This document shows, piece after piece, positions 1 to 44,257 of a stretch of 44,257 nucleotides of DNA. Numbering within the stretch: position 1 is the stretch's first letter; every line of letters begins with the position of its first letter. The stretch is from Steroidobacter sp. (GTDB lineage Bacteria; Pseudomonadota; Gammaproteobacteria; Steroidobacterales; Steroidobacteraceae). The notes below the pieces were generated by a model, which saw only the letters and a program-made list of their open reading frames with translations, searched no databases and was not told the DNA's origin. Location of the stretch: NCBI GenBank assembly GCA_025929585.1, contig JAICPY010000028.1:1-44257 (forward strand). The letters are read 5' to 3'. A program made the position numbers and the translations under genes.

Positions 1-577
1 AAGAAGCGAGCCCGAGCGCGACCGTGGCCACGCCTTCCATCAACAGCATCCAGCGCCAGCCCGACACGTTCAGAGGATTATCGATGCCCATCAGCCAACC
101 GCACAGTGGCCCGCCGAAGACCACCGAAATGGGAATGGCGAGCATCGTGATCGCGATCGTGTTTGCGCGATAGCGCATCGGCATCCATCCGCTGCAGTAG
201 TACACCACGCCTGGTGCGAAGCCCGATTCAGCGCAGCCCAGCAGGAATCGCAGCACATACAGCTCTTCGGGACTGCGCACGAACGCCATCGCGGTCGCGA
301 CCAATCCCCACAACGTCACGCAGCCGGTGATCCAGCGCCGCGCGCCGAAGCGGGTGAGCAACCACGTACTCGGAAACTGACACAACAAGTAGCCGACGAA
401 GAATGCACCGACGGCGAGCCCATACATTTGCGGCGTGAGCCCGATGTCTGCATTCATCTGCAGCGCTGCAAAGCTGATGTTCACGCGATCGAGAGAGCTC
501 ATGACGATGAGCACCACCAACGGCAGCAACACGCGCCAGCGAAATTTGCTGCTCGCAGATTCTTCGATCGCACTCAC
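1..577 (-). CDS. MFS transporter, N-terminal part (cut by window edge)
   Basis: This is the first 192 codons of a major facilitator protein; the rest lies left of the window. An uninterrupted minus-strand frame begins at GTG 577, preceded by GAGGTGA at 584-590, a good ribosome binding site; an in-frame TGA at 584-586 rules out a longer start. The product starts with a charged cytoplasmic tail, then a hydrophobic helix containing SSLDRVNIS and LQMNADIGL, and later LLTRFGARRW. These are hallmarks of the anion:cation symporter (ACS) branch, which moves organic acids and aromatic acids with protons. It resembles the MFS protein at 32730-34070. It diverges from the TonB receptor at 715. The substrate cannot be told from the sequence. 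Confidence 0.85.
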   Translation of the reverse strand, partial: MSAIEESASSKFRWRVLLPLVVLIVMSSLDRVNISFAALQMNADIGLTPQMYGLAVGAFFVGYLLCQFPSTWLLTRFGARRWITGCVTLWGLVATAMAFVRSPEELYVLRFLLGCAESGFAPGVVYYCSGWMPMRYRANTIAITMLAIPISVVFGGPLCGWLMGIDNPLNVSGWRWMLLMEGVATVALGLAS

Positions 578-683
578 TGCATGTCACCTCGCGTCGCTAT
601 GCGCGGCGCGGATTGTCAACAAGTCGATCGACGATTACCAGAGTGCCGAACTTCCAACGATAACTTCGACCGGTCGCAAGGCC

Positions 684-696
684 GGCGTGTCACGCC
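684..696. promoter_or_regulatory. Candidate operator or small hairpin before the first TonB receptor
   Basis: GGCGTG-T-CACGCC is a perfect 6-bp inverted repeat around one base. It lies 18 bases before the start codon at 715 and just upstream of the GGGGG Shine-Dalgarno run. It could be a repressor site or a leader hairpin. A weak sigma70-like pair, TTGTCA (613-618) with TACCAG (636-641) at 17-bp spacing, lies upstream. Role inferred only. Confidence 0.25.
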
Positions 697-714
697 ATCA
701 GGCAAGGGGGATTC

Positions 715-3384
715 ATGCGACGTCCAAGTGTGTTGAGTGCATGTGCGTTGGTCACGGTGGCCGCTTCTGCGAACGCTGCCGAGCGTAGCGAACCGCACGT
801 CGAGGAAGTGATCGTCACCGGAACCAGCATTCGCGGCGTCGCGAGCGCGGGCTCGCCGGTCATTGCGCTCGATCATGAGCAACTCGTTCAGACGGGCCTT
901 GCGACTAGCAGCGATCTTGCTCGGTCGCTTCCGCAGGTGATCAATCTCGGCGCAGACGAAAGCCGGCTCGGTGGCGCGCAGGACGGAGCAGCGAATACCA
1001 CACGCATCTCAGGCATCAACCTGCGCGGCATCGGCAATGAAGCAACCTTGCTGCTCATCAACGGGCGCCGTCTCGCGCCAGCCGGTGTGATTAAATCGTT
1101 GTACGACCCGAATGTGATTCCTACAGCAGCGCTGCAACGCATGGAGGTCGTCGTCGATGGTGCATCTGCCATTTACGGTTCGGATGCCGTCGCAGGCGTG
1201 GTCAACCTCATCACGCGCTCAGACTTCGAAGGCGCAGAGACGCTGTTGCGTTACGGTTTCGCCGACGGCACGGACCAGAAAATCCTCAGTCAGAATTTTG
1301 GCTTTACTTGGGAAGGTGGCAGTCTCTTCGCGGCGTACGAACACAATGAGCGCGACAGCCTCTCGGGATCGGAGCGCGACTTCGCCACGAGTAACCGCAC
1401 TGCACGCGGCGGGTCCGATGCGCGTTCAACGCTCGCATCGCCAGGCAACATCATCTCCGGTACCGAGCGCTATCCGTTAGCCGATGGCGCGGGCACCGAC
1501 ATTACGCCTGGCTCGCTCGTGGCCGGCGCACCCAATCGCTTCGATGAAGGGTCGTTCAGCGATCTGCTCCCCAACCAAGAGCGCGACAGCTTCTTTCTCG
1601 ACGCTCGGCATCAGTTCGGTCTCTTCGACGTGTGGTACCAGGGCTGGGCTTCACGCCGCGACTTCGATGAACGCGTCTCGCCTGCCTCCGGCCAGCTACG
1701 CGTCCCGAACACGAATGCCTACTATGTCGCGCCAGCAGCGCTCGGTGCACCCGACTTCGTCAATGTGGAATACCGTTTCCTGAACGAAGACGCCGATCCA
1801 CGCCTGATTGGATATGAGAACGCGCATCAGCATGCGCTCGGGTTCGGCGTCGATCTCGGCGCGCGGTGGCGCCTCGACGCATACGCGAATCTGAGCGAGA
1901 ACCGCGGCTTCCAGCGACGCGGTGCGATTACCAACGGCGCGGCACTGAACGCGGCACTCGCGAGCAGCGATCCGGCCACAGCGTTCAATCCATTCGGCAA
2001 CGGCACGTTCAATGTAACCAACAATCCAGCGCTCGTCGATCTCATCATCGCGAATCGAGATACGCACGCTACCAGCGAGGGACGCGATATTTCCGTGAAG
2101 GCCGATGGTCCGCTATTCGCTTTGCCGGGCGGAGAGGTGCGAATGGCCGTGGGGGCCGAACGTCACGACAATGAATTTCAGCAACGCCTCGATGCAAACA
2201 ATGTCCTCGCCTCGGGTGAGGTGGTCACCAAGAATGTACTCAATCGGCGCCACAACACCTCGTTGTTCGCGGAACTGTTCGTACCCATCGTCGGGGCGGA
2301 GAATGCAGTGACGGGAATACGCTCCTTGAATCTGTCATTGGCTGCGCGGCGGGAGGACTATTCTGATTTCGGCGAAACCACTGATCCGAAAGTGGGACTA
2401 ACCTGGCAGATGCTGGAGGCGCTGTCTTTTCGTGCGACGTACGGGACGTCGTTCCGTGCGCCTTCGCTCGTGGACACGAGCGAGCAAATTCACAACATCT
2501 TCATTCAGAATCTCACCGACCCGGCGAGTGCGACAGGCGTCACCCGTGGAATCTTCCACAACGGCGGCAGCTCGACGCTGCAACCTGAAGAGGCAACGAC
2601 ATGGTCGGTCGGGCTCGATTGGACTCCGCTCGGTGCGCTCGATGGCCTGAGCGCATCGCTCACCTACTACGATGTGGACTACACGGATCGCATCGACGTT
2701 GTGCCGAATACTGCCCTCACGAATCCAGCCGTCTATGCGCCGTTCATCGTGACGCGACCACCCGCCAGCGATGTTGCGGGCAACGCTGCCTTCGATGCCC
2801 TGGTGCAGGAGTTCCTTAGCAATCCCGATCTGCAGAGTCCGACCGAGCCCGTCACCAATATCAATGCCATTGTCGATGGCCGCCGCGCGAACCTCGCGGG
2901 CATGCGCCAAACCGGGCTCGATGTGAATCTCGCCTACGCATTCGAGACTGGGCTCGGGAATTGGCGTATTGGTTTGGATGCGGCGAAGATTCTGGACCTG
3001 ACGCGCTCGACCGCGCCAGGCTTGCCGTTCCGCGATGTGCTGGACACCTTCGGCAATCCTGTCGATCTGCGCGCTCGCGCCTCGCTCGCATGGCAACTTG
3101 GTGGGCTGTCCGCTAACGTGTACTTGAACTACATCGACGGCTATCGAAATACGGCGATCTCGCCTAATGTCGAAGTCGATAGCTATGAAACCCTCGATGC
3201 CAGCATCATCTACGATTTCGGCGACAGCGGCGCGGCCTTGAGTGGCCTCAGCTTGTCGCTCAGCGGACAGAATCTCCTCGATGAGGAACCGCCGGTTGTG
3301 TTGAACGGCATCTATTCCTGGGACAACCAGAACGTCTCCCCACTCGGCCGCTTCGTTTCCGTCGCAGTGACGAAGCGGTGGTGA
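715..3384 (+). CDS. TonB-dependent outer-membrane receptor
   Basis: This is an 889-residue outer-membrane gated channel, powered by TonB, for a bulky or scarce substrate. A signal peptide (about residues 1-21, ending ANA) precedes a TonB-box-like EEVIVTG at residues 30-36. The plug domain has NLRGIG, LLLINGRR and IYGSDAVAGVVN. The rest is a beta barrel ending in the aromatic residue Trp, as expected for this family. The start has a GGGGG ribosome binding site 4 bases upstream. It heads the operon that continues with the esterase at 3378 and is clearly paralogous to the receptor at 39028-41724 (shared RGGSD region, plug motifs and C-terminal PLGR motif). The operon context suggests an aromatic or other organic acid ester as ligand; this is inference. 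Confidence 0.93.
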   Translation: MRRPSVLSACALVTVAASANAAERSEPHVEEVIVTGTSIRGVASAGSPVIALDHEQLVQTGLATSSDLARSLPQVINLGADESRLGGAQDGAANTTRISGINLRGIGNEATLLLINGRRLAPAGVIKSLYDPNVIPTAALQRMEVVVDGASAIYGSDAVAGVVNLITRSDFEGAETLLRYGFADGTDQKILSQNFGFTWEGGSLFAAYEHNERDSLSGSERDFATSNRTARGGSDARSTLASPGNIISGTERYPLADGAGTDITPGSLVAGAPNRFDEGSFSDLLPNQERDSFFLDARHQFGLFDVWYQGWASRRDFDERVSPASGQLRVPNTNAYYVAPAALGAPDFVNVEYRFLNEDADPRLIGYENAHQHALGFGVDLGARWRLDAYANLSENRGFQRRGAITNGAALNAALASSDPATAFNPFGNGTFNVTNNPALVDLIIANRDTHATSEGRDISVKADGPLFALPGGEVRMAVGAERHDNEFQQRLDANNVLASGEVVTKNVLNRRHNTSLFAELFVPIVGAENAVTGIRSLNLSLAARREDYSDFGETTDPKVGLTWQMLEALSFRATYGTSFRAPSLVDTSEQIHNIFIQNLTDPASATGVTRGIFHNGGSSTLQPEEATTWSVGLDWTPLGALDGLSASLTYYDVDYTDRIDVVPNTALTNPAVYAPFIVTRPPASDVAGNAAFDALVQEFLSNPDLQSPTEPVTNINAIVDGRRANLAGMRQTGLDVNLAYAFETGLGNWRIGLDAAKILDLTRSTAPGLPFRDVLDTFGNPVDLRARASLAWQLGGLSANVYLNYIDGYRNTAISPNVEVDSYETLDASIIYDFGDSGAALSGLSLSLSGQNLLDEEPPVVLNGIYSWDNQNVSPLGRFVSVAVTKRW

Positions 3385-5237
3385 TCGTGAGACTCGTAGC
3401 AATCGCGTTGCGCTTTGCGTGTGTGGCGGCGGTGTTGCTGCCGCCACATGCTCTGTGTGCCGACCAACAGAAGCAATCGCGGCCAGGCGTCTACGAAGGG
3501 TATTCGCAGGAGCGCTTCGATAGTTGGATCAAGACCTCTCAGTACGTGGCGATGCGCGATGATGTGCGGCTGGCCCTGGATCTATATAGGCCGGCACGCG
3601 ATGGTCGAGCGGTTGAGGAGAAATTCCCGGTGGTCTGGGCGCACACTCCTTATCGCCGCTCGTATCGTGATTCGAAGGGTGAGATCGTCAACAGCGCCGA
3701 GCAACTGCATCTGCTGCCGTTGGTGAAATACGGCTACGTCGTGGCGATCGTCGACACGCGCGGACGTGGCGCGTCCTTCGGTGCGCGGCGGGGTTTCCAG
3801 GATCGCACCGAAGCGCAGGATGCCTACGAGATGACGGAGTGGCTCGCAACGCAAGCCTGGAGCAGCGGCGCAGTCGGCATCGCAGGCTGCTCCTATCTCG
3901 GCGGCACGGCCTATCACGCTGCGACGACGATGCCGCCGCATCTTCGCGCGGTGGCCGCAGGCTGCACGGATTTTGACAAGTACGGATTCGTCAGCCGGGG
4001 CGGCATCACTGCACAGTTCAACACACGCCCGGAGGATCCCGAACAGGATTTCGGTCAGGGTGTGTTACCCGTCGATGCAGACACCGATGGCGCACTCGCG
4101 CGCGCTGCGATTGTGGAGCATGCGAAGAGCACGCCGATGGCGCCGCTGTGGCAAGGCATGCGCTTTCGCGATGATGTCTCGCCCTTGCTTGGCGTGCCCT
4201 TCTGGAAAGAAGCGAGTGTCGCGACCTATGCCGAACAGATCGAGCGTTCCGGCGTGGGATTATTCATTTGGGGAAATTGGCTGGATGAAGGCAGCTTCGA
4301 GGCAACGTTGGCGTTCAACAATCTGCGCAATCCACGCAAGCTGTGGATGGGCTCATGGGGACATTGCCAAGTCGGTGACTTCCCAATGGCCACTGAGCTG
4401 CTGCGCTTCTTCGATCATTTCTTGAAGAAGGTCGACAATGGTTGGAGGCAAGAGCCCGCCATTTACTATCGCACCACCAATGCTGCAGCAGGGACTGAGT
4501 GGCGCAGTGCGGACCGGTGGCCGTTACCTGAGGCGCGTGCGCAGACACTTCGACTCACTGCGGCCGCAGAACCCGGCGTTCCAGGTCTTCTAACGCGCAA
4601 CACGCCGCAGAAGAATGCAACAGCGGACCTCTTCGTGGTCGACTACGAGCCGAGATGCGCGCGTCCAGCAGATGCTTACTTCATGATGTGGCCGTGTACG
4701 ATCGAGGGGCATGGGCTTTCGTATGCGACCGCGCCCCTTATGCACGATGCGCACATCGCCGGACACCCGATTGCAGACTTGTGGATCTCGGCAAGCACTC
4801 CCGATGCAGATCTGTTCGTATATCTCGAAGATGTTGCTCCAGAGGGTTCCGTCACGATTGTGACCCACGGACGACTGCGCGCTTCGCATCGCGGCGAACA
4901 ACGTGCGCCCTATCGCGATTTTATGGGCCTGCCGTATCACAGCGGCGAGCGTGCAGCAGCACAACCGCTCGTGCCCGGAAAACCGGTGCGTATGCGCCTC
5001 GACCTCTTGCCCACGTCCACGATCGTCAAGTCAGGACATCGACTGCGAATCACCATTGCTGGCGCCGATCCGCGGCAGCGGTCGCGCAATGTGCAATTTG
5101 ATCCACCGCCGCAGATCCGCATCCTGCGGGATGCTGCTCACGCCTCGCAGCTCGGTGTGCCGATTGTTGGCCGCCTGGAGTTTGCAGACACAAATGACGC
5201 GCAGCGTAAGGTGGCAGATGCTGAGGGTGCCGAATGA
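3378..5237 (+). CDS. Secreted CocE/NonD-type alpha/beta-hydrolase (esterase or acylase)
   Basis: This is a serine hydrolase of the CocE/X-Pro dipeptidyl-peptidase S15 family, about 619 residues. An N-terminal signal peptide (cleavage near ALCA) points to the periplasm or outside. The expected triad is visible: nucleophile Ser172 in GCSYLGG, Asp303 in NWLDEG and His329 in SWGHC. The spacing resembles cocaine esterase. A C-terminal jelly-roll with ISASTPDADLFVYLED follows. The gene overlaps the receptor stop by a few bases. GTG codons at 3378, 3381 and 3387 are all possible starts; the last gives the most usual signal-peptide start. Located between a TonB receptor and a TRAP transporter, it probably splits an ester or amide brought into the periplasm so that the acid can enter through TRAP. 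The actual substrate is unknown. Confidence 0.88.
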   Translation: MVIVRLVAIALRFACVAAVLLPPHALCADQQKQSRPGVYEGYSQERFDSWIKTSQYVAMRDDVRLALDLYRPARDGRAVEEKFPVVWAHTPYRRSYRDSKGEIVNSAEQLHLLPLVKYGYVVAIVDTRGRGASFGARRGFQDRTEAQDAYEMTEWLATQAWSSGAVGIAGCSYLGGTAYHAATTMPPHLRAVAAGCTDFDKYGFVSRGGITAQFNTRPEDPEQDFGQGVLPVDADTDGALARAAIVEHAKSTPMAPLWQGMRFRDDVSPLLGVPFWKEASVATYAEQIERSGVGLFIWGNWLDEGSFEATLAFNNLRNPRKLWMGSWGHCQVGDFPMATELLRFFDHFLKKVDNGWRQEPAIYYRTTNAAAGTEWRSADRWPLPEARAQTLRLTAAAEPGVPGLLTRNTPQKNATADLFVVDYEPRCARPADAYFMMWPCTIEGHGLSYATAPLMHDAHIAGHPIADLWISASTPDADLFVYLEDVAPEGSVTIVTHGRLRASHRGEQRAPYRDFMGLPYHSGERAAAQPLVPGKPVRMRLDLLPTSTIVKSGHRLRITIAGADPRQRSRNVQFDPPPQIRILRDAAHASQLGVPIVGRLEFADTNDAQRKVADAEGAE

Positions 5238-5304
5238 GCGCAGCGAGCATTGGCGCTGATACGAGGCGTGAACCAACAAGCGCCCCGAGCACAAGGCGTA
5301 AGAC

Positions 5305-6396
5305 ATGGAGCTGATCTTCGCGGGCGATCTCATTCTTGACGAGCCGGACCCAGACTATTGGTTGAGTGGCATCGCTCCTGCTCTGCGCGCTGCGGATGCT
5401 GCAATCGGGCATCTCGAAGTGCCTCACAGCCGGCATACCCTGCAAGTCGGCGATGATGTGCCCGCGCCAGGCGCTGATCCGGATCATTTGCCCGCGTTGG
5501 CTCGAGCAGGCTTCTGTGCCGTGACCCTCGCAGGGAACCACATCGCTGATCTAGGTGCTCCGGGCATCGCGGATACTCTCGGGGGTCTCGCAGCGGCTGG
5601 CATTAGCTATACGGGTGCCGGCATGAACCTGGCGGAGGCTAGCCGTCCGGCAATAATTGAACGCGAGGGGTACCGCATCGCGGTTCTGAGCTACAACTGT
5701 GTTGGACCGGAGGATGCCTGGGCCACGCCAACGCGCGCCGGCTGCTCATATATATGTGTGAGGTCGGCGGACGGAACCCCGCCTCGCCCATCCGCTCCCC
5801 TGGATCAGGTCGACCCAGCCGCGATCGATCTGCTTGGGGCACAAATCGGTGCCGCACGGCTGCAGGCTGATGTGGTCATCGTTGCCCTTCACAAGGGACT
5901 CGTTCACACACGGGCGCGGCTTGCACTCTATGAGCGCCACGTGGCCCATGCAGCAGTCGATGCAGGCGCCACGATCGTCGTCGGTCACCATGCGCATATC
6001 GTGCGCGGTATCGAACTGTATCGTGGCGCGCCGATCTTTCACGGCCTTGGGAACGGCTGCGTCGTGACGCGAGCCCTTTCACCCGAGCAGTCCGATCCAA
6101 AGCGTGCGGCTTGGGCGCGTCGACGTCGCGAGCTGTTCGGTTTCGAGCCCGATCCCGCTTATGAATTGGCGCCATTCCATCCTGAGGCCATCAACGCGAT
6201 GCTCGGACGCGTTCGGATCGGGGCAGATGGCGTGCACGCGGGCTTCGTTCCCGTACATGTCGATCCACCGGGGCGCCCGCGCATTGCTTTCGATCACGCC
6301 GAGCGTATAGCGCGCTATGTCGCCGATATCACAATAGAGGCGGAATTGCCGCCGCTTTCCCAGCAACTCACCAGCGAGGCCGTGTGGCTGAAGTAA
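5305..6396 (+). CDS. CapA-like metallophosphoesterase-fold protein (cytoplasmic form)
   Basis: This 363-residue protein belongs to the CapA/PgsA family, best known from poly-gamma-glutamate capsule synthesis. Metal-binding motifs are in order: GDL (Asp8), AGNH (Asn78, His79), LHKG, and GHHAH (residues 227-231). The third motif is usually HWG, so Trp is replaced by Lys here. There is no signal peptide or membrane anchor, unlike capsule CapA. It starts 67 bases after the esterase gene, and the TRAP small permease gene begins inside its end. A second member (36127-37254) also directly follows an esterase gene. No other capsule genes are present, so a hydrolase role in ester or acid metabolism is more likely than capsule synthesis. 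Function unproven. Confidence 0.8.
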   Translation: MELIFAGDLILDEPDPDYWLSGIAPALRAADAAIGHLEVPHSRHTLQVGDDVPAPGADPDHLPALARAGFCAVTLAGNHIADLGAPGIADTLGGLAAAGISYTGAGMNLAEASRPAIIEREGYRIAVLSYNCVGPEDAWATPTRAGCSYICVRSADGTPPRPSAPLDQVDPAAIDLLGAQIGAARLQADVVIVALHKGLVHTRARLALYERHVAHAAVDAGATIVVGHHAHIVRGIELYRGAPIFHGLGNGCVVTRALSPEQSDPKRAAWARRRRELFGFEPDPAYELAPFHPEAINAMLGRVRIGADGVHAGFVPVHVDPPGRPRIAFDHAERIARYVADITIEAELPPLSQQLTSEAVWLK

Positions 6397-6869
6397 AGAA
6401 CGGGAATGGCGCAAAGGAGGAGCGCGGTCCTCTCTTCTATATTGGCGCCGCCAGCTTGTTGCTTGCGACCGGCGTCGAAACGCTCGCGGTCATCGGGCGT
6501 CACATAGGTATACCGCTGCTCGGCACGCTGGAGATCATTCAAGCCTGCATCCTCGTGCTTGCATCCGCGGCGATGCTAGCGACGACGCTGAACGACTCGC
6601 ATGCGAGTGTCACGTTGTTGACTGCGCGAATGAACGAGTCTTGGCGAACACGGTTGCGTGTGTTCTCAGGTGCGTTGTCTGCTGCGTTTTTCATCTGTAT
6701 GGCCGCAGGGGCACTGTGGCTCACCATCGAGCTGTGGAACGACCATGAGAGCAGCGAGCTGCTGCGTATTCCATATAGACCGTTGCGCATTCTCTCCTTC
6801 GTCGCTGCGGCAGCCATCGCGTTTGTCTTCCTGCGTGATCTGTGGCGTGCCGCGCGAGGCCAGCCATGA
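6384..6869 (+). CDS. TRAP transporter small permease (DctQ-like)
   Basis: This 161-residue membrane protein has four hydrophobic segments (about residues 20-40, 50-68, 92-115 and 132-152), the layout of DctQ subunits of tripartite ATP-independent periplasmic transporters. It starts at GTG 6384, overlapping the CapA-like gene by 13 bases; no in-frame ATG lies nearby. Its stop overlaps the start of the large permease gene in an ATGA. With DctM and the binding protein at 12682 it should import a carboxylate using the sodium or proton gradient. Small permeases are poorly conserved, so the call leans partly on the neighbour. Confidence 0.87.
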   Translation: MAEVKNGNGAKEERGPLFYIGAASLLLATGVETLAVIGRHIGIPLLGTLEIIQACILVLASAAMLATTLNDSHASVTLLTARMNESWRTRLRVFSGALSAAFFICMAAGALWLTIELWNDHESSELLRIPYRPLRILSFVAAAAIAFVFLRDLWRAARGQP

Positions 6870-8158
6870 ACGGTCTGCTCGGTGTCATTGCGATGCTCGT
6901 GCTGCTCACGCTCGGCGTGCCGATCGGCGTATCGATGGGCATTGTCGGGCTGGTCGGTCTGAGTCTATTGCTCGGTCCGGAGCCTGCGATCATCAAGTCG
7001 AGCATCCTGCTGTTCGAAACCATCACTCGCTATGAGCTCGGCGTCTTGCCACTGTTCTTGCTGATGGCGCATCTGTGTTTCGCGGCGGATGCCAGCCGAG
7101 ATTTCTTCGATGCCGCTGCACGCATGGTGGGACATCGTCGCGGCGGCCTAGCGATCGCATCCATTGCGGGGTGCGCCGGCTTCGGCACGATGAGCGGCTC
7201 GAGCCTCGCGACGGCGGCCACTATCGGCTTGATCGGTCTGCCGGAAATGCGCAAACGCGGTTATTCCGATGCACTCGCCACTGGCGCGATTGCCGCTGGC
7301 GGGACGCTCGGCTCTATCATTCCGCCTTCGGGTGCATTGATCGTGTTTGGCATTTTGGCCGAGATTTCCATCGGCAAGCTGTTCACGGCCGCAATCCTGC
7401 CTGGCATCACACAGGCGCTGTTCTATATCGTCACTATCGTGCTGCTGTGTCGGTGGCGCCCGTCAATCGGGCCTGCCATGCCCAAAGCGTCATGGGCCGA
7501 GCGACGCGCTGCTCTGCTGCGAATGCTCGATCTCACCGTTCTCATCCTGCTCGTGCTCGGCGGTATTGCACTCGGCTGGTTTACACCGACGGAAGCGGCC
7601 TCAATTGGCGCGAGCGGCGCATTGGTGTTGTGTGCCTTGCGCGGCAAGTTGAACCGTCGCTCGCTCGAGCATGCGATGCGTCAAACCCTGCGCACGACCG
7701 GCATGATCTATGTCGTCATTATCGGTGCGCTCATTTTTTCGGTGTTCATGAGCGTGACTGGCTTGGCGGAGCATATCTCGCAGTTCGTTGAAGGCCTGCC
7801 CGGCGGCCAATGGACAGCGATCTTCGCCATCACGCTGATGCTGCTCGCCCTGGGCTCGGTCCTCGATGGGCTCGCGATGATGCTGCTGACAACGCCGATC
7901 TTGCTGCCAATCATCACGCACCTCGGGTTTTCGCCGCTGTGGTTCGGCATCTTTCTGATCCGGACCATGGAGATCGGCTTCGTGCATCCGCCGATCGGCA
8001 TCAATCTTTACGTCATCCAGGGAATCGCGCAGGACGTGCCGCTTGGACGCATCTTCAAGGGAGTGGTGCCGTTCTTAGCCGCCGACTTGCTTCATCTGAT
8101 ACTCCTGATTGCAATGCCAGCGCTCGCGCTCGCGTTGCCAGGATGGCTGCACCAATGA
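6866..8158 (+). CDS. TRAP transporter large permease (DctM-like)
   Basis: This is a 430-residue inner-membrane transport subunit of the DctM family with about 12 hydrophobic helices. Typical features are the opening LTLGVPIGVSMGIVG, the segment FGTMSGSSLATAATIG, the loop GTLGSIIPPSG, and a C-terminal HPPIGINLYVIQG. The start is ATG 6866, in an ATGA overlap with the small permease; an earlier in-frame ATG at 6842 lies inside that gene and is unlikely. It carries the substrate across the membrane. Its partner binding protein is encoded 4.5 kb downstream, after three enzyme genes, which suggests that transport and the following CoA chemistry belong to one pathway. Confidence 0.94.
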   Translation: MNGLLGVIAMLVLLTLGVPIGVSMGIVGLVGLSLLLGPEPAIIKSSILLFETITRYELGVLPLFLLMAHLCFAADASRDFFDAAARMVGHRRGGLAIASIAGCAGFGTMSGSSLATAATIGLIGLPEMRKRGYSDALATGAIAAGGTLGSIIPPSGALIVFGILAEISIGKLFTAAILPGITQALFYIVTIVLLCRWRPSIGPAMPKASWAERRAALLRMLDLTVLILLVLGGIALGWFTPTEAASIGASGALVLCALRGKLNRRSLEHAMRQTLRTTGMIYVVIIGALIFSVFMSVTGLAEHISQFVEGLPGGQWTAIFAITLMLLALGSVLDGLAMMLLTTPILLPIITHLGFSPLWFGIFLIRTMEIGFVHPPIGINLYVIQGIAQDVPLGRIFKGVVPFLAADLLHLILLIAMPALALALPGWLHQ

Positions 8159-9222
8159 ACTTTCATACGCTGATCGATACGGCCATACACGAGCCCCTTG
8201 CTATTGCGAGCAACGAGCACGTGGTTGGTTACGTGGGTGCGGACAACCCGATCGAGTTGATCCTTGCCGCGCAAGCGCGCCCGATACGACTGCGTGGCAG
8301 ATCGAGCTTGCCGACCGCAAATGCAGATCGGTTCGTTGAAGCAAGCTTCTCCGCCTCATCGAGGCGCATCGCAGAGCAATGGCTTGCTGGCGAGTTCGAT
8401 GCGTTGCAGACGGTGATCTTCTCACGCAGCGATGACAACGCGCAGCGACTCTACTATTACGTCTGCGAATTACAGCGCACTGGCCAGTGCGCAGGCCCCA
8501 CACCGCTGCTGTTCGACATCGCAGGAATACAGCGTGCGAGCAGCGCTGCCTATACAGTGGAGTCGGTTCAACGACTCGCAGCAAGCCTCGGCACGGTGCC
8601 CGCGCAACTGCCGCATGCAATTGCGCAAGCGCAGCGGCGTTTTCATCTATTGAATCGATTCGCGCAGCAGCGCGCGATGGGCCATATACCGGGCACCCTC
8701 GCCCATCGTGTGCTGCGAGCTGCCGAGAGTCAGTGGACTATCGAGTTCGACAACGCGTTCGAACGGTGGCTCGACTCGTTGCGGCCAACGACTACCTATC
8801 GCCGATTAGTACTGGTTGGCAGCGAGCCAGCCGATGAACGGCTGCACGAAGCTATCGAAGCGGTTGGCGCGAGCTTCATTGCCGAGATCAATGAGGCTGC
8901 CCACGTCGACCATGTGGCGCATGCTTATGAAGACCCACTCGTCGCGATCGCAACACGTTGTCATCGTCGCATGCATGATGCCCAAGCTGTGCTGCGCAGC
9001 GCTGACTTACTCACAAAACGGATACGCAGCCTCCAGGCCGACGGCGCCGTTCTCTGGCTTGCCGCAAGCGACACCGGACTTGCGTGGGAAGCCCCGCGAA
9101 TCGAGCACGGGTTGCGCAGTGCAGGATGCGCCGTTCTGCGATTGGTTCTGCAGGGAGCGGATGCCGACGCTGCAACACTGGAGCGCGTCGCTCACTTTTC
9201 GCGCACGCTGGAGGTACAGTGA
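8155..9222 (+). CDS. HgdB-like 2-hydroxyacyl-CoA dehydratase/benzoyl-CoA reductase family subunit lacking cluster cysteines
   Basis: This 355-residue protein starts at ATG 8155 (ATGA overlap with dctM). Its opening, VVGYVGADNPIELILAA, matches the family's N-terminal signature. Known members bind a [4Fe-4S] cluster through Cys residues, two of them in Cys-Asp pairs. Aligned by eye, those positions read Ser here: S66, S68 or S69 in ASFSASSRR, S92-D93 in FSRSDDNAQRLY and S305-D306 in LAASDTGLAWE. The flanking residues are kept, so the change looks specific. The remaining cysteines (near VCELQ, TGQC, TRCHR, AGCAV) do not sit at ligand positions. A cluster-dependent electron transfer therefore looks unlikely for this subunit. 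Its partner is probably the HgdA-like protein at 11393. Function unknown. Confidence 0.75.
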   Translation: MNFHTLIDTAIHEPLAIASNEHVVGYVGADNPIELILAAQARPIRLRGRSSLPTANADRFVEASFSASSRRIAEQWLAGEFDALQTVIFSRSDDNAQRLYYYVCELQRTGQCAGPTPLLFDIAGIQRASSAAYTVESVQRLAASLGTVPAQLPHAIAQAQRRFHLLNRFAQQRAMGHIPGTLAHRVLRAAESQWTIEFDNAFERWLDSLRPTTTYRRLVLVGSEPADERLHEAIEAVGASFIAEINEAAHVDHVAHAYEDPLVAIATRCHRRMHDAQAVLRSADLLTKRIRSLQADGAVLWLAASDTGLAWEAPRIEHGLRSAGCAVLRLVLQGADADAATLERVAHFSRTLEVQ

Positions 9223-11396
9223 GTTTGCTCAAGGGGATCCGCGCGCTCGCGCTTGATGAAGCTGCCGACAGCGCGCTGGCTCGGCTGCTTGCAAGTCTAG
9301 GAGTGGAGTTGCAGCCCTGCACACTCGACCGCCTGCACGAAGAGATTCGCGTGGCCGACGTGCTGATCGAGCGCTCAGGGCTATCGAAGTTAGCGAAGGC
9401 TGGTTTTCCGCGCGATGCTATCGAAGACCTGAATCCGCGGCTCATTCATGTATCGGTGACGACGTTCGGCAGCACCGGACCACGCGCCGCATGGCGCGGC
9501 TCAGAGCTAGTTGCCTCCGCCATGGGTGGCACGTTGCGCCTGACGGGAGATCCTGATCGCGCGCCAGTCAAAGAGGCGCTCGATGCCTGCTGGTTTCATG
9601 CCGAGATGGCCGCCGCGGCCGGCGTCAACGCCGCATTGTGGGATCGCGAGCTCACCGGTCGCGGACAACACGTCGACATCTCCGTGCAGGAGGTCGCGTT
9701 CTCGCGCAACGTGAATGGTGTGCTGGTGTGGCAATTCGATCGCCGCAAACTGCATCGAGTAGGCGGCGCACTCAACTACGGCCGCGCGACAGTGCGTTGC
9801 ATCTGGCCGCTCGCCGATGGCTACTGTTTTCACACGCTCATGACGGGGCGCTTCGGAGCGCCAGCCAACCAAGGCTTGAGCGACTGGATCGATGCCTGCC
9901 GTCTTCCTAATCCGCTGCGTGGCGTTGACTGGACAACCTACAACCGCTCGACGCTTGATGCGACCACGCGTGCCACATGGGAGCGCGCGATCGAAGCTTT
10001 CTTTCGAACCCGAACGCGGCGCGAGATCGCAGAGGAAGGCTCACGGCGCGGAATCAACGCAACGGTTATCGCAGAACCCGCCGACGTGCTCGCGGATCAG
10101 CACCTCACGGCGCGCCAGTTTTGGTCCGGTCCTCTAGGCCGCAGAGAACCCGCTCGTTTCGTCAACATTACCCCGGGGCCCGCGACCGTTCCAGCGTCAC
10201 CGCGCAAGGCGATCGATGAGCGATCAGGACCTTTGCGCGGCATTCGCGTGCTCGATTTCTCATGGGCATTGGTCGGTTCGATCACTACCAAGATTCTCGG
10301 CGACCTCGGATGCGCCGTCGTGAAGGTGGAATCTCGCTCTCGCCCGTGTTTGTCTCGACTCGATGTGCAGGTCGCTGCTTCCCGACCGGATAGCCTCGAT
10401 GACAAACCTTGGTTCGCACACCTGAATACGTCTAAACGAAGCCTTGCGCTCGACTTGAAGGTGCCGCAGAGCCGCACGGTACTCGAACCGTTGCTCGAGT
10501 GGGCCGATGTGGTCGTAGAGAACTTCTCACCTGGCACGATGGCGAAACTCGGGCTGGACTATGCCGCGCTGTCAAAGAAACATCCCGCGTTGATCATGGT
10601 CTCGGGGAGTGTCTTCGGACAAACCGGCCCGCTCGCGAGCTCATGGGGCGTGGATGGCACGGGCGCGGCACTGTCTGGTCGCACGTTGCTCACCGGTTGG
10701 GCCGATCGCGACCCAGTCATCCCTGGCGCAGTGCCTTACGGGGATGTCATCGTGCCCTACGTGATGGCAGCCGCGCTGTCCGCTGCGCTCGTGCAACGCG
10801 CGCGCACTGGACGCGGCTGCCACATCGACGCAGCCATGTATGAGATCTGCGTGCAGCAGATGCGCGACTCGATCTTGGCTGCAGAGCGCGGCGAGCGTCC
10901 GATGCGTCAAGGCAATGACGACCCAGGTGTTTATCACCAGGCTGTTTATCCCGCGCGCGGAGAGGATCAATGGATTGCGCTCACGGTGTACTCGCGCGAT
11001 GAATGGCAACGTCTATGCGCGTTCGCGGGATTGCTAGGTGCTGAGCGCTCCGTAGAAAGCGAGGCAGCGCTTTCCGAGTGGTGCCGCAAGCACGACGCGG
11101 AAAATCTCGCGGAGCAACTGCAGAGTAGCGGGCTGGCCGCGGGTGCAGTTCAAGACATCGAAGATCTCATGGAGCGAGACCCGCAGATTGCCGCGCGCGA
11201 GGCGCTCGTGTCTCTCGATCATCCGTCGCTCGGTGCATTTGGGCACATGCGCACACCAATCACCTTCTCGCGAACCGTGCCCCTGCCCTACCGCGCACCT
11301 CGCCTGGGTGAACACAGCGACACGATCGCGCAAGACATCGCGGGCTTGAGTCCGGATCAACTTCGCGAGCTGCACGCATTAAGAGTGTTTCAATGA
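9219..11396 (+). CDS. Fused double-domain CaiB/BaiF (family III) CoA-transferase
   Basis: The 725-residue product holds two CaiB-type CoA-transferase units in tandem: a degenerate one (about 1-330) and a fuller one (about 338-720, opening GPLRGIRVLDFSWAL). Family III enzymes move CoA between carboxylic acids through an aspartyl-CoA anhydride. At the catalytic Asp position both units carry Glu: E158 in DISVQEVAF and E542 in HIDAAMYEIC. The single-domain enzyme at 13718 keeps Asp203 in the same motif. Start GTG 9219 overlaps the previous stop (GTGA); the longer upstream frame lies inside that gene. It sits between the two dehydratase-like genes and probably supplies or uses their CoA thioester. 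It could be an intramolecular version of two-subunit enzymes such as benzylsuccinate CoA-transferase. Confidence 0.85.
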   Translation: MSLLKGIRALALDEAADSALARLLASLGVELQPCTLDRLHEEIRVADVLIERSGLSKLAKAGFPRDAIEDLNPRLIHVSVTTFGSTGPRAAWRGSELVASAMGGTLRLTGDPDRAPVKEALDACWFHAEMAAAAGVNAALWDRELTGRGQHVDISVQEVAFSRNVNGVLVWQFDRRKLHRVGGALNYGRATVRCIWPLADGYCFHTLMTGRFGAPANQGLSDWIDACRLPNPLRGVDWTTYNRSTLDATTRATWERAIEAFFRTRTRREIAEEGSRRGINATVIAEPADVLADQHLTARQFWSGPLGRREPARFVNITPGPATVPASPRKAIDERSGPLRGIRVLDFSWALVGSITTKILGDLGCAVVKVESRSRPCLSRLDVQVAASRPDSLDDKPWFAHLNTSKRSLALDLKVPQSRTVLEPLLEWADVVVENFSPGTMAKLGLDYAALSKKHPALIMVSGSVFGQTGPLASSWGVDGTGAALSGRTLLTGWADRDPVIPGAVPYGDVIVPYVMAAALSAALVQRARTGRGCHIDAAMYEICVQQMRDSILAAERGERPMRQGNDDPGVYHQAVYPARGEDQWIALTVYSRDEWQRLCAFAGLLGAERSVESEAALSEWCRKHDAENLAEQLQSSGLAAGAVQDIEDLMERDPQIAAREALVSLDHPSLGAFGHMRTPITFSRTVPLPYRAPRLGEHSDTIAQDIAGLSPDQLRELHALRVFQ

Positions 11397-12685
11397 GTAC
11401 CCTTTCACATGGCGGCCAACGCAGCCGCAAAGATCTCGAATGCACGGCGGCCGCTACCGCTTACCAGCGTGCATTTATCGCCGATCTCAAGCGGCGCGTT
11501 GTGGACAATGGCGAGCCCTTCGCAATCGCGCAGGCCGACACGCCACACGAGATCTTTCATGCGATGGACATCGCGCTCGTGACGAATCAGTGGTGGTCGG
11601 CCTATATCTCGGCGAAGCAATTATCCACTCACTATGACGCGGTGCTCGAGCGTCGTGGTTATCCCTCGAACCGCTGCCGCTATTGCACGCTCGGTCTCGC
11701 GTGCACGCTAGACAACGATCCTAAACGCGCTCCATGGGGCGGACTGCCGAAGCCCACTGTCCTCGTCGCGCGTCTCACATGCGAGTGCATCGAGCATGTT
11801 TTCTCTCAATGGGCGCAAGCGCTGGGGACGGAATTCTTCCCACTGGAAGCGCCTGGCTGGCAGCACAAGGATCCGCAATGGTTCGAGCACTCGCAGGAGA
11901 ACTGGAGCGAAGTGTACGAGGAGCGACGGATCGAGTTGCTCGTCACGGAAATGCGCGAGCTGATCGCGTTGCTCGAGGCTCGTACTGGCCGTCGCTTCGA
12001 TGAAGCGAAGTTCGAATCGCTGATGCATGCAATCAACGAACAGGAAGGCTACATCGCGGAAGCTGCACAACTGATCGGCGCGGCACGTCCGTGTCCGGTC
12101 TCGATAGCAGATCAAATGCCGAACACGATGATTCCACAATGGCATCGCGGCTCGCCGTGGGCGGTCGCGCATGCGAAGCGCTTCCGCGACGAAGTGGTTC
12201 AACGGGTGGCCGCGGGCCAAGGTGTTGGACAACGCGAGCGTTTACGTTTGATGTGGATCGGAGCCGGTCTGTGGCACGACCCAGGTTTTTATAGTGCGCT
12301 CGAAGATCGCTATGGCGCGGTCTTCGTATGGTCTATGTATATGCCCTTTGCCGGCCCGCAATACATTCGCGCAGTGCAAGGACGGCCGCTGCATGCGCTC
12401 GCGAGCCGAATCTGCTCGATGAACGAGGTGTTGCATTTACCGCCTTGGATGAATGAGTGGATGGTCAGCGAGGCGCGTCGTTGCGATATCGACGCTGCCG
12501 TGATGCTAGTCCCACCGGACAATCGTCTCTCCCAATCTGGTACCAAGATCACTCAGCAGGCGCTCGCACGCGCCGGCATCCCGACGCTCGCGCTCGATGC
12601 CGACATGGTCAACGCGCGCGACTGGAGTCACGAACGAATGGTCGAGCACGTCGCGAGCTTCTTGCGGCAGGAGCAACTGCTGTGA
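11393..12685 (+). CDS. HgdA-like 2-hydroxyacyl-CoA dehydratase family subunit
   Basis: This 430-residue protein belongs to the 2-hydroxyacyl-CoA dehydratase/benzoyl-CoA reductase group (HgdA, FldB, BcrB type). Cysteines at family ligand positions are seen at Cys95/Cys98 (SNRCRYC) and Cys130/Cys132 (LTCEC). The third ligand, usually in an NR-S-C motif before GIPTL, reads NRLSQSG (residues 377-383), so Cys appears replaced by Ser. The C-terminal GIPTLALDAD is typical. The gene overlaps the CoA-transferase stop (ATGA) and the lipoprotein start (GTGA). Known relatives remove water from 2-hydroxyacyl-CoA or reduce aromatic CoA esters and need an ATP-dependent activator, none of which is encoded here. 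Substrate and reaction are unknown; aryl-lactyl-CoA would fit the neighbourhood. Confidence 0.8.
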   Translation: MSTLSHGGQRSRKDLECTAAATAYQRAFIADLKRRVVDNGEPFAIAQADTPHEIFHAMDIALVTNQWWSAYISAKQLSTHYDAVLERRGYPSNRCRYCTLGLACTLDNDPKRAPWGGLPKPTVLVARLTCECIEHVFSQWAQALGTEFFPLEAPGWQHKDPQWFEHSQENWSEVYEERRIELLVTEMRELIALLEARTGRRFDEAKFESLMHAINEQEGYIAEAAQLIGAARPCPVSIADQMPNTMIPQWHRGSPWAVAHAKRFRDEVVQRVAAGQGVGQRERLRLMWIGAGLWHDPGFYSALEDRYGAVFVWSMYMPFAGPQYIRAVQGRPLHALASRICSMNEVLHLPPWMNEWMVSEARRCDIDAAVMLVPPDNRLSQSGTKITQQALARAGIPTLALDADMVNARDWSHERMVEHVASFLRQEQLL

Positions 12686-13734
12686 GGAGCATGCTGATCC
12701 TCTTCTTCGCGTGTCTCGCCGCGTGCGTTCACCAAGAAGCCGGTGTCACGGAGCTGAGCTACGCGAGTCCGTACTCACCGGGACACCCGTTCAGCCGTGC
12801 CGACATCACCTGGATGCAATGGGTGGAGCAGCAGTCGGGCGGCACGTTGCGCGTCAAACCATTTTGGGGCGGCACGCTGCTGTCTTCCGAGCACTCGATG
12901 ATCGAGCTGCGCCATGGCGTAGCCGATATTGGATTGATCACACCAATCTACGCTCGCGGCGGCACGCACCTGATCCGCGCGCAAGCGGGCTTCTATGTCG
13001 ACATGGACACCTTCGAGCAACAGACTACGCTCTATCGGTGCATGGCCGCTGCGCACCCGCAGTTTGCGAGAGAGCTACATGGACTCGTGACTTTAGCGGT
13101 TCAAGGCGGCAATTTGCCTGGCATCGTCACGCGCGAGCGTGCGGTTCGCTCGTTGGAGGACTTGCGTGGTCTGCGGCTACGCGCACCCTCCGAGTTGCTG
13201 CCGGTGCTGGAGCATCTCGGCGCCGACCCCGTCGATATGCCGATGGGCGAAGTTTATTCTGCGTTAGCCAAAGGCGTTCTCGACGGAGTACTCGCACCTG
13301 CCGACACGTTGCGCTCACTGCATTTCGCTGAGGTCGCAAGCTATTTCAACACGATCAAGATTCCGCGCGGTGCCTACGCAGCGCGGGCGATGGGCAGCAA
13401 GCGTTGGTCCTCGCTGACCGCCGAGCATCGCGCATTACTCGAGCGCAGCACCGCAGTGTGGGAGGCCGCGCTTGCACGCGAGATCAAGCTCGCAGAAGAA
13501 GCTGGCTTCGCCGCAGGTGTCGCGAAGGGCGTCGAGTTTCACGACATCTCACCTGAAGACCAGGCCGCGTTCGATCGGGTGTATGCGCAGGATGGGGAAG
13601 CACGCGCGCGGCAGCTCGATCGCTTCGGCATCGATGGGCTTGCCGTATTCCGCGACGCACGCGCCTTCGCCCAGCAGTTGGATAAATCAAATCGCTCAAC
13701 ATGCATGAGAGAACAGCATGAGCCGACCGCTTGA
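12682..13734 (+). CDS. TRAP transporter substrate-binding lipoprotein (DctP-like)
   Basis: This is a 350-residue solute-binding protein of the DctP family. The N-terminus (MRSMLILFFACLAAC) ends in the lipobox LAAC, with Cys15 as lipid-anchored residue, so it should be a membrane-tethered periplasmic lipoprotein rather than a free one. Family features include YSPGHPFSRA, GGTLLSSEHSMIEL near the start, DLRGLRLRAPSEL in the middle and VYSALAKGVLDGVLAP. Start GTG 12682 lies in a GTGA overlap with the previous gene; ATG 12691 is the alternative. It serves the permeases at 6384-8158. The ligand is presumably the carboxylic acid later linked to CoA by the neighbouring transferases. Confidence 0.88.
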   Translation: MRSMLILFFACLAACVHQEAGVTELSYASPYSPGHPFSRADITWMQWVEQQSGGTLRVKPFWGGTLLSSEHSMIELRHGVADIGLITPIYARGGTHLIRAQAGFYVDMDTFEQQTTLYRCMAAAHPQFARELHGLVTLAVQGGNLPGIVTRERAVRSLEDLRGLRLRAPSELLPVLEHLGADPVDMPMGEVYSALAKGVLDGVLAPADTLRSLHFAEVASYFNTIKIPRGAYAARAMGSKRWSSLTAEHRALLERSTAVWEAALAREIKLAEEAGFAAGVAKGVEFHDISPEDQAAFDRVYAQDGEARARQLDRFGIDGLAVFRDARAFAQQLDKSNRSTCMREQHEPTA

Positions 13735-14920
13735 CGGCATACGCATTGCAGATTTCAGCCACGTGATGGCGGGTCCATTCGCGACGCACCTACTCAGGCT
13801 GCTTGGCGCGGAGGTGATCAAGATCGAGGCGCCGGGCCGCGGTGACGCAATGCGCACCTATGGCGCGGACCGCCGCTACGACGGCATGGCGCCAGCCTTC
13901 ATCGGCATCAATGCGGGCAAGAAGTCCATCACCCTGGATCTCAAGCAGCCGTTGGGCAAAGAAGCTGCGAGGCGCTTGATCGGGACAGCGGATGTCGTCG
14001 TCGAGAACTTTCGACCCGGTGTCATGAAGAAGTTCGGACTCGACTATGCTTCCGTGTGCGAGCTGCGTCCGGGACTCATTTATTGTTCGGTCTCAGGATA
14101 CGGGCAGAATGGTCCGCGCCGCGATTGGCCAGCGATCGACAATATTGTGCAAGCGACGAGCGGAATGATGTCATTGGGTGGCGCCGCCGGTGATGGTCCT
14201 GCACGTGTCGGCTTCCCCGTTGTCGACACGCTTACAGGTCAGACCGCCGCGTTCGCGATTGTTGCCGCGCTATTGCGCCGAGAACGCCAAGGTCGCGGCG
14301 AGCACATCGACGTCGCCATGTTCGATGCCAGTCTCGCGTTCATGACGTCCGCAATCGTGCCGTATCTAGTCACCGGCAAACCGCCCGAGCGCACCGGTAA
14401 CGTCGGCTACAGCGGTCAACCGACCTCCGGCATCTTTACCGCGCAGGATCGGCGGCAGGTCTCGCTAGGCGTCGTGCAACAAGCGCAGTTCGAAGCATTC
14501 GCCCGCGAAGTCGGTCGACCCCAGTGGCTGAGCGATGCGCGCTTTCGTACGCCGGACCTGCGCCGCGAGCATGCGCACGCTATGCATGAGGAGCTGGAGC
14601 AACTGTTTCGTGAAGCGCCCGCCGCACAATGGGAAGCTCGACTGAGCGCCGCGGGGATTCCCTGCGGCATGGTGCGCGATGTAACCGAGGCCGCTTCGCT
14701 CCCAGCGCTCGAGGAGCGAAGACTCAAGATCGGATTACGTGTGCCGCATCTGCCCGAGCGCGAAGACATCGAGATCGTCAACGCCGGCTTTCTGTTTAGC
14801 GAGGACACACCGGGTGTTGCCGCTGCGCCGCCGCGTCTAGGCGAGCATAACGATGAGATCTTCGCAGCCCTCGGGTTCGACGCGGCTGAGTGCGCCGCCC
14901 TTGCACGCAGGACTGCTTAG
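13718..14920 (+). CDS. CaiB/BaiF family CoA-transferase
   Basis: This is a 400-residue family III CoA-transferase of normal length. It opens with RPLDGIRIADFSHVMAGPF and has GAEVIKIEAPG, the loop INAGKKSITLDL, and HIDVAMFDASL with the catalytic Asp203 in place. It overlaps the end of the binding-protein gene by 17 bases; GAGAGAAC upstream of ATG 13718 can serve as ribosome binding site. It is the last gene of the plus-strand operon and converges on the ligase gene at 14941 with only 20 bases between. It probably transfers CoA to the acid imported by the TRAP system. Because it has the normal Asp, it may be the true CoA-transferase of the module. Donor and acceptor are unknown. Confidence 0.92.
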   Translation: MSRPLDGIRIADFSHVMAGPFATHLLRLLGAEVIKIEAPGRGDAMRTYGADRRYDGMAPAFIGINAGKKSITLDLKQPLGKEAARRLIGTADVVVENFRPGVMKKFGLDYASVCELRPGLIYCSVSGYGQNGPRRDWPAIDNIVQATSGMMSLGGAAGDGPARVGFPVVDTLTGQTAAFAIVAALLRRERQGRGEHIDVAMFDASLAFMTSAIVPYLVTGKPPERTGNVGYSGQPTSGIFTAQDRRQVSLGVVQQAQFEAFAREVGRPQWLSDARFRTPDLRREHAHAMHEELEQLFREAPAAQWEARLSAAGIPCGMVRDVTEAASLPALEERRLKIGLRVPHLPEREDIEIVNAGFLFSEDTPGVAAAPPRLGEHNDEIFAALGFDAAECAALARRTA

Positions 14921-14940
14921 CGTAACCGCGTCGTTCGGGC

Positions 14941-16824
14941 TCAGCGCGCTTCCGCTGTTTGGCTTTCGCTGAGGATTGCGATATTCACATCGACGACGTC
15001 GCTCGTGACTTGCTTCGCGTACAACCGCGCGACGAGATCACTGCGATGGCGCAGCACCGCTCGCTGGTTGATCGAGCCTTTGTCGGTGACCTCACCCGCA
15101 TCGAGCGATGGCGCTGAGGGCAGCAACGCAGCACGACGCACACAGCGCGTGCTCGCCGGATTCTTGCGTGCGTGCTGCTCTAGTTTCCGCCGCAGCATCT
15201 CGAGGAGCTCGCGGTCGTGCATCAGCGTTTCGAAGGTCGCGGGGTTGGATAAACCGAGAGCGCGCGTGCACGAAGCGCAATCGGGAATGATCAACGCGGT
15301 CACGTAATCGGCGTTGAGGCCGGCGATGACCACGTCTTGCGCAAGAGGTGAAAGCGTCGCGATCAACTCCGCACGCAGCGGCCCGACGCTCACCCAAGTG
15401 CCGTTCGCGAGTTTGAAGTCCTCGCCGATGCGCCCGTCGAACGCGAGGCCATGGGTCGGATTCTCCGGGTCGAGTAGGCGCACCGCATCCCCTAGTCGAT
15501 AGAACCCTTCTGAGTCGAACGCAGCCGCTGTCAACTCGGGCTGGCGCCAATAGCCAGGTGTGACACTCGGGCTGCGCACGCGGATCTCGAGCTTCTCCTC
15601 TACCGGCGCGAGCTTTACGAGAGAGCCATTTGCAGGCAAGCCGATGACCCCGCTGCGTCCCATCGCCGGCGTGGTGAAAGTGACAGAAGGTCCGGTCTCG
15701 GTCGCGCCGAGTCCACTGAGCATCGGTGTCTTCTCGCCTCGCTCCCGCACGGACATGGCATCGAGCGCATCCCAAGTGTGCTGTGCGAGCGATGCGCCCG
15801 CGAAGAAGTAAGCGCGCAAGCGACGATAGAAGCTGCGCCGCAGCTCGTCATCCTCGGGCAAGCGTTGCGCGATCATCTCGAAGCCTTTCGGTACATTGAA
15901 ATAGATCGTCGGTGGGATTTCGCGCAAATTGCGAATGGTCTGCGAGATGGCATTAGGCGTCGGCTTACCGTCGTCGATATACAAAGTGCCGCCATTGCAC
16001 AACACGATTCCAACGTTATGACTGCCGCCGAAAGTGTGATTCCAGGGCAGCCAGTCCACCAACACCGGCGGTTCGTCGACGAGGAAAGGCATCGATTGCC
16101 GCAGCATCATTTGATTGCTGCACAGCATGCGGTTCGTCGTGATGACCGCCTTCGGATGCCCTGTCGATCCGGATGTGAGCAGAAACTTGACGATCGTGTC
16201 CGGACCAGTCGCGTCATGCGCTGCTTCTAACGACGGTGTCGGATTCGCCTCGAGCATCGATAGCATGGTCACCGCACGTCCATCGATATCAGCGTCGCCG
16301 ACGATCTCGATGTCTGACAGCTCCAGGTGCATGAGCGCTCGGGCAAACGCAGGCGTATCGAATGCAGCCACCAAACCTGGCGTCAGCAACTTCACAACGT
16401 AGCGAGCGGTGCCGAGATCCGATGAGGACAAGCAATACGCGGGCGACATCGGACAGTACGGGATGCCCGCCCAGCTGGCACCGAATGCAAGCAGCAAGTG
16501 CTCGATGCTGTTGCCTGAGGCGATCAAGATCGGTCGATCCGCCGACAATCCGCGCGTGATCAACGCGGCTGCAATGCGCTGTACTCGCTCGAGCGTCTGC
16601 GCGTAGGTCAGAGAGCGCCATTCGCCATCGCGTCCGCGGCGCGCGACCAAGCAGCGGTCCGGCGCGGTCGCGGCCCACAGACTCAAGAAATCCATCAGCC
16701 GGCCCGGATACGGCGGCAGCGTGGCGGATGGCTTGAGCAACAGCGCGCCGTCCGCGCGGCGTTCATACGCCGTGCGAAACGAATCGGGAGTCCATTGCAG
16801 CGCGTCGCTCATGTCATTGCGCAT
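14941..16824 (-). CDS. Feruloyl-CoA synthetase-type hydroxycinnamate-CoA ligase
   Basis: This 627-residue enzyme of the adenylate-forming (ANL) superfamily activates an aromatic acid with ATP and CoA. Motifs in order: P-loop TSGSTGHPKAV (about 215-225), GLGATETGPS (about 371-380), YRLGDAVRLLD, GRIGEDFKLANGTWVSVG (about 462-480) and a C-terminal TDKGSINQ with the probable catalytic Lys. EDFKL-TGTWVSVG-type wording, together with the opening ADGALLL and PPYPGRL, marks the feruloyl-CoA synthase subgroup. ATG 16812 (MSDALQW) is an alternative start that would remove the 11-base overlap with the upstream amidohydrolase gene. The neighbours point to p-coumarate, caffeate or ferulate as substrate. 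No enoyl-CoA lyase of the usual Fcs/Ech vanillin route is seen. Confidence 0.9.
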   Translation of the reverse strand: MRNDMSDALQWTPDSFRTAYERRADGALLLKPSATLPPYPGRLMDFLSLWAATAPDRCLVARRGRDGEWRSLTYAQTLERVQRIAAALITRGLSADRPILIASGNSIEHLLLAFGASWAGIPYCPMSPAYCLSSSDLGTARYVVKLLTPGLVAAFDTPAFARALMHLELSDIEIVGDADIDGRAVTMLSMLEANPTPSLEAAHDATGPDTIVKFLLTSGSTGHPKAVITTNRMLCSNQMMLRQSMPFLVDEPPVLVDWLPWNHTFGGSHNVGIVLCNGGTLYIDDGKPTPNAISQTIRNLREIPPTIYFNVPKGFEMIAQRLPEDDELRRSFYRRLRAYFFAGASLAQHTWDALDAMSVRERGEKTPMLSGLGATETGPSVTFTTPAMGRSGVIGLPANGSLVKLAPVEEKLEIRVRSPSVTPGYWRQPELTAAAFDSEGFYRLGDAVRLLDPENPTHGLAFDGRIGEDFKLANGTWVSVGPLRAELIATLSPLAQDVVIAGLNADYVTALIIPDCASCTRALGLSNPATFETLMHDRELLEMLRRKLEQHARKNPASTRCVRRAALLPSAPSLDAGEVTDKGSINQRAVLRHRSDLVARLYAKQVTSDVVDVNIAILSESQTAEAR

Positions 16825-17683
16825 CGAGTCGCAGCGCGCGGATGGCGTTCTGCTTGAGAATCAAATCGTGTACTTCCGGTTTGAAACCCGCTTGCTGGAA
16901 GTCTTGAATCCAACGGTCCGGCGTGATCAGCGGATAATCCGAGCCAAATAGCATCTTTGTCTTGAGCTGGCTGTTCGCATGTTGGATGAGCTGCGGCGGA
17001 AAATATTTGGGCGACCAACCCGAAAGATCGATGTACACGTTCGGCTTGTGCAGACAAACAGACAGGGCTTCATCCTGCCAAGGCCACGATGGGTGCGCGA
17101 TGATAATCGTCATATCGGGAAAGTCGGCCGCGACATCGTCTAGATAAATCGGATTCGAATACTTCAGACGCAGTCCGCCGCCTCCCGGCATCCCCGTTCC
17201 CATTCCAGAATGGCCGCTATGGAAGATAGCCGGCAGCTTGTGCTCGGCGATCACTTCGTACAGTTGATACGCGATCCGATCGTTCGGGAAAAAACCCTGC
17301 AGCGTCGGGTGGAACTTGAAGCCGCGGATGACGCCGTCGGCGATAAGGCGCCGTGCCTCGCGCACACCCATTTTGCCTTTGTGAGGATCGATGCTGGCGA
17401 AAGCGATCATCATGTCGCTGTTCTCGCGCGCCGCATCCGCCACTTCCTCGTTCGGAATGCGTTTCGCGCCGATCTGATACTCCGAATCGACCGTGAACAT
17501 CACGAGGCCGATCTTGCGCTCACGATAGTACGCAATGGTCTCCGGAATCGTCGGTCGCTTGCCGGCCTTGAAGTACTTGGCCGAGGCCGCTTCGAACGGC
17601 TGCCACGCTTCGTCCGGTTCCTGTCGGCACGAGACTTCCGCATGGGTGTGGACATCGATCGCCACTAGCTGATCCAGTTTCAT
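16814..17683 (-). CDS. Amidohydrolase, probable aryl beta-ketoacyl-CoA hydrolase (CouO/PhdC-like role)
   Basis: This is a 289-residue TIM-barrel metal hydrolase of the amidohydrolase_2 group. Metal-site motifs are DVHTH (His12, His14), FKFHP, FHSGHSG, IIAHPSWPW and FGSDYPL. The start is ATG 17683, overlapping the stop of the upstream gene (ATGA) with GGAGCAG as ribosome binding site; a longer frame to 17767 lies inside that gene. In actinobacterial hydroxycinnamate pathways (cou and phd genes, from memory) an amidohydrolase-type enzyme cuts 4-hydroxyphenyl-beta-ketoacyl-CoA to 4-hydroxybenzoate and acetyl-CoA. The location between a hydratase/dehydrogenase and a hydroxycinnamate ligase fits that job well, and no thiolase is present. 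The specific role is inferred; other carboxylate or lactone hydrolysis remains possible. Confidence 0.8.
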   Translation of the reverse strand: MKLDQLVAIDVHTHAEVSCRQEPDEAWQPFEAASAKYFKAGKRPTIPETIAYYRERKIGLVMFTVDSEYQIGAKRIPNEEVADAARENSDMMIAFASIDPHKGKMGVREARRLIADGVIRGFKFHPTLQGFFPNDRIAYQLYEVIAEHKLPAIFHSGHSGMGTGMPGGGGLRLKYSNPIYLDDVAADFPDMTIIIAHPSWPWQDEALSVCLHKPNVYIDLSGWSPKYFPPQLIQHANSQLKTKMLFGSDYPLITPDRWIQDFQQAGFKPEVHDLILKQNAIRALRLDAQ

Positions 17684-19803
17684 TGCACTGCTCCCCGCTT
17701 CGCTTCCCACTGCACGATGCTGCTTCCTTGCTCGACCAGTTGCACGAGCAGCTTGGCTGGCTGCCAATGCATCGGACCAGATAGAGCCTCGTACTTACGC
17801 ATGCCTTCAAGCAAGACCGGTAAACCAATCGTGTCAGCGTAAAACATGGGGCCACCACGAAAGCGCGGAAAGCCATAGCCCGCCGTCCATACAACGTCGA
17901 TGTCGGATGCACGCAATGCGATCCCCTCTTCGAGAATGCGCAGCCCTTCATTGAGAAGCGGATACAAGCACCGCTCCAGAATTTCTTGTTTCGAATGCTC
18001 GCGTTGCTCGATACCAAGTTGGCGTGCGCGAGCGCGCAGGATCTCGAGCGCCTCAGGATCGTCGATGCGACTGCGATTGCCGGATTCGTAACGGTAGTAG
18101 CCTTTGCCGTTCTTTTGTCCCAGACGCCCTGCCTCGTGTAGCGCGAAGTCAGCTTGATAATACGTCGGATCCGGCGGGAATTGATGCTTGTTGGCAATGT
18201 GCACGTTCACACCAATATCTATACCCGCCATGTCGAAGACCGCGAGAATGCCCATTGCCATCCCCCATTCTTCGAGCGTGCTATCGATGAGACGCGGCGT
18301 TGCGCCTTCCAGCACCATGCGCTCCGCTTCGCGTGCATACCCTTCCATCATGCGATTGCCAATGAAGCCGTAGCACACCTTTGCGAGTACCGGCGTTTTG
18401 CGCAGCGGCTTCGCAAGATCCATGACGGTGCGTATCGTGGTCGGAGAGGTCCGCTCCGTGCGCACCACTTCGAGCAACGGCATCACGTTAGCCGGCGAAA
18501 AGAAGTGCATGCCGATCACATCTTGTGGTCGGCGCGTCACAGCCGCGATCTGCGCGATGTCGAGTGTCGAGGTGTTCGTCGCAAGCACCGCGTCCGGACC
18601 TGCGATCGCATCGAGCTTGCGAAAGATCTCGCGCTTGAGATCCATGTTCTCAAACACGGCTTCGATGATCACATCGGCATCGCGCAAGTCTTCGTAGTCG
18701 AGCGAACCCTTGATCAAGGCAAGGCGCTTCTGCTTGTCCTCTGCGCTCAACCGACCTCGATCGACCATTGATTGATACGTCCGATCGATGGTTGCAAGTC
18801 CGCGCTCGAGTCCTGCTTGCGCTGCATCGAGAAGCGTGACGGGAATGCCCGCGTTGGCGAAACAGATGGCGATACCGCCGCCCATCGTGCCCGCGCCGAT
18901 GACGGCAGCACGCTTCACTGTCTTATCCGCTTTCGCTGGCGGCAACCCCGGGATGCGCCGCGCTTCGCGCTCTGCAAAGAAAGCGTGCACGGCGCCTTTC
19001 GACTCCGCACTTTCTTTGCACTCGTTCACACGTTTGGTTTCGTACTCCAATCCTTCCTGCAGCGGCAGGCGTGTTGCCGCACGCACGACGTCCACCGCCA
19101 CCAACGCCGCATTGCGATTTGGATAGAGCTTGCGCGCCTTGTTCTCCATCTGCGCGAACATCTCCGCACTGGCACTCGATGGTGCGATCTGCATCTCGCC
19201 AGTTCGCCGCACGCCTTTGCTTTTCGCGAGCAACTCGCGCAGATAAGCGATGGCGCCTGCGCGCAAATCGCCCTCGATAACCGCGTCCAGAAAGCCAAGC
19301 TCCTGCGCCTTGTTCGTATCAACTGGCCTTGCCGACACAATCAGTTCGAGCGTTTGTTCGGCGCCGATCAACCGCGGGAGACGTTGCGTGCCGCCCGCTC
19401 CCGGAATGATCCCGAGCGTCACTTCCGGCAGACCAAAGCGCGTACCCGGCGCCGCGACGCGATAGTGACAGGCAAGCGCAATCTCGAAGCCCCCACCGAG
19501 CACGGTGCCATGCATGGCCACGACCACTGGCACCTTGAGACTCTCATAGGCATTGAAGAGCAGCCGATACTCCTCTTCCTTCGGCGGTCCGTTGAACTCG
19601 CCGATGTCAGCGCCCGAGAAGAAAGTGCTGCCCTCGCACAACAGGAGCACGCCACGGACGCTCGCATCGCTCTGAAGCTGCTGAACCGCCTCCAGCAACC
19701 CGGCGCGCACCTTCGCATCGATGGTATTCACCGGAGGATTATTGACGATGACGAGCGCCAGCTCGGCATCGCGCTCGATACGCACGATGGATGCGATGGA
19801 CAT
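17680..19803 (-). CDS. Fused enoyl-CoA hydratase / 3-hydroxyacyl-CoA dehydrogenase
   Basis: This 707-residue bifunctional enzyme resembles FadJ or the peroxisomal bifunctional protein. The N-terminal crotonase domain (1-190) has both catalytic glutamates, Glu107 in GGGFEIAL and Glu127 in LPEVTLGIIPG. The NAD-binding domain follows (AVIGAGTMGGG, about 300-310), with catalytic His433 in GMHFFSP and Glu445. C-terminal 3-hydroxyacyl-CoA dehydrogenase helices occupy about 475-695. The start has AGGGG 9 bases upstream. It should hydrate and then oxidise the side chain of a cinnamoyl-type CoA to the beta-keto thioester. The downstream amidohydrolase gene overlaps by 4 bases, so the product is probably passed on directly. 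General fatty-acid oxidation is the alternative role, but no thiolase or acyl-CoA dehydrogenase is nearby. Confidence 0.92.
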   Translation of the reverse strand: MSIASIVRIERDAELALVIVNNPPVNTIDAKVRAGLLEAVQQLQSDASVRGVLLLCEGSTFFSGADIGEFNGPPKEEEYRLLFNAYESLKVPVVVAMHGTVLGGGFEIALACHYRVAAPGTRFGLPEVTLGIIPGAGGTQRLPRLIGAEQTLELIVSARPVDTNKAQELGFLDAVIEGDLRAGAIAYLRELLAKSKGVRRTGEMQIAPSSASAEMFAQMENKARKLYPNRNAALVAVDVVRAATRLPLQEGLEYETKRVNECKESAESKGAVHAFFAEREARRIPGLPPAKADKTVKRAAVIGAGTMGGGIAICFANAGIPVTLLDAAQAGLERGLATIDRTYQSMVDRGRLSAEDKQKRLALIKGSLDYEDLRDADVIIEAVFENMDLKREIFRKLDAIAGPDAVLATNTSTLDIAQIAAVTRRPQDVIGMHFFSPANVMPLLEVVRTERTSPTTIRTVMDLAKPLRKTPVLAKVCYGFIGNRMMEGYAREAERMVLEGATPRLIDSTLEEWGMAMGILAVFDMAGIDIGVNVHIANKHQFPPDPTYYQADFALHEAGRLGQKNGKGYYRYESGNRSRIDDPEALEILRARARQLGIEQREHSKQEILERCLYPLLNEGLRILEEGIALRASDIDVVWTAGYGFPRFRGGPMFYADTIGLPVLLEGMRKYEALSGPMHWQPAKLLVQLVEQGSSIVQWEAKRGAVQ

Positions 19804-19850
19804 TACAAAACCCCTGAGTCTGGAAAGATCAACATGTCATGTACGGCCTG

Positions 19851-21062
19851 TCATCGCTCGTGCGCGCGTTTGAGCAAGCTGAGCACGAATACCGCGATAC
19901 CCGCGACTGCAGCAACCGGCAGCAAATAGGCGACCACGCCGGCGGCGCTGGTTCCCCCGCCCAACAATACGCCCGCCAGCAACGGACCGATGATGGATCC
20001 CACTCGGCCGACAGCCACGCTCGCACCCGAGCCTGTACCGCGGACGGCGGCGGGATAGTAGACAGGAGCGACGCCATACAACGCGTAGTTCGCCCCGAGT
20101 AGGAAGAACCCCGCCGCGCCGCTCAACAGAAGAATCAAATCGGTCGTGTGCGCCAGACTCAAGCCGAACAACGACGCGATGAGTCCCGCATAGGCAATCG
20201 TGAGGGGCCAGCGGGCATCGAACCGATCGACGAGCCGACCGAACAGCAATGCACCTATCACGCTTGCCCAGTTGAAGAACAGCGAAGCCTGCGGTGCAAC
20301 TGCACGATCCATACCTTTTGCGACCACCAGCGTCGGCAGCCAATTCAGGATGAGATACAGAATCAGCAGCGTCGGGAAGAAAGCGAGCCACAGCAGCAAG
20401 GTTGGAGAGGCGCGCCCTTCTCCGAACAGCGCGCGAATCACGCTGGTACGTTCTCGCACGGCAGAGGTCTGGCGCTCCAATGTCTCAGGCATGAGCGCGT
20501 ATAACGCGGGTGCGAGCAACAAAGGAAATGCGCCGCCCACGATGAATAGCACTCGCCAGTCGAAGTCGGGTGCTAGAACTTGCGTCAGCAGTGCCGAGGT
20601 TCCGCCACCGATGGGCATGCCGCAGAACATCACCGTCGCGGTGAATGCGCGCTTATCGGCGGGACTGATCTCAGCGGCGACCGCCATCATGTTCGGCAGC
20701 GCCGCACCAAATCCAAGGCCGGCGCACAGACGCACGAGGAACAGCGTCGCGAAATTGGGCGCCAAGGTCGTCAGCAAGGTGAAGACGCCAAACGTGAGTA
20801 CCGACCCGATGAACACTGGCTTGCGGCCCACACGATCCGCAAGCCAGCCACCCACGCTGGCTCCGATCACCAGGCCGATATTACTGATGGCAAAGATCCA
20901 GCCCAGTTCGTTAGGCAGCAACCCGAATTGCGGCGCGAGCTTGGGCGCAGCGACGCCCATCGCTTGAATATCGAAACCTTCGACGACCGCGACCAGCAAA
21001 CACAACGCGATCGTCACGTTGCGGCTACCCACGACCGGTTTCGAACTGCTTACTGCGACCAT
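19851..21062 (-). CDS. MFS aromatic acid:H+ symporter (AAHS, PcaK-like)
   Basis: This 403-residue inner-membrane transporter has about 12 helices. Motifs include VVEGFDIQAMGVAAPK in helix 1, the loop ADRVGRKPVFIGSV between helices 2 and 3, and PNMMAVAAEISP. These are typical of the aromatic acid:proton symporter family (PcaK, BenK, VanK). ATG 21062 has the strong ribosome binding site AGGGGGGAT; the earlier ATG at 21080 does not. It lies between pobA and the hydratase/dehydrogenase fusion on the same strand, with 47 bases to the latter. Uptake of 4-hydroxybenzoate, protocatechuate or a hydroxycinnamate is the likely role; the exact substrate cannot be read. Confidence 0.9.
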   Translation of the reverse strand: MVAVSSSKPVVGSRNVTIALCLLVAVVEGFDIQAMGVAAPKLAPQFGLLPNELGWIFAISNIGLVIGASVGGWLADRVGRKPVFIGSVLTFGVFTLLTTLAPNFATLFLVRLCAGLGFGAALPNMMAVAAEISPADKRAFTATVMFCGMPIGGGTSALLTQVLAPDFDWRVLFIVGGAFPLLLAPALYALMPETLERQTSAVRERTSVIRALFGEGRASPTLLLWLAFFPTLLILYLILNWLPTLVVAKGMDRAVAPQASLFFNWASVIGALLFGRLVDRFDARWPLTIAYAGLIASLFGLSLAHTTDLILLLSGAAGFFLLGANYALYGVAPVYYPAAVRGTGSGASVAVGRVGSIIGPLLAGVLLGGGTSAAGVVAYLLPVAAVAGIAVFVLSLLKRAHER

Positions 21063-21231
21063 ATTGATCCCCCCTGGCACTCGCTACGGCGAGCTGTCTT
21101 AGTTGTCGCGTGTCGGAATTGGACCCACAGGTCGTCCCGCTCGGCAGCGGCGCAGGGGCCATCAGCGCGCGTTCGCGAGTCTCGTCTCGAGGGAAAGCTT
21201 GCGAGGACCGAAGACGGTGCGAGCGAAGCTG

Positions 21232-23434
<2,203 letters not shown>

Positions 23435-23441
23435 GCTTGGA

Positions 23442-24434
23442 TCAGCCTGCGCGAGCATGTTCCTCCTCGTCCGTGTCGATCTCGGCGAGCGTCGCAGCGG
23501 CATAGCGCGCACCGCTCACCGTGACGTCGCTCACCAGCTGTTCAACGCGTGCAAGGATGTCTGCCGGAACGCGCAGTGTGACCGCCGCGAGATTCTCACG
23601 TAGATGCGTAATGGACGTGGTCCCGATGATGGGCAGGACGTTCGGATGCTGCAGTAACCAAGCGAGGGCAAGCTGCGCGGGTGTGCAATTCGCCTCTTGC
23701 GCGAGTTGTTCGAACCGCTCGAGGACTGCTGCGTTAGCTGCGAAATGCGGTGCTTGAAAGCGCGGCATGCCTCGGCGCAAATCGTTTGCCGTCAGCGCCT
23801 GCGGATCGCGCACCGCGCCAGCAAGAAAGCCGCGACCGAGCGGCGAGAATGCGACGAACGTTGCGTCGAGCTGACGGCACGCTTCAACTACCGCGCTCGA
23901 GGCACGCGTCCACAGCGAATACTCACTTTGCACCGCTGCAATCGGATGTACCGCGTGAGCGCGTCGCAGCGTCGCGGCTGACACCTCCGATAAACCAATC
24001 GCCCCGATGGCGCCGCTCCCCACTAGATCGGCTAGTGCACCTACGCTCTCCTCGATAGGAACTCGTTTGTCCCAGCGATGCAGATAATAAAGATCGATCC
24101 GGTCCGTGCGCAGGCGCCGCAGTGATTCATGACAGGTGCGCTTGAGTGTCTCGGGACGACCATCGATCACGCGCTTGCCGTCGACGCCGGTCATGCCACA
24201 TTTGCTCGCGAGCACGATCCGCTCTCGGAAGAGAGCGAGCGTTTCGCCGAGCAGTTCCTCGTTGCGACCGAAGCCGTATAGCGCCGCGGTATCGAAGTGC
24301 GTGACACCAGCCTCGAGCGCCGCAAGCAGCAAAGCTTGCGCCGCTTCGCGCGGCGGCGGCGTGCCATACGCATGGCTGAGGTTCATGCAGCCCAGGCCGA
24401 TCGGAAACACGTCGTGACCGGCAAGTTTCGTCAT
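23442..24434 (-). CDS. Aldo/keto reductase
   Basis: This is a 330-residue NADPH-dependent oxidoreductase with the TIM-barrel aldo/keto reductase fold. The catalytic tetrad is visible: Asp in FDTAALYG, Tyr in the same motif, Lys in VLASKCG and His in YYLHRWD. Cofactor-binding wording near the C-terminus is PIIGTTSITHLREN. It starts at ATG 24434, 7 bases after the ligC stop, with GAGG as ribosome binding site. It is the last gene of the lig operon and ends 7 bases from the end of the convergent regulator gene. No reductase of this type is needed in the 4,5-cleavage pathway; it could detoxify an aromatic aldehyde or semialdehyde. Substrate unknown. Confidence 0.88.
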   Translation of the reverse strand: MTKLAGHDVFPIGLGCMNLSHAYGTPPPREAAQALLLAALEAGVTHFDTAALYGFGRNEELLGETLALFRERIVLASKCGMTGVDGKRVIDGRPETLKRTCHESLRRLRTDRIDLYYLHRWDKRVPIEESVGALADLVGSGAIGAIGLSEVSAATLRRAHAVHPIAAVQSEYSLWTRASSAVVEACRQLDATFVAFSPLGRGFLAGAVRDPQALTANDLRRGMPRFQAPHFAANAAVLERFEQLAQEANCTPAQLALAWLLQHPNVLPIIGTTSITHLRENLAAVTLRVPADILARVEQLVSDVTVSGARYAAATLAEIDTDEEEHARAG

Positions 24435-24441
24435 CGCGACC

Positions 24442-26621
<2,180 letters not shown>

Positions 26622-26635
<14 letters not shown>

Positions 26636-27545
26636 GGTGATCCGCCCCGTATTGATCCGACCAGTAAAGTCTCGAGGGATTGTCGATGAGCAGCTGACGT
26701 TGCAGTTCCGGTGACGTTGCGACCTTCGGAATGAAATCCACGAGCTCGCCGTCATCTGGCATGTGGGATTTCATGTTCGGATGTGGCCAATCTGTGCCCC
26801 ACAACACCCGATCCGGAAATTCCTCGACCACGCGCCGCGCGAATGGCACGACGTCCGTGTAATGCGGCGGGCCGCTGCGCGAGAGACGCTCCGGACAGCT
26901 TACTTTCGACCAAAAGTTACGATGCTCTCGCATCAGCCTCAGAAAGAGCTCGAACTGCGGGCCGTCGACCGGCTGTGCGACGTCTGGACGTCCCATATGG
27001 TCCACGACGACAGTCGTCGGGAGCGATGCGAAAAAATCGTACAGCTCCGCCAGCTCCGCGGCTTCGAAGTAAATGACGATATGCCAGCCCAACGGCTGCA
27101 CTCGCTGCGCGATCTCCAACAGAGTCTCGCGCGGGGTGGTGTCGACAAGTCGCTTAACGAAATTGAAACGCACACCACGCACACCCGCCGCATTCAGCTC
27201 GGCGAGTTCGCTATCGGTTACATCAGGGCTCACCGTCGCAACCCCTCGCGCACGACCATCCGAATCTATCAACGCATCAACTAGGGCGCGGTTATCAGAG
27301 CCGTGGCAGGTCGCTTGCACAATGACGTTGCGTTCGAATCCGAGAAATTCACGCAGCTCCCATAACTTCTCTTTCGGTGCATCGCAGGGCGTGTACTTGC
27401 GCTCCGGCGCGTAGGGAAAGCGCTCGCCCGGACCGAACACGTGACAGTGCGCATCCACCGCACCGGGAGGCGGCCGAAACTTCGGTTTCGACGGCGAGGG
27501 ATGAAACACCCGCCAGTCCGCATCCATTGTGAATCGTGCTGTCAC
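26622..27545 (-). CDS. ligI: 2-Pyrone-4,6-dicarboxylate hydrolase
   Basis: LigI opens the lactone ring of 2-pyrone-4,6-dicarboxylate to give 4-oxalomesaconate. The product (about 307 residues) is an amidohydrolase-fold enzyme that works without a bound metal. The opening PPPGAVDAHCHVFGPG with the HxH pair, the conserved VRGVRFNFVKRLVD, VVDHMGRPD and the C-terminal Asp in WGTDWPHPN are the family signature. GTG 27545 is chosen as start, 1 base after the ligJ stop; ATG 27527 is an alternative 6 codons later. It lies between ligJ and ligA. Confidence 0.94.
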
Positions 27546-27546
27546 G

Positions 27547-28572
27547 CTACAGCCCCCGTCGCTTGAGCAACACATCGAGGCGCGGATAGACGCGCCTGGC
27601 GTTTAGCTCGAAGATGCGCCGCTTATCTTCCGGCGAGATCGCTAAGGCATCGATGTAGCGTTTCGTATCGTCAAAATATTGGCCGGTCTCGGGATCGATG
27701 CCACGTACGGCCCCCACCATTTCGGAGCCGAAGAGAATGTTGTCGATGTCGATGACCTTTACCAGCAGATCGATACCCGGCTGGTGATAGACGCAGGTAT
27801 CGAAGAACACATTCTTCATCACGTGTTGCGCCAACGCCGGACGCTTGAGCATGTCCGCCAGACCACGATAGCGGCCCCAGTGATACGGAACAGCACCACC
27901 GCCATGCGGAATAATGAAGCGCAAATTCGGGAAGTCGCGGAACAGATCGCCATCGATGAACTGCATGAACGCAGTGGTATCGGCGTTGATGTAGTGCGCC
28001 CCGGTCGCATGGAAGTTCGCATTGCACGATGCGGACACGTGAATCATTGCCGGTACGTCGAGCTCGACCATCTTCTCGTAGAAGGGATACCAGTGTCGGT
28101 CGGTCAAGGGCGGGCTTCGCCAATGGCCACCGGAAGGATCCGGATTTAGATTGCAGCCGACGAAACCGAGCTCGCGCACACAACGCTCGAGCTCGCGTAC
28201 GGAATTCGTGATTGGAACGCCCGGCGACTGCGGCAGCTGGCAGACGCCCACGAAGTTCTCTGGATACAAATCCACGACGCGCTTGATGAGATCGTTGCAG
28301 GCTTCAGTCCAGGCAAGCGACACGGCTTCGTCACCGACATGGTGCGCCATTGCCGATGCACGCGGGGAGAAGATCGTGATGTCCGCACCGCGCTCGCGCT
28401 GCAGCCTGAGCTGATTCTCTTCGATGGTTTCGCTGATCTCATCGTCGCTGATGTGCACGCGTGTGGGCGGCGGCAGCAATGAATCCTTCAAGCGCGCGAG
28501 CTGCGCGTCCCGGAAACGCTGATGCGCGGCAGGTGCAGTCGTGTAATGACCGTGACAGTCGATGATCAACAT
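27547..28572 (-). CDS. ligJ: 4-Oxalomesaconate hydratase
   Basis: LigJ adds water to 4-oxalomesaconate to form 4-carboxy-4-hydroxy-2-oxoadipate. The 341-residue protein is an amidohydrolase-superfamily member of the zinc-dependent LigJ type. It opens MLIIDCHGHYTTAP with the metal-site HGH, and has FSPRASAMAHHVGDE, GCNLNPDPSGGHW, MIHVSAS, FIIPHGGGAVPYHWGR and LFGSEMVGAVRGIDP, all familiar from LigJ. It overlaps the upstream dehydrogenase stop by 7 bases. Adjacent ligU, ligK and ligI complete the lower pathway. Confidence 0.95.
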   Translation of the reverse strand: MLIIDCHGHYTTAPAAHQRFRDAQLARLKDSLLPPPTRVHISDDEISETIEENQLRLQRERGADITIFSPRASAMAHHVGDEAVSLAWTEACNDLIKRVVDLYPENFVGVCQLPQSPGVPITNSVRELERCVRELGFVGCNLNPDPSGGHWRSPPLTDRHWYPFYEKMVELDVPAMIHVSASCNANFHATGAHYINADTTAFMQFIDGDLFRDFPNLRFIIPHGGGAVPYHWGRYRGLADMLKRPALAQHVMKNVFFDTCVYHQPGIDLLVKVIDIDNILFGSEMVGAVRGIDPETGQYFDDTKRYIDALAISPEDKRRIFELNARRVYPRLDVLLKRRGL

Positions 28573-29462
28573 CGTAGGTTCTCTTTGCCTTTCGTCTGCT
28601 CAAGCAGTGCGTCGAGCAGTGCCTCGAGCGGCTGGGTGCCAGAAAACTCTCCGAAGCGGGCCGACCACTGCTGGCGCTCGACACTCGCAGAGCTCATCCA
28701 CGGCTCGAAGCCCGCCTCGCGCACCGTCGCCGCCACTTCACGCATCTCCTCCGCACGGCGAGCGCCGTGTTGCAGTGAGCGGGACATCATGTAGCGTGCA
28801 AGCGCATGCCAGTCCTGCGCCGGAAAGAGATTGCGAAGCGAATCAATGACCGTTGCTTCAACGCCGTAACTGCGCGCCGTGAGCAGGGCCTCGGTGATCA
28901 ATGCCTCCATTCCCTTGACGACGACGCTGCGGCACATCTTCGCCGCGGACGCCTTGCCGATCTCATTGCTGAATACTTGCGCCCCTGAGAATCCCAATGC
29001 TTCAGCGAGCGGTGCAAACGCTTGTGCGTGTGGCCCCCCGAGCAGAATGGGCGCCGCGCTTCGCTTAGGGCTGATCGGCGACATGATGGCGGCTTCGACA
29101 TAGCGTCCACCGCCCTGCTCGATCACTCGCGCCACCTCCTGCTTCACACCTGGCGAGACCGAGTTGAGATCGAGAAAAAAAGTGCCGGCATCTATGTGCG
29201 CCGCGACCGACTGCGCCGCCGCGACATCTTGAGCTGCCGTAACCGCGCTGATGATGAGCGTTGCATCGCGTGCCACATCAAGCGCAGCGCCTGCGATCCG
29301 CACATTAGTGGCTTGCGCCGCCCGAGATGCAACGCTTTGCACGTTGTCAAACTGAACATCCCAGACGCTGATTTGATGGACGCCACGAGCGAGTAAGTCG
29401 GCTGCGAGGATCTGACCTACCTCGCCAAAGCCAAGCAACGCGATGCGTGAGCTCTCGATCAT
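28566..29462 (-). CDS. NAD(P)-binding oxidoreductase with DUF1932-type C-terminal domain
   Basis: This 298-residue protein has a 6-phosphogluconate/3-hydroxyisobutyrate dehydrogenase-like fold. The N-terminal Rossmann motif is IALLGFGEVGQILA. A middle stretch has DLNSVSPGVKQEVARVIEQG and YVEAAIMSPISP. The helical C-terminal domain resembles PF09130 (DUF1932), with KASAAKMCRSVVVKGMEAL containing the probable catalytic Lys. The start is ATG 29462 in an ATGA overlap with the ligU stop. It is embedded between ligU and ligJ with overlaps at both ends, so it belongs to the lig operon, yet no step of the known 4,5-cleavage pathway calls for it. Oxidation or reduction of a 2-oxo or 4-hydroxy dicarboxylate is plausible. 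Function unknown. Confidence 0.85.
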   Translation of the reverse strand: MIESSRIALLGFGEVGQILAADLLARGVHQISVWDVQFDNVQSVASRAAQATNVRIAGAALDVARDATLIISAVTAAQDVAAAQSVAAHIDAGTFFLDLNSVSPGVKQEVARVIEQGGGRYVEAAIMSPISPKRSAAPILLGGPHAQAFAPLAEALGFSGAQVFSNEIGKASAAKMCRSVVVKGMEALITEALLTARSYGVEATVIDSLRNLFPAQDWHALARYMMSRSLQHGARRAEEMREVAATVREAGFEPWMSSASVERQQWSARFGEFSGTQPLEALLDALLEQTKGKENLRC

Positions 29463-30547
29463 CGCTGCCACACCTGAGCTGGAACGAAGACTTCGCCGCT
29501 CATCAGTTTGCGCGCGGTGCGCAACAGCGCCGAGCGGCGCACCCTGATCTCAGCGCCTTCAGTTTGGACCTGCATATCTACAGTGAAAAATCCTGTCGGA
29601 TGCTCGACTTCGACACGTTGCGATTCGCCCGCCGCGTTTAGTTGCGCGATGCCCGCTGCGACCGATCCCGGAACGACACACGCGGTCGCGACGCTGACTG
29701 CCCCGAGCACACCGATCGATTCATGCACTCGGTGTGGAATGAACGTGCGCGTCGTCAACGAGCCTCCGCGGCGTGGCGGCGAGATCAAGCACATCTTCGG
29801 CACTGTTTTCTGCAGCACATCCCCTAACTTCATGCGCGGGCCGAGCTCGCGCCTGATTTGTTCGATGCGTGCAGTGAGCGCGGCATTCGCTTCGAGCTGG
29901 GCCGGCGATTCGTCGCCTGCGAGATCGAAGTCAGAGGCTCGCAGCAAAACCACCGGCATGCCATTGTCGATGCAGGTGACTTCCACGCCGGCGACGCGAT
30001 CGCGCACCTCACCCGTCGGAAGCAACGCACCGCAGCTCGATCCCGCGACATCGAGGAATTCGAGTGGCACCGCAGCCGCGGTGCCTGGCACGCCATCGAT
30101 GCGTGCGTCGCCTTCGTACTCGACGGCACCGTTCGGGGTTGCGACATGCGCTACGGCGATGCCGCCCGTGTTGACCATGTGAATGCGCACGGGTGTGGTT
30201 GCGCCGGCGATCGACACGAGGCCTTGTTCGATTGCCCAGGGACCGACGCCCGCCAGGATGTTGCCGCAGTTTTGGCTATCGCTCACTTCAGCCTTGTCGA
30301 CGACGACCTGCAGAAACAAATAATCGACGTCCGCGTGGGAGAGCACGGACTTGCGCAGAATCGCGACCTTGCTCGTGAGCGGATGCGCACCGCCTACGCC
30401 ATCAATCTGACGCACATCCGGAGAGCCGAAGGCGGCCAGCAGGACGCGATTGCGCACGGCGGGGTCTTTAGGCAAATCGCGCTCGTGGAAGTACAGCCCC
30501 TTCGAAGTGCCGCCCCGCATCAAAGTGCAGGTGATGCTCGTCAGCAT
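29459..30547 (-). CDS. ligU: 4-Oxalomesaconate tautomerase
   Basis: LigU interconverts isomers of 4-oxalomesaconate so that LigJ can hydrate the product. The 362-residue protein belongs to the PrpF/isomerase family (diaminopimelate epimerase-like double fold). Motifs include TLMRGGTSKGLYFHERDLP at the start, IDGVGGAHPLTSKVAI, VSDSQNCGNILAGVGPWAIE with a candidate catalytic Cys, and the C-terminal VEHPTGFF. The start has a GGCAGGGTC leader, 21 bases after the ligK stop. Its stop overlaps the next gene (ATGA). The context of ligK and ligJ separates it from PrpF of the methylcitrate cycle. Confidence 0.93.
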   Translation of the reverse strand: MLTSITCTLMRGGTSKGLYFHERDLPKDPAVRNRVLLAAFGSPDVRQIDGVGGAHPLTSKVAILRKSVLSHADVDYLFLQVVVDKAEVSDSQNCGNILAGVGPWAIEQGLVSIAGATTPVRIHMVNTGGIAVAHVATPNGAVEYEGDARIDGVPGTAAAVPLEFLDVAGSSCGALLPTGEVRDRVAGVEVTCIDNGMPVVLLRASDFDLAGDESPAQLEANAALTARIEQIRRELGPRMKLGDVLQKTVPKMCLISPPRRGGSLTTRTFIPHRVHESIGVLGAVSVATACVVPGSVAAGIAQLNAAGESQRVEVEHPTGFFTVDMQVQTEGAEIRVRRSALLRTARKLMSGEVFVPAQVWQR

Positions 30548-30568
30548 GACCCTGCCGTCCGGCTTGGA

Positions 30569-31240
30569 TCAGACATAGCGCAAACCCTTCGCCGCGAGCT
30601 TCTCGCGCATGCCGTAGATGTCCAGCCCGAGCTCGCCCGCTTTCAAGCGCTCGCGTACAGCGGCTTCCTTCTTCTCTCGTGCGGCACATTGCACGAGCAC
30701 CTCGTTGGCCTTTTCGCGTGCGACTACACAAACTCCATCATCGTCAGCGACGATCACGTCGCCTGGACGCACGGCCGCGCCAGCACAGACGATCGGCACA
30801 TTGACGCTGCCGAGGGTTTCCTTGACCGTGCCTTGCGCAGATATGTATCGCGACCAGACGGGAAATTGCATCGCAGTCAACTCACGCACATCGCGCACAC
30901 CGGCTTCGATGATCAGGCCGCGCACGCCCCGCGCTTTCAACGAGCACGCCAGCAAATCACCGAAGTAGCCGGTATCGCACCTGGATGTCGGTGCTACGAC
31001 GAGAATGTCGCCCTCGCGGCATTGCTCTACGGCCACGTGGATCATCCAGTTATCGCCAGGCGGAATGCTCACCGTCACTGCGCTGCCGGCGATGCGCGCA
31101 CCGGCATAGATCGGGCGCATGTAAGGTGCGAACAGCCCAGTGCGCCCTTGAGCTTCGTGAACGGTGGCAACCCCTGATTCACCGAGCGCATCGACGGTGC
31201 GTTGCTCGGCGCGCTCGAAGTTCTGCACGACGATAGACAT
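30569..31240 (-). CDS. ligK: 4-Carboxy-4-hydroxy-2-oxoadipate aldolase
   Basis: LigK cleaves 4-carboxy-4-hydroxy-2-oxoadipate to pyruvate and oxaloacetate, the final step of the 4,5-cleavage route. The 223-residue protein has the D-X20-R-D signature of this class II pyruvate aldolase family exactly: Asp95, Arg116, Asp117. VHEAQGRTG near residues 27-35 and [11 protein letters not shown] are also typical. The start is ATG 31240, with AGGGGAAG as a strong ribosome binding site; the open frame further upstream is not needed. The gene can also decarboxylate oxaloacetate in relatives. It is the first lig gene after an 83-base gap. Confidence 0.95.
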
Positions 31241-31323
31241 GGCTTCCCCTTGATTGCCGACTATTGTGCGCCCGGGATGCGGAAGGCTGCCAATTGGAAA
31301 ACGAGCCGAGCCATAAGGAATTG
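31241..31323 (-). promoter_or_regulatory. Gap before ligK with a weak promoter candidate
   Basis: The 83 bases between the MmgE/PrpD gene and ligK are the largest break inside the long minus-strand gene run from 38807 to 23442. On the minus strand TTGGCA (31293-31288) and CACAAT (31268-31263) are separated by 19 bases, a suboptimal spacing. A separate lig promoter here is possible but weakly supported. Confidence 0.25.
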
Positions 31324-32727
31324 CTACTGGGTACCGAACGCGCGCACCAGCGTCCGCACGTCGTCGCACTGTTCGAGAGAGAGGATCTGCTGCACCCAAG
31401 ACTCGATCACGCCGTCGCTCGGTCCGGTACATGCGCGACGGCAACAATCGCGGAACTTGGCGATGAGCACGGCATCCTCGATCGGCCGCTGTTCGCTGCC
31501 GAGCGGCGTTTCGATATCGATGCGATGCTGGAGGCCATCGCAGAAGTGCGCGGTCATGCTGCCCCGCAGTGCTTCTATCCCCTTGTCCGGCTGAGATGCA
31601 CGGACCGAATAGCTCACGCGTGCAGCTAGGTCGAGCGTTGCTTCTTCTTTGATCGCCGCCGGTGAGAAATCGTCCAACGTCACCGTGCCTCGGCGTAAAG
31701 CGACGGCCACGGTGAATGGCAGGCTGAACTTTGCGTCGATCGCAGTAGCCGGCCGCTGCTTCTGCGGAAGTGGCTCGGCGAGCATTCGATTGAGGCGACT
31801 GCCAGTGAGCTCAACCGACGAGATCTGTCCTACATCGATGCCCTGCGCACGCACTAACTGTTGCGCGGCTTCGATGAATGCGTGCGTGCCGCGGCAGGAT
31901 GCCCAGGGCTTGAAGGAGATGCGCTCGATCTCGAATCGTTGTCCCAGTGCGTCCGTTAGAGCGTGAGCGGAATAGGCGCCGCGTGCATAGAGAGCAAAGA
32001 AACCCGCTGCCCCTTCCAGTGGTCGATCGAATCCTCGCACGCCCTTGCGGGCCAGGAGCGCAGAACTCACCGCGATCTGCGCGGGGAATGCATCGCGCAC
32101 GGCCCGCACATCGGAGTGCGGGCTCGTCTTCAGCTCCGCGCTGCACGTCGCTTGGCACAACGTCAGCGAAAATGCGTCAACGAGTTGCATCGCATCGAGC
32201 TTTAAGAGCTTGCCGGCTGCAGCCGTTGCACCGAACGCCGCAATCATCGGTGGTGGGTACCAGCCATAGCGATCGATGGGCACCTCGAGCGCCAAACCGA
32301 TTCGGCACGCCACATCGCAACCCAAGACGATTGCCGCGATGAGATCGTGACCGCTGATCGGTCCATAGGCTTCGCTGACCGCGAGCACGGCGGGGATGGT
32401 CGGTGCATTCGGATGCAACAACGCACCATCGTGCGAATCCTCGAAGTCCAGCGCATGCGCGAGCGCACCGTTCGCGAATGCAGCGGCCGCCGCGGGTACT
32501 CGCACATCACTGCCAAACAGTGTGCAGTCGAGTCGCCCGCCCTGCTCGATCGCGTACTCGCGAAAGGGTCGGCACACATCGGCCTGCCCGGTCGCGGCTA
32601 GCGACACGCCGATCGAATCGAGTAAGCAGCGCTTCGCCATCTCGCGAGTACGAATAGGCAAATCGTCATATCCCGTATCGGCGACGAACTGCGCAAGTGC
32701 TAACGAAAGCGTCGTGGTCTGGCTCAT
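31324..32727 (-). CDS. MmgE/PrpD family protein
   Basis: The 467-residue product belongs to the MmgE/PrpD family, which includes 2-methylcitrate dehydratase and cis-aconitate decarboxylase. Typical wording is [15 protein letters not shown] near the start, [23 protein letters not shown], and [18 protein letters not shown] in the second half. The start is ATG 32727, 2 bases after the MFS gene stop; the longer frame to 32847 lies inside the MFS gene. Known members act on tri- or dicarboxylates by dehydration, isomerisation or decarboxylation. Directly upstream of ligK, it could process a carboxylated pathway intermediate or a co-liberated acid. No function can be given. Confidence 0.9.
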
Positions 32728-32729
32728 GT

Positions 32730-34070
32730 TTACGGGAGCGCGTCGTTCTGCAAACCTGCGGGAGCATGCTCTGGCAAGGATCGGCGTCTGCGTACGATCC
32801 AGTGCAGTGCTCCGAATGCCGCGACGTAGAAGGCCGCGAGCGTCCACACGACACCGCCGAAGGAGCCGGTCGCATCGTGCAAGCGACCGATCAAGGGATG
32901 AGCGATCACACCGGAGCCGTTACCGATCACGGTGATCATCGCAAACGCGGCGGCTGCAGTGACTCCGCTCATCAGCGACATCGCGAGTGCCCAGAAGCTG
33001 CCCTGCGCGCCGCCCGCGCCGACGCACGCCAGCAGGAAGGTTGCGAACGCAAGCGGCGTGCTCACTTCCTGAAGCGCGGCACACAGCAAGAAGCCAATCG
33101 TCGCAAGAGCGACGGAGGCGCGCAGAGGTGTCGCTCTATCGCGCACCTTGTCGGACATCCGACTCGCGAGCACGCAACCGATGCTGAACGCGATCCAAGG
33201 CAAGCTGTTGAGCACACCGACCGCGAGATTCCCCGCGCCGGACACTTGACGAATCATGAGCGGCATCCAAATCGTCATGACGTTTACGGCCAGCACCATC
33301 GTCAGTAGCACTAACCCGAGAGCCCACACCAGCGGGTTCGCTAGCACCAGGCGGATGTTGCCCGCGAGACTTGTGTGCGCGGACGTGGCAGACACCTCAC
33401 CTAACTCCCCCTCGAGCCACGAGCGCTCTGTCGAGCTGAGAAAGCGGATGTCGCGAGCGTTGTCTGGCACGAGCCGCAGGCACAGCAATCCCAACACGAT
33501 AGAAGGGGCGCCCTCGATGATGAACAGGGATTGCCAACCGGCAAGCGCACCCAAACGGACATCGAGTAGGACGCCCGAAAGTGGCGAAGCCACAATCATC
33601 GAAAACGGCACCGCGACGAAGCTCACTCCGACCGCGAAGCCGCGAATGCGCTCCGGGAAGATCGTGCTGATGTAGTAGATGATGTAGGCGTGAAAGCCCG
33701 CCTCGGACAAGCCGAGCGCGAAACGATTCACGAGAAACCAGTTCTGATCTGGTACGAATGCGGTCGAAGTGGACACAAGTCCCCAGGCGCATGCGACTAA
33801 CGCGAATCCTCGGCGCGCGCCGAGACGACGCAACATTTCCGCGTTAGGTGCTTGGAACAGTAGATAGGCAAGCGTGAACAACCCCGAGCCCAGGCCGAAC
33901 ACTTCGGCGCTGAGGCCGAGCGCAGCATTCATCTGCAGCGCCGCGAAGCCGATATTCCCGCGATCGATCGCGAACGAGAAATACAACAGGAATACTAGGC
34001 TCGCGACGTGCCAAAACAACTTGCGCTCCACGCGCGCGGCGACATCCCCTTCTGCCAATGATGTCGTCAC
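32730..34070 (-). CDS. MFS transporter, ACS family
   Basis: This 446-residue inner-membrane transporter of the anion:cation symporter family has about 12 helices. Motifs include AIDRGNIGFAALQMN in helix 1, RRLGARRGF in the loop, and GLSEAGFHAYIIYYIS and PERIRGFAVG. It starts at GTG 34070 in a GTGA overlap with the upstream hydrolase gene. It resembles the partial MFS at the left edge. ACS members carry organic acids such as phthalate, glucarate and hydroxyphenylacetate. Here it presumably takes up an acid released by the secreted hydrolases encoded upstream. Confidence 0.9.
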   Translation of the reverse strand: MTTSLAEGDVAARVERKLFWHVASLVFLLYFSFAIDRGNIGFAALQMNAALGLSAEVFGLGSGLFTLAYLLFQAPNAEMLRRLGARRGFALVACAWGLVSTSTAFVPDQNWFLVNRFALGLSEAGFHAYIIYYISTIFPERIRGFAVGVSFVAVPFSMIVASPLSGVLLDVRLGALAGWQSLFIIEGAPSIVLGLLCLRLVPDNARDIRFLSSTERSWLEGELGEVSATSAHTSLAGNIRLVLANPLVWALGLVLLTMVLAVNVMTIWMPLMIRQVSGAGNLAVGVLNSLPWIAFSIGCVLASRMSDKVRDRATPLRASVALATIGFLLCAALQEVSTPLAFATFLLACVGAGGAQGSFWALAMSLMSGVTAAAAFAMITVIGNGSGVIAHPLIGRLHDATGSFGGVVWTLAAFYVAAFGALHWIVRRRRSLPEHAPAGLQNDALP

Positions 34071-36127
34071 TCCAGACCCATCGCACTACGGTAGCGAGCC
34101 GGCGCAGCAGCTATGATCGCTTGCGCGTCCTGCGGCAGCAGCAGGCGCTCAGCTACGAGCCGCTGCGCGGCTTTCGAGACGGCTTGCACGTAAGCTTCTT
34201 CCGAAGCGTACCGCTCTTCGATTGCTGCACGCGGATCGTGGCGCGCTGTCCGCTCTGCACGCGTCGCGGCGAACGGAATCGACAAGCCACTGCCCATGCA
34301 AAGGTCTCCGTCACCGAATCCTGGCTTGCGTGCGTTCCAACCCGCATTCGTCGCCAGCGCAGCCGTGACGAAAGGATGTCGCACACCGCCGATCATGTTC
34401 CCGTCTTCATCGACCTGCGGCACCAAGCTCGGGTAGTCGGCGATCGCGTGCGGCGGCTCCTGAGTGAAGTCGTAGTAACGCTTTGTCGAGAAGGCATTCG
34501 CCTCGTAGGTCACTTCGCGCAGCCGAGGGAAGGCATACTTCGAAGGCGGGACGAGCTCGCTGCGCCCGACTGTCGGGTATCGGCTCGACGGCGGAGGCTC
34601 ATCGAGCGCGACCCAACGATCGAGCGCCCAGAACAACGCTCGCGCGAAGCTGGACCATTCGATGCTTGTCGGCCCCGGCGCCGCGCAGAACGGGGGCATC
34701 GCGCCGGGTCGCGGCATCGCATTGTGCTCTGTGCCTGCGAACGCGAACACGCGCACGTTGTCCGGCATGATCAGATCACGGCCGCTCGTATCGACATACG
34801 TCAGGGTGCCGCCGTGCCACAGCTCGTTCTCCGAATCGATGTGAATGATGCGCGGGCACGTTTGAGTCTCCTGGCAGCGTGCGAGTACGCCATCCGAGCG
34901 GCGACTGAGCGCGTCGTATGTCACGGGATAGCTAAATGCAAACTCATCGCCGCGCAAACCCCAGCTCGTGTGCTGAGCGTCCTTGAGCCCGGGACGCGCG
35001 AACGCTGAGTTGATCGAGTTGCGCCCTGCACCCGAGATCAACACGTAAGCGCCATCCAGAACTTTGCGCCCCGCTTCGTCCTCGTTGAACTCGCCGAGGA
35101 GCTCTTTCAGCGTGCGACCGGTTTGAGATGCGCCGAAACCGATTGTGTGCTTGATGACGGGCCTATCGGAAGCGCGCAGCGGATTGTCAGCGGCTTTGCT
35201 ATGGCGCAAGAAGGACACGAGATCGCGCATGGACGCAAGCGCCAGTCCATAAACGACCGGGTCCTTCGCGCGATAGACGAACTCATACAGCGCACCCGCG
35301 CTTGCGCCCGAAGGTTTCGTCACCTCGATTCGCCACTGATCAATGAAGCGCCAGCTCGAGGCTGGCAATACACGCGGCGTGTCCGCCTCGCGCTCGCGCA
35401 TCGTGAGCTCAATGCCTGCGCTGAGATCGAGGGCTGGATACGTCAGATAGCCAGTAAACGTTGCGGCATCACCAACATCGAAGAACTGCTCTCGGGTTTC
35501 CGCCGTGACGTGTTGACCATTGCGCTTTTTAGCGATGGGCAAGCGGGCACTGAGCACAGTGCTTTGCGGCGTACGTGGTAGTCGGCTACCCAGAGCGACC
35601 GCCATTGCAGGAGCGTCTGCAAACGGGTACTCGGCCTGCCAGCCACTGATCACATAGGTGTAGCCAGCCTCGAGCATCAAGCCGTCGCCGGCATCCGCGG
35701 CGGTTGTGAAGTCGCCACCACCGGCGCCTGGAGCGACGCGATTCAGCAATGAAAAGCCCAGAGGCCGCCCACGATTCACCATCTCGTAGAGAAGCCGCGC
35801 ATTGCCGCGCTGTGTATCGAGAGGCTTGAGGATCAGCACATCGGTGTCGAACGCGACACGTCCGTCATCACCGACTGGTGCACGATGTATGTTCACGAGC
35901 CCGGCGTTGACGGGCACGCGCGGATCCACGCGAAAGTGTGCGACCGCGCGTATCAGCTCGTAGGCACCGACCTTTCCGAACTCCCGGCCTTCGAACGCCG
36001 CTTGCCGGTCGCGAATCTCGAGTCGAATGAGCTCGGCGTGCGCGGCGTTCAAACATAGGGTGAGCATGCAGCCCACGAACCATCGACATAGGAAACTTGC
36101 GCGGACAATCCGCTTCGAATGCTCCAT
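34067..36127 (-). CDS. Secreted alpha/beta-hydrolase domain protein
   Basis: The 686-residue product has a signal peptide (about 1-31, ending AAHA) and resembles the large alpha/beta-hydrolase domain family seen in PF20091-type proteins. The likely nucleophile is Ser334 in GFGASQTGRTL. ELIRLEIRDRQAAFEGREFG begins the mature part; a C-terminal FSTKRYYDFTQEPPHAIADYP and WNARKPGFGDGDLC are recognisable wording for this family. The start is ATG 36127, sharing one base with the CapA-like stop (TGATG); GTG 36130 is an alternative. It lies between the CapA-like gene and the MFS gene and is probably a periplasmic esterase. Substrate unknown. Confidence 0.82.
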   Translation of the reverse strand: MEHSKRIVRASFLCRWFVGCMLTLCLNAAHAELIRLEIRDRQAAFEGREFGKVGAYELIRAVAHFRVDPRVPVNAGLVNIHRAPVGDDGRVAFDTDVLILKPLDTQRGNARLLYEMVNRGRPLGFSLLNRVAPGAGGGDFTTAADAGDGLMLEAGYTYVISGWQAEYPFADAPAMAVALGSRLPRTPQSTVLSARLPIAKKRNGQHVTAETREQFFDVGDAATFTGYLTYPALDLSAGIELTMREREADTPRVLPASSWRFIDQWRIEVTKPSGASAGALYEFVYRAKDPVVYGLALASMRDLVSFLRHSKAADNPLRASDRPVIKHTIGFGASQTGRTLKELLGEFNEDEAGRKVLDGAYVLISGAGRNSINSAFARPGLKDAQHTSWGLRGDEFAFSYPVTYDALSRRSDGVLARCQETQTCPRIIHIDSENELWHGGTLTYVDTSGRDLIMPDNVRVFAFAGTEHNAMPRPGAMPPFCAAPGPTSIEWSSFARALFWALDRWVALDEPPPSSRYPTVGRSELVPPSKYAFPRLREVTYEANAFSTKRYYDFTQEPPHAIADYPSLVPQVDEDGNMIGGVRHPFVTAALATNAGWNARKPGFGDGDLCMGSGLSIPFAATRAERTARHDPRAAIEERYASEEAYVQAVSKAAQRLVAERLLLPQDAQAIIAAAPARYRSAMGLE

Positions 36128-37254
36128 CACTCCCCCGCTGCCTCTATGTGCAGTTCATCACCGCTGACGCGGTAGCGTGCATTCAGGCCCTGACTGGCCG
36201 TGTAGCGCTCCAGATAAGCCTGCACTTCGGCGAACCGCGGATCTTGCGCGCGAAGCACTTCCGGTTGCGACATCGGACCGATGTTGACGGGCAACAAGCT
36301 AATTCGTGGCGGCGCGCCCGGCCGCAGCACGCATTTCACGATGACGCTGTGCCGTGAGTCTGGCGGGAAGTTGTAGGTGATGTCGAAGTTCGGCTGCCAC
36401 TCCGGATGCAGCTTTTGAATCTCACGAAAGCCTTTGCTCTTCGCATGCTTCTCATCCATGTGCAGATCCATCGCGAAGTTGCACAAGCTGTAGAAGATCG
36501 GCTTGCCCCGATAGACATCTACACCCTTGAGAATGTGCGCATGGTGACCGAGGATCACATCCGCGCCAGCGTCGATTGCTGCACGGCCGACGTCGCGTTG
36601 ATAGTCCGCAATGACACCGGGGATGAAGTGAATGCCCCAATGCAGCGACACCGCCACGAAGTCGACCTGCTCGCGCACCTTACGAATGTCCGCCGTGAGC
36701 GCTTCCAGATCGTCGCGATTGGGAAATGTATGCACACGACAAGGCGTGCCAGGCTGATCGTGCTCGACTTGTTCGTAATGAGTCCAGGCTCGCATCGGCG
36801 CACAGCCCGGTCGGTTCTCCTCTGCCCAAAATCCTAGCGGCAAGATGGAGCTGTACGCGAGGAAGGCGATGCGCTGCCCTTTGACCGACACGATCGCGGG
36901 CTCACGCGCTTGCGCAATGTTCGCACCGACTCCAACTACCGCAAGACCGGATTCGCGCAATGCGTCGATGGTGTCGAACAATGCGTCCGCGCCCCAATCC
37001 ATGCAGTGATTGCTCGCAAAAGACGCGACGGTGAACCCAGCACGGCGAAAAGCCGCGGCGGACGCGCGCGAAGTGCGATCCGTATGCCTTACCTGCGGTA
37101 AGCGGGCACCACGTGTGGAGATCGGCAACTCCAACTGGAAGAAGGCGACATCAGCCTCGCGCAATGTCGGACGCACGAGGTCGAACAGGGCATCTGGATT
37201 AGGGCGGCTTGGGCCGACATCCCCGACAGCGTAGAGCAACACTTCCTCGCTCAT
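36127..37254 (-). CDS. CapA-like metallophosphoesterase-fold protein (second copy)
   Basis: This 375-residue CapA-family protein has the motifs GDV near residue 10, the partner ELPI, ASNHCMDWG, HWGIHF and GHHAHILKG. It keeps the usual HWG, unlike the copy at 5305. The real start is ATG 37254 in an ATGA overlap with the tannase-family gene; the longer frame to 37413 lies inside that gene. No signal peptide or anchor is present. As in the left operon, it directly follows an esterase gene and precedes genes for another hydrolase or transporter. A cytoplasmic hydrolytic role linked to ester-derived acids is inferred; capsule synthesis is unlikely without other capsule genes. Confidence 0.82.
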   Translation of the reverse strand: MSEEVLLYAVGDVGPSRPNPDALFDLVRPTLREADVAFFQLELPISTRGARLPQVRHTDRTSRASAAAFRRAGFTVASFASNHCMDWGADALFDTIDALRESGLAVVGVGANIAQAREPAIVSVKGQRIAFLAYSSILPLGFWAEENRPGCAPMRAWTHYEQVEHDQPGTPCRVHTFPNRDDLEALTADIRKVREQVDFVAVSLHWGIHFIPGVIADYQRDVGRAAIDAGADVILGHHAHILKGVDVYRGKPIFYSLCNFAMDLHMDEKHAKSKGFREIQKLHPEWQPNFDITYNFPPDSRHSVIVKCVLRPGAPPRISLLPVNIGPMSQPEVLRAQDPRFAEVQAYLERYTASQGLNARYRVSGDELHIEAAGE

Positions 37255-38807
37255 GGCCGCACACATTCGAAGTTCTCCGCGCCGTCGATATCGCCCTCGC
37301 CCTTGTAGCGCGCGCGTTGCGGGTAAGGACACAACGGACGCGTGCGTTCGACTTCCCCATCGCGAACTTTGCTCGCGATGATTTGTTCGGGCGGCGTGCC
37401 GCTCTCCACCCATTGCTCCAGTGCCATCAGAACATCGTGCTGCGCATCGAGTATGGGAGGATCGCCCACGTTGCCAAAGCTGTTCGGTCCCGGCCCTCCG
37501 CCGCAGTGATACATCCCTGGCACCATGAACAGGCGCATAAAGTCGTCCGTCTCACGCGTGCCGACGCTTTCTTGGACACGGCCATGATAAGCAATGGTGT
37601 TGTAGGGTGAGGGACCTGAATCATCCCAGCCGTGATAAACGATCATCTTGCCACCGCGTTTTGCGAACGCCGAGAGATCGGCTTGCTCTGAGATCAGCGC
37701 ACCCAATCGCTCGCGCGCACGAGGCAGGTCCCGCTCCAACGCGAAGGCCGCTGGATCCCATTGTGGATCCTCGAACACGGCGTAGCGATACATATCCGCG
37801 CCCAACTTACCTCGGCGTGCGAGCTCTGTAATCGGCAGCAGCGCGCCGATCGCCGGCGGTGGATAGATCCCTCGACCTTTACTGTCGAGAAGCGGTGAAT
37901 ACAGATCGCGCAGCAACGCGACCTGATCGCCACTCAAACATTGTCCGGCACGTTCGGCTTGAGCCTGTCCGGCATGACGCTGTTCGGCTGGACACACGAG
38001 TGTGTCGAAATCGAACTGACAGGACGGCGGGTGTTCGATCAAGCCATCTTTCAGTCCGTCGATCGCATCACACGCGCTCACCATGCGCCTCACAGCCCAC
38101 TCCATCTGTGGCTGACTGACACTGACGGCCGCAGCCTTGCGCCCGCTTAGCATCACGTACGTAGACATGTCCGGAAAGCTCGTGCCAGGTGCGCCCGACA
38201 CAATGCCGTCGTAGTCCTGCGGATAGCGTTGAGCAGCGGTTAAGCCTTGTTGGCCACCATTGGAACAGCCCATGAAGTACGCGCGCTGCGCAGGCGCTTC
38301 ATAGTAAGCCGCAATGAGTTGCTTCGTTGCGATCGCGGTCAGGTGTTGCGCGCGATATCCGTAATCGAGGATGCGTTGCGGATGACCGAGAGCCCAGGAT
38401 CCATCCATCGGCCCGCCTTTATGGCCGGTGTCAGTGGACGAAGTGGCGTAGCCACGGCGCAAGCCCTGTGCGAGCGCGCTGTAGTTGATGAATCCCGCAT
38501 AGCCGCCATTGCCGACACCGAGGTGCTTGCGGTTCCAATCCGCGTGCGTGGGTAGCCACGCCTCGAACTCGATTTCCTTTTCGATTCTTCCTTGGACACG
38601 ACAGAACGGTTGGCTCACGTTCACCGCACCGCGCGACAACGTGTCGCCCTCGATTGTCCACGTTGGTGCCGGCATGATCTGTTTTGCCGCAATGATCTTG
38701 GTATCGCGCAGCTCCAGCGACGTGAGCCGCTCGCACGCGTTCGGCGCGCCTAGTGCTTGGCCCGCTGCGAACAGAAGTGGGATGAGCATGATCTTCGTGG
38801 CCGGCAT
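37251..38807 (-). CDS. Tannase/feruloyl esterase family protein
   Basis: This 518-residue secreted serine esterase has a signal peptide (MPATKIMLIPLL...ALGA). The nucleophile is Ser182 in GCSNGGQQG. The acid is in YHGWDDSG, and the His in MYHCGGGPG. Cysteines flank Ser and His (CSNGG, YHCGG), a pair that forms the active-site disulfide in this family. The family hydrolyses gallate esters (tannins), feruloyl and chlorogenic esters. Start ATG 38807 has AGGACGAG upstream; the frame to 38858 lacks a signal-peptide-like start. It heads the long minus-strand operon leading to the lig genes, whose pathway consumes such acids. Exact ester not determined. Confidence 0.92.
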   Translation of the reverse strand: MPATKIMLIPLLFAAGQALGAPNACERLTSLELRDTKIIAAKQIMPAPTWTIEGDTLSRGAVNVSQPFCRVQGRIEKEIEFEAWLPTHADWNRKHLGVGNGGYAGFINYSALAQGLRRGYATSSTDTGHKGGPMDGSWALGHPQRILDYGYRAQHLTAIATKQLIAAYYEAPAQRAYFMGCSNGGQQGLTAAQRYPQDYDGIVSGAPGTSFPDMSTYVMLSGRKAAAVSVSQPQMEWAVRRMVSACDAIDGLKDGLIEHPPSCQFDFDTLVCPAEQRHAGQAQAERAGQCLSGDQVALLRDLYSPLLDSKGRGIYPPPAIGALLPITELARRGKLGADMYRYAVFEDPQWDPAAFALERDLPRARERLGALISEQADLSAFAKRGGKMIVYHGWDDSGPSPYNTIAYHGRVQESVGTRETDDFMRLFMVPGMYHCGGGPGPNSFGNVGDPPILDAQHDVLMALEQWVESGTPPEQIIASKVRDGEVERTRPLCPYPQRARYKGEGDIDGAENFECVRP

Positions 38808-39027
38808 CGATTCTCGTCCTGCGTTGTCATACCACCAGCGTCTCGCCGGCATAAGCATCGCATATGGTTTGATGTATCAACCATACTAACGATGCGGCAT
38901 TCTTCGACTCACCTCTCCTCAAGTCAAGAAGATGCGCACACCGTCTTTCGATAATCGATCGATGCGCGTATTGTTTGCTCTACAAACTATTAACGTTGCC
39001 TTCGCGCTGCGGTACAACTAAAGGGGG
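38808..39027. promoter_or_regulatory. Divergent promoter region with candidate operators
   Basis: This 220-base region separates the esterase operon (leftward) from the second TonB receptor (rightward). An inverted repeat TATGGTT-N9-AACCATA spans 38863-38885, with TTGAT-GT-ATCAA nested at 38869-38880; on the minus strand this includes a -35-like TTGATA. A second repeat, GTTTG-N5-CAAAC, is at 38973-38987, closer to the receptor. Such symmetrical sites at a shared control region suggest common regulation of esterase and receptor. No clear -10 box was assigned for either direction. Confidence 0.45.
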
Positions 39028-41724
39028 ATGAGCATGAAAGTCGTCAACGATCATTCGCGTATCGTGCGTTCACGAGCAGTACGATCACGAGCAGTACGAT
39101 CCAGTGCATTGCGAAACAGTGTCGCTGCCGTACTCGGTACTGGAACGCTCGTGCTCGCGCCCACAGTGCTGGCGCAGACGCAAACCGAAGAGCAGCTGAG
39201 CGAAGTCGTAATCACGGGCAGCCGCATTCGTGGCGTGCAACCCACCGGGTCGAGCGTGATCGCGCTCGATCGCGAAGTGATCGTGGAAACCGGCGCCCCG
39301 AGCACGGGTGATTTGATCAGACGCCTGCCTCAAGTCGTCGGTCTGGGTGCATCCGAGACCGCATCCGGCGCGCAGAACGGCGCGGCGAACGTGACGCGTG
39401 GTATTGCTGTCAATCTGCGTGGAATCGGCTCGAATGCCACGCTACTGTTACTCGGCGGTCGCCGCGTGCCCCCTGCCGGCACGCAAGGTCAGTTCACCGA
39501 CGCTTCGGTGATTCCGACGATTGCGATCGAGCGTCTCGAAGTGGTCGCGGACGGAGGATCGGCGATCTATGGCTCCGATGCGGTCACCGGCGTAGTAAAT
39601 CTGGTACCACGCCGCGACTTCGACGGTGCGGAAACTTCCGCACGCTATGGCTTTACTGACGACTACTACGATTGGTCGGTCGGACAGATCGGTGGTTTCA
39701 GCTGGCAATCCGGTCACATGACGGCCGCGATCGAACACACGTATCACAGTGCGCTCGAAGGTGCCGATCGCGACTTCTACACCTCGGACTTGAGCAGCCG
39801 TGGCGGCAGCGATTTCCGCTCTCAGCAATGCGCACCGGGGACGATCGTCGTGGGAGGCGTGCCGTATGCGATTCCGGCGAGCTCGACGGGCACTAACCTC
39901 ACGCCTGCATCATTCACTGCGAACACTCGCAACCTGTGCGACAACTTGAAACGCGGCGACATCATGCCGGATCTGAGACGCACGGCGGCCTTCGTGTCAG
40001 CCGAGCAGGAACTGAGCGACACAGTCTCGCTGTTCGCAGAAGGCTTCTTTTCCCGGCGCACGTTCTCATTGCGCGACTCGCAGGTCACTTCGAACCTCAC
40101 AGTGACGACGGCGAATCCCTTTTACGTCAATCCCACGGGCGGCACGGATCCGATCACCGTGCAGTACGATTTCGCAAACGACGGCGGTTTGCCGGTGAAC
40201 CCGGGCGAGGCGCAGTCATGGCAAGCGGTGCTTGGCGCACGCGTTGCGATAGGCGCCGAATGGGAAGCGGAAGGCTACGTGTCGCACGGTCGCAGCGAAG
40301 ACGAAGTGCGCCGAACGCAGAATCTGAATACGACGCCGGGCGGCATCAATGCCGCGTTGGCGAATCCAGACCCGAGCCAGGCCTTCAATCCGTTCGGCTC
40401 GGGCGGCATTTCGAATCCCGCAACCGTCGCCGCGATCCGTAACGGAATGTTCGTCATCCAAGGCGACACTGAGCTCAGCGTGGTCGGCGTACAAGCTGAC
40501 GGTGCGTTGTTTGCGCTACCCGGAGGCGATGTGCGTCTTGCGATCGGGGCCGAGTATCGCGAAGAAGGACTCGGTGGTGTGCTCAACTCCGGCTCAGCCG
40601 TCGCGCCTGTGCGCGTTCCGAGCGAAATCTCTCGCGATGTAACCGCCGTGTTCGCCGAAGCCTTCGTTCCCCTCTTGGGAGAGGACAGCGAACAGCAACT
40701 GGATATGTCGATTGCCGGACGATACGAGGAATACAGCGACTTCGGCGATACCTTCAATCCGAAAATCGGTTTGAGCTGGCGGCCAGCGCCTGCCGTTTCG
40801 TTGCGAGGCAGCTGGGGCACATCGTTCCGCGCACCCGGGCTTGCCGAAAATGACCCGCGATCGGGAGGCTATGGACTGTATGGCGACACCCTGCCCTGCA
40901 ATCATCGAGGGTCAGCGCCCACCTGTTTCGGCATCGGCATCGCCGGCGGTAATCCGGATGTGCAGCCCGAAGAGGCGACGACTTGGTCCGCAGGCATTGA
41001 AGTCACGCCTGCCGCCATGCCAGAGCTGCGCGCCTCGGCCACGTATTTCCATATCGACTATGAGAATCAGATTCTTGCGTTGCGCGGCAGCGCCGGATTG
41101 TTGACGAATCCGATCTATGCACCGTATCGCACGCTGGATCCCACGCCTCAGCAGGTTGCCGAACTGCTCGCATCGGGCTTGCCTGTCAATACACCGATCA
41201 ATGCATCGCTCGTCACCTACATTCAGGATGGACGTCGGCAGAATCTCGGGCAGACGATCGCCAAGGGTGTCGACGTCGCGCTGAGCAATGCCTGGTCCGT
41301 CGGAACAGGCAAGCTGAGTGCCGGCGTCAATGCCACGTACTTCACCGATCTCACCACCGCGTCCGCACCGGGCGCGCCGGAAGTAGATGTGCTCAACACG
41401 ATCAATTTCCCGCAGCGCTTTCGCGCACGGGGTGAGCTTGGCTGGCGCGGCGAGATGCTCAGTGCCGTCGCATTCGTTAACTATACGAACGATTATGAGC
41501 AGACCGGAGTGACGCCCATCCGACGCATAGATTCCTATACGACGATCGATCTGCACATCGGCTATGACCTCGACGCGCTTTCGGATGGGCTGTCTGCTTC
41601 GCTCGACGTGCAGAACGTCGCGGATGAGGAGCCGCCGTTCGTGAATCTATCGGGTGGCTATGATCCGCAGTCTGCCAATCCGCTCGGCAGATTGGTTGCA
41701 GTGAGCCTGCGCAAATCCTGGTAA
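39028..41724 (+). CDS. TonB-dependent outer-membrane receptor
   Basis: This 898-residue receptor is a paralogue of the one at 715. The TonB-box-like SEVVITG is at residues 58-64; the plug holds NLRGIGSNATLLLLGGRR and IYGSDAVTGVVN; the barrel ends VSLRKSW. The signal peptide (cleavage near VLAQ, residue 49-50) has an unusually long Arg-rich front containing RSRAVRSRAV, made by a 15-bp tandem duplication. ATG 39034 fits the AAAGGGGG ribosome binding site better (6-base spacing) than ATG 39028, which follows it directly. It diverges from the tannase/feruloyl esterase operon, so an aromatic ester such as a feruloylated or galloylated sugar is the probable ligand (inferred). Confidence 0.93.
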   Translation: MSMKVVNDHSRIVRSRAVRSRAVRSSALRNSVAAVLGTGTLVLAPTVLAQTQTEEQLSEVVITGSRIRGVQPTGSSVIALDREVIVETGAPSTGDLIRRLPQVVGLGASETASGAQNGAANVTRGIAVNLRGIGSNATLLLLGGRRVPPAGTQGQFTDASVIPTIAIERLEVVADGGSAIYGSDAVTGVVNLVPRRDFDGAETSARYGFTDDYYDWSVGQIGGFSWQSGHMTAAIEHTYHSALEGADRDFYTSDLSSRGGSDFRSQQCAPGTIVVGGVPYAIPASSTGTNLTPASFTANTRNLCDNLKRGDIMPDLRRTAAFVSAEQELSDTVSLFAEGFFSRRTFSLRDSQVTSNLTVTTANPFYVNPTGGTDPITVQYDFANDGGLPVNPGEAQSWQAVLGARVAIGAEWEAEGYVSHGRSEDEVRRTQNLNTTPGGINAALANPDPSQAFNPFGSGGISNPATVAAIRNGMFVIQGDTELSVVGVQADGALFALPGGDVRLAIGAEYREEGLGGVLNSGSAVAPVRVPSEISRDVTAVFAEAFVPLLGEDSEQQLDMSIAGRYEEYSDFGDTFNPKIGLSWRPAPAVSLRGSWGTSFRAPGLAENDPRSGGYGLYGDTLPCNHRGSAPTCFGIGIAGGNPDVQPEEATTWSAGIEVTPAAMPELRASATYFHIDYENQILALRGSAGLLTNPIYAPYRTLDPTPQQVAELLASGLPVNTPINASLVTYIQDGRRQNLGQTIAKGVDVALSNAWSVGTGKLSAGVNATYFTDLTTASAPGAPEVDVLNTINFPQRFRARGELGWRGEMLSAVAFVNYTNDYEQTGVTPIRRIDSYTTIDLHIGYDLDALSDGLSASLDVQNVADEEPPFVNLSGGYDPQSANPLGRLVAVSLRKSW
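39070..39099 (+). repeat. 15-bp perfect tandem duplication in a signal peptide
   Basis: TCACGAGCAGTACGA occurs twice in a row inside the start of the receptor gene. It keeps the frame and repeats five residues (S/R-RAV-R pattern) in the positively charged front of the signal peptide. It is a candidate slipped-strand site. Confidence 0.9.
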
Positions 41725-41728
41725 GGCG

Positions 41729-41749
41729 TCGCGCTAGTTATCAGCGCGA
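41729..41749 (+). terminator. Hairpin after the second TonB receptor gene
   Basis: TCGCGCT-N7-AGCGCGA forms a 7-bp stem with a 7-base loop starting 5 bases after the TAA stop. No T-run follows, so it is a weak or factor-dependent terminator candidate or an RNA-stabilising hairpin. Confidence 0.4.
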
Positions 41750-41791
41750 ACCCCGGCACTGCGCCTGTGGACCGCCTGGGCGCAGCACTGT

Positions 41792-41820
41792 TTGCACACG
41801 GTATAAGGTATTGCTATAGA
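41792..41820 (+). promoter_or_regulatory. Sigma70 promoter of the LysR-type gene
   Basis: TTGCAC (41792-41797) and TATAGA (41815-41820) lie 17 bases apart, with TGC just before the -10 (extended -10). Transcription should begin near 41827, before the start codon chosen at 41851. This argues against a start at 41767. Confidence 0.65.
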
Positions 41821-41850
41821 GCTACCTCGATCACCGGAGCGAGCATCGTC

Positions 41851-43059
41851 GTGAATCCCAACCTACGTCACCTCTACGCGTGCCAAGCGGTGGCGAAACT
41901 CGGCAGCATCAGCGCCGCCGCGCGCGAAGTGCACTTGAGTCAGCCGGCGGTCACCCAGGCGGTTGCAAACCTCGAGGCGTTCTTCGGCACGCAACTCTTC
42001 GTACGGCGCAGCGCTGGAGTGGTGCTCACATCGGCAGGAGAAATTGCTGTCGAGCGGATCGCTCGAGGCTTGATTCAATTGCAGGAGGGTTTGTCGGACC
42101 TGCTCAAGCGCAGCGGGCGAGCGCCCGCAGGTGCTCAGCGTCTTGCTCTGCGTTTGACGAGTGCACAACTCAGCGCGCTCGCTGCGTTCGCCGAACACGG
42201 CGGCTTCACTCGCGCTGCACGCGCGAGCGGCATCGCCGAACCAACTCTGCACCGCGCTGCGCGTTCGCTCGAACGCACACTCGACCTACCGCTGTTCGAG
42301 AAAACCAGCTTTGGCGTACGTCCCACCCGCGATGCCGAAACGTTCGCTCGTCACGTGCGCTTGGTGTTTACGGAATTGGCGCAAGCGCGATCAGATGTCG
42401 ACGCCTTGACCGGCGGCAGCTCAGGAAGGACTGTGATCGGCGCAATGCCACTCGCGCGTAGCTTCATCGTGCCAAGCGCGGTGATGGCATTCATAGGCAA
42501 TCACCCGGAGCACTCGGTCTCCGTCATGGAAGGAACCTATGAGCATCTGTTCGCATCCTTGCAGACGGGCGAGACCGACTTCCTGATCGGTGCCTTGCGG
42601 CCGCCGCGCACCGCGCCCGGTGTGACGCAGGAGCACCTATTCAATGATCCCTTGTCTATCGCGGTGCGCGCCGGGCACCCGCTCGCCGAGCGCAAGCGGC
42701 TGCGACCCGCGGATCTCGTGCGCTATCCGTGGATCGCACCTCGCGCGAGCTCGCCGCTACGCGCGCAGTTCGATGAGCTGTTTGCAACGGCGGGTGTTGA
42801 GGCCCCAGCACACCCGGTGCAGTGCAATTCGCTGATTGCCGCGCGCGCTTTTTTACTGGAGAGCGATTGCATGATGTTGTCCTCCGCGCATCAGATTCAC
42901 TACGAGTTACGGGCCGGGTTACTGGTGGGAATAGCTCATCCTCAAGGTCACGTCGTGCGTTCCATTGGTTTGACGACGCGGCGCAACTGGCAGCCGACGC
43001 GTGCGCAGAGTTCGCTCCTCGAGCTGATTCGCGAGCGCGCTCACGCGGTTGAATCTTAA
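41851..43059 (+). CDS. LysR-type regulator with two tandem helix-turn-helix domains
   Basis: This 402-residue protein is about 100 residues longer than usual LysR regulators (about 300). Two winged helix-turn-helix units follow each other: residues 4-62 (ACQAVAKLGSISAAAREVHLS, key SQPAVTQAVANLE and GTQLFVRR) and 103-160 (AAFAEHGGFTRAARASGI, key EPTLHRAARSLE and LPLFEKT). A normal effector-binding domain follows (about 190-390, with GAMPLARSFIVP and DFLIGALRPP). GTG 41851 is chosen as start because LysR proteins begin just before the first helix and a promoter lies directly upstream; GTG 41767 would be upstream of that promoter. It stands next to the second TonB receptor and may control it or the esterase operon. 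Effector unknown. Confidence 0.88.
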   Translation: MNPNLRHLYACQAVAKLGSISAAAREVHLSQPAVTQAVANLEAFFGTQLFVRRSAGVVLTSAGEIAVERIARGLIQLQEGLSDLLKRSGRAPAGAQRLALRLTSAQLSALAAFAEHGGFTRAARASGIAEPTLHRAARSLERTLDLPLFEKTSFGVRPTRDAETFARHVRLVFTELAQARSDVDALTGGSSGRTVIGAMPLARSFIVPSAVMAFIGNHPEHSVSVMEGTYEHLFASLQTGETDFLIGALRPPRTAPGVTQEHLFNDPLSIAVRAGHPLAERKRLRPADLVRYPWIAPRASSPLRAQFDELFATAGVEAPAHPVQCNSLIAARAFLLESDCMMLSSAHQIHYELRAGLLVGIAHPQGHVVRSIGLTTRRNWQPTRAQSSLLELIRERAHAVES

Positions 43060-43142
43060 GGTCTCGCGCTCACGATCCTCGCGTGTCCGATCTGACGCGC
43101 AGCGTTCCCGCCATGCGTCCGATCCTCTCTCTTCCCACTCTT

Positions 43143-43210
43143 CCGTTCGTGCTGAGCCCGTCGAAGCATTCTTAGATCTTAAGACCCTTCGACGAGCTCA
43201 GGGCGAACGG
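43143..43210. repeat. REP-like imperfect palindrome
   Basis: Two 24-base arms (43143-43166 and 43187-43210) are inverted copies with three differences; they begin CCGTTCG and end CGTCGAAG, with a 20-base centre. The arm wording (CTGAGC, TCGAAG) is that of a dispersed intergenic palindrome I know from many proteobacterial genomes. It lies between the ends of two convergent genes and could also stop transcription from both sides. Confidence 0.75.
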
Positions 43211-43221
43211 ACCCGAAAGGG

Positions 43222-43250
43222 GCGCGCCGGACGTTTATCGTCCGGCGTGC
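43222..43250 (-). terminator. Strong hairpin after the third TonB receptor gene
   Basis: A 12-bp stem with one G-T pair (43222-43233 with 43239-43250; core CGCCGGACG) and a TTTAT loop lies 13 bases beyond the stop of the minus-strand receptor gene. Its stability and place suggest a terminator, though no T-run follows on the minus strand. Confidence 0.55.
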
Positions 43251-43263
43251 TGCCGAAACACGT

Positions 43264-44257
43264 CTAGAAATCAAACTCTGCCGAAATGAACCAGTTGCGC
43301 GGTCGCGCGTAGATGCCCTCTGCGTATCCCGCGGAGGTGCTAAGCGATGAGTTGCCGGCAACCAGATAGTCCTCGTCACTCAAGTTGTTGACGCCCGCTC
43401 TGATCTTCCAATCCGACAATGCAAGCGTGAGTGACGCATTGACGAGCGTGACAGCGTCCATCTGCGCGACCTCAACCGAATTCGCCGCATCGAAGAATTG
43501 CTCGTCCGTATACGAGACGTTCACTCGAGGCGTGAGCGTCCCTGCACCGAGCGCGAAGTCATAACCGATACCAACGTTGCCCTGCCATTCAGGCGTGAAG
43601 GGCAGCCGATTGCTCGGACCGACCGTTTGCGTTGTCCCCGGGACGACCGCTATTTCTTCGAACTCGTTGTCGAGATAACCGAGGCTGCCTTCGATCAGCA
43701 AGGCGCCCGGAGCGAACGTGAGTTCCAGTTCAGCGCCTTCGATCTTCGACTTGCCGGCATTGAACAACAGCGGCACGACGCCAAGCCGGTAAGTGAGTTG
43801 CATATCGTCGTAGCTGGTGCGGAAGATCGCTCCGTTCAAGCGGACCGTGTCCCACTGAGACTTGAAGCCGAGCTCGTACGTCTCCGCGCGTTCTTCGGCG
43901 AATGCGACCGGCAAGTTACCCGGCGGCGCATTGTTGTAGCGCTGGTTGAAACCGCCGCTCTTGAAGCCTTCCGACCAGCTCAAGTAGGTCATGAAGGAAT
44001 CCGAGAAACTGTATTGCACGCTCGCCGAGCCCGTGGTCGAATCGTATTTGTTCTCGAAGGGCTGCCGCAGAATATTCAACCCTGGGCCTGGGATGCCTGG
44101 CGTGTTGTACGTCGTTGGGATCACCAGCGGTGCAGTGAACGGGGTAAGCGTGAAGGAGACAATGTCTATACCTTTGTTCTCTTCCGTGTAGCGCAAGCCT
44201 CCGGTCAAGCTGAGCGCATCGCTCACGGTGAAAGTCCATTGCGTGAAAGCGGCCCAG
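43264..44257 (-). CDS. TonB-dependent receptor, C-terminal part (cut by window edge)
   Basis: This is the last 330 codons of an outer-membrane receptor; the frame stays open to the right edge, so GTG 44226 is internal and not a start. TQWTFTVSDALSLTGGLRYTEE is barrel wording typical of sphingomonad-style receptors (key LTGGLRYTEE). FMTYLSWSEGFKSGGFNQRY, INGAIFRTSYDD-like strands and the C-terminal NLSDEDYLVAGN and WFISAEFDF, ending in Phe, are characteristic. It is only distantly related to the receptors at 715 and 39028. It converges on the LysR-type gene. The ligand is unknown. Confidence 0.92.
   Translation of the reverse strand, partial: WAAFTQWTFTVSDALSLTGGLRYTEENKGIDIVSFTLTPFTAPLVIPTTYNTPGIPGPGLNILRQPFENKYDSTTGSASVQYSFSDSFMTYLSWSEGFKSGGFNQRYNNAPPGNLPVAFAEERAETYELGFKSQWDTVRLNGAIFRTSYDDMQLTYRLGVVPLLFNAGKSKIEGAELELTFAPGALLIEGSLGYLDNEFEEIAVVPGTTQTVGPSNRLPFTPEWQGNVGIGYDFALGAGTLTPRVNVSYTDEQFFDAANSVEVAQMDAVTLVNASLTLALSDWKIRAGVNNLSDEDYLVAGNSSLSTSAGYAEGIYARPRNWFISAEFDF

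Follow-up and report, generated by a model that had tools for sequence, protein, structure and literature searches.

The gene at positions 8155-9222 (forward strand) of a 44,257 nucleotide stretch of Steroidobacter sp. DNA, referred to here in its full length as the window, encodes a protein, HGDb, which judging by its sequence is probably a beta-type subunit without a cluster, belonging to a CoA-ester enzyme that works by non-radical chemistry and represents a coherent branch within the BCR/HAD family. Excerpts of PMC11971306 and PMC11574389 describe that family as Fe-S radical enzymes which need an ATP-driven activase; we infer that HGDb would be without iron.

Gene, family and fold of HGDb

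The open reading frame starts with ATG and encodes 355 aa; its start overlaps the stop codon of the TRAP gene upstream, and its stop overlaps a GTG from which the next gene probably starts. The earlier note on this DNA had recognized an HgdB-like protein, and this assignment holds, as PF06050 matches with 61.6 bits against a curated cut-off of 28.4 and thereby places HGDb in the HGD-D superfamily. The AF2 model has a mean pLDDT of 95.4, and in Foldseek it matched BzdN and HadC, both beta subunits, with a TM of 0.84 each; every one of the 20 matches at E <= 0.001 is a BCR, HAD or DCCP chain. Taken together the PF06050 score and these fold matches rule out that HGDb lies outside HGD-D. The double-cubane-cluster model NF040772 scored 20.9 bits, short of its equivalog cut-off of 350.

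Cluster-ligand columns

The ligand columns of HGDb were set by six canonical beta-type or double-cubane controls (L106, L107, L108, L115, L118, and L120), all of which carry Cys at the columns of window residues 66, 93, and 306. In HGDb these columns read Ser, Asp, and Asp, i.e., S66 (codon 8350-8352), D93 (8431-8436 together with the codon of the following D94), and D306 (9070-9072; all on the forward strand), and no Cys is found in any of them in the 77 module HGDb rows, one of which (L093) is gapped at two columns. The earlier note was thus right that the cluster Cys are missing at all three positions, but its claim that Ser replaces all of them does not stand; it had placed the first site correctly, within S66-S69, and the other two one residue too early, since S92 and S305 are the residues just before the lost Cys positions. 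It had also proposed two Cys-Asp pairs in which the Asp is kept, and here D94 is indeed the kept Asp of the first pair, but the third column is followed by T307, and because the six controls read H2 D2 E1 T1 at that position the second pair is not universal.

Ser is not conserved in column 66, where the 77 rows read A34 P19 S9 D6 and others (one gap). Column 93 reads D58 N6 S5 E2 T2 A1 L1 P1 and column 94 D71 E5, each with one gap, and column 306 is acidic in 77/77 rows (D61 E16); E62 is present in 76/77 rows (one gap) and Arg91 in 75/77. When the relative L092 was aligned independently with phmmer, the register came out the same against HadC and MbdN at both the second and the third site, and against BzdN at the third; in the BzdN alignment a gap falls at the second. 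It should be noted that module HGDb rows have 1-8 Cys over 259-393 residues, so that three Cys-free columns would be meaningless in a single protein; they matter because Cys is present in 6/6 controls and in no module row. The sisters L008, L111, and L112 were counted separately, and in one of these three, L112, column 93 is matched by a Cys; L017 was counted as a module row. Another possibility raised in the earlier note was that Cys residues elsewhere fill the ligand positions. HGDb has four Cys, at 104, 112, 269, and 325, and none of them was judged to do so; Cys104, which recurs in 63/77 module rows, lies in the model ten residues into a helix that starts at D94, a position without Cys in all six controls.

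Selection and divergence

In the tree HGDa, the alpha-type partner, and HGDb each form one clade beside their own canonical type. HGDb is under purifying selection, with a median dN/dS of 0.16 (range 0.065-0.38, 21 pairs), and it diverges far faster than HGDa (21-45% versus 49-85% identity to the window); dN/dS was higher for HGDb than for HGDa in 8/8 pairs listed for both genes, in one of them barely. Within the 67 loci that had sufficient upstream sequence HGDb was found near HGDa in 66, and the earlier statement that the gene has lost its cluster ligands and is nevertheless kept in a tight operon is borne out by this count together with the dN/dS and the 0/77 Cys. Of the 80 loci L018-L097 eight yielded no HGDb, and in seven of these the contig ends upstream; in L091 no HGDb was found in 10 kb. 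The HGDb of L088 is a fragment of 169 aa and was kept outside the main counts, as were L004, L005, L006, L007, and L010, which have no Cys in the ligand columns (L007 ends before the third).

The alpha-type partner HGDa

HGDa (11393-12685, forward strand, 430 aa) is matched by PF06050 with 160.4 bits, and its AF2 model (mean pLDDT 91.1) matched the catalytic alpha-type subunits BzdO, MbdO, and HadB in Foldseek. It is like these in fold and in two ligand Cys columns (C95 and C130), and unlike them in reading Gln for the catalytic Glu (Q66) and Asn for the third canonical Cys (N377), and in having three extra Cys at 98, 104, and 132. Gln occupies the Glu column in 85/86 module rows and Thr in 1/86, against Glu in 4/4 canonical controls; the third Cys column holds Cys in 2/86 module rows (N71 S9), against 4/4 controls. 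Cys95, Cys98, and Cys130 are each found in 85 of the 86 rows, Cys104 in 80 and Cys132 in 82, and the three extra Cys are missing from all four canonical controls. Residues Y97 and Y316 align with BzdO Tyr97 and Tyr298, and each Tyr is present in 86/86 module rows; an excerpt of PMC11971306 gives the cluster ligands and catalytic residues of BzdNO, including BzdO Glu65. In the AF2 model C95 and C130 precede two helices, so that C98 and C132 could be close by. Exceptions are found at both ends of the range, as the three canonical Cys of the alpha subunit are complete in HGDa of L091 and L092 and the related pairs L017, L111, and the fused L112 are without any of the five. Identity to the window is 64-85% in 73/80 rows and 49-51% in the other seven. 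The two ligand Cys together with three more in nearly all rows would leave room for a cluster of the Fe-S type in HGDa, and sequence gives some support for CoA-ester binding, which would be placed in HGDa rather than in HGDb.

Search for an activase

A PF01869 search of the window's own genome (97.6% complete, in 297 contigs, so that a missed gene is possible) gave no match. No dehydratase activase was found in 33 genomes carrying the module or a relative of it, which represent 28 of the 80 scan loci (mostly named strains) and five genomes of the order. PF01869 exceeded its cut-off at eight places in 5 of the 33 genomes; these were rejected as activases, as all eight are nearest to the N-acetylglucosamine kinase model, though under that model's cut-off, and none appeared among the matches to TIGR00241, an activase model that the Rhizobium control satisfies with 166 bits. 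Six further carriers were searched besides the 33 genomes, and the genomes of the distant carriers L091, L092, and L094 have several strong activase-family matches, so that the absence of an activase fails there. An excerpt of PMC11971306 states that activators of the Bzd type are predicted to bind only transiently. It is possible that an unrelated electron donor serves HGDab in place of the activase.

The operon

HGDb and HGDa lie in an operon on the forward strand that includes a TonB-dependent receptor-like protein (715-3384), matching genes so annotated in L013 and L015 and a recurrent member of the operon. Next come a CocE/NonD-type hydrolase (3378-5237; PF02129, 141.1 bits; similar genes of relatives are annotated CocE/NonD), the N-terminus of which resembles a signal peptide by eye, and a CapA-like protein of the PGA_cap type (5305-6396; PF09587, 177.1 bits), also a recurrent member. 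The TRAP small permease DctQ (6384-6869; PF04290, 59.8 bits) and large permease DctM (6842-8158, overlapping the HGDb start; PF06808, 336.3 bits) precede HGDb, and the solute-binding protein DctP (12685-13734, start assumed; PF03480, 107 bits) follows HGDa. Between HGDb and HGDa lies CaiB2 (9219-11396), a fused double family III CoA-transferase of 725 aa from an assumed GTG, which matches PF02515 in two stretches, and a single family III CoA-transferase, CaiB1 (13718-14920; PF02515, 384.6 bits), follows DctP; the best NCBIfam model for CaiB1 is succinate--glutarate CoA-transferase, at 253.3 bits and under its cut-off of 750. The C-half of CaiB2 has Asp (D509, codon 10743-10745) at the column which we take to be the catalytic position of family III CoA-transferases, and the N-half has Trp there; this Asp is found in 69/69 rows of the C-half and 0/69 of the N-half.

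The arrangement of TonB, CocE, CapA, TRAP, and CoA-transferase genes around HGDa/HGDb is conserved among relatives. The double CaiB gene that the earlier note expected beside homologues proved to be usual (57/67 loci) and not universal, as in 10/67 loci no fused CaiB2 was found and HGDa was still present. The Pfam content of the neighbours (hydrolases, MmgE/PrpD, MFS, and CoA-transferases) points to no unique pathway from which a substrate or reaction could be named.

Discussion

Among the closest known systems is class I benzoyl-CoA reductase, whose beta-type subunit BzdN (PDB 8s02 chain B) is like HGDb in fold and in having its gene paired with that of an alpha-type subunit; an excerpt of PMC11971306 describes an [8Fe-9S] cluster held by six Cys in BzdN, whereas HGDb has 0/3 Cys in the columns of the control set and no activator was found in its own genome. 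HadC, the beta subunit of (R)-2-hydroxyisocaproyl-CoA dehydratase (PDB 3o3m/3o3n; TM measured to 3o3n_B), also matches HGDb by profile with E 8.2e-20, and according to the part of PMC11574389 consulted its cluster is held by three Cys and fed by an activase, with electrons passing from the activase to the beta cluster and on to the alpha cluster; neither cluster Cys nor activase was found for HGDb. A canonical PF06050-type pair from an alphaproteobacterium, L120 on a Rhizobium leguminosarum plasmid, keeps its Cys and Glu columns and, unlike the window, lies close to two genes that are annotated as activases. In the phenyllactate dehydratase system FldABC a family III CoA-transferase gene stands beside the HGD pair. 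The window resembles it in this, and differs in having a fused double transferase and another operon; nor was an activator found for it.

We propose that HGDab is an alpha-beta pair which descended from the BCR/HAD radical family and would have abandoned radical chemistry. If there is neither a beta cluster nor an activase, no low-potential electron would reach the alpha site, and radical dehydration or reduction driven by ATP would then not be the work of HGDab. HGDb may have a structural and gating role, its former cluster pocket now an acid pocket, and HGDa may be the CoA-ester-binding subunit, in which the two Tyr that in BzdO bind the oxygen of the thioester are kept and the five Cys may form a different metal centre, or none. 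CaiB2 and CaiB1 would, with HGDab, process a carboxylic acid that enters through the TRAP transporter once it has been taken up across the outer membrane and its ester has been cleaved. Our guess for the reaction is a hydration, dehydration or lyase step of the non-redox kind on a CoA ester. The non-radical role suggested in the earlier note gains indirect support, as no activase was found and the cluster and acid residues of the partner are altered.

Of the other readings, the one that retains HGDab as a redox or Fe-S enzyme is doubtful. Here HGDa would hold one cluster on Cys95 and Cys130 with Cys98, Cys104 or Cys132, acting as an aconitase-like Lewis acid or reduced by another donor, and HGDb would merely have lost a relay cluster. 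The conservation of the five Cys (each in 80-85 of 86 rows), the lack of three of them in the four controls, and the modelled helices that could bring C98 and C132 close are all consistent with it, but the third ligand Cys is kept in just 2/86 HGDa rows and the catalytic Glu in 0/86, L017, L111, and L112 are without all five Cys, and no activase was detected in the main clade. The named genera carrying the module are generally known as aerobes, which also counts against it. We regard as unlikely that both subunits are catalytically dead, HGDb being a pure scaffold which organizes or regulates CaiB2 in a complex like FldABC; the position of CaiB2 between the two genes and its presence nearby in 57/67 loci, the division of its halves into one with Asp and one without, and the lost Glu of HGDa would fit, but the conservation of HGDa and its invariant former active-site surroundings exceed the needs of a scaffold, and HGDa persists in the ten loci where no fused CaiB2 was found.

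It is quite unlikely that D93 and D306, the new acids of the HGDb pocket, hold a metal in place of a cluster, perhaps together with E62. These acids are well kept (column 306 in all rows, Asp in column 93 in 58/77, E62 in all but the one gapped row), and columns 93 and 306, being ligand columns in the controls, should be close in the fold; column 66 is, however, mostly Ala or Pro, column 93 is other than Asp in 19/77 rows (one gap included), and Arg91 may simply pair with the acids. It is most improbable that HGDb is a decaying relic without function: its fast divergence, its dN/dS above that of HGDa in every shared pair, and the fragment in L088 point that way, and against it stand the low median dN/dS, the near-constant pairing with HGDa, and the confident fold model.

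Within the preferred reading, that of a cluster-free HGDb in a non-radical enzyme, a wider proposal is held tentatively: HGDab would be an oxygen-tolerant branch of the otherwise oxygen-sensitive BCR/HAD radical enzymes, in which the beta site became an acid pocket and the alpha site a new Cys-rich metal site (metal-free in L017, L111, and L112), and which uses a fold suited to radical chemistry at extremely low potential for an ordinary CoA-ester reaction with the fused CoA-transferase. Among the matches listed in a literature search, the scope of which left out many subscription papers, no description of the HGDab branch or of the operon was found. A branch with no beta ligands, no catalytic Glu, and no activase detected in the main clade suggests that this fold lends itself to reuse without the radical cofactor, and the automatic label "2-hydroxyacyl-CoA dehydratase family protein" may mislead for genes of the HGDa/HGDb type. 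The operon is a defined target for work on a catabolic pathway in Novosphingobium, Steroidobacter, and relatives. The graded Cys losses offer a natural series for how a metalloenzyme loses its metal, and if the oxygen-tolerant branch is real, L092, where the three canonical alpha Cys persist but the beta Cys are gone, would represent a living intermediate.

Results

The ORF at 8155-9222 (plus strand) encodes HGDb, a 355-aa member of the HGD-D superfamily by both sequence (PF06050, 61.6 bits against a cut-off of 28.4) and fold, as the earlier note had proposed. A second HGD-D protein, the partner HGDa (11393-12685, plus strand; PF06050 160.4 bits), is separated from it by CaiB2 (9219-11396, plus strand; GTG start assumed), a 725-aa fused double family III CoA-transferase. 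Profile matches in the window place a CocE-type hydrolase, a CapA-like protein, three TRAP genes and a second CoA-transferase around these three genes, and comparison with relatives shows the first gene of the series to be TonB receptor-like. No PF06050 match beyond HGDb and HGDa was found in the window's own genome (97.6% complete, 297 contigs). At the column of what we take to be the active-site Asp of family III CoA-transferases, CaiB2 carries Asp in 0/69 rows of its N-terminal half (Trp in the window, Thr in 53) and in 69/69 rows of its C-terminal half, so that in this enzyme, too, one half is degenerate and the other intact.

The AlphaFold2 model of HGDb, based on an alignment of 72 proteins of the window and the loci, reaches a mean pLDDT of 95.4, and its best Foldseek matches are the beta-type chains BzdN (8s02_B, TM 0.84 by query) and HadC (3o3n_B, 0.84), followed by double-cubane-cluster proteins and MbdN and then by alpha chains. 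HGDa (mean pLDDT 91.1) is closest to the alpha-type chains BzdO, MbdO and HadB, with TM by query of 0.78-0.81. A tree of 57 proteins, built from selected rows, groups the HGDb rows of the module and its sisters in a single clade (23 rows, support 100/98) on the canonical-beta side and the HGDa rows in another (24 rows, 100/99) beside the canonical alpha rows; support is lower at the forks that join either clade to individual canonical rows (86/61 and 93/65). The exact places of several rows on long branches (the beta rows L111, L112 and L008 and the canonical L120) and of ten rows of unusual composition are unsure.

HGDb was aligned as 77 module rows (the window, five plasmid loci and 71 scan loci) with three sister and six canonical rows. 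Cys stands at the columns of window residues 66, 93 and 306 in 6/6 canonical rows and at none of them in the 77 module rows, so that the ligand loss claimed from the sequence holds. The claim that Ser replaces all three Cys stands only at the first site, the window reading Ser, Asp and Asp. Column 66 is Ala in 34 module rows, Pro in 19, Ser in 9, Asp in 6, Glu, Thr and Gln in 2 each, and Leu and Met in 1 each; column 93 is Asp in 58, Asn in 6, Ser in 5, Glu and Thr in 2 each, and Ala, Leu and Pro in 1 each; column 306 is Asp in 61 and Glu in 16. The single gaps at columns 66 and 93 both belong to L093, whose start is cut off, and in one of the three sisters, L112, a Cys aligns with column 93. 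The pairing of Ser-Asp with Cys-Asp proved to be out of register by one residue at the second site and at the third, both in the alignment with the six canonical rows and by phmmer of the relative L092, which runs gap-free through the third site against BzdN, HadC and MbdN, and through the second against HadC and MbdN, with a gap near the second site against BzdN. The cluster ligands of BzdN are Cys36, 73, 100, 263, 293 and 327 (PMC11971306). Outside the ligand columns, Cys104 of HGDb (window 8464-8466; motif YYYxCELQ) is kept in 63/77 rows and absent from 6/6 controls.

In BzdO the cluster ligands are Cys95, Cys128 and Cys380, Glu65 and His131 act as acid/base residues, and the thioester oxygen is bound by Tyr97, Tyr298 and Gln274; HadB coordinates its cluster in the same way but has Ala for His131 (PMC11971306). 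Across 86 module rows of HGDa and four canonical rows, the catalytic Glu (4/4 canonical) is replaced by Gln in 85 module rows and Thr in one. The first and second cluster Cys are each kept in 85/86, and the third (4/4 canonical) reads Asn in 71, Ser in 9, Cys in 2, and Asp, His and Thr in 1 each, with one gap. Three extra Cys, Cys98 (85/86), Cys104 (80/86) and Cys132 (82/86), occur in none of the four canonical rows. The columns of BzdO Tyr97 and Tyr298 correspond to HGDa Tyr97 and Tyr316, each Tyr in 86/86 module rows; the canonical rows have three Tyr and one Phe at column 97 and Tyr in two at column 316. At the Gln274 column the window has Ala291. Judged from these columns, the pattern points to a CoA-ester pocket that is kept and a cluster site that is altered.

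An HGDa alignment scan of genome contigs gave 300 relatives, the best 80 of which were analyzed; these include Steroidobacter, Novosphingobium, Erythrobacteraceae, Asticcacaulis and Phenylobacterium and, at about 50% identity, Acidobacteria, Deltaproteobacteria and Sterolibacterium MAGs. In 67 loci the sequence reaches 4.5 kb or more upstream of HGDa, and in 66 of these HGDb lies nearby (in L088 as a fragment, with L091 the exception). Fused CaiB2 occurs in 57 of the 67, so that the association with a double CaiB gene is frequent but not constant, the ten others having a single, split or no CaiB2. DctM is present in 58 and CapA in 54 of 63 loci with 7 kb upstream, DctP in 63 and CaiB1 in 61 of 70 with 3 kb downstream, and CocE in 43, TonB in 44 and CapA in 46 of 51 with 9 kb to either side; gene order is much the same on named Novosphingobium and Croceicoccus plasmids. 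The module is rare and patchy: HGDb was matched at E 0.001 in 7/196 genomes of the order (own genome included), HGDa at 1e-30 in 1/369 of the class (its own), and PF06050 at E 0.001 in 10/398 of the phylum (own included; 8 of the 10 over cut-off). HGDb has a median dN/dS of 0.16 (0.065-0.38; 21 locus pairs of 75-97% identity, dS <2.5), above that of HGDa in 8/8 pairs listed for both genes, barely so in one; it evolves faster than HGDa yet under purifying selection.

In radical enzymes of this type the activase passes electrons to the beta cluster, which serves electron transfer and storage for the alpha cluster (PMC11574389). PF01869 had no match in the window's genome. Of 33 genomes carrying the module or a relative, five came from the order and 28, mostly of named strains, from the 80 scan loci; 13 of the 33 match at E 0.001 and five exceed the cut-off, at eight places. 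For all eight proteins the nearest model is that of N-acetylglucosamine kinase, although they score below its cut-off, and none is among the matches listed for the activase model TIGR00241, which recovered the Rhizobium activase control at 166 bits. The frames that hold ten of the 11 sub-cut-off PF01869 matches listed are 503-877 aa long. In another set, of 13 genomes, activase-family genes occur in 4/4 with canonical HGD proteins and in neither the module genome G354 nor the sister genome G574. A single over-cut-off match, N-acetylglucosamine-kinase-like in each case, is present in the sister genome G548 and in the genomes that carry L095 and L097; the L068 genome has none over cut-off. Several strong matches occur in each of the L091, L092 and L094 genomes, which counts against a reading without activase.

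Discussion

The main clade combines ligand loss in HGDb, changes in its partner and a conserved operon with no detected activase. None of the functional hallmarks of BCR/HAD radical enzymes that were tested, namely beta ligands, third alpha ligand, catalytic Glu and activase, was found for the pair, which should therefore not be filed as a radical dehydratase. We suggest that there would be no electron path to the alpha site, and hence no ATP-driven radical chemistry. HGDb may be a structural or gating subunit with an acid pocket, and HGDa the CoA-ester-binding and likely catalytic subunit, its metal site re-made or lost, the two presumably cooperating with CaiB2. Because hydrolases and the TRAP transporter recur, the substrate is probably a carboxylic acid freed from an ester, a guess from the neighbours. 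No description of this branch was found in the literature searched, a body that leaves out most subscription papers.

Related pairs show other combinations of Cys. All five alpha Cys are missing from L017 (Rhizobium sp. SSA_523), L111 and L112, and L091 and L092 have all three canonical ones with Gln for Glu. The deltaproteobacterial MAG pair L092 (3986-9783), which lacks any beta ligand Cys despite its three alpha Cys, is possibly an evolutionary intermediate; several CaiB genes and a glycyl-radical (PFL-like) protein lie near it. The locus of the L017 pair (8935-11342, plasmid pHM3) also contains two single CaiB genes and two MmgE/PrpD genes, and in the sister lineage L112 (106-2664, same place as L117) both subunits are fused in one 853-aa frame. 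L088 (Novosphingobium sp. ERN07), with CaiB2 in four pieces and fragments of HGDb and DctP, is either a decaying copy or an assembly problem.

The window also holds a protocatechuate 4,5-cleavage cluster (21232-38858, minus strand) with 4-hydroxybenzoate 3-monooxygenase, a LigB-type dioxygenase, 4-oxalomesaconate tautomerase, LigK aldolase, two amidohydrolases, an MmgE/PrpD-like protein, Abhydrolase_10, a second CapA-like protein and a tannase/feruloyl esterase. Two CapA-like (PGA_cap) proteins (36127-37413 and 5305-6396) occur within one catabolic region, and genes like the second CapA and PrpD both recur near the HGD module in L030, L049, L088, L089 and L092.
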